In this document: in pieces, positions 1 through 64,000 of the stretch
Layout: the number at the start of each line of letters is the position of its first letter
Position numbering within the stretch: the first letter of the stretch is position 1
The notes under the pieces: generated by a model
The model's input: the letters and a program-made list of their open reading frames with translations, nothing else
Database searches by the model: none
What the model was told of the DNA's origin: nothing
Program-made: the position numbers and the translations under genes
Assembly: GCA_905221615.1 (NCBI GenBank)
Contig: CAJNDT010002846.1
Coordinates: forward strand, 1 to 64,000
DNA: 64,000 bases
Source of the DNA: Symbiodinium sp. CCMP2592
Taxonomy: Eukaryota > Sar > Dinophyceae > Suessiales > Symbiodiniaceae
Direction of reading: 5' to 3'

Positions 1-960
1 TAATTACCAAGTATAATACCAGTTGAACCACCTATTGTAAACAGACTGTATGAAAGATATACTATAACAGTTAACATTAGTTGTGAAATAGTATCAGTAG
101 ACATGCATTACTTGTCCAGGGATGTGTAATACCAACTACATGATCGTAACGAACAAGTTGGTAATGATAATATAACCAATGTATTAACCTGTAAAGTTAG
201 CTCTTGTATCACTGTTGCATACTAGTCGTAAACATATGATGTGCCCAAATTAGTTTATCCTAATAGACAAAGACAACTCATAGCCTCATAGCTCATGTTA
301 TCCGATTATAGACAAGTTAACCAAAGACACTAAACATGCAATAAGCCAGTTATTGTTAAACTATTGATTATCGAACGCTGGAAGCGTAGACTTCTGGATT
401 CCCAAAGAACTAAATCATACATTGATAGAACATAGCATCACCTCCAAATATGAACCAAATGCTATTGTATTAAGTGCATATCTGTTAATAACCTTAATTA
501 GTGAAGCATCGCACCTGTTAAGACTGGTAGAATTGTTAATAAGATAGATGATGTAGTCCTAACCGATCTAGATATATAACAAAACTTAGATTATTTTATG
601 GATTGCCATACTAACGGAGATCCCATTATCTTTTCGCTTTACACGAAATTGGTAATGAATACTTGTTGCCGAAAGAGAAATGAAAGAATATACTCAACCT
701 CAACTCGAACCCTGCACACGTCGTGTGGTATGGTGTTGATTTTTTTGATGTCATGCTTCAACAAATTTCAAATGAGTCATCGACACGTGGATTTTGCCAC
801 CCTGCAAATATTTGTATTGGATGCTGGCTGCCGGATGACATTCTTGAACTGAAACAATCAAAAATGAGTGTTTGCCATCTCAAACAAAGTTGCAATACAC
901 CTCAGAAACAACAAGGGGCAAGTCATTTTATTTGGCTATAGCCATGGTTGTTTCCCCCCG
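1..960. other. AT-rich stretch without a gene
   Basis: The first ~600 bases are conspicuously AT-rich compared with the rest of the window and hold no open frame of note. Short ORFs between 598 and 941 have no recognisable motif and overlap in different frames. I see no repeat end or LTR boundary here. The sharp composition change near 950-1050, just before the retroelement remains begin, could mark an insertion boundary. Confidence 0.5.
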
Positions 961-1364
961 TCCCGATCATCATTGAAGTCGTTTTGCTCCAACAACACAT
1001 GCACACACCAGGCTTCCACCCAAAAACTGTTTCCACCCTAACTGTGGGTCGGCAAGGCTAGATGGTGGCCACGTCGAGGTCCTGGAGGAGCGTCCGGTGA
1101 GTGTTGAGTGCAGCCTTGCTTCCGGAGAGCCAATAGTTTTGCGTAGGAGAGTTTCCGTGAGAGCCTGCTTTATCACTGATGTAGAGGGGCTCGTTTGCGC
1201 TACTTTGAGTGCTCTCGTTGCGCCAAGCTGCAACCACGCAATCCTCTCTACCGGCCAAATGGCTCAGAGGGGCTGGCAGGTGTCGATCTGTGCTTCAGGT
1301 GTTGTGGTGTCCTTAAGTAACGGCAACCAAGAAGTGAAGCTAGGAACGACAGTTTACAGCAACG

Positions 1365-2156
1365 TTGGCTGGTGCTACAGCATTCCCACAAAGAGCTACA
1401 GAAGGGCCTTCTCTGCTGAGATCTCGCTCCCGGGCGATGGACGTGGACTGGGGAACGAACTCCGAGGCGGAGGCCGAGGAGGGGATCCCCAGGGCGATGG
1501 ACTTCGCGAACTACCTCACTGGGGTGGTGAGGGGGACGCTGAGCATCGGGACTTGGTCGCGGGTGACTACGCCGAAGTCGACCTCGTCGTCGAGCCAGTC
1601 AACCTCGCCGCCGGAGGATGTGAGGGAGCCGGGCGGGACACCAATGGTGGAGGAGGCGACGCCGTTTCCTCTGGATGTGGAGGAGATCGTCGCCCCGCAG
1701 GTCTCTGTCACGACAGAGGCACAGGGAGCTCAGGAGCTGGGCGAGGAGATCGCTGGTCCAGCTGTGAGCCTTACCGCGACAGTCGAGGAGCTCCCGAAGG
1801 TTCCAAGGCCGAAGAAAAGGCCTCAACTTCCGGTGTTACCATACCCGGCCACTTCTCTGACACCACAGGAGACAAGGGCAGAAGTGCAGCCGGTGGCAAA
1901 GGCAGCGGCTCTGGGGTGGGGCCTCCATGGCCTCAATCTTCCGAGGCCTCCTCCGGCGATCGTTTTGAGGCCAAGGTTGGTGGATCTCAATCCCCCGCCA
2001 TCGCCGCCAGTGGGACCGCTGGTGGAGACGAGGCCGGGGAGACGTCTGCCGGAGCCGCCAGCAGTTCCGAGAAGGTCGAGGACACCGGTGAGGCGGAGGA
2101 CCAGGCCGAGAGGATCACGGAGCCCGGCCTCGGAGAGCGATCTGGAGCTCCTGTAG
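1365..2156 (+). pseudogene. Copia-type element 1: Pro/Glu-rich linker fragment of the polyprotein
   Basis: This 263-codon open frame begins at an ATG and is rich in Pro, Glu, Ser and Arg, with a basic RRSRTPVRRR-type patch near the end. It lies just upstream of, and in a different frame from, the integrase segment starting near 2160. It looks like the low-complexity linker preceding integrase in long dinoflagellate copia polyproteins. A competing overlapping frame (1097-2671) covers the same DNA but is Gly/Arg-rich here and becomes convincing only after ~2160, so I read a frameshift near 2156. No gag or protease is seen upstream, so the element appears 5'-truncated. The role is inferred from position. 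Confidence 0.45.
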
Positions 2157-2159
2157 GTG

Positions 2160-2671
2160 CCAGCCCGGAGTTTTATGATGGAAAGGAAAAGAGCGCCGAA
2201 CCTTCTGATGCGTGGTGGATTGCAAGTGACAGAGATGTGCTTCCTAAGTTCAGCTTGTTTGAGCATGAGTTGCGGTCGCATGTTCCATACAGCAGTTCCT
2301 GCGAAGTGTGCGTGAGAGCTAGGGGTTTGAAGAAAGCCCGCCAAAGGACCGATGTGCACCAGAACGAGGTACAGCTTGATCAGTTCTGGCATGGGTCGCT
2401 GAAGTTCTTGATCATTGTGCATTCTAGGTCTTTTGCCATAGGTTGCGTGAATGGTGATAGGCCGAAGGAAGCGATTGTTGCAGACATGTCTCAGTGGCTT
2501 TTGCATCTCGGTTTGTCCAACAAAGACTGCCTCTTCACTTGTGACGCTGAGGGTTACATGCGTGCGTTGTGGCAGCAGCTCCTGCAGGATCACCCAGATT
2601 CCAAGGTACCATCGAGCAGTTCGCAGCAGGCCGTCACGCCCCTGTGGCGGAACGCGGGGTTCGAGCTTTGA
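2160..2671 (+). pseudogene. Copia-type element 1: integrase, N-terminal part
   Basis: The frame carries a zinc-binding-like pattern, H-x4-H-x7-C-x2-C (HELRSH...CEVC), followed by an integrase-type catalytic core. The first catalytic Asp is at 2378-2380 (VQLDQFW) and the second at 2542-2544 (FTCDAEG). The third acidic residue is not in this frame; it appears in the next frame at 2650-2652 (VAERG). Taken across both frames the Asp-Glu spacing is 35 residues, giving DDx35E, the retroviral/LTR integrase signature. The frame must therefore shift near 2595-2610, and the overlap region is a break inside one enzyme. I see no convincing slippery heptamer, so mutation is likelier than programmed shifting. 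Confidence 0.7.
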
Positions 2672-5600
2672 GAGAAGTTGCCAGCGGGATTTTGTTGCAG
2701 ATGCAGGACAGCTTTGTTGGGTTGAGGAACAATCGGAAAGCCTTTAGCTTGTTGTTTGCCCATGCTTGCGCAGTGCATAACAGATACAACACCATGTCTG
2801 GATCCATGTTGTCACCTTTGCAGAGACTGAGAGGGAACCAGCACAAAGCACACCAAACCTACGTTTTCGGTGGGACTGTTCTTGTTGCGCCACCACCAAG
2901 CAAAGCAGCAGCAATCACAGGTCGATTTGCGTATGGAGCCTACCTGGGACCTGTTCTGGGGAAGGCTTCACATTGGGCTTCGATCCAGCTGAGGCCGGGA
3001 GAGGTTGAGATCCTGCCATCACCTGCTGTGAAGATGTTGTTGCCAGTGAGATACGACCTTGAGTTGCTTGGGTTGCTTGGGAAGAGGTCTGGGAGCATTG
3101 TGCATCGACCGCCGCGCTTGCCTGACATTGAGCGTGTCGATGATGAGTTGACCGTGTTGCCGTTGAGCTTGACTGAAGATGGGAACCCTCCAAAGGATTG
3201 GTTGCTTGAGCATGGTCGAACCCGTCGTTGCTTGGCTTGTGAGCGTGGCATGTTCCATGGAGTGAAACATTCAGTGACCTGTCGGAAGCGTTATCGTGCG
3301 TGGCTTGAGGAGCAGCGTGAGAATCAGCCGGCAGCCGCCGGACGACAGGGAGGCGAGGAACCTTCAGACGTAGTGCCAGAGCCCATTGGGATGGATGATG
3401 AGGACCCGAGAGTTGAGGTGGAACTTCCAGATGACTATGATGATGTTGAGGTTCGGGATCCTTGGATGCCATCGGTTGATGATTATCTCCCCTCTGGGTC
3501 ACCTCCTTCTGTAGCTTCTGAGGCCGAGCCTTCGGAGGAACAGGGAGAAGCAGAAGAGGATGAAGCCCGAGGCGTCGGTGAAATCCCGATGGATGTTGAT
3601 GCATGTTGGTCGGTTGCCTCTTATGATGCACTTGATGCTGTTCCACTTGAGTTTGCGGAGAACTTTGCTGTTGGAGTCGAGTGTCGGGCGAGCGTGTTTT
3701 CGAGCATTGAAGATGATGGTTGGACAGAACTGAAGATGCGTGACCGCATCATCTACCTCCAGAAACCTAGTTTCGTGAGGGACGATGCCACTGATAAACC
3801 GCTCGATCCCACGAAGACCCGCGAGGGAATGACCAAGGAGATTCGAGCACTCGATTCACTTCGAGTTGGAGACGTTGTGACCAAGCGCGAGGCGGATGAG
3901 TACTGTCGGGATCATGGGATTCGGATCCTCTCCACTCGGTGGGTTGCGGTGGAGAAGAAGGACGGAGAAACAAAGGAGGACATCGTGCGTGCCAGAGTGG
4001 TCGCACGTGATTACGCCAGCGGTAGTCCTACGGCGGCCGAGCTGGGGATCTCAAGTCCTACCTCGTCCAATGAAGCGTTCCGGTCCTTCCTTGTTTTCGT
4101 CTCTGCGACTGATTCGGACATTGTGCTTGCCGACGTTTCAACAGCCTTCTTGTTTGCGCTCATTGTGTCGCCTGAGTGTGTGATGCTACCACCAAACATT
4201 CGCTTCAGTGACAACTCAAGAGTTTTCATGAAGTTGCGGAAAGCACTTTATGGATTGCGATCGGCGTCACTTGCGTGGTACAAGCATCTGAGCGAGCTTG
4301 TTAAAGAGATGGGCTTGCATGCGTCGGATACAGAGAAGAGCGTGTTTTCGGGAGAGTACGAGTTCAAGGGAAAGAAAGTTTGGATGCTTTTGCTTGCTTA
4401 CGTCGACGATTTGATGATTGCTTGTAAGGACAGAGAAGCAGCACTCAATTTGATCGAGCGCCTGGGGCGTTCGGTGAAGATCAAGGTCACAGGGATCCTG
4501 TCCCGTGACAAGAAGATCGACTTCTTGGGGAGAGTGATCCAGAAGGTTGAATGGGGGCTCATGTTGGGGCTTCCAGAGGGCTACTTCACTTCGGTGTATG
4601 AGTCCTACGGCATAAAACGGGGGAGCCCAACGCCGCCAGATCTTAGAAAAATATTGGATGAATCCCTGGAGAAACCCGATTCCCAGAGACCGTTGTCCAC
4701 AGAAGCGGCGACGAAATATCGCTCAGCAGTGGGCAAGATCAGTTGGGCGGGGCAAACGAGAATAGACTTGACCTACTTCATCAGTGTTCTGAGCCGAGGC
4801 CAGTCAACGCCTTTGGTTGTACATGAAGCCTGCCTTCGGGCTTTCCTCAGGTATCTGATTTCGGTGGATCACCTCAAACAACTCATGAGTGCCGAGGAGT
4901 GTTCTGGAAGGGTCGAAGCTTACGTCGATTCGAACTGGGCCCCCGAACGGAATAACGATCGGAGGTCCCTGTCGGGATGTGTTATCCTCGTCGATGGCTT
5001 CCCCATCAAGGCATTTACCCGGACACAGACCAGCGTGGCAATGTCGAGCGCAGAAGCAGAGTTGGTTGCGATCACCGAGGGAGCCAAGGAAGCGGTAGGA
5101 GTTGGTGCTTTGGTTCAGCACATCTGGGGAATGTTTCGCACCTGTCAGGAGCCACCCGCGATCTACTCAGACTCGCAAGCCGCCATCAATATTGGATCCA
5201 TGCATGGTTTGCTTCGTCGAGTCAGGCACATTGATCTTCGCGTGTGTTGGACTCAGGCTGCGATTCAGGATAAGTTGATTACGTTGTCTTGGGTTCCTGG
5301 AGCCCAGAACCCCGCTGATATCTTCACGAAAGCGCTGGGAAAGCCACAAGTGCATTGGGAAAAGCTTGGGATCATCGAGCATCTGCCGCGGCAATCTCTC
5401 TTGTTGCTTGACCTTGATTTTGATAACGAGGTGCTCTGCACGATGCTTGGAAGAGTGGTGTCTGCCCCCGTCCTTGAGCGCTTTAGTCGCCAGCTTGACG
5501 AGGTGAACCCTTTGAGAAACCGTTGGGTTGTGGTTGAGTTCTGCACCTCAGTGAACTCCGGCATGAAGGTTTCTGCCGAGGCCTTCAGAGATCTGAAGGT

Positions 5601-6180
5601 GATTTGCATCACGGAAGAGGAGAATGGACTGTCTGAGGACACTATCGCGTTGACTCGAAGCTTTATCGTGCGCATGGTTGAACACAAGGTGCGTGTGCTT
5701 GTTTGGTCTTCGACCCCGTGCACAGGTGGATGCTTGTGGCAGCATCTTCATATGGGCAGAGCTGGACACGATGCCCGCCTCAGGAAACTGTGGGGCATCC
5801 AGCGCATGCTTTGGAAGAACCTCTGCCTGTTGGTGTCGCCAGTTGAAGGGATTAGTGCCGAGCTTCAGCCGTACTTTGCAGTCGAGTGGCCCAAGACGTG
5901 CCAGTACTGGAGTTGGAAAGACGTTAAGAAGGTGCTTGCGAGCCGCGAGCGTCCTGTGATTACCAGCTTCGTTGATGGCTGTGCTGTCGGCATGATTGGA
6001 GCAGATGGAGCATTGATTCACAAGCGTTGGCGCGTGGACACCGACTTCGAGCCACTTGCTTGCGCGTTGAACAGCATTCGTTGCACCAAGGACCATGTTC
6101 CTTCCGAGAACTTCAATCTTCGCGAGACGCAGCACTACCCTGTTGCCTTGTGTGACAAAGTGTTGCAATCTTTGAAGTGA
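2569..6180 (+). pseudogene. Copia-type element 1: integrase C-terminus, reverse transcriptase, RNase H and C-terminal extension
   Basis: A 1203-codon open frame whose first ~12 codons are probably not native (see the integrase frameshift). Order: end of integrase with catalytic Glu near codon 28; Glu/Asp-rich linker (~250-350); Ty1/copia reverse transcriptase (~400-720), with LADVSTAFL for the first catalytic Asp, KALYGLRSASLAWYKHL, and YVDD at codons 611-614 (4399-4410); RNase H (~780-930), with YVDSNWA, SSAEAELVA, YSDSQAA and the copia-typical NPADIFTKAL. A ~260-residue C-terminal extension follows (see separate entry). RT-RNase H is intact, but the polyprotein as a whole is not because the frame is broken within integrase. 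The order IN-RT-RH is diagnostic of Pseudoviridae (Ty1/copia). No LTR pair could be found by eye. Confidence 0.85.
5400..6180 (+). other. C-terminal methyltransferase-like extension of element 1 polyprotein
   Basis: After RNase H the same frame continues for ~260 residues. A beta-strand-like RWVVVEFCTS is followed by VICITEEENG, and then by VRVLVWSSTPCTGG. The spacing (strand, acidic end of a second strand, then a strand ending in P-C) resembles a Rossmann-fold methyltransferase in which a Pro-Cys would sit at the catalytic loop, as in cytosine-5 DNA methyltransferases. Cytosine methyltransferases are known to have been captured by dinoflagellate retrotransposons, which makes this plausible, but the motifs here are not canonical PPCQ and I cannot confirm the fold. 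Confidence 0.35.
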
Positions 6181-6286
6181 GCCCAATACGTCGCGTCCTC
6201 AGCTTAGACTCAGAGACGCCGCAGACCCGCAGCTGGTAACCTCGAGCTGAGTGCCAGTTAGAGTTTCTTTCTTTTAGTGACGAGCC

Positions 6287-6568
6287 ATGGACGAGCTTCT
6301 TTGGCTTCTACTTGCCACGGCAACAGTGTCCGCTGCGGTGGCCAGTTTGGTCACTTGGTGCTTGGTTGCTCCCCGGAAGTCGGTTAGTTTGAAAACGCAA
6401 GTCAGACTTGACGATCCGGATGAGTCAGAAGAAGATCTTTCGACAGCTTTGCCTACTACAACTTTGGACGAACACAGCAAGTTCTTTCTTTCCTCAGCTG
6501 GCAAGACTTTGCACCTCTTTCCAACGTGCCCAGGTCGCCACGCCAGGCTGAAGACCTTTCGGGTGTGA
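6287..6568 (+). CDS. Small membrane-anchored ORF downstream of element 1 pol
   Basis: A 93-codon ORF starts 106 bases after the pol stop. Residues ~4-28 form a hydrophobic segment (LLWLLLATATVSAAVASL...), i.e. one membrane helix or signal anchor, followed by an acidic linker. A short motif GKTLHLFPTCPG near residue 72 could bind metal through His and Cys. The start ATG at 6287 is the only good one in frame. It may be an accessory ORF of the retroelement, since it sits immediately 3' of pol on the same strand. No function is assigned. Confidence 0.45.
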   Translation: MDELLWLLLATATVSAAVASLVTWCLVAPRKSVSLKTQVRLDDPDESEEDLSTALPTTTLDEHSKFFLSSAGKTLHLFPTCPGRHARLKTFRV

Positions 6569-8206
6569 ATCAATTGCATCAACCACCTTGATTCTGCGCC
6601 AACTGTCGGAACGAAGCAACCTCCAAGAGGGGGTAAAGGAATTCGACACCGTTGATGTGGGATGGAGCTTGCTTCGCATGGTTGCTTAAGTAAGTTGTCG
6701 TTTGTTTTTGCCCTGAAGAACCAACACCTGTCAGCAGCGAGAGCAAAAGTGTTTCAAGTCGAGTTTTCTTTCACGTCTGAGCAAGTAGAGAATTTCATGC
6801 AGAACGGCATGGTATTTGCATGTTTTGAGCATGTCTGAAGAGTCTTGAGCTTGTTTTGTGCCAACTGCCTCAAGGATGAGACTGCAGTTTGAAAGGATCC
6901 TCAGGGAATCTTTGTGAAGTGCTTGAAGTGCTTAGCAGAAGCACTAGTGTCTCTGAGGGGCCTGAGTTGGTTGTGCGAGTTTGGTTGCAAGCTGTAGTTC
7001 AGAAGTTTTGCTGCAGTGAAAGCGTGACCGAACTGCTTGGCTCAAGCGCGAGTGTGAAAAAGAAGTCCGAGTGCAACGCTTCGCTTTGCAGTTTGTCCTG
7101 AGCCACTTCGTGAAGTTCGTTTTCCGACTGGGAGAGCTTCGTGAGCTTTTGGTTGCAACTTCAAGGTTTTGAACTTGGTTGTGACGGTCTCGAAGTTTTT
7201 CGGTCTCCCACTCCTTCCCACGGTCAACAACAGCTGCGCATTCAGTCCAAGGTGAAAACGTCACGAACAACCGGATTGCGCTGTACAGGCTCAGGTTTAC
7301 GAAAGGCGGTTTGAAGCAGACATAGATGCCCAAGTCATAGCCCCAACGTCTCTTTGAGACTGTCGAAGCTTTCCAAAAACGGCAAACATATTTTGGCCTC
7401 CAAACCTGTGCTTCAGCTGGAAAAGTCGCACATGGAAATGCATGAGCTGCTCCATGCGGGGCGCCTTCTTTTCAGAGGAAGGGCCTACAGTGTTGAAGGA
7501 GCGTCTTCCAACAACACGTCGGAAACTCGCGAAAAACCCATCTATCTTCTGGGTTCCTCCAACTCTTGGCTGCTCCTTAGTGGTCTCCAACCCACAAGCT
7601 TCAACCCAGCAGCGTCTACTAAAGGCTCGTCAGAGTCCAAAAGCAGAGCTGACCACATCTCTTCAACAGAAATGGGGCCGCCTCCACCTTGACCCTTTCG
7701 AGTGACGGTAGCCCAAACCGAAACGAAATCTCATCCAGCTTGACATCTGCGCTGCACCCTCCAACCACGATGGCGTCGTTCATCTGGTCGATAGTCGGCA
7801 CGAAGTGCTGGTTGAAGGTCTCGAAAAGCGTTCAGATCCACGTCTAGAAGCAAGCTGCAGTCGTCTGGTGAGAGCTGGAGCTGGGAAGAGTAGAGCCAGA
7901 GAGCTCCTGCAATGGCCTTGAGATGAAGTCTCTGGCCACCAAACAAGTCCACGTCCACGTTTGTAAGAGCTACAGTCTTCCTGCACACTTTGCAGCGCCA
8001 GTTGCAAGCATCTCCACAAGGCTCCAACTTCCACTTGGAACTCTGGCAACTGCAAGTTCGAGCTGCAGGAGCTTCACTGCAAAAGTCTTTCTCGATGAGA
8101 ACCTTTGCAATCTCTACAAAAGAGACTTCAAGGATCTCAGCCAAAGGAAGTTCTCTTTCAGTTTTGTGTCTTGGAAGGAAGTCGACCTCTCTTTCTTGTT
8201 GGACTG
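6569..8206. other. Non-coding tail of element 1; no gene seen
   Basis: Only short overlapping ORFs on both strands, none with a recognisable motif. The stretch could contain the 3' UTR and LTR of element 1, but no matching copy is seen upstream of the element, so LTR boundaries cannot be placed. Confidence 0.4.
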
Positions 8207-9735
8207 CTGTGGGGGTTCTCTGATGTGTTCTACGTTTTTTGTTGTTTTCCGGGCCCCGAAAATGGACTTGTAAAGCTCGTCGAAAGTGTGGCAGGGTAGG
8301 AAAGCCCTGGACGGAGGTTTTCAGGCCTGGAGAAGTGTTGGAAGGGACTTAGCAAGGCTGCAGTGCATGAATAGTAGACGTCTTCAAATAGTGCCCGAAC
8401 AGTGCCGAAATAGTGCCCGAACTAGTGCCCGGATGAACTCTTCATAGTGCCCAAATGATTTTTCGCGAAGAAAAAGGAGATTTTCTTTCCTTTACGAAAG
8501 GAAATATATTTGGGCACTATGAAGAGTTCATTCGGGCACTATTTCGAGCACTATTTCGGTACTATTCGGGCACTATTCGGGCACTATGCTAGGTGGAGGC
8601 TTGGGCGGCATTATCTGGAGGGCTAAGGGTTGGAAGGCTGCAGGACCACCAAAACACTGGGAATGCGCACAAAGAATAGGAATTTATGCTGTAGGAGGCA
8701 TTGGAAGTGATCTGCGGGGCAGGGTTTTGGAATGCAAAAGGGGGAGTTTAGGAAAGGATCTGCAGAGTTTAGGGCAGGATCTGCAAGGCAGGCTTTGGGG
8801 GAGGGTCCGCAAGCAAGCGTTTGGAGGAGCATACACGAAAAACATGAGGGGTGGCATGTGCAAAAAATTGTAAGGTAGTCTATCTAGAAGTTTACGGGGG
8901 CCTTGGCCATGCGAGGGTTTAGGGAAAGATCAGGCAGGACTTCGGGGAGGATCTATAACGAGACTTTATGAAGGAGTTATGGTTTTTATCGAGTGCAGCA
9001 GCAGTCAGTCATTGACAGTCTTCTTGTTTGCATATTCAGAAACCTCCCCCCCGCCCCCTCAATTTCAATGTGTGCCGCAATGTGTGCCGCAATGCTCATT
9101 GGGCGCTTCTATGTAAACATTGAATTTGGGGGGAGCGGGGGGTCTGGAAGGTTTCAAGATTTGTGGACAAACAATTCCAAAATTGTACTATCGCGCGAGG
9201 CCATTTTCAGTGTTCGAAAAACCACGAAAACTGTAGGACGCATTAAGGTACCCCCATAGTCAGTTGCCGCCTTGCTTGCCATGCTGTGGTATTTATGACA
9301 AGTAGTTGTCATGACATCATGGTCAACAGTCTCAAGCTGACCACGCACAGACCCCGCGCATAGCTACAAGGTTGTTTTTCGAGCAAAGTTCCAATCCAAT
9401 TGGGAGCGTCTTTGTCCAAAGGTTTTCGATCCATTCTAGAGCCCATTTTCGAGCTCCAAAAACGAAGCCCAAAATGGGGTCTCCCCTAATAGTTTCCAAT
9501 CAGGCGGTCTCAGCTTTGGGAACCAATTTTTGGCCTCAAAATGGGGACCAACCCGAGCTCGAAAACTGCGGAATTCTGCGAGGGAGACGTGTTTGAAGCT
9601 TTACCAAAGTTTTGCCCGACATGCGGCGACCAGTGTCCCGAGCGACCGCGTCTGTTGAAATCAATCAAAACGCTCCGTTGCTACCCTGGTGATTGGGCTT
9701 GTGCTGCTTAAGCACCGTTGTTTGCCACTGTAACT
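8207..9735. repeat. Tandem 1.5-kb repeat, unit 1
   Basis: First of two directly repeated units. It opens with CTGTGGGGGTNCTCTGATG and closes with GTTTGCCACTGTAACT. Corresponding positions are offset by 1527 bases near the start and 1541 in the middle, so only small indels separate the units. The identical 88-codon ORF in both (8993-9259 here) has no coding character. The unit holds a long hairpin (8386-8577) and a second inverted pair at ~9043-9158 (C-rich arm, then G-rich arm, each followed or preceded by CAATTT/AAATTG). Confidence 0.9.
8386..8577. repeat. Long imperfect hairpin in unit 1
   Basis: Two ~70-base arms (8386-8455, 8508-8577) are inverted copies built from repeated AGTGCCCGAA units. 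The ~52-base loop itself contains a small palindrome, TTTCCTTT-acg-AAAGGAAA. It could form a long cruciform or RNA hairpin, foldback- or MITE-like. Confidence 0.85.
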
Positions 9736-11276
9736 GTGGGGGTACTCTGATGTGTCCTACGTTTTTTGTTGTTTTCCGGGCCCCGAAAATGGGCTCGTAA
9801 AGCTCGTCGAAAGTGTGGCAGGGTAGGGAAGCCCTGGACGGAGGTTTTCAGGCCTGGAGAAGTGTTGGGAGGGACTTGGCAAGGCTGCGGTGCATGAATA
9901 GTAGACGCCTTCAAATAGTGCCCGAATAGTGCCCGAATAGTGCCCGAAATAGTGCCCGAACTAGTGCCCGAATGAACCCTTCATAGTGCCCAAATGATTT
10001 TTCGCGAAGAAAAAGGAGATTTTCCTTCCTTTACGAAAGGAAATGTATTTGGGCACTATGAAGGGTTCATTCGGGCACTATTTCGGGCACTATTTCGGGC
10101 ACTATTCGGGCACTATTCGGGCACTATGCCAGGTGGAGGCTTGGGCGGCATTATCTGGAGGGCTAAGGGTTGGGAGGCCTGCAGGACCACCAAAACACTG
10201 GGAATGCGCACGAAGAATAGGAATTTGTGCTGCAGGAGGCATTGGGGAGTGATCTGTGGGGCAGGGTTTGGAATGCAAAAGGGGGGGTTTAGGGAAGGAT
10301 CTGCAGAGTTTAGGGCAGGATCTGCAAGGCAGGCTTTGGGGGAGGGTCCGCAAGCAAGCGTTTGGAGGAGCATACACGAAAAACATGAGGGGTGGCATGT
10401 GCAAAAAATTGTAGGGTAGTCTATCTACAAGTTTACGGGGGCCTTGGCCATGCGAGGGTTTAGGGAAAGATCAGGCAGGACTTCGGGGAGGATCTATAAC
10501 GAGACTTTATGAAGGAGTTATGGTTTTTATCGAGTGCAGCAGCAGTCAGTCATTGACAGTCTTCTTGTTTGCATATTCAGAAACCTCCCCCCCGCCCCCT
10601 CAATTTCAATGTGTGCCGCAATGTGTGCCGCAATGCTCATTGGGCGCTTCTATGTAAACATTGAATTTGGGGGGAGCGGGGGGTCTGGAAGGTTTCAAGA
10701 TTTGTGGACAAACAATTCCAAAATTGTACTATCGCGCGAGGCCATTTTCAGTGTTCGAAAAACCACGAAAACTGTAGGACGCATTAAGGTACCCCCATAG
10801 TCAGTTGCCGCCTTGCTTGCCATGCTGTGGTATTTATGACAAGTAGTTGTCATGACATCATGGTCAACAGTCTCAAGCTGACCACGCACAGACCCCGCGC
10901 ATAGCTACAAGGTTGTTTTTCGAGCAAAGTTCCAATCCAATTGGGAGCGTCTTTGTCCAAAGGTTTTCGATCCATTCTACAGCCCATTTTCGAGCTCCAA
11001 AAACGAAGCCCAAAATGGGGTCTCCCCTAATAGTTTCCAATCAGGCGGTCTCAGCTTTGGGAACCAATTTTTGGCCTCAAAATGGGGACCAACCCGAGCT
11101 CGAAAACTGCGGAATTTTGCGAGGGAGACGTGTTTGAAGCTTTACCAAAGTTTTGCCCGACATGCGGCGACCAGTGTCCCGAGCGACCGCGTCTGTTGAA
11201 ATCAATCAAAACGCTCCGTTGCTACCCTGGTGATTGGGCTTGTGCTGCTTAAGCACCGTTGTTTGCCACTGTAACT
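9736..11276. repeat. Tandem 1.5-kb repeat, unit 2
   Basis: Second unit, nearly identical to unit 1 and immediately adjacent. Its hairpin arms (9914-9994 and 10047-10127) match each other better than those of unit 1. Its end at 11276 coincides with the start of a coding-like minus-strand fragment, and the last ~70 bases continue that reading frame. The repeat may therefore have grown from the 3' end of that gene. Confidence 0.9.
9914..10127. repeat. Long hairpin in unit 2
   Basis: Counterpart of the unit 1 hairpin with arms of ~81 bases (9914-9994, 10047-10127) and the same loop palindrome. The pair T8439/A8525 in unit 1 is C9978/G10064 here, so both arms changed together. Confidence 0.85.
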
Positions 11277-11560
11277 TAACCTGTTGACGGCGAGTGTACT
11301 CCACTTCCTCCACTTCGACAGCTAGACCTGCAGAACCAGAAGCAGGCTCACCTTGAGGCTCTTCGTCGTCTTGAATGATCACCGGACCAGCTGAGCTCGA
11401 TGCAGACTGTTGCTGCTCCTAGTTACTGTCAGCCTCACTGTCTTCCGCCCTGTCTAGGTGTTCGCCGTTTGCCGATCCGCGATCGGACTCTTTGGTCACG
11501 ACCTGCAGGGCCCATAGACACTCGTCCACCAGACCACTGACTGGCCATGGCACTGTGCGC
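11206..11560 (-). pseudogene. Acidic protein fragment, minus strand
   Basis: Read on the minus strand, ~11560 to 11206 gives a coding-like acidic segment (GLVDECLWALQVVTKESD..., then after one stop EQQQSASSSAGPVIIQDDEE..., VEVEEVEYTRRQQV). One in-frame TAG lies at 11419-11421. The frame crosses the 11276 repeat junction and ends at TGA 11206-11208. No family is recognised. Composition and frame continuity suggest the C-terminal part of a decayed gene, with upstream exons not identified. Confidence 0.35.
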
Positions 11561-11872
11561 CGTACGAGCCATGGCTACTGAAACCTTGAGCAAAATGCTC
11601 TGACGAGCATAGATTTTGCAGATTTGCAGGTTTGAGACAAGATGAGGACTGCCGCTTTAAATGCTGCAACTGATATTAGATGCTGCCTTTGTGACGGAGA
11701 AGAATCTGCGAAACATCCTTGGCCGTTCCAAACGCCGCGACTACTTCCAGGCATGACACTTCATGTGGTAGAGTCTGCCGTCTTAAACGCCGCGTCCGCC
11801 TAAAAGAATAGATTTTTCCGAATGTTCGTTGCGAATTTTTGTTGCCGGGCAACACATGCCAGGCCTTGTCGC

Positions 11873-12049
11873 ATGGACACCACCGAGACAAAGGCCAGCG
11901 ATCCCGGAGATCCGATGGATGAAGAAGCGGTGCCACAGGCATCCCAGCTCACCGGCTTTTTCTTCTCCAGAAACCGAATGCCGTTTTTTGGATGCAATGT
12001 AGAATAGATGTGGGCTTCAGTTCTCGTCTTCCTATGATCCTGAGAAAAT
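11873..12049 (+). pseudogene. Gene A, first exon and start of second exon (interrupted)
   Basis: An ATG at 11873 opens MDTTETKASDPGDPMDEEAV..., a coding-like acidic start. A GT donor is possible near 11998 and a CTTCAG acceptor ends at 12020. The second exon then reads FSSSYDPEK and is broken at 12049 by a 713-base insertion. The same coding sequence resumes at 12783. The protein is unknown. Confidence 0.45.
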
Positions 12050-12762
12050 CGCTACCTCTTGCACACCAGGAGTTCATTTTCCACACTCTTGCCCGGTCAC
12101 TTGCACGGTACCCTGACTTGGTTGCGTCGTGTTGGGCTGCCAGCACGTCGACATACGTCGATGTCCGTTTCTAACCCACGGCCCTCTCTTCCTTGCTTCT
12201 TGCATGTGTGTGGAACGAGCGGCCGGCCAACGTCAATACTCGGGCTTCGACATGTCCAGGAGCTTCCCACGGTCTGCTTCCTTCCCGGTCTTCTTGTGCG
12301 CGCAGTTCAATGATCGCCGGCAGCCACTCCACCACCGAATTTGCACACACCGTGGATCGTCTGTCTCGATCCTGGGTGACGGCCATTTCTAGCCGTTTGA
12401 GTCGCAACGACCCGGACAGCTCTGAAGCCCTTCTTCCCGGCGAATTGGACTTCTGGACTTTGGTGTGCTCGACCGTGACGAAACAAAGCGCAGAGGCTGC
12501 CCGTTGTCTGACCAGACTAGAACGGCGGCCGGAGCTTGGTCTTGGCTCCACCTCAGAGCGACGGCTCTCTGTTGCTTCTGATCGGTCGCTGAGGCTCCGT
12601 AGATGGGTTGAACGGCTAACACCGGTAAAGCCTGTGCGCCGCAGCTCTTGTAGAGCTTCGTCTTTGTCTCACCCCTTTACTGTTTTTAGTTGCTTGTTTG
12701 TATCTGTTTGTTTGTGGGGACCGAGTCCGCAGTCGACGAGGCCCGCTCACGCCAAAAAATTG
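12050..12762 (+). mobile_element. Retroposon-like insertion with 20-bp target duplication
   Basis: The 20-mer TCCTATGATCCTGAGAAAAT occurs at 12030-12049 and again at 12763-12782, exactly flanking this segment. The insert ends in an A-rich tail (GCCAAAAAATTG) next to the right copy. A target duplication of this length plus an A-rich 3' end is typical of LINE-type target-primed reverse transcription. Its 3' part (from ~12440) recurs near 24400-24750 and, rearranged, at 29200-29660. No reverse transcriptase is encoded, so it is non-autonomous or 5'-truncated. It contains a palindromic ACGTCGACATACGTCGATG-like motif near 12147. Confidence 0.75.
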
Positions 12763-12782
12763 TCCTATGATCCTGAGAAAAT

Positions 12783-13420
12783 GGTGGAGCACCTCGGCAC
12801 CATCTCGAAGGAGTGCAGTGAGATCCATGCCGAGATGCTTGGAGTGGCATTATATGTCGACCGTCAGCTCCCGCATCCGATCGCTGTGCCTCGAATCACG
12901 TGTGCATGATAGATGCATCGATCTGAGGCTGCAGAGCATGGTGTTCGCTTGCAAGCCCCTGGAGGATTGTGCATATGCTTTGGAGCAGTACAAGCCGCAG
13001 CTGTAGCATCTTTGTCGGCTGACCTGAGCCCGCACCCTCATCCTGGATTGTCCGAGTGTATAATTCCTAAAAATCCCACACCCCATAACCTTGACCCCCG
13101 AACCTTACAGAAGCATTGTGCAGGCCAAGCAGAAAATCATCACCGATGCCGAAGACATCGTCGACTCCAACAAGCGACGTACTTTGGCTTCAATTGTTGG
13201 CATGCACACTCAAGTTAGTCTCGTGAGATTGAACAGCATGCAGGCCTCGCGACTGAGAAGCGGAAGCGAGAGAAGGAGGAGAAAAAGAAAGCCGGCGGCG
13301 AGGATGAAGATGAAGATGAAGATGATTTTCATGATGAAGATGGTGCTCCCGAAGACGAGCAGCCCGAAGGAGAACCAGGAATGGGCCGATGAGGAGCCGC
13401 CTGCAAAGCGGGCGAAGTGA
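12783..13420 (+). pseudogene. Gene A, remaining exon-like segments
   Basis: After the insertion the reading frame continues MVEHLGTISKECSEIHAEML. Further coding-like pieces lie at ~12915-13003 (CIDLRLQSMVFACKPLEDC...), ~13108-13213 (SIVQAKQKIITDAEDIVDS...) and ~13242-13395, where a Lys/Glu-rich stretch is followed by an Asp/Glu run. Splice-like AG and GT bases bound the last pieces (donor near 13214, acceptor near 13241). The basic-then-acidic C-terminus suggests a nuclear or nucleic-acid-binding protein, but no domain is recognised. The gene is disrupted by the retroposon. Confidence 0.4.
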
Positions 13421-13515
13421 TCCATGGCTACTTTTGGGGGCTAGGGCAGGCGGTGTGTGCATGCAATGGGGTGTAAGCAGTCTATAGACAGCCATGCATA
13501 TATGATCCTCGATAC

Positions 13516-13520
13516 ACATG

Positions 13521-13552
<32 letters not shown>

Positions 13553-13562
13553 CATGTATACA
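13516..13562. repeat. CA/TA microsatellite
   Basis: A run of CA dinucleotides followed by TA dinucleotides. Confidence 0.95.
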
Positions 13563-13579
13563 CCGACCCTGCCCTTATG

Positions 13580-16500
13580 CTGCACTTGTGTTCCTGCTAC
13601 AGCACTGCGAAGCTCGCGATGAGCTGCCAAAAACTCGTGAGCAGACCGGTGCCCGCACAGTGCCTCGCAGTTGCATGCAGCCAGTGGATGCGCCAAAAAC
13701 CGCCCCGCCTCAGCTTGCCCAAGTGGCCCAATTTAGTACTGGTGGTCCATGCAAACCCGAAACACCAGCCTTAAACTTATAAACCCTAAGCCCCAAACCC
13801 CAAACCCTTTACAATTAACCGAACCCTAAACCCCCAACTTAATGTGTGCACTGGTGGCCCATGCAAACCCGAAACACAAGCCTTAAACCTAAACCCTAAG
13901 CCCCAAACCCCAAACCCTTTACAATTAACCGAACCCTAAACCCTAAACCTTAAACCCCCAACCCTAAACCCAAAACCCCACATTGACCCTGTAACTCGTT
14001 CAGGCCCGAAACTTAGACACCAAACCTTTAAGACGTTGTTTCGATGTCAGAATATCCTGCATTCTCGACCGATGGCGATTACATGCGAGAATATGTACAA
14101 CAAACCTGTGACCAAGCCCTGGAGCAACTTGCCAATGGACAGGCCAGTGATTGCATGCATTGTTGAAACAAATACAGGATACCCCTGAAAATTGCAGGTT
14201 CCCTTGGCTGAGTTGGCCCAATCGATGGCCAGGGTCTACGACTTGCCTCATGCACTGGTCCCGCACCTCGACTGCATTAACTGTTGACCTTGTATAGTTG
14301 GCCGGTGCTCCTGGTAGGGATTCCACGCCTTCGATCGAGGCCAGACTTGCTGGAGCTGTCGATGGCATTTCATGGACAGACAAATTCCTGGGGGCAGATG
14401 CGACTCCTGGAACGATGGGTGGACAAACAGCCCTGGAGGCAGGCACTGCCGAAAACATTTCGGAGCCCGAGCTGCATCGCTAATCCGAATCACGATTAAT
14501 TATATAGACATCATTCGAACTGCAAACCAAGGATTCCGGTGACGGCCTGCTACAGTGATGCTCGTGGGTCAAGGACCCGGGAAATTGATCATCACATGTT
14601 CCTCCCGCACGAGATCTTCGCCTCTCTGCATGCTACTTCTAATTCAGACCTGCTGTATGAGAATACTCAGAAAGCTACCTGGCCCCCAGAAGTACAAAGT
14701 ATAATTATATGCATCTCGGAACAACCCTGAACCCCAAACCTCTCAGAACGCCTGTGCCGATCCAAGGTTCGGGAATATTGGGCAGATCAGGATCAGCAGT
14801 GGTGCCAGAATCATCCGATCCTGAAGGTTCCGGGGCATGAGGGTCTCGGGTGCAGTTATAAATGGATGTCGAAACTAAGGAATCCGATTGGGGAGACTGT
14901 GTGCCGATACGCCTATATGGCGATGGGGCTGAGTTCACCAGCAGCCTGTTTGCAAATAAGTGTTGTGCTCGCAAGAGCATTCATGCTTTCAATTGTGCGA
15001 TCCTGCTAAAATCCAAGAAAAACAAAAGTTCGAGATGTTCTGCATGCTGGCTCCCTTGAGCACCAATGGTTCGACAACCTTGGACGGGCGGTTCTTGTCA
15101 CCGGACCGCATATCAGACCTATTGTTACATGTGATCATAAATACGGCGACCGCCAGCCTGACTGATTGGCAGGCTGTCGTGCTTGAACATGTGCTACCAC
15201 GGCGAGCAGACACGCCAAAAGATACTGGAAACAATTGCATGGAGCCTGGAAGCCTTAGCAAATGGGAAATATCCCGCAACTGACCCTTGGGGTGTTCCCT
15301 TCAGCAAAAGCTACGAAGGGCATCGCTTCAAGAAGGCCGGTGCAAACCTAGTGGAAACAGCTGGTGCAGCCACCCGTGGAATTTTCGATGGGATACAAGC
15401 TGACTTGGAGTTCGTCAAGCGGATTCTATTCTTGAAACCAGACTTGGTTTGAATTCTGTAAACCCGAACCCTACAACAAATCCTTTAACCCTCAAGCCCT
15501 ACATGTTAACATGCAGCTATACCCATACATACCCTATAAACCTCCGCCCAGGCGATTATACACGGAAGATGTGCTGTTTTTTATGCCAGGCGGGGATCCA
15601 CTTAATTGTTATGTTCAACTTGTGGTTAAGTTATATTCGCAAGCCGTGTCCCGAGAGGCACTGCAATGGGTGTACGTCAATGGCGATCCCGAGGGGGCCC
15701 CCAATGATCCGAATCTGTTATATACAAATTTCGGCCCTCGGGCTTTGCATAGGATGACGCTTCTCGTCTCGCATTATTCAAATCTGCAGCCCGGAACAGT
15801 CATGTACAACTTATAAAGTGTTGATCCACATCCCTTTACAGGTTGGTTGATGCCAGCGAATTTATCCGAGTTCACGGCCCTTCGCCGCTCGCGATGCTGA
15901 CCGGCTTTGATCCATGGCGAAGCTCGCATGCAAGGCTGTTAACTGTTTTGCTTTTGTGGGTTTACAGGGCTCCTAGAATTATAAACTCCCCGAGCCCGAA
16001 CCCTATAATTACAAACCCTGTATATAAGGAATTTGGCCCGACACTATGCACCTGCTATATCTGGCAGTGGTGCCCGATGTTCTGGGGAGCATATTGTGCG
16101 ACCTGACGGATGGCAACCCAGCACTACGTGAAGCTGAGCTGGACAACTTGTGGGAGAGTTACCGCAGCTGGCGCGAAGAATCAGGCTCGAGCAGGGCGGA
16201 CAAATAAATTAGTCGGGACCTGCCTGCAGTTGGTTTGATTGCTTTGAAGACAGGAGTGGTTGACCGTGCGGCCCGCAGACTCTTCTCTTCAGCGACACTC
16301 CACCCGAAGTCGAAGGACTACTTGCAAATCTCTCAGAAGATTCTCTCTGCTGCGGCCGCAAGATATGCTATATTCTGGCTCTCAAGTCTTCTGAAACACT
16401 TGATGCAGCAGCATCCGGGCGACCACTTCTATGCGACCTCTGGCCTGATTTGATACATGGTTTTCCTCGTGACGGTTTTCTCCATACAAACCCTAAACCC

Positions 16501-16941
16501 TATAAACTTGTAAACCTTAAGCCCTAAACCCTAAGTTAAACTAACCTTCCCAAGCTCGCCATCCCAAGGCTCAGGGCGGGAGTATGCATCTCTCTCGCGA
16601 ATATCGAGACCATCATGCTGCAGGGAGGAAGAAAGCACACCGATGCTGAGGTTGAGGCCCTTAAGTCGTCGTATATGATTTTTCGCAGCGGATACAGCAA
16701 GCTGAATTCTGCAGCCCTGGATGCCGGTGTATGCCGGTGGCCAATGCGACCAAAACAACATTACTTCGAGCACTTCATCCTCGATACGCTTCCCTTGAAC
16801 GGCCGCTACCTGCACAACTTTTTAAGCGAGGACTTCATTCGCCGTATTAAACTGGTGGCAAGCAAGTCTATGCCTGCGTTTCTGAGCAAACATGTTTGCT
16901 TGAAGTACTCACTCCAGACGTGCCTTCGATGGAGGGGATGA
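13580..16941 (+). pseudogene. Gene B: relic of a multi-exon dinoflagellate transposase-like gene
   Basis: A series of short coding-like segments in changing frames, separated by telomere-like or intron-like DNA: ~13580-13745, 14041-14170, 14197-14288, 14298-14483, 14522-14730 (REIDHHMFLPHEIF), 14744-14960 (EYWADQDQQWC, then in a shifted frame VPIRLYGDGAEF), 14990-15280 (FEMFCMLAPLSTNGS), 15230-15452 (CYHGEQTRQKILETIAWSLE), 15511-15816, ~16033-16207 (DTMHLLYLAVVPDVLG), ~16225-16450 (AAAARYAIFWLSSLLK) and 16615-16941 (RPKQHYFEHFILDTLPLN). From memory of dinoflagellate proteomes these motifs belong to one very large family. The D-x-MH-L and GDGAE motifs recall CACTA/Tnp2-like transposases, but that is inference. 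Several frame changes lack splice signals, so the copy is probably dead. Confidence 0.5.
13775..13985. repeat. Telomere-like repeats with a tandem duplication
   Basis: Degenerate CCCTAAA/CCCCAAA repeats. The block and the exon edge before it are duplicated in tandem with a period near 112 bases: CTGGTGG-CCATGCAAACCC occurs at ~13740 and again at ~13851, each followed by the same telomere-like run. Confidence 0.9.
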
Positions 16942-16973
16942 AAAAAAGATTCCGAGTGTGCAGATCGACGGTG

Positions 16974-17279
<306 letters not shown>

Positions 17280-17644
17280 TTTTTCACTTGCGCACAGAAA
17301 TTCTAAACACGAAGTTTGGAATGCGACAGCGATCGCGACAACCAATACATTTTTTTCCGAAAGGTGTGCATATACTGCAAGCCACAATAGCAATAGACTA
17401 GCCCAGATACAACTTTTGGAAGCAGTTTCGACAGCGAGTCGAGATTATTCATTCCAGTCAGCAAATTCTCAGCCATATCGGTGCTCTCGCCGCAAGTTTT
17501 CAAACATGTTTCTTAAACGATTGTAACATTCCAGGTCAGGTACAATCTGCTCAAAAAATCATCACTCCAAAATCCCAATGTTAAAATCCACCCAATAAGT
17601 AACGTTCAGGCTAATCGTCGCTTGTTGCCCGAACAGCCCTTGTT

Positions 17645-19699
17645 ATGATGTCGAACGGCCCGGGCTGGTACGTGCTTGGCTTATCGTGCACCAGTGTTTT
17701 TTCGCCACCACCTGACACTGGCTGGTTCTCCCATCGCCAAAGCGGCAATCGGCCGCCATCCGAGGGCTGCCTACTGCGAATGGAGTTTCGTCAGGGCAAC
17801 ATCCTGGCAGTCTTCGTGGAGCTGGTGGTGCCTGACAAGGTCAAGGGCAAAACCCGCGAGCAGCGTAAGGCACAACGTCGCCACGACCGCCTTAACCCCC
17901 CCATCGCTGCCCTCTTGCTTGTCAGCCAGTGGCCCGCTTTTCTTGGGGCTTCCCCGCAACCTGGCCATGTTTGTCGGTGGGACCTCGCTTTGCGCAGTGT
18001 GACGTGTATTAAAGTGGGGGTAGCACTGGACGTCTTTCTGCAAGTCCTGAAGATGCCTGCGGCGCGTGTCCCCCTGGCCCTTGGCATGCCCATCCGGCCG
18101 TGCACCCAGCCTGCACCTCGGCCTAGCTGCCATTTTGCTACTGAAACACACCTGGTATTGTCCTTCTTGCAAGCAGTTGAGGCAGCCGCCCAAGCTCCTC
18201 AGTTCCCAACTCCCCCGAACTTGACGCCGGCCCAGTTTGTCGCTCTCAAGAAAAGAATCCTCGCCTTCCATTCGGTGGCCGAGCGCTCTAATCCTCGGGA
18301 TGCCTTCCGCAAAGACTGGCGTCTGCCTGAGACTTTGATCCCGCCTGAGTTGCACACCTTAGCTGCCCTTATGGGACAGACTCTCTGTCGACACATTGCG
18401 GAGTTGCTCGCTAGTCCGGACGGCCTTCTTATTGGACACATTGCGGCCATCCTGGCCGCCCGCGCCACCGAACGCAGCTCGTTGAGCATCTTGGGCTGCG
18501 CAGGTTCATCCAAGACCTTCTCCCTCTGGTGTGCAGCTGTGTTGGAGCAAACAGTGTTCTGGACAGCTCAGCAGCATTCTGCGCTCATCGCAGTCGTGCG
18601 TATCGCCTCCAACCTCTTGGCTGATGCCCCGGAATGGTTGCGCCCGCTTATAGTCGTACGGAGGGTCTCTGGCGATGCTGAAATGATTGACACGTGCTTT
18701 GACCACGTGCCCTTCACGGAAGGAGCGGAGCACAAGGCGGCAGGGCTTGGGGACGTCGCCACAACCCAGCCTGGGGTGAAGGGGCACAGTGCGCGTCATG
18801 CTTCACCGTCGGTCAGTAGTGCCCATATGCTTTTGCTCACACAGGGATCAGCCGCGCTTCAGCTCCGGTATGCCTCCTACAGCGAGGTAAAGAGCTTCCT
18901 CAACAATGCTCATGTTATAGTGATCGACGAAGGGCAACAGGAGGGGCAGCCTTCCTCCGCTGCCATTCTGGCCAATGCTGAGCACCAGCTCGTCATTCGC
19001 ACAGGTGACCCCCGACAGCCCGCTGGAGGTGGCAAAGGTGAGGTGCAACTGCTTACGCTGGCGCGCCTCATCGCCAAGCCAGTGGGCATCCGTGGCGTTG
19101 CTCAGCTTGCTCCACAACCCGTCTCCCCGGGGCGGCTCGCAGATGCACTGCACTCTACCTCCCCGGATGGGCCGCTGCACACTGTTCAGTGGTCTAGCCT
19201 CGGGCACCGCCACAACGGCCATCAGGGCGCGGAGCCACCCCAAGGCACAAGCCTCACTGTCTGCCGGGAGTTGTCGGAATGCCTTTTTGGAATTGAAGAC
19301 GAAGTAGCGGTTGGCCTCGATTTCGATCTTCGGGACCTCCGCGGCTGCCGGGTCACCCGACAATGGCTTACCTACTTCATCCCCTACTCCGGCATTACGA
19401 GCGTGGGAGATCGGGCGTGCCCACACCCCGGTCGCCTCACCCCAGCGGCTCTTGCGGTGGATTTCCTGCACCAATCTGCGTCCCATAGCGAAGCGATCCT
19501 CTGCTACCTCAGCCGTTTGTCGGCAGTCGGTGCAATACTTGCGCCGGCCAATACAACCATGCAAGCTGAGGGTCTGGCCCCTATTTGGGGTCTGCCTAAA
19601 CTTAGCCCTCGTCGCCTCCACGCGATTGCTCGCCGACCTCTACCTGCTCATCACCGCCGTGAGGTATCCGCAGTCCAATGTCTTGCACGAGCCCACTGA
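17645..19699 (+). pseudogene. SF1 helicase-like gene, plus-strand copy, N-terminal and motor part
   Basis: A 684-codon open frame. Codons ~284-291 give GCAGSSKT, a P-loop of the SF1 type with Ser in place of the usual second Gly. Codons ~426-431 give VIDEGQQ, matching the SF1 DExQ Walker B, and ~453 gives TGDPRQP, SF1 motif III. This combination points to a UPF1/RecD-like SF1 ATP-dependent helicase. The 5' end is truncated: homology to the other copy starts at ~17669, and that copy continues further upstream. After ~19080 the protein composition deteriorates and motifs IV-VI are not found. A spacer-like block (19485-20060) is absent from the other copy. Confidence 0.65.
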
Positions 19700-19980
19700 T
19701 TCCTCACCGTGCCCGATCACGATCGGCGAGTTGGCGGCGGACACCCCCGCGCGGAGGCTGCAGCGAATCACGGCCGATGGCTCCCATCAACCGGGAGTTT
19801 ATTTCGTTCGGCTGCCGAAGCAGGCGTCTACGGCCACACACCACGGGAGCTGCTTGGTGGAGTGGTTTTGTGTCCTGTTGGTTTTGGCCTACAACGTGTG
19901 CGGGCATCGGTTCGCGGTTCAGGCAGGCCGGAAAATCACTGTTGTCACGCCGACCACCCGGGTCTTCGACTCCCTGAAGC

Positions 19981-21015
19981 ATGGACTTGGCGTTTGATGG
20001 AGAGATGGATGGACGGATGGAAGGATGGATGGGGGGGTGGGTGGGCCCGCTGATTATTGCCTCCCCTTCTCATTGGTGGGGCATTGTCGCCGCTTTAGAG
20101 CTACATGCCTCCCTCCATCGCACGCACGTCCTCTGGGAAGAGCTCTACCAGGCCTATGGGCTGGCTCGGCTTGGACTTCAAAGCCCGCCGCGCGAGGACA
20201 GGGAGACTGCCCGAGAATTTTATGGCCTATGGTCGGTGAACCGCATTCCAGCGATCTGTGATGCCACGGGGGTCGCTGCACACTGCGGCAAGGACGACTA
20301 CCCGGCCCAGCTGCTCCTTCGGGGTATGGACTTTGAGCACAGCGGGCCCAGTGGCCGGCCCATCACAGCACGCCCTTTTTATCCCGTGATTGACACTGAC
20401 CGACCTGTCTTCGGGCTATTGGAGTTCACCGAACCGCCACGCTTTGGTCTTCACCTTCTTCGAGAGCACAAGGGGGTGGGCGTGCCACCTCCCAAAAGAT
20501 TATACAGTGCGTTCCGCTCTACGCACCACCGGTCGTTAATTGGGGACCACATGTATTTTGACCCGCCTGCGACAGTGGTTAGAGGTCAAACAGATTCCGG
20601 GGAATCTCTGGTGGCCGCCGTGTCGGGGGCTTTTTACCTTTATTCCATTGCTGCTGATACCATTAACACGACTCTGTTGGGGAGATTGCAACGCTTCGTG
20701 TCTTCACTGTTGAGACACTCTAGATCCGCAACTGTTATGTTGCCACCGGTTGCAACGACAGGCCTGCCGCGTGCCCTTTACAACCCGAAGGGCAAGATTC
20801 GCTCGGATCCGGAGGCAGGTGTGCCTGCAAAGGAGGATCCCGCGCTGACCGCGGAGCTGCGCAGTCAGAGCTGCGCCGCCTCCCTTCCTGTTGCCCCTAG
20901 CGCTACATGGAGCGAGCGGGTGGCTGCCTTGTTGGATGCTGTGGAGACCCCTCCTAGTCGCTTGGTTCCTGGAGTTACAGCCATTGCCAGTCGGTGTGTC
21001 CCAGCCTGCGTGTGA
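19981..21015 (+). pseudogene. SF1 helicase-like gene, plus-strand copy, middle part
   Basis: A 344-codon frame. The first ~25 codons derive from a GATG-like simple repeat (Met-Asp-Gly-Trp) and are not native. From ~20080 it is good coding (ALELHASLHRTHVLWEELYQ, FYPVIDTDRPVFGLLEFTEPPRFGL) and matches the minus-strand copy at 24786-25688 almost codon for codon. This shared conservation in two copies supports it as real protein sequence. No domain is recognised. The frame ends at 21015 and the coding reading continues in another frame from ~20990, so a frameshift is present. Confidence 0.6.
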
Positions 21016-22348
21016 AGTCAAGCTTAGCCCGCAGAACTTCGGGGCGAAGGTGGTTGATTTTGCTGACCGGGCACTCATGCTCCGGCGTTGCACTGACGAG
21101 GAAGCATTTCGCGTCTGTCTGACACCCATGCTGGCCGTGTCTGTCGCACTTGCTCAGTTTTGCGATCCAGTTCTGCGCCTACCAGAAGGGCGAGTCTTCG
21201 ACCTGTCCTGGTATGAGCTCTCTCGGCCGGAGATTTGGTGGTGGCTGCTATTGGATGAACTTGCAGGACTCAAAGGGTCGCTCCCCTCTGCCTTGGAAGG
21301 CCGGAAGTCCCCGGTCCGGGATGGCAGCTTGGTGCAAATGTCCTTGGCTCCTAAGCGAGGGCAGCTGCCAGCAGGCAGCCGATGTGGCCCCGGATCCAGC
21401 CATCGGCAGGCTACCGACGACGGCGGCACTAGCCTTGACTCGAACCAAGGGACCCCATTGCTTCACTGTGGGGTGTTATTGCCAGTGCAGCTGCTGCTCT
21501 ATGTCACGCGTGCATTAGCAGACGACCCTGCGGCTGCTCCGCTTTTGCAGCTCACCAACGTTACTCCGTCTCGTGACGGACAACACATTGAAGTGCGAAT
21601 CAAGTGTGAGGTGCCGGCCTCCCTAGTGGGCCAGCCCCAAATTGCCATTGCTGACCGGCTGATGGCGAGCTTCGAGAATGGATTCCTTCCAGCCAGACGC
21701 GGTGAGTTCGACCCTCGAATGTTCACGTATCCGGGGGCGTATCGGTGCACGTTTCGGCTGCTCTTCCCGCTTGCGGACATCCCACTGGGTCTGCAAGCAC
21801 AGCCCTCTCTTTCGATTCAGGCGGCGGGCCTGCTGAATAGTGCACTGTGGCGCCTGCGCGCTGCTGCTACATCTGATGGATGGGATCTCCGAGCGGTCGT
21901 TGCTTACTGGATACGTGGACCACAAAAGAAGGACTTTTACTTCCCAGTTCGCTTATGGCGCTTCGCGCACTTTGACGCAGTTGACGGCAAAGCGATGGTC
22001 CTTCTTCACCGGTTGGTCGCCCGGGAGGAGAATCAGGCGCAGGAGCTGCCGGGTGGCGAGCGTCCCTGGGTCAGGTTGGGGCATCCCTGGGCGCAGGACA
22101 GCTGGAAGCCAGCGGCCGAAGAGTTCGTCCGGAACGGGAGCCTCGGCCCTGGCCTCCAACTCCCATGTGTGTCCACCGAGCTGATGCCACATCTGCATGC
22201 TCCCGACCAAGATTCTCACCAGTACTCTTTCACAAGGGTGATGAACATCTATCGGGAACGCAACTACCAGCTGCTTTACCTCTTACATGAGCGTCACTTT
22301 CCTTCGACCGGTCGTGACATGCAACGCCTGCTGGACAGCTGGCCGTAA
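20891..22348 (+). pseudogene. SF1 helicase-like gene, plus-strand copy, C-terminal part
   Basis: A 485-codon frame whose first ~30 codons overlap the previous frame. From ~21010 it reads as coding (NFGAKVVDFADRALMLRRC, WYELSRPEIWWWLLLDELAG, HIEVRIKCEVPASLVGQP) and ends at a stop after RLLDSWP. This part has no counterpart in the minus-strand copy, which stops at ~24752. No domain is recognised. With the N-terminal material of the other copy, the ancestral protein would be a very large helicase polypeptide with long flanking regions. It could be the product of a mobile element, but no termini are seen. Confidence 0.5.
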
Positions 22349-24400
22349 TCGGTTGGCACTGGCTCTTCTTGTTGACCACCCGTCCTCATCAACCGCTATG
22401 GTGACCGACGACATACGTCGTTGTGTCTTTCAGCTTCACATGGCTTTCGCTTTGAACCGCTGAGGAGGGGCTCATACAGCGTGGACCGGCAGACTCGCAC
22501 TCCGTTGCATCGACCTGCGGATGCTTGCCGCGTCCTCCTGTGGGCCTTGGCTTTTTGGATCTTGGGCTCGAGCTGTAACGAAACAAGGGGGTTTGACGGT
22601 TCATCTCTGAACCTCCCCCCCTTCTCGCATCCGTCGCGGCCGACGACATACGTCGTTGAGGCCCTTTCTCCCGCCACGTCAACTGCCCTTGCTCCCTGGG
22701 ATCATCCTTGAATGGAGTTCGGACCCGGGCGCTCGGGTGCACGCATGTAACGGCTGCCTTGGCCTTGCCTTTGGGCCGCAGCTTACGTGGCCTTGCCTTC
22801 GGCGTTGGGATGACATCTCGGCGGGCATCGACCTGTCTTGTCACGGTCGCCTAGGCCCGGGCCGCTTGAGTGGGGTCTGCAGTGTCATTCTTGAGAGTGG
22901 CGGGTCCGCTAGGTGGGGCGCAGCTTCCTCCTGACGCTCGCAAACCGTGAATGCTACCCCCGACAAGTTGCTGCCCGTGCAGGCCGGTGCCAGTCATACC
23001 TACTCCTTCTTTGTACCGCTACCGACACTACATCGTGCCTGCTCCGCCCGTTGCACTCACGCACCCGCTGCCATATGTGGGCGTCTGCCCCTGAGCTTCG
23101 CCTCATGCCTGAGACATGCGTCGCTCGCCCATCTACCTGTCCCCCGTGGTTGTGCTCGCGCCTGGCGGGCTCACAGGTGTGGCCATGGCTGCCACAACCG
23201 TTCGTCGATGCTGTGGAAGCGTGCGACCGGCACATCAAGGTCCGTCTGGCGAACTCGGTCTGTCTTAGCGGCTGACCTTGTGTATCGGCTTACGGTCGGG
23301 GACTTTGCTTTGATACTGCTGTCCCGTGGGCATGCGCATTTGCGTGTTGTGGTCGAGCCAATTTGTCTTTGGCAGGACGACCGTGTGGGTGTGGCCCAGC
23401 AAATGCAAGGCCGCATCGGAGGGCGTCTGGGCGCTTGGCATGCCGAGGGTCGGCTGGGTTTGTCCTCTTGGGGTGTGCGTCCACTGACGGCGGTTCCCGT
23501 CGTTTAGATCTTGAACTCGGGTCGTGACGGAACAAAGGGGTTTAGCGGCTCGTCGCTGAACGTCTCAACCCTCGGCATATGTTGCGGCCGACGACATACG
23601 TCGTTGAGGTTCTTTTCCTCCAGGTCATTGCTACTCGGGATACTCCTTCGCATGGAGTTTCCCGAGCACGCTACCCCCCGGCGCGTAGCTGTCCGCGCAG
23701 GTCGGAGCCAGTCACTTGCATCGTTACTGCGGCCAGAACCGCTCCGTGCCTGATTCCGCCGGTTGCACTCACGGACACCTGCCATGTGGGCGTGTGCCCC
23801 GTGTTCGCCGCATGCCTGCGACATACGCCGCTTGCCCCCCTTTCGTTCCCATGTCTGTTCCCACCGACGGGCTTCCCGCGTGCCGCCAGGACTGGTGCAG
23901 CGGCTCGACGAGGCTGTGGATGCGTGCGACCTACACGTCAATGTCCGTCTTGGCGATCTCTGCGAATTTACGGCTGACCCAGTGTTTCAGCTCACGTGGG
24001 GGACATGGTTCGATGGTGCTGGTGCTGTCGCCATGCGCACTAGCGCACCGTGGTCGCACAGTTTTGTCGCTGGCATTCGTCCGCGAGGGTGTGGCCCAGC
24101 AGGTTACCTGTGTCGCTCCAGTGTGGCGCCTTGGCGGTTGGCACGCTAAGGGTCGATTGGGATTGTCCCCTTAGGGTGTGTCTGCTGACGGTGGCTCCTG
24201 GTTTTCTGGATCCTGGACTCGGGTCGTGACGATACAAAGGGGTCTGGCGGTTCATGTGTACTCGTCTTTCTCCTTCGTCAAGTTGCGACCGACGACATAC
24301 GTCGTTGAGGTCATGTCTCCCACCAGGTCAATGCTTCCTTCCATGGCCAGCGGCGCTTGTATTGCACTCCTTGCCCGAAAGCCGCCCACGCACCTGTGGG
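22349..24400. repeat. Spacer of degenerate tandem repeats with a palindromic motif
   Basis: The palindrome-like CGACGACATACGTCGTTG occurs at ~22405, 22643, 23590 and 24291, each at the same place in a degenerate repeat that also contains CTCGGGTCGTGACG-AACAAAGGGG-like sequence (22560, 23516, 24217). Intervals are ~240, 947 and 702 bases. The 186-codon ORF at 22947-23507 has partly coding-like composition but its frame is not kept in the next repeat, so I do not call it. Confidence 0.7.
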
Positions 24401-24751
24401 CTTTGGACTTTTGGATTTTGGTGTGCACGATCGTGACGGAACAAAACACAGGGGTTGTCCGTTGTCTGGCGAGACTAGAACGGCGACCGGAGCCTGGACT
24501 GGCTCCACCTGTTGTTTTGGGCGGCACTGAGCGACGGCTCTCTGTTGCTCCTGATCGGTCGCTGAGGCTCCGTAGTTTGGCTGAACGGCTAACACCGGCA
24601 AAGCCTGTGCGCCGCAGCCCTCCGTAGAGCTTCGTTGTTTGTCTCACCGATTTGTTGTAGTTTGTGCGTTTGTTTGTAGTTTGCTTGTTTGTAGGGACCG
24701 AGAGCTACAGCCGTAGTCGACGAGGCCCATTCAAGCCAAAAAAAAAACACC
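24400..24751 (+). mobile_element. Second copy of the A-tailed retroposon
   Basis: Closely matches 12445-12762: GACTTTTGGATTTTGGTGTGC, ACTAGAACGGCG, GCGACGGCTCTCTGTTGC, AACGGCTAACACCGG and GGGACCGAG...GTCGACGAGGCCC occur in the same order. It ends in an A-run (24738-24748) directly against the truncated end of the minus-strand helicase copy, so insertion here probably caused or followed that truncation. Confidence 0.7.
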
Positions 24752-25723
24752 GGCTGGCAATGCTGTAACTCCAGGAACCAAGCGACTAGGAGGGGTCTCC
24801 ACAGCATCCAACGGCAGCCACCCGCTGGCTCCATGTAGTGCTAGGCGCAACAGGAAGCGAGGCGGCGCAGCTCTGACTGCGCAGCTCCGCGGTCAACGCA
24901 GGATCCTCCTTTGCAGGCACACCTGCCTCCGGGTCCGAGCGAATCTTATTTCCCGTCGGGTCGTAAAGGGCACGCGGCAGGCCTGTAGTTGCAACCGGTG
25001 GCAACATGACAGTTGCGGATCTGGAGTGTCTCAACAGTGAAGACACGAAGTGCTGCAATCTCTCCAACAGAGTCGTGTGAATAGTGTCAGCAGCGATGGA
25101 ATAAAGGTAAAAAGCCCCCGGCACGGCGGCCACCAGAGATTCCCCGGAATCTGTTTGACCTCGAACCACTGTCGCAGGCGGGTCAAAATACATGTGGTCC
25201 CCAATTAACGACCGATGGTGCGTAGAGCGGAACGCACTGTATAATCTTTTGGGAGGAGGCACGCCCACCCACTTGTGCTCTCGAAGAAGGTGGAGACCAA
25301 AGCGTGGCGGTTCGGTGAACTCCAGTAGCCCGAAGACAGGGCGGTCAGTGTTAATCACGGGATAAAAAGGGCGTGCTGTGATGGGCCGGCCACTGGGCCC
25401 GCTGTGCTCAAAGTCCATACCCCGAAGGAGCAGCTGGACCGGGTAGCCGTCTTTGCCGCAGTGTGCAGCGACCGCATCACAGATCGACGGAATGCGGTTC
25501 ACCGACCACAGGTCGTAAAATTCTCGGGCAGTCTCCCTGTCGGCGGGCTTTGAAGTCCAAGCCGAGCCAGCCCACGCGCCTGGTAGAGCTCCTCCCAGAG
25601 GACGTGAGTGCGATGGAGGGAGGCATGTAGCTCTAAAGCGGCAACAATGCCCCCAATGAGAAGGGATTGGTGTAGGAAATCCACGCAAGAGCCACTAGCG
25701 TGAGGCGACCGGGGTGTGGGCAC
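24752..25723 (-). pseudogene. SF1 helicase-like gene, minus-strand copy, middle part
   Basis: Inverted copy of 20070-20985. The minus frame 25688-24786 reads FYPVINTDRPVFGLLEFTEPPRFGL, differing from the plus copy by few residues. Relative to the plus copy two internal segments are missing, corresponding to plus 19155-19368 and 19485-20060, each joined at short shared bases. The copy ends abruptly at 24752 beside the retroposon tail and lacks the C-terminal third. Confidence 0.65.
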
Positions 25724-26845
25724 GCCCGATCTCCCACCCTCGTAATGCCGGAGTAGGGGATGAAGTAGGTAGCAGTGCGTCTGCTATCCGCCCAGGGGAG
25801 AGGGGTTGAGGAGCAAGCTGAGCAACACCACGGATGCCCACTGGCTTGGTGATGAGGCGCGCCAGTGTAAGCAGGTGCACCTCACCTTTGCCACCTCCAG
25901 CGGGCTGTCGGGGGTCACCTGTGCGAATGACGAGCTGGTGCTCTTTACTTCGCTGTGTAGGAGGCATATCGGAGCTGAAGCGCGGCTGATCCCTGTGTGA
26001 GCAGAAGCATATGGGCACTACTGATCGAAGGTGAAGCATGACGCGCACTGTGCCCCTTCACCCCAGGCTGGGTTGTGGCGACGTCCCCAAGCCCTGCCGC
26101 CTTGTGCTCCGCTGCTTCCGTGAAGGGCACGTGGTCGAAGCACGTGTCAATCATTTCAGCGTCGCCAGAGACCCTCCGTACGACTATAAGCGGGCGCAAC
26201 CATTCCGGGGCATCAGCCAAGAGGTTGGAGGCGATACGCACGACTGCGATGAGCGCAGAATGCTGCTGAGCTGTCCAAAACACTGTTTGTTCCAACACAG
26301 CGTCCATGCAGACCAGTGCACACCAGAGGGAGAAGGTCTTGGATGAGCCCGCGCAGCCCAAGATGCTCAGCGAGCTGCGTTCGGTGGCGCGGGCGGCCAG
26401 GATGGCCGTGATGTGTCCAATAAGAAGGCCGTCCGGACTAGCGAGCAACTGCTCAATGTGTCGACAGAAAGTCTGTCCCATAAGGGCAGCTAAGGTGTGC
26501 AACTCAGGCGGGATCAAAGTCTCAGGCAATCGCCAGTCTTTGCGGAAGGCATCCCGAGGATTAGAGCGCTCGGCCACCGAATGGAAGGCGAGGATTCTTT
26601 TCTTGAGTGCGACAAACTGGGCCGGCGTCAAGTTCGTGGGGGTTGGGAACTGAGGCGCTTGGGCGGCTACCTCAACAGCTTGCAAGAAGGACAATACAAG
26701 GTGTGTTTCAGTAGCAAAATGGCACCTAGGCCGAGGTGCAGGCTGGGTGCACGGCCGTATGGGCATGCCAATGGCCAGGGGGACACGCGCCTCAGGCATT
26801 TTCAGGACTTGCAGAAAGACGTCCAGTGCCCCCCCCCACTTTAAT
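25724..26845 (-). pseudogene. SF1 helicase-like gene, minus-strand copy, motor part
   Basis: The minus frame 26799-25945 carries the same P-loop GCAGSSKT and downstream conserved blocks (TVFWTAQQHSALIAVVRIASNLLADAPEWLRPL) but stops before the DEGQQ motif. GDPRQP reappears in another frame (26048-25695), so a frameshift separates motifs I and III. A short insertion after the P-loop (LVCMDAV) distinguishes it from the plus copy. The helicase is therefore non-functional as it stands. Confidence 0.65.
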
Positions 26846-28804
26846 ACACGTCACACTGCGCAAAGCGAGGTCCCACCGACAAACATGGTCAGGTTGCGGG
26901 GAAGCCCCAAGAAAAGGAGGCCACTGGCTGACAAGCAGGAGGGCAGCGATGGGGTTAAGGCGGTCGTGGCGACGTTGTGCCTTACGCTGCTTGCGGGTTT
27001 TGCCCTTGACCTTGTCAGGCACCACCAGCTCCACGAAGACTGCCAGGAGGTTGCCCTGACGAAACTCCATTCTCAGAAGGCAGCCCTCGGATGGCGGCCG
27101 ATTGCCGCTTTGGCGATGGGAGAACCAGCCAGTGTCAGGTGCTGGCGAAAAGCCACTGGTGCACGATAAGCCAAGCACGTGTGTGCCAAAGCTGAGACAG
27201 TCCTCCACCTTCAGCACCACCGGTAAGACCGGGTCGAAGCGTCTGGTGGTGTCCTGGTGCGACATCCGTCTGTTCTCCTGCCCTGTGTCCTCAAGAGCCG
27301 CGCCTTGGCTATAGACATGGAAATGCAGGAAATCCACAACGCGCTCGAGCGACAGCTCTCCGAGGGAGGTCTGGACAGGAGCAGGCAATGGCAGGCTGAC
27401 CGACCTGGCCTCCTCATAACATCTAAGCCTGACCGCCTGAATGATCCAGGTGCGCAGTTCCGCGACACAATGCGGCAGAGAGGCTGCTGTGACGGTGCGG
27501 ATGGTCCCGAGAAGGGGCGGAGGCAAAGAATCAATGGCGGCAAGCTGCCTCCACTGTGACGCGGTGTGGGAAGAGTGCATCCATTACTTTTCCAACCTCG
27601 CTATCCACAAGACCTCTGCTACGGTAAAAATGAAGGGAGTGGAAGGCCCACTCCAGTTCTTTTTCCATATTTCGCATGGGGAGGAAGGCACGTGCGGCAG
27701 AGACATCCACCTGGGCCGGTAGTGTCTGGTCAGTTCGCAGGAGCAGGTCACTGGGGCCCGAAAAGTTCGCCCGGCACATTGACTAACCAGTGCATACCGC
27801 CCACACGAATACCTGGGGCGACCAGTATGGCGGCCCGAGCAAAGTCAGCGAGCACCCAAGGGCACAAGAAGTCTTCACTCGCGTGGATGATGCGCAGCCT
27901 ACAGGGGAGGCGCAAGAGTGCTTCGAACAGCCAGTCCGGCATGCCAACGGCACCAATATGTACGGCTGCTGGCCGCGCAGCCTCATCCGTCGCTCCCCCC
28001 CCGGAGGTGGCGGTCAAGGCCACAGGAGGGAAGTAGCTGCTGCCCCATAACTTGTGAAGGAGCACTCCCACAAGGCCCGCCGTGTAGCTGCCTGCAGAGA
28101 AGCCACGGACGATGGGCCGCCCTGGGCCAACGCTTGAAAAGGCAATGCACAGGGCCGCCAGGCACGCGGAATGTGGATTGTGGATCCTGTAAGTGGGAGC
28201 TGCGTCGTGCCCTCTGGAGCTGTGTGGATATCATTCTAGCTTCCGGGCTGGAAGCAGTGAACTTGACGTCGAGCATAGCATGCGCCAGCTGGACAACCGG
28301 CAGGGGTGAGAGCAAGAGACTGGTATATCGACCCGCCGAGCTGAGCCTCGCGGATGCCGTGGCCGACAACTTGGAGAATGTCTCCGCAAGACATCCGGTG
28401 GGGCCGTAACACTGCGTGGAGCACATGAGCTGCCAGGCGTCGTTACGAGCCGGGGCGCGAAATGTGCTGGCACCGGAGCACTCAATGCGCACCTCAGCAG
28501 ACGTTGGGAGGTTGCCCACGCGATAATCGTCCTCATCCGCATGAGCTATGTCAAATCCCTTGACCGCTCGATAGAAGCAGATTGCCAGCTCTTGGTCGAT
28601 GACTTCCAGGGTCCACATGTGCTCCCCCGCGGGGGAAGGGGTGGACACCTCTGCCATCCTTCGCAACTCAGCTGCCGGTAAGAGAGCCCAGATTCTCCAC
28701 CGCGCCCATGTGCGCATGTGATACGAGAAGCGCGGCCGCGTCAAGCGGCGGAACGGGAGGACTCGTCGCGCCCCCGGCCCCTGGAAATGCTCCGGGGCTA
28801 CCAC
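26792..28804 (-). pseudogene. SF1 helicase-like gene, minus-strand copy, N-terminal extension
   Basis: Minus-strand coding continues upstream of the part shared with the plus copy (shared to ~27180). Frames 27580-26792, 27779-27531, 28071-27748 and 28804-27983 each contain good coding stretches (MHSSHTASQWRQLAAIDSLP; MRNMEKELEWAFHSLHFYRS; HIGAVGMPDWLFEALLRLPC; HMWTLEVIDQELAICFYRAV). They follow one another in order, with at least three frame changes. The start is not certain; 28804 is the most upstream ATG of the first frame. No domain is recognised. It supplies the N-terminus that the plus copy lacks. Confidence 0.55.
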
Positions 28805-30340
28805 GCTGAAGCCCGGGGCTGGAAAAGTCCAGCAATTCTGGCTTCGCTTGAGCGGGCCTCCTGTAGTTTACTTTTTTCGTTCTTTTTTGCTTTGTTGCAA
28901 TTCTTACTGGAACCGAGCGCAACTGCTGTCTACGGGCCACAGAACCTCAAATCCAAGCCTGGACTCCAACTTTGCTTTGCTCCCAGCGCTGAAAACTCTC
29001 GCAGAGACACAACAGCAAGAACTTAAGGCAAATTGTTTTTCTAATAGACGATGAAGTCAGTGGCTTGGCGGAATAGAATCTTGGTGTAGTAGATCAATGA
29101 GGACATGCTGCCTTGGATTGCGCTGTGACGCGTCTCATGTTGGTTGGCTGGAGATTGCGACAGGAGTGAAGCTCCACTGTTGCTTTGTACTGTTTGGACA
29201 GCTTGAAGAGGCTGTGGTTGCCCTGTTGTTCAACTGACAGCTAAGTCTGTGTGCAGCAGACACCAGTTTTCCTCTGTGTTTCACCACTGTTTTTGTTGCT
29301 GTTCGTGTCTGTTTGTTTGTGGGAACCGAGAACCAGTACAGTGGCAGCCGACGAGGCTCGCTCACACAAAAAAAAGCACGGAGTTTTCCGTTGTCCGTCC
29401 GACTAGAACGGCTGCCAGAGCTTTCTTGAGCTCCACTCGTTGTCTTGGACCTCTGTCGCTTTGGCTCGAAATCGCTGAGAAAGAGGCCCTTTTTCCAAAC
29501 TGCACGGTCCATGCTGACAAAGTCCGCACGCCACAGCTGGTATGTGACCTCCTTTTTTGTTTGGCCAACGTTTCACCGCTGTTTTCGTGTGTTCGATGGA
29601 TGTTGCCTAGCACTGCAGCAGCCACCGAGGCCTGCAAACGCCAAGAAAAATTGCTCCTGTGGGATGCAAAGGTATGCATCCTTAATGTCCAGTGCAATCA
29701 AGCAAAAGAGTCCTCCTGTTCGGCTTGGTCGTCGGAGTTGTTGAACAGCCAAAGCAACATTCTTGCAATCGCCGATGTCGTGGCTGGGCTGTAAAGACCC
29801 TCTCTATCGCGTTCCAACCAGCGATATTCACGTGCTACTAAGCGACATCTCTTATCTTCCCCTTCGTCAACGTGCTAAGAACTTTCATTCGAACCAATCG
29901 CTGCACGTCGAAACAATCGGTCTTAAAGTCGAGAGCTCGAAGTTCTTCTTCCCTCCATGTTCTCGGCATCCTACCTACCGGCAGCTTGCCTGCATCAAAG
30001 CAAGTGGAGGGTTGAATATCTTTCGCCGTGTGCTGTCTGCCGGATCAAAAGTCTCCCTGTCGCTGGATCTGCCTTGCGAAAACCTTGCAGAGTCGTGCCG
30101 CGATGATCCTACTCTTGCTAAGTCGCTCTGTTGATGAGACACGCATCCTATTGAAAACGCAGAGTGCCTGTATTCTCACTAAAGATGAGAACCAACAAGG
30201 GACATCCGGAATCTGTCACAGTTGCGAAAGCGGCTGGACAGGTGCTGCAAATCCGAACAGGAGATTTCATTGCCAATTTGCACCGAACCAGAACCACAAG
30301 GTTTAGATCCACAGGGCTTTTTCGACAGAGTTGGCTTTTC
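28805..30340. other. Repeat-derived DNA, no gene
   Basis: Between 29200 and 29660 two degenerate copies of the retroposon 3' module follow each other (GAACCGAG...CCGACGAGGCTCGCTCAC-A-run, then GCAGCCACCGAGGCCTGC...AAGAAAAA), with ACTAGAACGGCTGCC between them. I see no supported gene in the rest. Confidence 0.5.
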
Positions 30341-30500
30341 AAGACTTTGAAAAACTTTAAGATACAAAAAAAATTTAAAGATTTTTAAAACCTTTAAAAT
30401 AAAATGCAGACTTTTAGAAACTTTAAAATACAAAAAATGAAGACTTTCAAAAATTTTAAAATACAAAAACATTTTAAATATTTTTAAAAGTTTTAAAATC
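30340..30500. repeat. A/T-rich minisatellite
   Basis: Degenerate repeats of roughly AAACTTTAAAATACAAAA, several units long. No coding potential. Confidence 0.85.
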
Positions 30501-30648
30501 TGGTTCCAAGCAGCCCACTGGTGGTAATGCGGTGCCCGAGATTCAAGTTGCTGCGATTCATTTGCTTGCTTCGCAAGCCCGTCGGAAAACGCTGTTCCGA
30601 ACCAATTCCCATTCCCATTAGTTCAATTCCTGCAGATGGAAGTGCCAC

Positions 30649-30969
30649 GTGCAAGCTCAAGTTGTTCTGTGGACCTCTCAGCAGCACTCTGCGCTGATCG
30701 ATGAAAATCGAAACCTTCACGAGCAAGCTCTTGGAGTTCACAAACACAAGCGTTCACGAAATTGCTCCCAGTCACTCTGGTCGACCAAGTTGTTCAGCTG
30801 CACTCTCACACGAACGAGCAACTTTTCTCTACTGCTTGATCTGCACAAAAGACTATGCCACAAACATCTTTGCATCCATGAAAACTTCTTGATTTGTTCA
30901 GCAGCCAACAATCTCAACATCTGGCTATGCGACATCTTCTTTGATGTCAATCTTAGTGCTCAAATTTGA
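30649..30969 (+). pseudogene. Remnant resembling the SF1 helicase
   Basis: The first codons of this frame read VVLWTSQQHSALIDENR, which lines up with TVFWTAQQHSALIAVVR of the helicase copies at 18557 and 26280. The rest has no similarity I can see. It is probably a short decayed fragment; the match is short, so chance is not fully excluded. Confidence 0.3.
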
Positions 30970-32250
30970 GGGTTCTCCAACATGCTCAACTACGGTGTCG
31001 AAATCTTCACCCATTTCGGAGTTTGCTTGCGTGGCCGTTGAGAACCGCAAGTTGATTGATGCAACTTGCATGCACACTTGGTACGTCTTCCAACGGGCCG
31101 CTCTGGGCTGAGACAAACTTGCTGTCAAGCTCAAAATTGTGGTAAGATCGATGGCTCAGTGGAAAAGTTCCAGCATCCAGCACTCCAGGTTCAGCTGTTC
31201 GTCTCAGAATGCATCACCAAGAAAAGTGGTTGAAAACCACAACTGCATCGCGCACATTCTCGATTCAGCGAATGGCATTAAGACAGTTCATCCGATCCAA
31301 CCATGGCACGGCACGTCAACCAAGCTGTCCACATCTCTGTTGGATGCAAGTATAGAAGACCAATGGTTGGTTGTAGAACATAGTCGAGCAGTGCTTGACA
31401 TTTGCTAAATTTCGCATGTTTTTCTTCCCTGCTAAAAGTGTGAATTGAAACCTGAAGGCTGTAAGTCTTGGTTTTTCAGCGTGGTCGCAGAGCGTGGTGA
31501 ATAAGACGTGTGACTGCTTAGAGCGCGTGGAAATGGAAGACCGTGGCAGACCAGCCCAGCAACCCTCTTGGAAGCGTGTTGCCACCCCCACCGATTGTAC
31601 CTAAGTTTGGAAGAATGTGGCCAGTGCAGGCACAGGCTACAGTCGACTCATTTCTATTGTACGGTGCAGCAAAGCAGAACCAAGTTGCCCAGTTGACTGC
31701 TCTTGTCCAGACTCTCGTGACCGTGACCAGAGACCGCCGCAGCTTCTAAAAACAAAGATACTGGTGGTGATCTTAGCGACGTCACCGATTCGACGAATCG
31801 TGTTGACGAAAGAGCCGCCATTCGAAATTCCAAGGCGGAATGAATCCTTACCAGGGCTTCCGAAGGCAATTCAATCCATTGTAAGCGTCAAGTCTTTATC
31901 AGACGGGGAAGTCCCTCTCCGCTTCCAGTGATCGTCACCATGCACTTAGCTCGGCAAACGAGAATCTGAGATCTGATTTCCCCACGTGGAAAGCAGGGTG
32001 GAGCGAGTGATTTGTGCGATTGAAAAATTCATGATTGGAGTGATTGAATATGTGCGAAGCTTTTATTTGCTGCTTGTCTTTTGGATCGAATTTTTTTGCC
32101 GGTCCTTCGAGAGATAAGCTTACGTACGAGGAACGAGTTAGTGTTTTCTCTCGAGTATGGAAAACAGACATAGGCGAGTTTGTTTGGGGAGAAACATGTT
32201 TTTCTGAGTGCACGTGATGTGGCATTTACTGCTCAAGCGGGCAGAAAAGA
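30970..32250. other. No gene seen
   Basis: Short ORFs on both strands without motifs or consistent coding character. Confidence 0.4.
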
Positions 32251-32252
32251 CC

Positions 32253-32645
32253 TTTTGGTCACGGCGTTCTTTTTTCAAATAAAAGAACGCTTCCTTCTCG
32301 TGCGAATGTCATCACTACCCATTCTTCTGTTGCACAAAAAAATCCATATGTCTAAACATTTGTTTCGCAGCGTCTGCTTGCGAAGCCAGATTGGGTTCCA
32401 ACACGTTCCAACTTGAACCTGCAAAAAGGAGCATATTCGGTGCAACTATGAATGCCCCCACAAACAAAACTTTTTGGTCACGGTGTTCTTTTTGTCCACA
32501 AAAAGAACGCTTCCTTCTCGTGCGGATGTCATCACTACCCATTCTTCTTTTGCCCCAATATAGTCCATATGTTTAAACATTTGTTTCGCAGCGTCTGCTT
32601 GCGAAGCCAGATTGGGTTCCAACGCATTCCAATTTGAACCTGCAT
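32253..32645. repeat. Direct repeat, two ~175-base copies
   Basis: Copies at ~32253-32425 and ~32471-32645 share GAACGCTTCCTTCTCGTGCG, CATTTGTTTCGCAGCGTC and GAAGCCAGATTGGGTTCCAA. Each has its own small hairpin (CTTTTTTC/AAAAGAACG type). No coding role. Confidence 0.85.
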
Positions 32646-33820
32646 GATTCGATGCATTCTGTTTGGGGTCTATGCTGGTGTAATCTCTTAGACTCCCGAC
32701 CTTCGTGCGGAGATTCAGTCGGCAGGCGGTTCTTTCGAGAGCACTTGCTGTGTCAGACCGAACCTTTGTGAGAAGAAGAAGGATGCGTCCGACCTGTCGG
32801 ATAGAACTTTCTTCCTTTCAAAAAAATGGTGATGGCTTGCCCCCCCTCGTTCAACCATCACTCCTTTTGATCAACCATCGCTCCTGCGGGAGTTTGGTAC
32901 CTTTGTGTAAAAATCCATCTCCCGGTACTTCTTTGGGAGAATTTGTTTCTGAGAAGAGTGACAGTTTCATGTTGAGTCGCGTGCATCCGAAGTTTGGTTT
33001 CACTGAGAACTCTCTGTTACCGGTGTTCTGCCTTGTACCTGCTTGTAGTTGGGGGGGGGGGCAGGTGATGCGCTGATCCTCGATGCCGAGGATCCCAAAA
33101 CGCTCGTTGGGCTGTGGACTCGCATGCACTTGAAGACCCCCTTTGCAGTTGTGAGAAAACGGATGTGTGCGAGTGTGAGTTGTCCATATTTGCTTCACCC
33201 AAACATGCGGGTATAGATTGATTTGGAATTGAGTGGATTTTGGTATATATCTGTTGAACTACACGCTTTTCGAAATAGTGTTGAACGTCACCAGCTTCTT
33301 GACCGCACCACGGCGCAGAATGGAGTCGGAGGTGCTCTCGTGGCCCGGACGCTCGTCCGCGCTTCCGCCGATGCTCATTCCGTGACGTGCCAGAATTTTG
33401 GCGCAAAGACTTCGCAAAGACTTCGTGGCAATGTGCCAGTGTGCGGATTTGCCACATCCATGTCGTCGCAACATGCTAGCGTGCTACGTGTGTTGCTCCC
33501 AGCTAAAGTGGCAGTATCCGCGTCCGTACAGGAGGTGCCCGGGCTTCGCAGCCTTCCGATCATCCCGATAGACAAAACGTGCCACTTGCCGTTTACGTAT
33601 GCGCTAACTGAAGCAGCATATTCTAGTACAGCTCGGACAGCGATATTTTTCCTCGGCTGTGCGGCTATAGGTTGTGTGATTGGCAACTTGCGCCGTGAAG
33701 GGAGCTGTGTCATAATCGAAGGCCTGTAACTGAGCTCGCAGCGCATGACGCACTCTCTGAGGTTGTGGGGCTGTGGGCTGTAGCTGGGACAGTTGGGCTT
33801 GCGGCCTTTCGTTTCTGACC
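32646..33820. other. Mostly featureless; poly-G tract at 33049-33061
   Basis: A run of about 13 G lies at 33049-33061. An ORF at 33223-33729 (168 codons) has no motif. It lies just upstream of the coding-like exon at 33821, but I find no reason to call it a gene. Confidence 0.35.
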
Positions 33821-34066
33821 ATGGCCACGCCAAAAGCATCGCATCACCCTACCGGCCCAGATTCAGATGCCACTGCAGATGCTGTCGGTGACTTGGCAAT
33901 AGCCAAGAGTAGTGTTGGCTTCATTGACGAATCCAGGCTAACGTGCTACAGCTCAATGTTGTCAAGTCTTGAGAAAGGCGACCTACCTCGCTCTCAATGG
34001 GTCGCCCACGTACTTCACCGACTCGACGAGCATTTCGGTACCCGGCCTATAGATCCGAGTTTTTAG
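33821..34066 (+). CDS. Gene C: candidate N-terminal exon
   Basis: An ATG at 33821 in good context (ACCATGGCC) opens MATPKASHHPTGPDSDATAD..., then an amphipathic stretch (SMLSSLEKGDLPRSQWVAHVLHRLDEHFG). The composition is coding-like. The frame stops at 34066, so splicing or termination lies before that. It is the first plausible exon upstream of the membrane-protein segments at 34581-39357, but the link is inference. Confidence 0.35.
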   Translation: MATPKASHHPTGPDSDATADAVGDLAIAKSSVGFIDESRLTCYSSMLSSLEKGDLPRSQWVAHVLHRLDEHFGTRPIDPSF

Positions 34067-34580
34067 CATGCCCCAGGGCTGGGAAGTGCGGGTGTGTTCG
34101 GATTCAGGCTTAAGGGCCCAGGGCCTGCAATTTGCCCACGTGCGCTTTGTAGCAGAACTTGGCAGAACCATGCAAGACGAGATGCAGCTAAATCTATGTC
34201 GATGTCGGATGGTTTTATCTTGACGACATGACTCCAGAAGCTAGTGTCGGGATTCGTTATCCTAGCCGGCCCATATCCTTCCCCCCAACTTTCTCTAATT
34301 GCAGTTGAAGCAAAGAGCTTGCTTGCAACTTCTAGCCTTGCCCAGGCAGCGTCGCAATTCCTGCGAAAGAGACTGTTAAGCAGGTGGTGGAGCTTGGAGA
34401 GGAAGTGCCCAGGCGCCCACCCAAAGTCTCCACACCACATACAATGCCTACAGTGCTTGCGGGGAATAAATGGACCTGGACTTGGCCACCGCCACTGGCA
34501 AGGGATGGATGGGCTCGGTTCGAGAACCATGAACTGCCTGGAGATGAGCTTGTTTCCCTGAGGTTCAGGTCTAAACGCAA

Positions 34581-35252
34581 TTGGAAGCCTTTCCTGTTTC
34601 TACCTTGCATCTTGATGTCCTTTGCCACAGACTCCCCGGTACTCTGCAGCGCAGCGAAACAACCCCTGACATCTTGGATGCCAACGGGACTCGGATAAGC
34701 TGTGCGTTATTCACGCAGGACACAGTGTGCCCCGTTGTTTGCGGATTCAGTCCAGTACACTACGTGCCACTTTGGTACGGGACATTTTGCTTGACGATCA
34801 TCTTCTGCTGGTGGCGCGGTAGGAGCGTTGATCACGACAGCTACTATGCAAAGAGAGGTGGGGTAAAAGGCCACCGAGCCTCAGCGGTGGCTCTGTTTCT
34901 GGATTGTTCTAGAGCCGGCTACTCAGATCGACATTTGATCGTGCTTTTCGTTGTGTTCACTTTGTGTGCTGTCCACTCGGTGTTGGTGCGCTGGGCATCA
35001 CTTCTGGAAGAGGGCGGAATCAACAATGGCTGCATCGGCTATGGAGATTGGTCCAGCTTGGCTGACGTCTGCCACCAGGGGCCGTTTTTGGAGCAAGGTT
35101 GGCCGGTCTTCCTCGTGATTTACTTCATGGTCTTCTTCGGGGCCCTCATGGATCAAGGAATCATTGGTGCAAAAGAGCCTTTTGGCTGCAAGCAAGGGAG
35201 AAGCCCGACGCGAAGCCTTAGTCTGACCGTGCAGAGCTCTTTCGTGAACTAG
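34581..35252 (+). CDS. Gene C: membrane-protein exon
   Basis: A 223-codon frame with three hydrophobic segments: YGTFCLTIIFCWW, LIVLFVVFTLCAVHSVLVRW and WPVFLVIYFMVFFGALM. Between the latter two is a Cys-containing loop (NNGCIGYGDWSSLADVCHQG). It resembles a multi-pass membrane protein. No family is recognised. The TIR element at 35271-35377 follows immediately and the next coding-like piece begins after it, as expected if the element is an intron. Confidence 0.45.
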   Translation: MEAFPVSTLHLDVLCHRLPGTLQRSETTPDILDANGTRISCALFTQDTVCPVVCGFSPVHYVPLWYGTFCLTIIFCWWRGRSVDHDSYYAKRGGVKGHRASAVALFLDCSRAGYSDRHLIVLFVVFTLCAVHSVLVRWASLLEEGGINNGCIGYGDWSSLADVCHQGPFLEQGWPVFLVIYFMVFFGALMDQGIIGAKEPFGCKQGRSPTRSLSLTVQSSFVN

Positions 35253-35270
35253 GCCTTACTCCCTGTGTTT

Positions 35271-35377
35271 TATATGGGAGTTTCCGAAAATTAGGGGTCC
35301 TTATAACAAGGATCCTACTATTTAGGGTAGAGGGTTGTACTATATGAGGGTCCCTGATCCTCGAAAACTCCCATATA
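35271..35377. mobile_element. Introner-like element, TATATGGGAGTTT family
   Basis: Starts TATATGGGAGTTTCCGA and ends as its inverse, TCGAAAACTCCCATATA. The inside contains TTAGGGGTCC/GGGTCCCTGA, also inverted. At 107 bp with no ORF, it lies between two coding-like segments of gene C. Relatives: 54579-54687, 55236-55888, 56223-56313. Confidence 0.7.
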
Positions 35378-35384
35378 ACTCATC

Positions 35385-35740
35385 AGGTTGCGGAAGGCAC
35401 GGGGGCGGAAGCTTGCAGCCCGGAAGCGTCAAGCAGTCTGGGAGAAGTTTGCTTGCCACCTTTTCACTGTTGACTCCATCCAGAGCGCGTCGCCAGCTGA
35501 AGAAGTCAGGCGTGCCTTGTACCGCTTCGCGCAGCAGACCGTGCCCATGCCTTTGCTTTCCGTTTGTGAGCTCATCGATAGCAAACTGAGCGAGGAGGAA
35601 GGAGTCTACGTTTGGCCTCAGAGCGCCCCCTGGAGGCATGATAGCATGATAGCCCCTTTGTGTGAAAAACATGGCAGAGTGCTGGGGATTTGGAAAGTCC
35701 CGAAGTTCTCTGCCACATCCCGAAACAACACCAGATAAGA
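35385..35740 (+). CDS. Gene C: basic/acidic exon
   Basis: After an AG at ~35384 the frame reads LRKARGRKLAARKRQAVWEK..., then FTVDSIQSASPAEEVRRALYRFAQQ..., and stops at 35738. The first part is Lys/Arg-rich and the second amphipathic. No known domain. It is called an exon from composition and its position right after the introner-like element. Confidence 0.35.
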
Positions 35741-36150
35741 AGGAAGCATAAAGACATGCCTTGAATTGAGCCTTCTATATGAGTACCATTGTGCCGGTAC
35801 GGATCCCTAAACCCTAAACCTTTAACCCATACTCACCCAGTCGATTGGCTTCGTGTCGCTGCCAAGAGTGCTGCCGTCGGAAATGGAGCTCGGGGAGCCC
35901 GAGGACCTTGCAGTTTCTTGGGTTCGGGGCTTAGGGTTCAGTGTTTCGTGGGCTTTCATCCGCTGGCCGATGTCAGCCAACAGGACAGCAGCACATCTTA
36001 AAGCCCTGCAGCAAAGAGCACATCTCATGCATGCAGACATGAACCGATCCGAGACAACTAGCACCCAGCAGCCCACAGCCAAAATACAAGCCCACCAAGT
36101 CGCCCCGAATCCAAGTCACCTTCCTCAACCCCTAAACCCTAAGGTAAAAG

Positions 36151-36235
36151 CCAGAAAGTTGGAATTTGATTATCCTAACCCTTCTATGGTAAATTATAGG
36201 GTATCCTACCCTGAAACCATATTCCAACTTTCTGG
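36151..36235. repeat. Short element with perfect 15-bp inverted ends
   Basis: CCAGAAAGTTGGAAT at 36151-36165 is exactly inverted at 36221-36235, with a 55-base AT-rich interior. Telomere-like repeats precede it, with TTTAAACCC after it. Hairpin or tiny MITE. Confidence 0.85.
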
Positions 36236-36249
36236 AGTTCCCTTTAAAC

Positions 36250-36560
36250 CCTGATTTGCATGCCTGTGATCGTCTATGCATTTTCAGGGAGTGTATTCCT
36301 CGACTGAGGTGGGCGGAGAGAAAGGGCACTATACTTTGAAACTTGCAAACCCTAAACCCCAAACCTGAAACCGTAAACACTGATTTGCATACTTTTGAAC
36401 CTGCAAGATCGTATGCAGAATTCAGGGAGTGTATTCCTCGACTGGGGTGGGCGGAGAGAGAGGCCACTACACCTCAGAAAAAGCAAACCCTAAACCCCTA
36501 AACCCCTAAACCCCAAACCCCAAACCCCAAACCCTAAACCCTAAAGCTTAAACCCTAAAC
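36250..36560. repeat. Tandem duplication with telomere-like repeats
   Basis: GGGAGTGTATTCCTCGACTG followed by GGTGGGCGGAGAG occurs at ~36290 and again at ~36422 (period ~131). Each copy is followed by a run of CCCTAAA/CCCCAAA repeats, the second running to ~36555. Confidence 0.85.
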
Positions 36561-36667
36561 CAACCCGTAAGCCCAGAATCCCACGATTTCAGCGAGAGGA
36601 GTGTGGCTTTCGCCGGAACCCTTCGGAGCAGCGACTTTGGGAGGCGTTTACCAAGCAGCTGGACTCT

Positions 36668-37018
36668 GGGCTTGTGTTAAGGGATTTATGTTGTAGTTTA
36701 GGGTGTTCAAGTTTAGGGTTTAGGGTTTTTGGGGTTTACGTTAAGGGGTTTAGTTTAAGTTACCTTACGGTTTAAGGTTTAGGGTTTCGGGTTTAGGGGG
36801 GGGCTCTTGTTAAGGGACTTATTTGAAGTTACCTTAGGGTTTAAGGTTTAGGGGGGGCTCTTGTTGAGGGATTTGGTTTACCTTAGGGTTTGAGGTTTAG
36901 GGTTTAGGGTTTCGGGGGGTTCTTGTTGAGGACCTAGTTTTACCATGATATACAAGCAATATTATCTACTATAGATCCCTATGATGGTAACGTAAATTGA
37001 ATCCCTTAACAAGAGCCC
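36668..37018. mobile_element. Introner-like element, GGGCTCTTGTTAAGGGA family
   Basis: The left end GGGCTTGTGTTAAGGGATTTA is the inverse of the right end AATCCCTTAACAAGAGCCC. The interior holds internal copies of GGGCTCTTGTTAAGGGA and many TTTAGGG-like repeats. It is followed directly by AG and a coding-like exon, so its right end supplies a splice acceptor. Confidence 0.75.
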
Positions 37019-37020
37019 AG

Positions 37021-37338
37021 GAAATGGTGGAGGCTTCCGAAGCTTCTTCACGTGAGCAGGTGCGGAACGCTTTCTCCCAGCTTGCACTAAACTCTAAACC
37101 CTAAGCTCTAAACCCCAAACCCCAAACTCTGAACCCTAGACTCTAGACCCTAAACCCACTACCGCAGGTGCGGAACGCTTTCTCCTAGTTTGCACATTTT
37201 GTGATTCCACCGTCGGCTGCTCTGGCCCTGGTTAATGGAAAGCTCGTGAAGGACAGCGGCAACAGGTACCGTTTCTCAGACAAGCTCGGGGGCTTTGTGC
37301 GACTGCCCCCTGTCTGTGTGGACATCCCCATGTCCTAA
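37021..37338 (+). pseudogene. Gene C: exon split by a telomere-like insertion with duplicated flanks
   Basis: The frame reads EMVEASEASSREQVRNAFSQLA up to ~37087. A telomere-like stretch follows, and then the 32 bases 37056-37087 are repeated at 37164-37195 (30 of 32 identical), after which HFVIPPSAALALVNGKLVKD... continues to a stop at 37338. Both copies contain AGGT, so a GT...AG intron could be spliced from the first to the second. In the second copy a C-to-T change turns CAG into an in-frame TAG. Unless another site is used, this copy of the gene is broken. Confidence 0.45.
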
Positions 37339-37429
37339 TCCAAAACCCGAGCCAAGGCCCCCAGCGCAGTCTTCACAGAATGTCAGTGTGCGATGATACA
37401 TACGGTTTGATCGGGGTGCGGTGCTTGCA

Positions 37430-38400
37430 GCTGCCTGCCCAAGGAGTGCTTCGATGCGTTCAGAACAAGATATCCTCGACAAATGGGTTGACTGTGACAG
37501 CATCGAGATGGACCAGCTGACGGCTGCTGCAGTTAAGTTGAAGGCGCTGGTTCGACACCAGATGCATGTAACTCGGGAGGACACGAAACGCAGCAATTCT
37601 GGGCTTGCCAATGTCATGCTGTTTGCTTGCGATGCTTTCCGCTTCCTCATGGGCTACGATGAAGCGGAGACGGAGACGGACGAGGCGGTGGCCTTGAACA
37701 TGATTGATGACTTCGACCAGAGGTTGCAAGAGATCGAATCAGAGGGCCCGTGCAGTCCAGAGTTTGACAAGAACGCGCTTGAGCAAGTCAAGACTACAGA
37801 AATGCTATCCTTAGAACGCCATGGACTCCTTGGACACGAAGCCTCAGAAGTGAACCTGTTCCGCTTGTACTGGTTTTGTCCGGTCGTTCAGTCCTTCAAG
37901 GGCAGACCTCCTGGAAGAAGCGCCACGGAAGGAGGTTGCTGCGGATGGCTTCGAGCGCACATGGTTCTTGGGGCAATGTTTGGGCTCACAGGCTTTCTTC
38001 TGCTAAGCTTCATGGTGCCACAGGGCGATTCTTTCACCTTTGCTTATTTCTGGGTAAGCAAGAAGGACATGTGGGAGACACGGTGCCAGGTGACGAGCTC
38101 TGTCACCGCCTCGAGCCCATGGTGCTCGGCCGACAAGGTCATAACAATGACCCGGATGACTCTGTCCCCGGCGCTCCATGGAATACCAAGCACCAGTTTG
38201 GTGTGGGTTTGCCTGGTCATCAAAGCCATCATTTTCTGCATCTTGGGCGGCCTTTTCGGAATTACGATGTTCAAGACTGTGGAAGGCTTGAGGCAGGCCC
38301 AGCATCCCATGCAGATCTTGCAAGTGATACTCCTGCGATGGTGCCAAAGCCAGAAAATCTCAACCTGGCAGCTCCAAGCTTGGAAGATGGCAAGGGCTCC
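37430..38400 (+). CDS. Gene C: large exon with membrane segments
   Basis: The exon is open from ~37421, after a TTGCAG acceptor-like site ending at 37430. The protein begins soluble and acidic (SEQDILDKWVDCDSIEMDQL, EAETETDEAVALNMIDDF) and then shows two hydrophobic segments (MVLGAMFGLTGFLLLSFMV and LVWVCLVIKAIIFCILGGLFG) separated by a Cys-containing loop. It ends at the introner-like element at 38402. No family is recognised. Together with 34581-35252 and 38592-38873 it suggests a multi-pass membrane protein. Confidence 0.5.
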
Positions 38401-38401
38401 T

Positions 38402-38589
38402 GGGCTCTTATTAAGGGATCTATAAGGGTTCTACAAAGGGGTTTAGGGATTTGGGGTTTAGTATTTAGGGCTTGGGGTTGTTGGGCTCTTGTTAAGGGAC
38501 TGAATGTAATGTACCATTCTACAGAAACCACATGGTTTACTGTAGATACCCAGTATGGTTATTTCAATTAAAGCCCCTAAGAATAACCC
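38402..38589. mobile_element. Introner-like element, second member of the GGGCTCTT family
   Basis: Begins GGGCTCTTATTAAGGGATC and ends GCCCCTAAGAATAACCC, followed by AG. As in the 36668 element, an internal TACCAT ... ATGGTTA inverted pair lies near the right end. GGCTCC before it and GGCTTCC after it look like a short target duplication. It separates two coding exons of gene C cleanly. Confidence 0.75.
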
Positions 38590-38591
38590 AG

Positions 38592-38873
38592 GCTTCCATC
38601 CTTCACAACGACGTGCGCCTCATCTTGGATCGCTTCGAGAACGTCGTCATCTTCACCTTAGTGGTCTGCATGCTCTTCATCACTGATGCAGTGGTTCAGT
38701 ATGTCGTGTGGAGCAAACCTCCGAACATAGGTGCAGTCTACATCGTCCTCGTATTTGCCCTTTCCACGATGCTTTGCATCAATGCTGCCATTGGCTGTCA
38801 CCATGCCCAGCAGTCACACCTCAAGACGCTGTCTGCGATGAAAGAGGAGGCGGGCAGATGTATTAAGTCATAA
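38592..38873 (+). CDS. Gene C: exon with two membrane helices
   Basis: Directly after the AG at 38590-38591 the frame reads ASILHNDVRLILDRFENVV, then IFTLVVCMLFITDAVVQYVVW and AVYIVLVFALSTMLCINAAIG, two clear hydrophobic helices, followed by a hydrophilic tail (QSHLKTLSAMKEEAGRCIKS) ending at 38873. It matches the style of the preceding exon and is separated from it only by an introner-like element. Confidence 0.5.
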   Translation, partial: ASILHNDVRLILDRFENVVIFTLVVCMLFITDAVVQYVVWSKPPNIGAVYIVLVFALSTMLCINAAIGCHHAQQSHLKTLSAMKEEAGRCIKS

Positions 38874-38947
38874 GCGGCCTGTGCTGATTCATGCCTTTTC
38901 TTTGCAAGCTGACTTTCTCGCCACACCTGTAGCACAACCTTGTTGAT

Positions 38948-39141
38948 GCATGCGCATGGAGAACTCTTTGGAGATTTCTTTCTCGTTGCCCCGATGACAG
39001 CTTGCTGGTACATCAGCTTGATGTTCTTGTGCCTCGTGTCCAGACCTCCTTCATCCAAAACGTGAGCCCGGATGGCGAATACTTCCGAAAGTTTGTGGAC
39101 CTCATGGTCAAGCGGCTCTCGTCCGGAGGCCCGCCGGCATA
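38948..39141 (+). CDS. Gene C: soluble exon
   Basis: The frame reads ACAWRTLWRFLSRCPDDSLL..., then VQTSFIQNVSPDGEYFRKFVD, and stops at 39141. Strong coding character. Telomere-like repeats follow at 39158-39226. Confidence 0.4.
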
Positions 39142-39157
39142 GAGACCTTAGGCCTTG

Positions 39158-39226
39158 GCCTCCCCCCTAAACCCTAAGCCCTAAATCCTAAACCCTGGAA
39201 CCCTAAACCCTAAAACCCTAAACCTG
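39158..39226. repeat. Telomere-like repeats
   Basis: CCCTAAACCCTAAG-type repeats ending just before a TTACAG acceptor-like site. Confidence 0.9.
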
Positions 39227-39235
39227 ACAGTTACA

Positions 39236-39356
39236 GGCGACTACCAGACGAAGCTTCTCTACATGCCTCTGAACCCGGTCCTTCAGAAGTCAATTCTGGC
39301 TTACTTTGCAGCTTCCCTCGCAGCCATTGCCGGGAAATTGTTTTTCGGTGGGTGAG
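39236..39356 (+). CDS. Gene C: possible last exon with membrane helix
   Basis: After TTACAG the frame reads DYQTKLLYMPLNPVLQK, then SILAYFAASLAAIAGKLFFGG and a stop at 39356. A short C-terminal membrane segment fits a multi-pass protein. Confidence 0.4.
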
Positions 39357-41457
39357 CGGATCTAGCCAGGAGGGCTCCCTTCGCCATGGCCCCAGGCTCC
39401 CCAGATTTCCTGCGAATGTAGCAATCAGGGAGAGATTGGGGGAACAGGCGATAACGTGGTTGAGCTATCGGCTAGGTTGTCTGTAGGATGGGTCAGAGCT
39501 CTTTGCTTGCCTTTCAAAGAAAAGGGTTTCATTTTTGCTCCGCACCCAAAGACGTGCGCCGACATGCCGCTGCTGGACATGGCAGGTCCTGTGAGAGTTT
39601 CATCTAGCGCAAAGCATGCAGGACAGAATAACTAGCCTTCGCAACCGTGATGAACATATTGGAGCACAGTCACACAATCCTTCCTCTCCTCTGTGATTCC
39701 GAGGTTGCAGCCAAGTAGGGAAGCAAGCGGCTCGAGGTTTGGTCCACATGTCGGGTCAGAACTGTTTGTTTGCCTTCAAACCGGTTTCACCGGTCCTCGG
39801 CGACGAAATGAGCTCGCCAAATTCTGGACTGAACTGCTTGCCCTGGAAAGGGTTTCGCCTTTGCTCGCGGTCAAAATGAAGTGAGGCACCGTGTGGGCTG
39901 GTGGTGTGGAGGTCTCCTCACGTGTAAGACTTGCACCTACAAGATAGGTTGCAACAGACCACCTCAAAGCCCCTTGTTCTCACAGTCCAAAATATTTTGA
40001 AACCCCCGCCTCTCCAGTCCTTGTCCATAAGCCGAGCCTTGGAGGGTGGTCCGTCCGCCCATGGTGTAGAACAAGACCATGGCTTGAGTGTGCGCACTTG
40101 CTGAGTCATTGCGCTTTGACTGCTTGTTGCTTGTCATGTAGATTAAGTCCTTTCAGTCCCGTTTCAACGTGCGGAAGGATTTGCACTATGTCGTGACGTC
40201 TTTTGCCGGGGTGATCCTGAAATTTCCCTCATTGGGTTGAAGTTGTATCTGAACGGTATTTGCGTTTGTTTCCTCGCTTGGAAGCTGGGCTGTAAATCAA
40301 GCCTAGCATTGCGGTCGTGCTAATTGATTGATTGTACTCTTGAGCAACTTGTAAGCGCTTCTACGCTGCAGCCACTCTGAGGCATGACTCTTGCCCCGCG
40401 ACCTTTCAAGGAACCCGATTTCAATTATTAAGGCCCCTATATTATGGAACTCTATCAGTGTAGAACCTTCTAAAGGAACCTGATTCTACTTATCAATTCT
40501 CCTCGTCTAAACTTTCCTTCAAGCTTCCTTTGCACGCCAACTGTGCTAGTAAATACGTTTATTCCTTTCATGGCGCTTGCTGCTTGAAACTCACGAAGCC
40601 TGAAAGGTTGGTTATTCACGTCTAGCCTATCAGTTTGAACCCCAAGCTGCATAAACTATACTTATAGTAAGGGACCCCCACAATACCCTATTCAAATCTT
40701 AAGACCCTAATAGAACCTCACTATGGATCCCCTTAGGGAACCCTTTAAAGGAATCCCCAAAATAATATAGGTAATTCTTAAAGCCCCTATCTTACCCCTG
40801 ACCTTTGATTTTGCAGCACGGATTGGGCCCGGCAATGGCGATCGACTCTCGCTGCTGTGGGCTTCTTGCATTGCTCCTTCTACTTTGCTTCGGCATCGAT
40901 GCTTGGTTGCTCGATTTAGGGCTTCTTCGTGGGTTTAGGGGTTTAGGGTTTAGGGTCATGGCTCGGTGTTTCGTTTCATCTCGCGATTAGTATCAGGCTG
41001 AAGTCGTCACACTCCTATCAGATCCGCATGAACCCCGTTTCCCAACATCGCCAGATGAAGCTTCCTCAAACCTCCAACCCGCAGCTCAAAAGCATGTCTG
41101 TCTTTTTGCTCGACAGTGACACTTCGAACCTGTCGACTTGGCTTTTTTTGAGGAGATCCCATTTTAAATTCTAAGGATGCTTACAGCAACAACGGCAAGG
41201 ACCACTTGTTTTCTTACGTGACACTGTGACAGACGGTCTGTATTGGAAACTGCAGACATCTAGGTTTTGGGTTTATGTTTTGTCTGCTCCCATCTCTGGG
41301 ATTCACTACCTTTGGGTAATTGGACCATGCTGAACCATGATGAGCAATTTTGCATGTCTTAGCCTTTGTGCACGAAGCGAGCCTTGCATTTGAACCATCT
41401 CCATGCAGTCCTGCCTGATACCAGTTCCCATGGTTCGGAGTGAGTACCTGATGCAAC
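39357..41457. other. Intron-like DNA without a clear gene
   Basis: It contains AAGGCCCCTAT-type AT-rich pieces (40424-40450, 40655-40800) related to the element at 41637. A possible small exon follows a TTTGCAG at ~40818 (MAIDSRCCGLLALLLLLCFG, a signal-peptide-like start at 40835), and TTTAGGG repeats lie at ~40935-40960. Confidence 0.4.
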
Positions 41458-41546
41458 ATGAAGCAGGACATTCCAATTTGGCTTCTGTACACCAGCGGCG
41501 TTGCTGCGACAGCCGCCAATTCAGTGATTCTGGGCTGTCTTTGGAA
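41458..41546 (+). CDS. Short exon with a hydrophobic helix
   Basis: The segment reads MKQDIPIWLLYTSGVAATAA, then NSVILGCLW, ending at a GTATGT donor. Telomere-like repeats follow at 41553-41591. It may be the last exon upstream of the transposon array. Confidence 0.35.
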
Positions 41547-41636
41547 GTATGTACCCTAAACCCTAAACCCTAAATCCTAAACCCCTAAACCGTCTTGCTA
41601 TGAAGAAAACTGATCCTCCGGCGACCATGCAGTACC

Positions 41637-41821
41637 ATAGGGGCCTATATATTTACTAACATTATTCTGGGGGTTCCTTTTCATAGGAATAGTATAATGG
41701 GCGCCAAAACCCTATTCTAGTTATTAAGGCCTCTATACTACCGTACCCTTGTAGATCCCTTCTAGTAACCCTTATAGACTCCTTTATAGGAACCCCTGTT
41801 CTAATTATTAAGGCCCCTATA
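41637..41821. mobile_element. AT-rich TIR element adjoining the array
   Basis: The left end ATAGGGGCCTATATATTTA and the right end TAATTATTAAGGCCCCTATA are inverted copies, with GGGGGTTCC inside the left arm and GGAACCCC inside the right. The Tc1-like array begins exactly at its right end, which provides the TA target. Confidence 0.65.
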
Positions 41822-42068
41822 CATCGGGAGGACGAAAGTTTTGACCTACTGGGCCTTTCTTGTCTTAAAGCATCTTGCGGAGTAGCGGAGTAGCGACAAG
41901 TGCGATTTACGTGGCCTGGCCAGCGGAGTATTTTCTACCCCGTTTTAAAATTATACTACTTTAATGTTCCGGAGGAATGGCCGGTGGGTCCTGTGCGCTA
42001 GGAGTCTACAGGGGAATGGGGGCCTGTCTTGGACGAAACAAGGAATTCAAACTTTCGTCCTACCGTAG
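41822..42068. repeat. B block 1 with iterons and Tc1-like ends
   Basis: This block carries inverted ends and three perfect GCGGAGTA repeats at 41877-41884, 41885-41892 and 41933-41940, two adjacent and one 41 bases on, as Rep-binding iterons often are. An AT-rich core (TTTTAAAATTATACTACTTTAA) follows. Its right end is altered (GGAATTCAAAC instead of GGAATAGGTCAAAC), making it 3 bases shorter than the other blocks. Confidence 0.85.
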
Positions 42069-42124
42069 CGTGAATTTTGAGTGCCAGAGTCCGCCCTAAG
42101 CAGCTGGTGAAACTTCTCAGGACC

Positions 42125-43296
42125 TCAGCCCCGTGCCATGCCCCCCTTCTTGGCAATGACTTCTTTACAAGTCTTGCGAAAACTAGCCGCGATGTTGCCC
42201 GCGACTGTCTGTGCTCTCTCGGAAGCGAGAACGGCACGTACTCGGGCCTTGAAGGCTGTCACGCCTGGAACAGGCCTCTTTCGACGGAGGTCTTCCCGGT
42301 CTTTCTCATGGAGACGCCGCCGAAGCCAAGCCCACATTTGCTCTACAGGGTTGAGGTCCGGAGACTTGGCCGGCACACGCCACAGTGCGATGCCCTCGTC
42401 TGCCATCGCACGCTTGCTCGCAGCCGTGTGCAAGAAGGACTCATTGTCACACAGAACCTTCCACGGGCCATCCGGTTTGCACGGCTCCAGTGCGCGAATG
42501 GCTGCGGTCAACTTGCCCTTGTGGACCAGGCCGCACCACTCCGCGGATGTGAGCTTTCGTGCCTTGTGGAAGGTGATGACACTGAAGCCACCCTCAGACA
42601 GGCCACCCCACAAAGGGACGATGCGAGCCTGTGGGATCTGCTGCGGGTACGGGTCGTCGCCCGCCAGCTTCTCCACGCCAGCTTCCCCCCGTTTGCGCCA
42701 CATGTGGCCGCCACCGTAGGCGCAGTAGTTCGCCCTGTCCGTGGCATCCTTCGGCGGCACTGCCAGGACGACGCCATCCATGGAGAGAGAAAGCTTCTCT
42801 CGCAGCTCTGCCTTCGTCAATCGCACCACGGCCTTGGCAAATGCCAGTCGCTCCTGCTTCCGCTGCTTGCTGTACTTTCGCTTCTGTGCCTTGGGCAACC
42901 AGTGAAAGCCATTCTTGTTCAGAATTTTCCGGATTGTGGGACATCGAGGGTGATCCCTTTGGCTGCTGTCACCTCTCGCTGCAGCGTGGTAGCCGTGCAT
43001 GTGCACTGCAGGCGCAGAGCCAGCAATCTTTGCACAAGGAACTTCTCAACGGTCTTGGTTGCCTTCGTGGGCTTCTGACCGCAGTTCTGGTACTTGTAGA
43101 CTCGCTGACCACGCTGCTGACTGAAGCCTTTGCAGAGGCGCTGCAGCTGAGACACCGAAGGCATTCCACCCTGCAGGTTTCTCACCTGCCCACGGATGTG
43201 CTCCCAGGTACAGCCGGTGTGACGAAGCAGAACCGCTTTCCGCTCATTGCTGAAGTCAAGCGACTTCGGGTGCCTGACCTCCTGGACCAGCGGCAT
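42125..43296 (-). pseudogene. Tc1/mariner-type transposase, copy 1 (frameshifted)
   Basis: Same gene as at 45683-46855, but one A is missing near 42939 (GTGGGACATC instead of GTGGAGACATC). This splits it into an N-terminal frame (43296-42919, DNA-binding part) and a C-terminal frame (43006-42125, catalytic part with all three acidic residues). The rest is virtually identical to the other copies, so the lesion is recent and this copy cannot make full-length enzyme. Confidence 0.9.
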
Positions 43297-43853
43297 GGCT
43301 TCAAGTCTTCGTGGCTGCGGCAGAAACAGAGCGATGTAGATAAGAGTTAAGTTCGCTAGTCAGCTAGTCTGCAGCTGCAGCGGCGGTTGTTGCCTAGTGG
43401 CCAGCATCCGCTGGACAGTGCGACGAGGTCGTGTCGAGTGCATCGTACTACGGAAGAGCTGTCAAAGCCTGTCTGTGTGTATCAGAGAGGGAAGCCAAGC
43501 CTGATCTGCTTGGTGTACCTGCGATCGAGATGGCAACCAGGCCAAGCCAAAAACCTGGCATGTCGAAAGAGTAAATCGCTCTAGCTACTCCCACCATGGA
43601 GTTTGCAAGTGTGTGTGTGTGTGTGCTTTTCCTTCTTTCTCTCCCACCCCACGCCGTGTAAGGCTCCTTCTTTCTCTCCCATCCCATGCCGTCTAAGGCG
43701 ACCAGACCGCCCGCAGTTGCAAGCTGGAGCCCTCTTAAGTTGTCTTCAAGTCGAAGGGTCGACTTCACCTGTGCAGTAGCAGACACCCTGCTTCCGTCCT
43801 TTTTCCGGCAGAAGATGCCTAGAACTGCATTGGCCGTGAAACGTGTCTAGAGC

Positions 43854-45272
43854 CTAGAGCTGGCCGAGGATGTCAGGAAAGTTCAGGAGGACTCGATTGC
43901 TAGGGTGCTTCAACCAGTCATGTGTGTCCAGGAAGTCTAGGTTGCGTGTGCTCTTGTTGATGGTTACTGCGATGGGAACAGCGAAGAGGTACTTGCTGTA
44001 AGCACACGTCCCACCAGGGGTAGTTGCAAACTCCACTCTGGCATCATACTTCCCTTGCATCTTGTCTTGCTGTTCAGACAGGAATGCAAGGTCTCGAACA
44101 TCATCCAGAATGATGCCGTCGTGCACCCGTCTGTCAAAGCTTCGCATGGCTTCGGGAAACACCTGCAGGCTTCCCACTTTCAGTTCCAATGGCTTCCTGA
44201 AAAGGGACTTGACCCACTCTGTCTTCCCGGTCTGTGAGGCACCCAAGACTACCAGGAGCGGGTACCGAAGCCGGTCCTCTTTAAAAGTGCCGAGCCACGC
44301 TTGGGCTTCTGGAACCAGAGGGAACGGCTGGTACAACTCTGGGTTGGAGCGTAGCCGGGCGGTGTTGGCCTCTATGACGGCGTGCTCTGCGGCTGCTTCC
44401 TCATGCTCGCGCACTGCGTCCAAGTTCCGCTTGCGGGCCAGCACCCCGTCGCGTGTGAGGTAGAGGTAGTCCTCGTACCGTTCTGTGGAGAGCTTCCGCT
44501 GCTTCCACAAGGTTTCGGGCCACTTACCCAGCACCTGGTACGTCATGGCCGCCTTGGTCCAGCATGGCTCGTAGTTGCCGGCCACGCAGAGGCCTCCAGC
44601 AGCCAGGCGCACCGTTCCGAGCTTCTCTGCCCACACGTAAAACATGCCCCGGTTGATGGACTGCTGGAGCTTCTTGCGGCACCAGCCTTCTCCGAGGTAG
44701 TCGTGGGGGCTAGCGTTGGGGCGTGTGCCTTCAAAGGAGAAGCGGCTGGTCCCACAGTCCACGGCAGACCTGAACTGCAGCATCAGGTGCAGGTGGCAGG
44801 TCCCTGAAGCGTTTTGCTCCATGGTCGCCGACCAGTGTTGCACATTCCAGGTGGCCACTTGCCCTTCCACGAACTGCAAGAAACGCTGCCAGGTTGCGGC
44901 GCTGTCTGTCAGGAGCCAGCTCTGGTAGGTCAGCAGGACTGCGACGGAGCGTACACGAAAGCCGTCGCAGGCGGGAGCCAGCGCAGCTGCGGCTGCTGCG
45001 GGTGCTTGGCTTGCCTGGGCCGGCCGGCCCCTGCCCTTGGAGTTCGTGGTAGCGGTGAGCCAAGCATCCCTTGCAGCGTTCAAGCGCTGTGCATCGGCGG
45101 CAGCGCCGCCTTTGTCTGGATGCACACGTCGTGTTACCCGGCGAAAGGCCTTGGTGACCTCGTCGTCACTCGCCTCCCGTGCCAGCTTCAAGTCCAGGCC
45201 GTAGGCTGCTGCAAGAGACAGCAGCACGGAGACGAGGACACGCTTCGCCCGCTGCAAGGCGCTCACCGGCAT
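43854..45272 (-). CDS. J-domain/HUH-Rep/SF3-helicase protein, copy 1
   Basis: Intact 472-codon copy of the protein described at 47425-48843, differing at residue 395 (Leu instead of Ile, just after Walker B). It lies upstream of the broken transposase of the same unit, so this unit still encodes Rep. Its start ATG follows a CCTTTTTAAAGG box 82 bases upstream (45354-45365), between the gene and B block 2. Confidence 0.93.
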   Translation of the reverse strand: MPVSALQRAKRVLVSVLLSLAAAYGLDLKLAREASDDEVTKAFRRVTRRVHPDKGGAAADAQRLNAARDAWLTATTNSKGRGRPAQASQAPAAAAAALAPACDGFRVRSVAVLLTYQSWLLTDSAATWQRFLQFVEGQVATWNVQHWSATMEQNASGTCHLHLMLQFRSAVDCGTSRFSFEGTRPNASPHDYLGEGWCRKKLQQSINRGMFYVWAEKLGTVRLAAGGLCVAGNYEPCWTKAAMTYQVLGKWPETLWKQRKLSTERYEDYLYLTRDGVLARKRNLDAVREHEEAAAEHAVIEANTARLRSNPELYQPFPLVPEAQAWLGTFKEDRLRYPLLVVLGASQTGKTEWVKSLFRKPLELKVGSLQVFPEAMRSFDRRVHDGIILDDVRDLAFLSEQQDKMQGKYDARVEFATTPGGTCAYSKYLFAVPIAVTINKSTRNLDFLDTHDWLKHPSNRVLLNFPDILGQL

Positions 45273-45353
45273 GACCTCTGGCTAGAGTGAGTCTTCCTCA
45301 TCCTCAAGCCAAACATCAACAGATCAGGCGCATGCTGTAGCGCAGGATTTACT

Positions 45354-45365
45354 CCTTTAAAAAGG
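45354..45365 (-). promoter_or_regulatory. T-rich/TATA-like box upstream of Rep copy 1
   Basis: The minus strand reads CCTTTTTAAAGG 82 bases upstream of the Rep ATG, also present at 48925-48936 and 52498-52509. Dinoflagellate promoters are reported to use a TTTT-type box rather than TATA, so this is a reasonable promoter candidate; position is the only evidence. Confidence 0.35.
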
Positions 45366-45376
45366 TCGCGGTGAGG

Positions 45377-45626
45377 CATCGGGAGGACGAAAGTTTTGAC
45401 CTACTGGGCCTTTCTTGTCTTAAAGCATCTTGCGGAGTAGCGGAGTAGCGACAAGTGCGATTTACGTGGCCTGGCCAGCGGAGTATTTTCTACCCCGTTT
45501 TAAAATTATACTACTTTAATGTTCCGGAGGAATGGCCGGTGGGTCCTGTGCGCTAGGAGTCTACAGGGGAATGGGGGCCTGTCTTGGACGAAACAAGGAA
45601 TAGGTCAAACTTTCGTCCTACCGTAG
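45377..45626. repeat. B block 2
   Basis: 250-base copy with both inverted ends intact, internal to the array. Preceded by GCGGTGAGG and followed by CGTGAATTTT, i.e. no TA. Confidence 0.9.
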
Positions 45627-45682
45627 CGTGAATTTTGAGTGCCAGAGTCCGCCCTAAGCAGCTGGTGAAACTTCTCAGGACC

Positions 45683-46855
45683 TCAGCCCCGTGCCATGCC
45701 CCCCTTCTTGGCAATGACTTCTTTACAAGTCTTGCGAAAACTAGCCGCGATGTTGCCCGCGACTGTCTGTGCTCTCTCGGAAGCGAGAACGGCACGTACT
45801 CGGGCCTTGAAGGCTGTCACGCCTGGAACAGGCCTCTTTCGACGGAGGTCTTCCCGGTCTTTCTCATGGAGACGCCGCCGAAGCCAAGCCCACATTTGCT
45901 CTACAGGGTTGAGGTCCGGAGACTTGGCCGGCACACGCCACAGTGCGATGCCCTCGTCTGCCATCGCACGCTTGCTCGCAGCCGTGTGCAAGAAGGACTC
46001 ATTGTCACACAGAACCTTCCACGGGCCATCCGGTTTGCACGGCTCCAGTGCGCGAATGGCTGCGGTCAACTTGCCCTTGTGGACCAGGCCGCACCACTCC
46101 GCGGATGTGAGCTTTCGTGCCTTGTGGAAGGTGATGACACTGAAGCCACCCTCAGACAGGCCACCCCACAAAGGGACGATGCGAGCCTGTGGGATCTGCT
46201 GCGGGTACGGGTCGTCGCCCGCCAGCTTCTCCACGCCAGCTTCCCCCCGTTTGCGCCACATGTGGCCGCCACCGTAGGCGCAGTAGTTCGCCCTGTCCGT
46301 GGCATCCTTCGGCGGCACTGCCAGGACGACGCCATCCATGGAGAGAGAAAGCTTCTCTCGCAGCTCTGCCTTCGTCAATCGCACCACGGCCTTGGCAAAT
46401 GCCAGTCGCTCCTGCTTCCGCTGCTTGCTGTACTTTCGCTTCTGTGCCTTGGGCAACCAGTGAAAGCCATTCTTGTTCAGAATTTTCCGGATTGTGGAGA
46501 CATCGAGGGTGATCCCTTTGGCTGCTGTCACCTCTCGCTGCAGCGTGGTAGCCGTGCATGTGCACTGCAGGCGCAGAGCCAGCAATCTTTGCACAAGGAA
46601 CTTCTCAACGGTCTTGGTTGCCTTCGTGGGCTTCTGACCGCAGTTCTGGTACTTGTAGACTCGCTGACCACGCTGCTGACTGAAGCCTTTGCAGAGGCGC
46701 TGCAGCTGAGACACCGAAGGCATTCCACCCTGCAGGTTTCTCACCTGCCCACGGATGTGCTCCCAGGTACATCCGGTGTGACGAAGCAGAACCGCTTTCC
46801 GCTCATTGCTGAAGTCAAGCGACTTCGGGTGCCTGACCTCCTGGACCAGCGGCAT
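45683..46855 (-). CDS. Tc1/mariner-type DD34E transposase, copy 2
   Basis: 390 residues. The N-terminal ~120 residues include an HTH-like region (SNERKAVLLRHTGCTWEHIR; MPSVSQLQRLCKGFSQ) expected to bind the inverted ends. The catalytic DDE core has D174 (LSLSMDGVV), D284 (KVLCDNESF) and E319 (SPDLNPVEQMW), with 34 residues between D284 and E319. SPDLNPVE is the classic Tc1/mariner/IS630 signature. The enzyme would cut at the B-block ends and insert at TA, which the TA-flanked array shows. The start at 46855 gives a complete N-terminus and is shared with copy 3. The gene sits 569 bases downstream of Rep on the same strand. A 424-codon antisense ORF covers it and is a shadow. Confidence 0.92.
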   Translation of the reverse strand: MPLVQEVRHPKSLDFSNERKAVLLRHTGCTWEHIRGQVRNLQGGMPSVSQLQRLCKGFSQQRGQRVYKYQNCGQKPTKATKTVEKFLVQRLLALRLQCTCTATTLQREVTAAKGITLDVSTIRKILNKNGFHWLPKAQKRKYSKQRKQERLAFAKAVVRLTKAELREKLSLSMDGVVLAVPPKDATDRANYCAYGGGHMWRKRGEAGVEKLAGDDPYPQQIPQARIVPLWGGLSEGGFSVITFHKARKLTSAEWCGLVHKGKLTAAIRALEPCKPDGPWKVLCDNESFLHTAASKRAMADEGIALWRVPAKSPDLNPVEQMWAWLRRRLHEKDREDLRRKRPVPGVTAFKARVRAVLASERAQTVAGNIAASFRKTCKEVIAKKGGMARG

Positions 46856-47160
46856 GGCTTCAAGTCTTCGTGGCTGCGGCAGAAACAGAGCGATGTAGAT
46901 AAGAGTTAAGTTCGCTAGTCAGCTAGTCTGCAGCTGCAGCGGCGGTTGTTGCCTAGTGGCCAGCATCCGCTGGACAGTGCGACGAGGTCGTGTCGAGTGC
47001 ATCGTACTACGGAAGAGCTGTCAAAGCCTGTCTGTGTGTATCAGAGAGGGAAGCCAAGCCTGATCTGCTTGGTGTACCTGCGATCGAGATGGCAACCAGG
47101 CCAAGCCAAAAACCTGGCATGTCGAAAGAGTAAATCGCTCTAGCCTTTCCCACCATGGAG

Positions 47161-47198
<38 letters not shown>

Positions 47199-47424
47199 TT
47201 TCCTTCTTTCTCTCCCACCCCACGCCGTGTAAGGCTCCTTCTTTCTCTCCCATCCCATGCCGTCTAAGGCGACCAGACCGCCCGCAGTTGCAAGCTGGAG
47301 CCCTCTTAAGTTGTCTTCAAGTCGAAGGGTCGACTTCACCTGTGCAGTAGCAGACACCCTGCTTCCGTCCTTTTTCCGGCAGAAGATGCCTAGAACTGCA
47401 TTGGCCGTGAAACGTGTCTAGAGC

Positions 47425-48843
47425 CTAGAGCTGGCCGAGGATGTCAGGAAAGTTCAGGAGGACTCGATTGCTAGGGTGCTTCAACCAGTCATGTGTGTCC
47501 AGGAAGTCTAGGTTGCGTGTGCTCTTGTTGATGGTTACTGCGATGGGAACAGCGAAGAGGTACTTGCTGTAAGCACACGTCCCACCAGGGGTAGTTGCAA
47601 ACTCCACTCTGGCATCATACTTCCCTTGCATCTTGTCTTGCTGTTCAGACAGGAATGCAATGTCTCGAACATCATCCAGAATGATGCCGTCGTGCACCCG
47701 TCTGTCAAAGCTTCGCATGGCTTCGGGAAACACCTGCAGGCTTCCCACTTTCAGTTCCAATGGCTTCCTGAAAAGGGACTTGACCCACTCTGTCTTCCCG
47801 GTCTGTGAGGCACCCAAGACTACCAGGAGCGGGTACCGAAGCCGGTCCTCTTTAAAAGTGCCGAGCCACGCTTGGGCTTCTGGAACCAGAGGGAACGGCT
47901 GGTACAACTCTGGGTTGGAGCGTAGCCGGGCGGTGTTGGCCTCTATGACGGCGTGCTCTGCGGCTGCTTCCTCATGCTCGCGCACTGCGTCCAAGTTCCG
48001 CTTGCGGGCCAGCACCCCGTCGCGTGTGAGGTAGAGGTAGTCCTCGTACCGTTCTGTGGAGAGCTTCCGCTGCTTCCACAAGGTTTCGGGCCACTTACCC
48101 AGCACCTGGTACGTCATGGCCGCCTTGGTCCAGCATGGCTCGTAGTTGCCGGCCACGCAGAGGCCTCCAGCAGCCAGGCGCACCGTTCCGAGCTTCTCTG
48201 CCCACACGTAAAACATGCCCCGGTTGATGGACTGCTGGAGCTTCTTGCGGCACCAGCCTTCTCCGAGGTAGTCGTGGGGGCTAGCGTTGGGGCGTGTGCC
48301 TTCAAAGGAGAAGCGGCTGGTCCCACAGTCCACGGCAGACCTGAACTGCAGCATCAGGTGCAGGTGGCAGGTCCCTGAAGCGTTTTGCTCCATGGTCGCC
48401 GACCAGTGTTGCACATTCCAGGTGGCCACTTGCCCTTCCACGAACTGCAAGAAACGCTGCCAGGTTGCGGCGCTGTCTGTCAGGAGCCAGCTCTGGTAGG
48501 TCAGCAGGACTGCGACGGAGCGTACACGAAAGCCGTCGCAGGCGGGAGCCAGCGCAGCTGCGGCTGCTGCGGGTGCTTGGCTTGCCTGGGCCGGCCGGCC
48601 CCTGCCCTTGGAGTTCGTGGTAGCGGTGAGCCAAGCATCCCTTGCAGCGTTCAAGCGCTGTGCATCGGCGGCAGCGCCGCCTTTGTCTGGATGCACACGT
48701 CGTGTTACCCGGCGAAAGGCCTTGGTGACCTCGTCGTCACTCGCCTCCCGTGCCAGCTTCAAGTCCAGGCCGTAGGCTGCTGCAAGAGACAGCAGCACGG
48801 AGACGAGGACACGCTTCGCCCGCTGCAAGGCGCTCACCGGCAT
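47425..48843 (-). CDS. J-domain/HUH-Rep/SF3-helicase fusion protein, copy 2
   Basis: 472 residues. Residues ~22-75 form a J domain: amphipathic helix DDEVTKAFRRVTRRV, the HPD loop (HPDKGG, 51-56), then helix AQRLNAARDAWLT; it should recruit and stimulate Hsp70. An Ala-rich linker follows. The HUH nuclease has motif I VLLTYQS (112-118), motif II HLHLMLQF (160-167) and a candidate motif III tyrosine Y212 (MFYVWAEK), where Lys is at +5 rather than the usual +3. The SF3 helicase has Walker A GASQTGKT (344-351), Walker B GIILDD (386-391) and motif C VPIAVTINKS ending near Asn439. Together these would nick an origin, unwind it and start rolling-circle replication. The domains match eukaryotic CRESS-DNA virus and plasmid Reps, with an added J domain. 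All motifs look intact. Confidence 0.93.
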   Translation of the reverse strand: MPVSALQRAKRVLVSVLLSLAAAYGLDLKLAREASDDEVTKAFRRVTRRVHPDKGGAAADAQRLNAARDAWLTATTNSKGRGRPAQASQAPAAAAAALAPACDGFRVRSVAVLLTYQSWLLTDSAATWQRFLQFVEGQVATWNVQHWSATMEQNASGTCHLHLMLQFRSAVDCGTSRFSFEGTRPNASPHDYLGEGWCRKKLQQSINRGMFYVWAEKLGTVRLAAGGLCVAGNYEPCWTKAAMTYQVLGKWPETLWKQRKLSTERYEDYLYLTRDGVLARKRNLDAVREHEEAAAEHAVIEANTARLRSNPELYQPFPLVPEAQAWLGTFKEDRLRYPLLVVLGASQTGKTEWVKSLFRKPLELKVGSLQVFPEAMRSFDRRVHDGIILDDVRDIAFLSEQQDKMQGKYDARVEFATTPGGTCAYSKYLFAVPIAVTINKSTRNLDFLDTHDWLKHPSNRVLLNFPDILGQL

Positions 48844-48924
48844 GACCTCTGGCTAGAGTGAGTCTTCCTCATCCTCAAGCCAAACATCAACAGATCAGGC
48901 GCATGCTGTAGCGCAGGATTTACT

Positions 48925-48936
48925 CCTTTAAAAAGG
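48925..48936 (-). promoter_or_regulatory. T-rich/TATA-like box upstream of Rep copy 2
   Basis: CCTTTTTAAAGG on the minus strand, same position relative to Rep as in the other units. Confidence 0.35.
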
Positions 48937-48947
48937 TCGCGGTGAGG

Positions 48948-49197
48948 CATCGGGAGGACGAAAGTTTTGACCTACTGGGCCTTTCTTGTCTTAAAGCATC
49001 TTGCGGAGTAGCGGAGTAGCGACAAGTGCGATTTACGTGGCCTGGCCAGCGGAGTATTTTCTACCCCGTTTTAAAATTATACTACTTTAATGTTCCGGAG
49101 GAGTGGCCGGTGGGTCCTGTGCGCTAGGAGTCTACAGGGGAATGGGGGCCTGTCTTGGACGAAACAAGGAATAGGTCAAACTTTCGTCCTACCGTAG
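48948..49197. repeat. B block 3
   Basis: 250-base copy, internal to the array, differing from block 2 by single bases (e.g. GGAGTGGCC). Confidence 0.9.
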
Positions 49198-49253
49198 CGT
49201 GAATTTTGAGTGCCAGAGTCCGCCCTCAGCAGCTGGTGAAACTTCTCAGGACC

Positions 49254-50426
49254 TCAGCCCCGTGCCATGCCCCCCTTCTTGGCAATGACTTCTTTACAAG
49301 TCTTGCGAAAACTAGCCGCGATGTTGCCCGCGACTGTCTGTGCTCTCTCGGAAGCGAGAACGGCACGTACTCGGGCCTTGAAGGCTGTCACGCCTGGAAC
49401 AGGCCTCTTTCGACGGAGGTCTTCCCGGTCTTTCTCATGGAGACGCCGCCGAAGCCAAGCCCACATTTGCTCTACAGGGTTGAGGTCCGGAGACTTGGCC
49501 GGCACACGCCACAGTGCGATGCCCTCGTCTGCCATCGCACGCTTGCTCGCAGCCGTGTGCAAGAAGGACTCATTGTCACACAGAACCTTCCACGGGCCAT
49601 CCGGTTTGCACGGCTCCAGTGCGCGAATGGCTGCGGTCAACTTGCCCTTGTGGACCAGGCCGCACCACTCCGCGGATGTGAGCTTTCGTGCCTTGTGGAA
49701 GGTGATGACACTGAAGCCACCCTCAGACAGGCCACCCCACAAAGGGACGATGCGAGCCTGTGGGATCTGCTGCGGGTACGGGTCGTCGCCCGCCAGCTTC
49801 TCCACGCCAGCTTCCCCCCGTTTGCGCCACATGTGGCCGCCACCGTAGGCGCAGTAGTTCGCCCTGTCCGTGGCATCCTTCGGCGGCACTGCCAGGACGA
49901 CGCCATCCATGGAGAGAGAAAGCTTCTCTCGCAGCTCTGCCTTCGTCAATCGCACCACGGCCTTGGCAAATGCCAGTCGCTCCTGCTTCCGCTGCTTGCT
50001 GTACTTTCGCTTCTGTGCCTTGGGCAACCAGTGAAAGCCATTCTTGTTCAGAATTTTCCGGATTGTGGAGACATCGAGGGTGATCCCTTTGGCTGCTGTC
50101 ACCTCTCGCTGCAGCGTGGTAGCCGTGCATGTGCACTGCAGGCGCAGAGCCAGCAATCTTTGCACAAGGAACTTCTCAACGGTCTTGGTTGCCTTCGTGG
50201 GCTTCTGACCGCAGTTCTGGTACTTGTAGACTCGCTGACCACGCTGCTGACTGAAGCCTTTGCAGAGGCGCTGCAGCTGAGACACCGAAGGCATTCCACC
50301 CTGCAGGTTTCTCACCTGCCCACGGATGTGCTCCCAGGTACATCCGGTGTGACGAAGCAGAACCGCTTTCCGCTCATTGCTGAAGTCAAGCGACTTCGGG
50401 TGCCTGACCTCCTGGACCAGCGGCAT
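49254..50426 (-). CDS. Tc1/mariner-type DD34E transposase, copy 3
   Basis: 390 residues, identical in protein sequence to copy 2 as far as I can see, with D174, D284 and E319 all present. It follows Rep copy 3 on the minus strand across a (GT)n-containing spacer that is slightly longer than in the other units. This unit is intact for both genes. Confidence 0.92.
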   Translation of the reverse strand: MPLVQEVRHPKSLDFSNERKAVLLRHTGCTWEHIRGQVRNLQGGMPSVSQLQRLCKGFSQQRGQRVYKYQNCGQKPTKATKTVEKFLVQRLLALRLQCTCTATTLQREVTAAKGITLDVSTIRKILNKNGFHWLPKAQKRKYSKQRKQERLAFAKAVVRLTKAELREKLSLSMDGVVLAVPPKDATDRANYCAYGGGHMWRKRGEAGVEKLAGDDPYPQQIPQARIVPLWGGLSEGGFSVITFHKARKLTSAEWCGLVHKGKLTAAIRALEPCKPDGPWKVLCDNESFLHTAASKRAMADEGIALWRVPAKSPDLNPVEQMWAWLRRRLHEKDREDLRRKRPVPGVTAFKARVRAVLASERAQTVAGNIAASFRKTCKEVIAKKGGMARG

Positions 50427-50731
50427 GGCTTCAAGTCTTCGTGGCTGCGGCAGAAACAGAGCGATGTAGATAAGAGTTAAGTTCGCTAGTCAGCTAGTCT
50501 GCAGCTGCAGCGGCGGTTGTTGCCTAGTGGCCAGCATCCGCTGGACAGTGCGACGAGGTCGTGTCGAGTGCATCGTACTACGGAAGAGCTGTCAAAGCCT
50601 GTCTGTGTGTATCAGAGAGGGAAGCCAAGCCTGATCTGCTTGGTGTACCTGCGATCGAGATGGCAACCAGGCCAAGCCAAAAACCTGGCATGTCGAAAGA
50701 GTAAATCTCTCTAGCCTTTCCCACCATGGAG

Positions 50732-50771
<40 letters not shown>

Positions 50772-50997
50772 TTTCCTTCTTTCTCTCCCACCCCACGCCG
50801 TGTAAGGCTCCTTCTTTCTCTCCCATCCCATGCCGTCTAAGGCGACCAGACCGCCCGCAGTTGCAAGCTGGAGCCCTCTTAAGTTGTCTTCAAGTCGAAG
50901 GGTCGACTTCACCTGTGCAGTAGCAGACACCCTGCTTCCGTCCTTTTTCCGGCAGAAGATGCCTAGAACTGCATTGGCCGTGAAACGTGTCTAGAGC

Positions 50998-52416
50998 CTA
51001 GAGCTGGCCGAGGATGTCAGGAAAGTTCAGGAGGACTCGATTGCTAGGGTGCTTCAACCAGTCATGTGTGTCCAGGAAGTCTAGGTTGCGTGTGCTCTTG
51101 TTGATGGTTACTGCGATGGGAACAGCGAAGAGGTACTTGCTGTAAGCACACGTCCCACCAGGGGTAGTTGCAAACTCCACTCTGGCATCATACTTCCCTT
51201 GCATCTTGTCTTGCTGTTCAGACAGGAATGCAATGTCTCGAACATCATCCAGAATGATGCCGTCGTGCACCCGTCTGTCAAAGCTTCGCATGGCTTCGGG
51301 AAACACCTGCAGGCTTCCCACTTTCAGTTCCAATGGCTTCCTGAAAAGGGACTTGACCCACTCTGTCTTCCCGGTCTGTGAGGCACCCAAGACTACCAGG
51401 AGCGGGTACCGAAGCCGGTCCTCTTTAAAAGTGCCGAGGCACGCTTGGGCTTCTGGAACCAGAGGGAACGGCTGGTACAACTCTGGGTTGGAGCGTAGCC
51501 GGGCGGTGTTGGCCTCTATGACGGCGTGCTCTGCGGCTGCTTCCTCATGCTCGCGCACTGCGTCCAAGTTCCGCTTGCGGGCCAGCACCCCGTCGCGTGT
51601 GAGGTAGAGGTAGTCCTCGTACCGTTCTGTGGAGAGCTTCCGCTGCTTCCACAAGGTTTCGGGCCACTTACCCAGCACCTGGTACGTCATGGCCGCCTTG
51701 GTCCAGCATGGCTCGTAATTGCCGGCCACGCAGAGGCCTCCAGCAGCCAGGCGCACCGTTCCGAGCTTCTCTGCCCACACGTAAAACATGCCCCGGTTGA
51801 TGGACTGCTGGAGCTTCTTGCGGCACCAGCCTTCTCCGAGGTAGTCGTGGGGGCTAGCGTTGGGGCGTGTGCCTTCAAAGGAGAAGCGGCTGGTCCCACA
51901 GTCCACGGCAGACCTGAACTGCAGCATCAGGTGCAGGTGGCAGGTCCCTGAAGCGTTTTGCTCCATGGTCGCCGACCAGTGTTGCACATTCCAGGTGGCC
52001 ACTTGCCCTTCCACGAACTGCAAGAAACGCTGCCAGGTTGCGGCGCTGTCTGTCAGGAGCCAGCTCTGGTAGGTCAGCAGGACTGCGACGGAGCGTACAC
52101 GAAAGCCGTCGCAGGCGGGAGCCAGCGCAGCTGCGGCTGCTGCGGGTGCTTGGCTTGCCTGGGCCGGCCGGCCCCTGCCCTTGGAGTTCGTGGTAGCGGT
52201 GAGCCAAGCATCCCTTGCAGCGTTCAAGCGCTGTGCATCGGCGGCAGCGCCGCCTTTGTCTGGATGCACACGTCGTGTTACCCGGCGAAAGGCCTTGGTG
52301 ACCTCGTCGTCACTCGCCTCCCGTGCCAGCTTCAAGTCCAGGCCGTAGGCTGCTGCAAGAGACAGCAGCACGGAGACGAGGACACGCTTCGCCCGCTGCA
52401 AGGCGCTCACCGGCAT
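50998..52416 (-). CDS. J-domain/HUH-Rep/SF3-helicase protein, copy 3
   Basis: 472 residues. It differs from copy 2 by Trp326 to Cys (EAQACLG), between the nuclease and the SF3 P-loop, outside any recognised motif. J, HUH and SF3 motifs are all intact. Its upstream region runs into B block 4 at the end of the array. Confidence 0.93.
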   Translation of the reverse strand: MPVSALQRAKRVLVSVLLSLAAAYGLDLKLAREASDDEVTKAFRRVTRRVHPDKGGAAADAQRLNAARDAWLTATTNSKGRGRPAQASQAPAAAAAALAPACDGFRVRSVAVLLTYQSWLLTDSAATWQRFLQFVEGQVATWNVQHWSATMEQNASGTCHLHLMLQFRSAVDCGTSRFSFEGTRPNASPHDYLGEGWCRKKLQQSINRGMFYVWAEKLGTVRLAAGGLCVAGNYEPCWTKAAMTYQVLGKWPETLWKQRKLSTERYEDYLYLTRDGVLARKRNLDAVREHEEAAAEHAVIEANTARLRSNPELYQPFPLVPEAQACLGTFKEDRLRYPLLVVLGASQTGKTEWVKSLFRKPLELKVGSLQVFPEAMRSFDRRVHDGIILDDVRDIAFLSEQQDKMQGKYDARVEFATTPGGTCAYSKYLFAVPIAVTINKSTRNLDFLDTHDWLKHPSNRVLLNFPDILGQL

Positions 52417-52497
52417 GACCTCTGGCTAGAGTGAGTCTTCCTCATCCTCAAGCCAAACATCAACAGATCAGGCGCATGCTGTAGCGCAGGATTTACT

Positions 52498-52509
52498 CCT
52501 TTAAAAAGG
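52498..52509 (-). promoter_or_regulatory. T-rich/TATA-like box upstream of Rep copy 3
   Basis: CCTTTTTAAAGG on the minus strand, 82 bases before the Rep start. Confidence 0.35.
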
Positions 52510-52520
52510 TCGCGGTGAGG

Positions 52521-52770
52521 CATCGGGAGGACGAAAGTTTTGACCTACTGGGCCTTTCTTGTCTTAAAGCATCTTGCGGAGTAGCGGAGTAGCGACAAGT
52601 GCGATTTACGTGGCCTGGCCAGCGGAGTATTTTCTACCCCGTTTTAAAATTATACTACTTTAATGTTCCGGAGGAGTAGCCGGTGGGTCCTGTGCGCTAG
52701 GAGTCTACAGGGGAATGGGGGCCTGTCTTGGACGAAACAAGGAATAGGTCAAACTTTCGTCCTACCGTAG
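52521..52770. repeat. B block 4, right end of the array
   Basis: 250-base copy ending CGTCCTACCGTAG, then TA and unrelated DNA. It defines the right terminus. Confidence 0.9.
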
Positions 52771-52772
52771 TA

Positions 52773-53540
52773 CTGCCGTAATTCCGAATTCTTAAGCATC
52801 CAAGGTTGCACTACGGCTATGAGCCAGTAAGCGCCGCGCCGATGCACCAAGGCTACTTTTCAAAGGAGGCCCCAGCAAGCTTCTTTCGAATGGTTCAGTC
52901 CTGGTTGGATTCTTAAAAATTTCATTGGGCAAATTTCAGCTACTTCAAGTTCAGAGTCATGCCTAGGTTTTCTGCTCCCAGCTGCGAGCTTATTGCATCC
53001 AAACATCCCGAACTGGCATGGACTATCCGGGGTACTGTGTTGAGCTTTGGCGGGCTGCCCGTGCACCAGCTTAGTCAAACGAGTTGTGGCCAAAACGGCC
53101 GAAGAGCATTGCTCGAAGCTACACTTTCAAAGCATGAAGGGTCTAGAGTCTAAAGGTTCAGATATGCAAACTGCTCATCGAATCCGACCTGATATTCAGG
53201 TTAACTTGCGTTTGCCTTTCCATTGCTAGTCGTTTGCAACGTATCCTGGGCATTCCACCGGTGTAGATACGTGGATGTTCAATGCAGAAGCTTGGCAGAC
53301 AGCTTGTTGTCATGCAGCCGCGGACATGCTGTTGAAACGTGAGCTCAGTCTTTTGGGGCAGGTCTTCAGATTTTTGGGCAATCCGATCAACTTCAATTCA
53401 TGGGAATATGCTGCTTCAAGGTATTCAATGTACGGTTATGAGACCCGCGCTTGATAATTGAGCGGTTCATCGGAACAAGGAGTTTCAAGTTCCTGGCCAC
53501 TAGCCTAAACCCTAAAACCCTGAACCCTAAGTTAGTCCGG
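52773..53540. other. Right flank of the array, no gene seen
   Basis: Unique DNA with short ORFs only. Telomere-like CCCTAAAACCCTGAACCC occurs at ~53505-53530. Confidence 0.4.
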
Positions 53541-53554
53541 TTGCTTGGCGTAAC

Positions 53555-53746
53555 GTGGCCCGTCAGCTCTTACCTGTCTTGAGGCGACAGGTCACGGGAG
53601 CAGTTAACGAAGCACTCGGTAGAGGCAGTAGTGCTATGGTGCATTTTTTGACGGCATGCTCGTGGAAGGTTAAGTTTCCTGCATATCAGAGAGCAGAGCA
53701 CTCGCAGAAGTCTTTTGTAGAAGGAGTTTGGCGGAATGATCAATAG
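53555..53746 (+). CDS. Possible exon
   Basis: The frame reads MARQLLPVLRRQVTGAVNEA..., then SAMVHFLTACSW, with coding-like composition, following telomere-like repeats as other exons here do. It is short and without a family. Confidence 0.25.
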   Translation: MARQLLPVLRRQVTGAVNEALGRGSSAMVHFLTACSWKVKFPAYQRAEHSQKSFVEGVWRNDQ

Positions 53747-54071
53747 TGGCACAAGGGCGAGTGGGGCTCGCAATGTCTAGTGGCTTAAATCAAACTTGAG
53801 TGTTGCGATCAGCCATGCATGAGGTTACAGCAGGATCTAACATACAGCCATTCGCGGAAGCTGTGCGGAAGGTCCGCGGAAGCGCATTCTGGCCTATCCC
53901 TTTTGGCAGTCGTACTTTCGCAGCACAAATCAAAAACCACCCGAGACTCTAAAGCCGCAGGGTTTAGGGTTTAGGGTAACTACCCTAAACCCTCTCGGAG
54001 GCCGTGGTGGAAGGCCAAAGCAGCCGAGATCGGCGCGAACTAAATGTTGGCAGCTTCCTAGCAGCGGAGGC

Positions 54072-54231
54072 CCAGTAGAAGTGTTGTTGAAATCTCCGGC
54101 ATCAGTCGCTGCAAGTACAGCGATTATCATGAGTACCATCATGAAGATTGTTGTGCAAATCGTGAGTATGACTGCTTCGATTGCCATGCTCTTTTGCTTT
54201 TTATCATCCTCACTGGCATTCTTAGTTTCGC
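54072..54231 (+). CDS. Possible exon with two hydrophobic segments
   Basis: The frame reads VLLKSPASVAASTAIIMSTI, then MKIVVQIVSMTASIAMLFCF and LSSSLAFLVSRLHE before a stop. The Ile/Val/Ala-rich helices resemble those at 57372-57531 and 58670-58815, so these may be exons of one membrane protein (gene D). Confidence 0.3.
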
Positions 54232-54578
54232 GACTTCATGAGTGAAACACCTGAGCTGATACGCCTCCAAGCAGTCAGGAATCGGGCATGAGCCTGGCAT
54301 GGAAGCATCGCAGAATGCGAGGGTTCAGGTTTTAGGCATTGTTGGGTAGAATCTTTAGGGTTTAGGATATATAGGTTTTATAGGATTTAGGGTTTAGGAT
54401 TTACAGGGTTGAGTGCTCCGGTTTAGCATTCGGGAATTACGACGTAATACTTGTGTAAGTAGCAGGTTTGGCGACTGGGCCGCAACGTTACAGCTCTGGA
54501 GCTGGGATGCGGCAATGGGCAGCTGTCTTACAGCCTGAGCCTGGGACAGAGAAAGGGCTGAGGTTTGACGTCTATATT

Positions 54579-54687
54579 ATATGGGTAGTTGTCAAAATTA
54601 GGGTCCCTGTTTGGGTACCTTGAATAATAGGTGCCGTATTATAATAGGGGGCGAAAAAGGGGACCGTAATTTCGAGAACCACCCATA
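54579..54687. mobile_element. Introner-like element, ATATGGGTAGTT subfamily
   Basis: The left end TATGGGTAGTTGTCAAAATT and right end AATTTCGAGAACCACCCATA are inverted, with GGTCCC/GGGACC inside. 109 bp, no ORF. Confidence 0.7.
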
Positions 54688-55235
54688 TGCGCCGGATGAA
54701 ACAAGGAGAGTCATTCACACGTGTGCAGACTGAAGTTAGGGCGTGTTGAAAGTGGTTGAAACTTAAAACGGCAGCTTCATGCAACTCAAACATAGTTTTT
54801 CAAAATCATCGCCCCCCCAAGAAGAAGCATGTGCAACTGATCCGTCTGCTAGATATTCTCAAGAGAAAACTGAGAAGAACAGGAACACGATACCTGGGAT
54901 TCGCTGCATTGGCCTGGATGGCTACAAGGCGAGTGGAAGAGCTGCAAACGGCTGGGGAAAATCCGTATTTACGTTTGTCAGAGACTTCTTGTGCATGTTT
55001 CTGGCTCTTAGATGTTTCAGAAGGTTATGGGTGCTTTGGTTCCAACGTCCCTCGATGGCCTTTGGTAGGCCATCCGCAATCTGGGAAACAACTACCGACA
55101 GTGGGACCTTCAGACTTTCTTCCCGATGGAGGTCGCCCATCCGCAATAAGGTCGTTGGCAAGTCGCAGCGCCACCATGCTCCTAAGGCACAACCATGTCT
55201 GCTGAATTTCCTAAGAACACATTCCGTTACATCTT

Positions 55236-55888
55236 TATGTGAGAGTTTCCGAAAATTAGGGGTGACATGTTTTGAGGCCCTTCTAATAAGGTCCTACTTT
55301 GCTTTGCATGAATGCCGCCAAGTCCGAGCGTCTCAGCGGGCTTATCTCAATGGGCCAAGACAAGCTGCCTTCAATCTACACTAAGCCGGAAAGATCAGCG
55401 CAAGTCAGTGGTTCGAGTATTGCTGCACAGTCAGCAAGATGCCACCTTGCGATATCTTCCTACTGCCATAGACCCATTGGCGACCCCCCAGAGCAGGGAG
55501 AGCCCTGCTGTGCGTCTGAAAGCGCCTCAGCAAAGACAGACCCACCTCCAGAGACACCTATGGCGGCAATCGCTACAACTACCAGCGCTCTCAGGAAAGG
55601 CATGGGTTCAAAAACGTAGCATCAGTATACCACAAAGGAATACCAGCTCCCATTGGTCTCCAGAATAACTGGCGCCCGCAGGTACGAAGACAATAAGCGC
55701 GGGAAGACTGGAACCCGGCAACCAAACAGCAACGGCAGCAGGGACAACAGCCTGCTAGCCAGTTCGCCAAAAGCCCTTGAATCACACCACCCTGAAAACC
55801 GAAACACCCCAAAACACAAGGAGAGAGAGAGAGAGAGAGAGAGAGTACTATATTAGGGTCCCCCTATTTTCGGAAACTCCCGTGTGTC
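55236..55888. mobile_element. Longer TIR element of the GAGTTTCCGAAAATTAGGGG family
   Basis: Left end GTGAGAGTTTCCGAAAATTA and right end TATTTTCGGAAACTCCCGTG are inverted, ~650 bp apart. The interior is not simple repeat and includes a coding-like piece (FKNVASVYHKGIPAPIGLQN) and a (GA)n tract at 55820-55845, so it may carry captured sequence. Confidence 0.6.
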
Positions 55889-56222
55889 TAAACGTCGCAT
55901 GGCAAGGATGTGGACTTCACTCTGTCCTTCGAGGTTGGCGAGCACATTGCTCCTGAGGCAGTGCGCAGCTGTAGATTGATGTGGCGGCTTGGAGCATCTT
56001 CGGCTCTTATGATAAACGAAGCCTGGAATATCAGAAATAACCGGTATTCCGCACTAATAATTACCGGTGCTATTTTGGGGGTTCCTTATTCTAGTAAAAT
56101 ATGCCCCCAACCCTTTTCTAATTATTGACTCTAGGGTTGTAACCGCTGCATCGCATGGACTCTATTTCTGTGACGCCGCTCGATCATGAGGTCTCAGGTA
56201 AATCTGAGTATATGCAAACGCT

Positions 56223-56313
56223 CGGGTCGTTCTCTATCTTAGGGTCCCTGTTTAGATCCCCAGAAAGGTACGGCACCCTTATAAAAAGGACCCTGATTTA
56301 GAGAATTACCCAC
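56223..56313. mobile_element. Introner-like element, short
   Basis: GGGTCGTTCTCTATCTTAGG at the left and AGAGAATTACCCAC at the right are inverted, with AGGGTCC/GGACCCT inside. 91 bp. Confidence 0.6.
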
Positions 56314-56759
56314 TTGTAGCCACTTGTAGCAGGCCGAGGAGGCCTTCCTCCGCACTCTCCGTCAAGCCCGGGACTCTTTGATTTTTCAGAGTTCAGAGTT
56401 TGGGGTTGAGGGTTCGGGGTTTGGAATTTAGGAATTCGGGTTTAGAGTTTAGGGTTGAGGGTTTACTGTGGCAATGTCATGGTTGCAGCTGTAGCCAGCA
56501 GCAGCACAGCCAGCAAATCACAGCACGAATCATTTGAAGTAGGCTGGAGAGGAAGGCAAAAGAGAAGGGGCGGGCATAGAGGCAGATGGAGGTGCGAGCT
56601 CTGCAGGAAGAGGTGCTTGGTCACTGTTGCGGATACATACTGTCGAAAGACCATCATATGAGGCGTAACCCTTCAAATGTGCTGGGCGCCAATGTGTCAG
56701 CTAGCTGTAAGGTGGAGCCCAGTAGTGTTTTTTAGCACGTCGTGTCAATTCCAACTTAA

Positions 56760-56999
56760 TTGGCCGCTACAGATACAGAGACTTTTCACGTGCGAAGAGA
56801 GTGGTTGTCGAGCAAGCACAAGGGTTGCAGAAATCTGGCGCAACTAGAAAGTCGTGTGTACTTCGATTTCCCGAGACCTAAGGAGGGCATTGTCCTTGCG
56901 TGGGCAACGCCTGGGCAGGCCATGCTTCGCTTGCTGCGACGGATGAAGGTTGTTTTGCGCAGGGGTGCCCAAAGTAAATCCCATGTCCTCAAGTCCTGA
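56760..56999 (+). CDS. Possible exon
   Basis: A frame with coding-like composition (REWLSSKHKGCRNLAQLESR; YFDFPRPKEGIVLAWATPGQ; AMLRLLRRMKVVLRRG), followed at once by telomere-like repeats (~57022-57080). No family is recognised. Confidence 0.3.
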   Translation: MAATDTETFHVRREWLSSKHKGCRNLAQLESRVYFDFPRPKEGIVLAWATPGQAMLRLLRRMKVVLRRGAQSKSHVLKS

Positions 57000-57371
57000 A
57001 GAAAAAGTTTCCTAAGCCTTCAACCTAAACCCTCAACCTTAAACCCTAAACCCGAAAAGAAGTCCTAAACCCTAAGCCCCTCAATCACTCTGCTGTATCC
57101 TGAAAGAAATAATTGCAGGCCGGACATGGTCATGTGAATGGGCGATGGCAAAGATACCTGAATCTTGGCAAGCCAGACTTCGTGGTTTAGAGTTTGCAGG
57201 GTTTTGGGTTTAGGGGCTTAGGGTTTAGGGTTCAGGGATTAGGATTTACAGGTTTAGGCTTTACGGGTTCAGCCTTGTGCTGCGAAGTCAGTGTGATTGC
57301 GGGACCCCTGCCAATGGGGGGGGGGGGGTATCCTCGTTTCATGAGGCCCGCAGACTGTATTTCAGAACAAA

Positions 57372-57531
57372 GTCAGTGGTCAAGCTGTCACGTCGGTCAT
57401 TATCAGTCTTGCTATTACCGTGAATATTACCATTGCTGCTGTTGCTAGTATGGCTATTATTGCTGGTATTGTTGATGTAGTGAATATTGTTTGCCACATG
57501 CAGCTCATGCTTGATATTTGGGACCAGTTGG
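57372..57531 (+). CDS. Possible exon with hydrophobic segments
   Basis: The frame reads VTSVIISLAITVNITIAAVA, then SMAIIAGIVDVVNIVCHMQL and MLDIWDQLA before a stop. Composition resembles the exon at 54072. A poly-G tract (57316-57328) and TTTAGGG repeats (57205-57265) lie upstream. Confidence 0.3.
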
Positions 57532-58639
57532 CCTGAGAGAAGTACAGGATCTCAGAGGCGCGTGTGGCCAAGGATCCGAGAGCTGGAGAAGGGCCACACG
57601 CGATACTGCCTGGCCTTGTCCCACCAGCTTGCGCAGGGCAGCTTGCTTGTACAAGATGGCTAATCGCCAAACCCTCGGGACCCTAAACCCCTAAACCCTA
57701 ACCCATGCTCCCGGACTTCAAGGAACTTCCGATCGCTCAGCTCGCTATCCTTCCCCGAGACGTGGCCTCCCGCACTCCTGTTCCCCTTGGTCGGTGACTG
57801 AATGTTACCGATGGCTTTTTTTGAACCTCTCCCTGCTTGAGAGCCTTCTGCATCAACTTCTGCGGCATGGAATGACGTAATGAGTTCCCACATCCCAAGA
57901 AATTGTGCGGAGCCGGAGCCAGTGAAACCGGGACGTCCATGGCACCGACTGCCAAGTTCAACGTCACAACGTCATTCAGCTGCTCAAACTGTATGCGTCC
58001 ATGAGCCACTGCCACTCCTTCCTCATCATCTACCAAAAGCTTCTGGCATGTTTTCCCATTGATGGGCTACCACGCCCTGCTTCCTCCACAGCCACGGAAG
58101 CGCCCGCAATAAACTGTTTGTCAGGTGGTACAAGAGCCTTGTCTGGCTTCGTCGTGTTCGTGTTGTCAGAAAAGCAGCACATTCAATCCGACTCATTTGC
58201 CAGACTCATTGCGCACGTCCTTCAAACCTACATGGTTAAGGGTTGAAGGTTTAGGCTTTAGGCAGCAGATCGAATCGAATCTCCTTGCCAGTTTCATGCC
58301 AGTCAGGCATGTCCGCGGGCTTCCATGCCTTGTGGGAGCAGCTTGGCTCACGTGCTTGGATCTGATCAAAGGCTAGACATGCTGTTGATGTAAGCCATCC
58401 CCAATCCCTGATGTCCACTTACTTGGCTCAGGTATCGGAATCTGATGGTTTTTGTCGCCAAGGCCTGATGTGTGATTGTGCTGTTGTGAAGTATCCTCCG
58501 AGCGTGGATTGAAGCTATAGTTGAGGGTGTGATCCCGAAGCTTTCAATATTTGTTTGGAAGCTTAGCCACTAGTCCGGTGATGTTGACCCCATACTGTTC
58601 CAATATACGATATGCGCTGCCCCATCATCAGGACTCTCC

Positions 58640-58815
58640 CCACGTCTGCGACCTCCCCACGCGGGATTTGGCCGCCACACTCATTGCTGTCCTTGCCGCC
58701 GTTGGAGCAGCAGCAGCAGCTGCGATAGTTCTGCAGAGGCCATCTCTGCCACATTTTGAAGTGCGAAAACTTCACGGCATAGGACTTGGGTCATATCACG
58801 GGACTTCTGTCTGAG
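58640..58815 (+). CDS. Possible exon with hydrophobic segment
   Basis: The frame reads RDLAATLIAVLAAVGAAAAA, then AIVLQRPSLPHFEVRKLHGI before stopping at 58814. Ala-rich membrane helix followed by a soluble tail. Confidence 0.3.
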
Positions 58816-58927
58816 AGCCTCAACCCCAAATCTACAGAAGCATCCGCAGGGAAGGCTTTCTTAAAAAGACAGACTGCGCATGTCTTTCTCTTTGAGCCAA
58901 ATAGCCACATAGATATCAGCAATGGAA

Positions 58928-59112
58928 CCCTGAACCCTAAACCCCTAATACCCTCAACCCCTAAACCCCTAAACACCAAATTCCTTAAACCCTTTATACC
59001 ACAAGCCCTAAACCCTTAATACCCGTAACCCCTAAACCTCTAAACCCCTAATACCCTAAACCCCTACATAATACCCCTAATACCCCTAATACCCGAACCC
59101 CCTAATACCCCT
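58928..59112. repeat. Telomere-like repeats just upstream of element 2
   Basis: CCCTAAACCCCTAATACCC-type degenerate repeats, ~185 bases, interrupted by CCAAATTCCTTAAACCC. Confidence 0.9.
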
Positions 59113-59252
59113 AAATGTAAAGCTTGAAAGGTTGCGAACTAGCCCCAGACCTCGCTGCGACCGGAGGCACATGAGTTTGCTCGAGCAGCCGAAAAGCCGA
59201 GCGGTTTTGGCGAGGCCCACGGGGTGTGGCGTCTTGACTTCTAGTTCTAAAT

Positions 59253-59264
59253 TGGTAGCGGAGC
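59253..59264 (+). promoter_or_regulatory. Candidate primer-binding site of element 2
   Basis: TGGTAGCGGAGC lies 59 bases before the gag ATG. It begins TGGT, complementary to a tRNA CCA end, and resembles the TGGTATCAGAGC initiator-tRNA-Met site of copia elements. The LTR upstream is not delimited. Confidence 0.4.
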
Positions 59265-59311
59265 GAATAGCGCTCCTAGGACCTAGTTGTTGGCTGTAGC
59301 CTCCTTGTTCG

Positions 59312-61945
59312 ATGTCGACCTGCGGTCCCACGAGTTTTTACAGTACTTGGCAGCACGATGGCGTTCCTCAACCTCCCAACGATCCCCCCGAAGATCACGG
59401 TGATGGCGTAGACAGTGATGCTAGGCCTGATCCAGCTAGAGCTCCTCGAGGTGACGAACATGATGCTGCACAGGGCTACGCGGCTCCGGGCACTACCTGG
59501 GGCAAGTGGAGTGAAGGCCAGCGGTCAAGCTGGTGGGGTCACTCCTGGGGTGATGCTGATCCAAACTGGAATAGATCTGGGTGGGCTCAGAACTCTGGCA
59601 ATGGTCAGCATTGGGATCCTCGCTGGCAAGACTGGCGTGGATGGGGCTCGGCTTCTACAGGATCCGGATCAGGAGACGGGAACTGCTACGATAGGGACTC
59701 CAAGGACTCGGGGACCGAGCCCTGGGGACGATTTGTTTCTGCAGGAGATTCGCGTGGAATCCAGGACGGTTCTCAAGTCGGAGGATGGGGTCCTGCTACT
59801 GATGCTCAAGGCAAAGGGTTCCACGGGAGACCGAGCGAAGGGGGCCGAGGCCCTTCGGAGAAGATGATTGTACCGAGTTTCTCCGGCAGCACCGGAGATC
59901 AAGGCGATGATATCGGCACATCTGCCCGGTCGTACCTACGCCAGGTCTCGGCATGGCGTCGCATGACGAGGATGTCGGTGGACCAACAGGGCTTGACCCT
60001 GTATCAACACCTCACGGACAAGGCGTGGATCGATGCAGAACGCTTGGATGTCGATAGACTGGCGACCAAGGAAGGTGTGGACTACCTCATCGCTTGGATC
60101 AAGGACCGATACCTCGATGTGCAGGTGACGCAGATAGGCCGAAGCCTGTCAGGCTTCTTCCGTGGCCTTCATAGAAAGGCCAACCAGTCGGTGCGGGACT
60201 ACATGGCGGAGTTCGACCGAGCATTCGCCCGATTGGGCGAAGTGGGATGCCATCTACCTGATGTGGCAGCAGCGTGGGTTTTCGTAGACAGGATGGGACT
60301 TGAGGAGCAAGCGGAGTTGAACCTCTTAGCTTCGGTGGGGAACCAGTACTCGTTGAAGTCATTGCAGCAAGCAGCTATCGTACATGACAGAGGCCTCCGC
60401 AAACCTTGGGAAACCCAGAACCGAGCTCCCCGCAAAGAGTGGACCCCGAAGAAAGCTTTCACCGCGAACATGGCAGCCATCGATGAGGAAGGTCCCGATG
60501 GTGGCGCCGAAGACGAGTTCCTCCTGGACCAGGACAGTCATGACTGTGTTTCGGAAGATGTTGCGGAAAACCTCTACCATGCGTACATGACACATGAAAC
60601 GGCCAAGGCCAAATACCGCGAAAACATGAAACTTCGAGGAAGCGATCCCAACTCCTTGAAACAGTTGGCCATGGACAAGCTCCGCGTGGCTAAGTCGAAG
60701 AGCTTCTGTGCAGGATGTAGACGTAGAGGACATTGGCACAAAGACGCAGAATGTCCTTTGAACAAGGGCACCACCAATGGAAACGGCTCAGGCACTGCTA
60801 CGACGACCCCGCCGAAGGAGACGGTGAAGCCCAGCTATCCTTGCCACGTGGTTCATGTCACGTGGGAGATCACCGGCGGCTCTCCGCAGGAACTTCTAGC
60901 TATCACAGATACAGCGTGTTCTCGATCCGTTGCAGGAGCTGGATGGATCGACCTCTACCTGACTGAGGCACGCCGCCTCGGCTGTGAACCTATGTTCGTG
61001 CAGTGCGGAGAAGCTTTTCGTTTCGGGGCTTCAAGGGTTTTCACGGCGACCTACGGTGTGATCTTGTGTTTCGAGCTCGGGAGCAAGAAGGTCTGTCTTA
61101 AAGTCGCAGTCGTCAATGGTGAAGTTCCACTTCTTGTATCGAGGCCAGCCTTAGGCAAGATGGGAATGATCATCGATGTAGAGAACAATTCCGCCTCGTT
61201 CCGTGTGCTGGATGTACGCGACATGGCACTCCAGATCACCGATACAGGTCATCCCGCCTTTCCTGTACATCCTGCGGTCATCCCGAAGTCATCCGCAGCC
61301 GCTCCGAATTGGGAGTCGACTGAGATCAAGATCTTCTCGCTGAATGAGCAATACATGGCATGCACCGCGGGGCTATCTTCGGTTTCGGAATTGAGCACTT
61401 CAGAAAGTCGGATTGATGACAGGGACGTTGGTTGCTCTACTAGCTGGATGGTGAGTTCACAGGTTTTCGACTCGACCGCAAGCCCCACTTCAGACCCTCA
61501 CGAAGATCATTCAGGTAACAAAACCAACTTTGAGTACGTGTTCTACCCTAAGAAGATCGGCAGCGCCGCAAAGAATCACTTTCTCGATGAGAAGTTCAAT
61601 CCCGAAACCTTCGCAACATGGTGGTCCTCAACAAAGATTTCGAATGACTTCTGGGTGGAGAACGAAGAACTACTTGTACGTGTTCATGTAGTGCCAAGGA
61701 GATCTTTCTTTAGTCCTCTTCATTGGAGAACAACTGATGTACCCCGTAAACACTCTCTCCTTCGAAGCCTTGGAGCTGTGCGCACGGTCCATGCGATCTC
61801 TTGTAAGACCATGCGAGAGTTTCCAGCTACACACGGCATGTGGGAGAATGACAGTGATGATACGCAGTTGCCGATGCTTTGGGTCGGCAGGACTGTCTTT
61901 CGTAGACGAAGGCTGATGCCCGCCCCTTCTTCGTGCTCCTTGCAA
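59312..61945 (+). pseudogene. Copia-type element 2: gag and aspartic protease
   Basis: From ATG 59312 the frame encodes a Gly/Trp-rich N-terminus, a retrotransposon gag core (~residues 190-370: SARSYLRQVSAWRRMTRMSV, RSLSGFFRGLHRKANQSVRDYMAEFDRAF), a zinc knuckle C-x2-C-x4-H-x6-C (residues ~466-481) and a retropepsin with the catalytic triplet Asp-Thr-Ala at 533-535 (AITDTACSRS). A flap-like segment (PLLVSRPALGKMGMIIDV) follows near 610. Gag would form the particle and protease would mature it. The frame runs on to 63664, but from ~61945 it is not the coding frame: SAP-like sequence appears in the frame starting 61953. A frameshift therefore ends the credible product near 61945. Confidence 0.75.
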
Positions 61946-61952
61946 CCTCGCG

Positions 61953-62783
61953 ATGGCACTCAGGTCCGACTTGCTGACGGCCCCGATGGTTTCGCGACCA
62001 AAGACTCTCTCCGAGTTCACGAAGGCCGAGCTGATCGAGGAAGCCACGGCCCGGAACCTGTGGTTCCATCCGACGTGGACGGTGACAGAAATCCGGTCCC
62101 TGATTCAGGAAGACCGGAGGAACCCCTCGGGCAACCACCCAGCGGACGCCGGGATGAGCAAGCTCACCCTGGAACAGCTGAAGGAGAGAGCCATGGAGAA
62201 AGGGTACCACCTCCCGCCGTACGCCACCAAGGGCACGATCATGCGCATCCTACGAGACCAGGCGGGAATGGGCCCTCAATCGATCCTCACCTTCGGCCGG
62301 TTCAAAGGCAAGATGTTCAAGGAGACTCCGGAGAGCTATCGCACTTGGGCTCTCAAAGAGGTGACCTCTCACGACAATCCGTCAGAGGACCTGGTGATGT
62401 TCGCCAACTGGTGGCGCGAGGAGATGCACCGATGGAGAGAGTCGCCGAATCGCAAGGCGACCCCGGACACGGAGATCTACTTGGACCCCGAGGAGCACGC
62501 GACGATTCCGTACATCGAGGACGCAACCTCCACCACGTCGTGGGACATGGTGAACCGCGAGACGGAGTACCCAGGAGCGCTTCCCAAGGCTCTCCCCGGG
62601 AGTTCGTCACTACAGGCACCCAGGACACCGCCGAGACGCAGGGGACCCGAAGCAGTGGTGGCACCAACCCCCACGACTATGGACCAGGACCTGCCGCCGG
62701 ATGTGACGGACGAGGTGAAGTACCTGGAGGAGAGGCTGGCAATCTTGAAAGACCGTCACGGCCTTCCCCCGGGAAGGAACTGA
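61953..62783 (+). pseudogene. Copia-type element 2: SAP-like segment
   Basis: A 276-codon frame with two tandem helix-loop-helix SAP-like units (LSEFTKAELIEEATARNLWF... and SKLTLEQLKERAMEKGYHLP), as in DNA-binding SAP domains. Next comes TFGRFKGKMFKETPESYRTW, which resembles the FGKYKG...PE-YL-W core of the DUF3820/QSregVF family. An acidic/Pro-rich tail ends at 62783, where coding resumes in the original frame. The order suggests a DNA- or chromatin-targeting part of the polyprotein; function is inferred. Confidence 0.5.
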
Positions 62784-64000
62784 ACCCACTCGAGCTGTAC
62801 GAGGACTACGACGAGGACTACGACGAGGTGTACTTCGAGTGCGACGAAGAAAAGGCGGACTTCCTCTCGAACCAGGCGCAAGCGACGAAGGGCAATGAGT
62901 ACCCCGGGCACGGCGATGATGAGGAGACGGACCAGGAGCTGGATGTGTACGTAGAAGGCATGAAAGTCCCGGACGTCTTCTACCAGACCAATATGAACTC
63001 TGGCGGCAGTGGGGACGTAGTCCAACGTGAGCCCCCTGGAGTAAGCAGACGACAACGTGTCCGAGACTGCGAGGAGTGTGCCAAGGACAAGATGAAGAAC
63101 AAAGCCTTCGACTACAGCGACCTCCTCACCGTGGTACGCCTTCTTCCTCTTCGCAGATTACGCACCGGGAAAGCGCTGAAGCGAGGAGGCGGTCTTCCTT
63201 TTCACTACTTCATTGCCGGAATGTACACCCACGGACCCTTCGTCGGAGTGACCAAGAGCGGGAAGGAGCTTCCATGGACGATCAAGTACATTAACTCCTT
63301 TGTTAGGGCCCAAGGTGTGGGGGAGTGGACGTCTTTTGCGATCTTCCGCAACACGGCGACCGAGTGCCACACCGACACCCACAACATGGCCGGCACCCAC
63401 ATCAAGACGGTGAGCTTCGGCGAGTTCACAGGTGGCGAACTGTGGATTCATGGAGAAGCTCCAGAAGGGCAAGGTGGGAGAACAGTGAGCCGACAAGGCC
63501 CAGACGGAGAACAGCGGCTTGGCTACATCGTTGACACTAAGGAAGGTCTTCAGCTTCGACGGGAAGGCGCTGCACGCAACGCAACCCTGGGAAGGCGAAC
63601 GATGGGCTTTGTCTTGCTACACGACCAGGGGCTACACCAAAGGCACGATCGAGATGCGAGATGAACTACGTGAATTACGTTTTCCGTTGCGAGGGATCCC
63701 CATTCACGATGAGCCAGGACAATCAAAAGAAGACGCCAAGGATCGATCCTACAGGCCACCAAAAAGCATCAGGAAGGGCCTGTGGAAGAAGGCTTCCAGG
63801 TTGGCGGCTTTGACTGCGTGGTGTACGGCGGCGGCTTCTACATGTGTGTATGAAGAATATCCCCTTGGACGAGGACAAGGAGCTGTTTCTCTTTTCGAGA
63901 TTGGTGGTTACGAGAAGACCATCGAGATCACGGACCTCGATTACCTCGTTGCGGAACCCTACGCCTACGACTTCCATGCTGAGGACAATCGATCCGAACT
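62784..64000 (+). pseudogene. Copia-type element 2: 2OG-Fe(II)-oxygenase-like domain, runs off the window
   Basis: From 62784 to ~63545 the frame of the gag ORF is coding again: acidic linker, then CEECAKDKMKNKAFDYSDLL, then a domain with ECHTDTHN (H-x-D codons 63368-63376) and FTGGELWIHGE. Coding then shifts to the frame beginning 63546: FDGKALHATQPWEGERWALS, with His at 63573-63575 and Arg nine residues later (63600-63602). H-x-D...H...R is the metal and 2-oxoglutarate ligand set of Fe(II)/2OG dioxygenases, and GGELW fits TET/JBP-like members. The second frame stays open to the window end (…EKTIEITDLDYLVAEPYAYD). Integrase and RT are presumably beyond the window. A break at ~63545 separates the iron ligands. 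Confidence 0.55.

What the first reader, a model, noticed from the sequence alone, without database searches (positions are those of the whole stretch)
41822..52770. A replicon that is also a transposon: J-Rep-SF3 protein and DD34E transposase in a TA-flanked tandem array
Each 3.57-kb B-U unit encodes a rolling-circle Rep and a Tc1/mariner transposase on the same strand, with an iteron-bearing B block between units. Head-to-tail arrays are what rolling-circle replication or circle integration produces, and the TA-flanked inverted outer ends are what Tc1/mariner produces. Proposed model: a circular B-U replicon is amplified to a concatemer by Rep, and the transposase then inserts (B-U)nB using the outermost B ends. 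Rep proteins and Tc1 transposases are each well known; this combination in one element is not one I know to be described.
Basis: partly seen in the sequence, partly recalled or inferred. Interest (0 to 1): 0.97.

Follow-up and report, generated by a model that had tools for sequence, protein, structure and literature searches.

The report
Transposon carrying a virus-like replication gene
In a coral-symbiont alga's genome there is a family of jumping genes that carries both a cut-and-paste transposase and a virus-type replication protein, sits in the chromosomes as head-to-tail arrays, and appears to be the source of some of the alga's satellite DNA.

Summary
In detail: 41822-52770 is (B-U)3-B, flanked by TA, with a J-HUH-SF3-like Rep and a DD34E Tc1-type transposase in every U (the transposase frame is broken in the first). 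It is not a one-off. The same genome holds solo B, B-U-B, a deletion derivative, diverged Rep-transposase relatives, and 477/733-bp satellite arrays that reuse B and its junctions. Of 33 outer ends read, 30 abut TA. Two satellite arrays have one edge at an inner repeat's (B') end, again at TA, so arrays seem to insert as arrays. Chimeric gene models show Rep-transposase head-to-tail order in Symbiodinium natans, S. necroappetens and Polarella. B carries three iterons conserved in diverged copies, so B looks like a combined origin and transposon end. Best reading: a Tc1/mariner element with a Rep-driven circular or concatemeric phase, the direct B repeats allowing replicational release as in geminivirus tandem clones. 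Replication itself is inferred; homologous recombination between Bs remains a serious rival. The pairing has a precedent: a Rep-plus-transposase element was reported in truffle in 2011 (PMC3198968). Not met there or in my searches: intact genes, TA duplication, origin-plus-end modules, arrays.

The parts
41820..41821 (.). TA target-site copy, left
   Evidence: sequence
41822..42068 (+). B1: end-plus-origin module (247 bp, 3-bp deletion near its right end)
41877..41930 (-). three iterons TACTCCGC (GCGGAGTA on +) in B1; by offset from B3 (49003-49056) also B2 45432-45485 and B4 52576-52629
42125..43296 (-). transposase of unit 1, frame broken (ORFs 42125-43006 and 42919-43296)
43854..45272 (-). 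Rep (J-HUH-SF3-like), unit 1, 472 aa
45377..45626 (+). B2
45683..46855 (-). transposase, unit 2, 390 aa, DDE_3 and HTH_Tnp_Tc3_2 both above the Pfam cut-off
47425..48843 (-). Rep, unit 2, 472 aa; J domain about 28-78, HUH about 105-246, AAA+/SF3-like about 315-469
48948..49197 (+). B3
49254..50426 (-). transposase, unit 3, 390 aa
50998..52416 (-). Rep, unit 3, 472 aa
52521..52770 (+). B4, identical to a solo B on another contig (L009)
52637..52673 (-). candidate nick-site stem-loop with TAGTATAAT in the loop; weak by energy in B, better in B'
52771..52772 (.). TA target-site copy, right
   Evidence: sequence

Best explanation
It is a Tc1/mariner-type transposon family of dinoflagellates that has joined with a CRESS-type rolling-circle replicon. 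The repeated block B is a two-purpose module: its ends are the transposase's inverted repeats and its middle (iterons plus a candidate stem-loop) is the likely Rep origin. A chromosomal copy is at least B-U-B, two direct origins around the genes, the layout from which geminivirus Reps release unit circles by replication. Proposed cycle: Rep nicks B and releases a one-B circle (inferred); rolling-circle copying makes tandem multimers (inferred); the transposase inserts at TA any stretch bounded by two outward ends, so B alone, B-U-B, (B-U)nB and trimmed arrays all appear (products shown, reaction inferred). Small non-autonomous units that keep B and the ends of U are carried along and form satellite arrays (arrays shown, route inferred).
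Against: No circle, nick or replication product was seen. No relative in IMG/VR. The stem-loop in B is no more stable than shuffles (z 0.60). The third single-unit element, C5194 (L035), has two Bs that differ by 4 substitutions and two indels. B4 is identical to a solo B elsewhere (L009) and differs from B1 at 5 alignment columns, so B copies within an array are not always the closest. Inner Bs lack TA, and whether the transposase cuts there is unknown. One array edge (C291a) and both ends of L020 show no TA.
Confidence: 0.56

Rival explanations
1. A composite DNA transposon plus ordinary homologous recombination. B-U-B moves by the transposase; recombination between the two Bs leaves solo B (like solo LTRs) and unequal crossing-over between Bs grows arrays and satellites. 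Rep is a passenger or serves some other purpose.
For: Explains solo B, B-U-B and (B-U)nB, all with TA, with no circular phase. U1-U2-U3 differences are additive, as local duplication could give. Gene conversion can make the two Bs of one element identical, and in one of three elements they are not.
Against: Does not explain why Rep is kept beside the transposase across about 60-78% protein identity and in other species, or iteron conservation in B. Array edges cut exactly at inner B' ends and abutting TA need transposition of array pieces in any case.
Confidence: 0.32
2. Chance nesting: an endogenous CRESS-like Rep gene and a Tc1 element happen to lie together in one amplified satellite unit.
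For: Each gene family has many relatives on its own (416 Rep and 177 transposase hits, 8000 candidates scored each), and many listed hits sit on short contigs where linkage cannot be read.
Against: Same order and strand in L039 and L040, with a related B at the outer end next to TA, and in gene models of S. natans, S. necroappetens and Polarella. Long contigs of equal length hold both genes in 3 cases.
Confidence: 0.03
3. Assembly artefact: one B-U-B expanded by the assembler.
For: Near-identical repeats of 3.6 kb are hard to assemble.
Against: Units differ from each other at several sites; arrays of other unit sizes and tandem order in other species' gene models. The exact n of 3 is not independently verified.
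Confidence: 0.04

Closest known systems
Geminivirus-like transposon of Tuber melanosporum (Liu et al. 2011, PMC3198968; passages and section 8 read)
   Same: Rep-like gene and transposase ORFs within one repeated element that has terminal inverted repeats
   Different: [quoted passage not shown] no arrays, direct end repeats or origin module are described in the section read. Sequences were not compared here.
Tc1/mariner superfamily (Sleeping Beauty type)
   Same: DD34E catalytic region, Tc3-type HTH, inverted ends, TA on both sides
   Different: Extra Rep gene, 250-bp direct repeats at both ends each holding both inverted ends, arrays
CRESS-DNA virus Reps (geminiviruses, genomoviruses, redondoviruses)
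   Same: HUH endonuclease fold followed by an SF3-like helicase fold; iterons in the presumed origin
   Different: Added N-terminal J domain; no capsid gene recognised; sits in a chromosomal TA-flanked element
Polyomavirus large T antigen
   Same: J domain, then an origin-binding domain, then SF3 helicase, in that order (T-antigen order recalled)
   Different: HUH part resembles geminivirus Rep; no close sequence match (J-domain hits E 0.06-0.09)
Teratorn (PMC5601938; listing and start of abstract seen only)
   Same: A DNA transposon fused with a virus
   Different: piggyBac with a herpesvirus, 180 kb; no rolling-circle Rep (last point recalled)
Geminivirus tandem clones and replicational release (PMC3187698 and PMC2585570; passages read)
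   Same: Two direct origins flank one genome copy, from which unit circles are released by replication
   Different: Those are laboratory constructs or concatemers, not natural transposons

Membership tests
Tc1/mariner transposon | DDE triad with DD34 spacing | tested here: met
   D174, D284, E319 invariant in 25 rows; aligned with SB100X E 3.1e-12
Tc1/mariner transposon | Tc1/Tc3-type DNA-binding HTH | tested here: met
   PF01498 32.5 bits against cut-off 31.5
Tc1/mariner transposon | TA target-site duplication | tested here: met
   30 of 33 outer ends read abut TA; no empty site was available
Tc1/mariner transposon | terminal inverted repeats | tested here: met
   17 of 20 end positions match ungapped; 17-nt arms 94%
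CRESS-DNA Rep | HUH endonuclease domain | tested here: met
   [not shown]
CRESS-DNA Rep | catalytic tyrosine motif III | tested here: inconclusive
   Y212 and K217 invariant but spaced wider than the usual YxxK (recalled)
CRESS-DNA Rep | SF3 helicase | tested here: inconclusive
   Walker A GxxxxGKT-like stretch and following acidic motif conserved; T-antigen helicases and other AAA+ proteins are tied in Z
Cressdnaviricota virus | capsid gene and circular ssDNA genome | tested here: inconclusive
   Only the Rep and transposase ORFs were scanned and recognised in U; circles not testable; no relative in IMG/VR
Helitron | HUH with SF1 (Pif1-like) helicase and no target-site duplication (recalled) | tested here: not met
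   TA at the ends; no Pif1 match among the Pfam hits at E up to 1
Tuber geminivirus-like transposon | Rep, transposase, 37-bp TIR, no TSD | tested here: not met
   TA duplication present here; sequences not compared

The most novel reading that the evidence does not exclude
A Tc1/mariner transposon with a replicative phase: chromosomal B-U-B is a natural partial dimer that Rep converts to circles, rolling-circle copying yields concatemers, and the transposase inserts whole concatemers at TA using any outward pair of ends. Parasitic minicircles that keep only B and the ends of U are amplified the same way and become the host's satellite DNA in a single step.
Probability: 0.44. Interest if true: 0.93.

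Novelty: new variant of a known kind. Interest (0 to 1): 0.85.

Why it matters
Small cut-and-paste transposons of this type are not known, as far as I recall, to carry a working replication engine. An element that couples a rolling-circle Rep with a Tc1 transposase would give a direct route from mobile element to satellite array and a living intermediate between ssDNA replicons and DNA transposons. Relatives occur in several Symbiodinium species and in Polarella, so it can be tested in cultured algae.

Tried and rejected
Free virus: two scans of IMG/VR, one with the window's Rep and one with the alignment A1, found no relative, so a circular viral form could not be shown. RNA families: no match in the window at the gathering scores. 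Stem-loop in B: not more stable than shuffles; the B' of the 733-bp unit folds better (-8.2 kcal/mol) and that of L038 less so (-3.9; no shuffles run), so I call it a candidate. Two of the three segments folded were cut or placed poorly and were redone. Equal contig lengths of Rep and transposase hits: 6 coincidences against a mean of 2.1 under shifted lengths (up to 7), so only the three long contigs (165512, 501074, 573099) are used (119 Rep and 120 transposase lengths, the listed hits only). The 477-bp unit looks like the 733-bp unit with B' gone and three bases left, as a transposase footprint might leave, but a three-base microhomology explains it as well (own reading of the sequences); not used. 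The head-to-tail B|B joint in L025 lacks two end bases, as a closed excised circle might, but it is one case. VIA-align did not list the J domain among its 50 rows; Foldseek and Pfam did. PHROGs gave only weak J-domain and transposase-region matches of unknown function. Papers: ten searches, judged from their listings; none listed shows by title or abstract start this dinoflagellate element. Three papers were opened (PMC3198968, PMC3187698, PMC2585570), in passages or one section. By the tool's note, most subscription papers are missing.

Full report
What is there. The window is bases 1-64000 of contig C2846 (799,360 bp) of a 1.1-Gb genome. The host is probably Symbiodinium sp. CCMP2592: the hit P0130 bears that name and its contig length, 111,684, equals that of C936 of this genome; this is an inference. 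At 41822-52770 lie four B blocks and three U units, (B-U)3-B, with TA on both outer sides. On the minus strand each U reads Rep, then transposase. Units differ by 4 to 9 substitutions plus a GT-repeat length difference and a single-base gap. Unit 1 has a frameshifted transposase.

B is a module. Both B ends are inverted repeats (17 of 20 positions). Inside are three GCGGAGTA repeats. In B', a copy about a quarter to a third different, the three repeats are unchanged; in L038 they are unchanged too, and in L039/L040 two of the three are GCGGAGA-type with the same spacing to within a base. A stem-loop with TAGTATAAT or AGTATTAT in the loop lies beside the iterons; it is weak in B and better in B'.

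Forms in the genome. Of the eight solo B loci fetched, seven read TA|CATCGGG...|TA and one (L020) does not. L012 on C558 is a single B-U-B with TA at both ends; its two Bs are identical and carry two changes not seen in the other 12 Bs compared; its Rep frame is broken and its transposase open. C5194 (L035) holds a B-U-B with most of U deleted, TA at both ends; its two Bs differ from each other by 4 substitutions and two indels. The same deletion derivative lies inside the C4595 array. Arrays of 477- and 733-bp units (L018, L019, L021-L027) have spacers which, in the two units read out, start CGTCAATTTTGGGTGCCAGAGTCC and end GGTCCCGGTGAGG, near copies of the two ends of U; the 733-bp unit is the 477-bp unit plus an inverted B'. 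Of eight array edges read, seven abut TA. On C260 one edge is the left end of B' and the other the left end of B; on C1446 one is the right end of B and the other the right end of B', all four at TA. Growth in place from a B-u-B would leave B at both edges, so pieces of arrays appear to be inserted as such. The count of outer ends is window 2 of 2, L012 2 of 2, L035 2 of 2, solo B 14 of 16, array edges 7 of 8, diverged relatives 3 of 3, together 30 of 33. In the loci L009-L030 and the window, B ends with the exact end sequence are in one of two states, TA or the exact U junction, in 93 of 94 (left) and 101 of 102 (right) cases. Genome-wide, 267 exact left ends exist and 22 follow TA.

Other families and species. 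A search with 600 bp of U found 11 places, all scored: the window's three, C558, the two deletion derivatives, and five diverged ones. A diverged family in the same genome (L039 on C1424, L040 on C3890; Rep 62-78% and transposase 58-65% identical over the matched parts) keeps the order Rep, transposase, B2, with B2 abutting TA. L038 has the transposase end and a B' abutting TA; L041 has pieces of both genes but no B in the stretch held, and L037 only a transposase piece. On C1424 two B2 copies in the same direction stand 2408 bp apart; one is the query itself and the other scores the same full 457 bits. B2 also occurs at spacings of about 460, 501, 538, 549, 815 and 1378 bp (40 of 212 candidates scored). 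Gene models that run across unit borders show the tandem order elsewhere: transposase-Rep-transposase in S. natans (P0241) and Polarella (P0242), Rep-transposase-Rep in S. necroappetens (P0024), Rep-transposase-Rep-transposase in pieces in Polarella (P0249), Rep-transposase in P0014, P0243, P0244 and, as a Rep fragment, P0130, and Rep-Rep in Polarella P0002 and P0020; P0126 and P0127 hold transposase alone (12 proteins examined, chosen for length, domains or contig length). Gene models can be chimeric, but here the order itself is the evidence. Polarella is in another family of Suessiales.

How it may work. The direct Bs put two presumed origins around one copy of the genes. Geminivirus genomes are released as unit circles from just such tandem copies (passages in PMC3187698 and PMC2585570). 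A circle has one B, so a cycle through it would make the two Bs of a fresh insertion identical, as seen in two of the three single-unit elements; the third is either older or a case against. A one-B circle can only give solo B by transposition; B-U-B and longer forms need multimers, which rolling-circle copying would supply. Shown: anatomy, TA, recurrence, selection on both genes. Inferred: nicking, circles, multimers, choice of ends. The recombination rival explains most of the forms but not the retention of Rep and iterons.

Known or new. The truffle element in PMC3198968 is the nearest precedent (section 8 read) and removes the claim that the pairing was undescribed. Intact genes, TA duplication, the origin-plus-end module, arrays inserted as arrays and the link to satellites were not met in the papers listed by my ten searches. 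I file it as a new variant of a known kind.

Noticed in passing
17670-27180: Large imperfect inverted repeat, arms about 92-97% alike (pieces between 17670-20928 and 24813-27180); two long open frames there that I tested match no Pfam family at E 0.001.
   Followed up: partly
8207-10700: A roughly 1.54-kb tandem duplication holding short arrays of AATAGTGCCCG and its complement.
   Followed up: no
2551-6180: Open frame of 1209 aa with a copia-type reverse transcriptase domain (RVT_2, E 1.3e-21).
   Followed up: partly
59300-63664: Open frame of 1454 aa with a CxxC...H...C-like stretch that looks gag-like (own reading); no Pfam match at E 0.001.
   Followed up: partly
L025:6706-7203: Two Bs joined directly head to tail with the last two bases of one missing.
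   Followed up: partly
L011:3816-4065: A solo B inserted inside a TA-dinucleotide repeat.
   Followed up: no
L024/L026, 733-bp units: B' sits in the spacer in inverted orientation with its own diverged ends, which also serve as array edges at TA.
   Followed up: yes
P0002, P0020 (Polarella): Gene models with Rep repeated two or three times without transposase between, perhaps Rep-only arrays or skipped exons.
   Followed up: no
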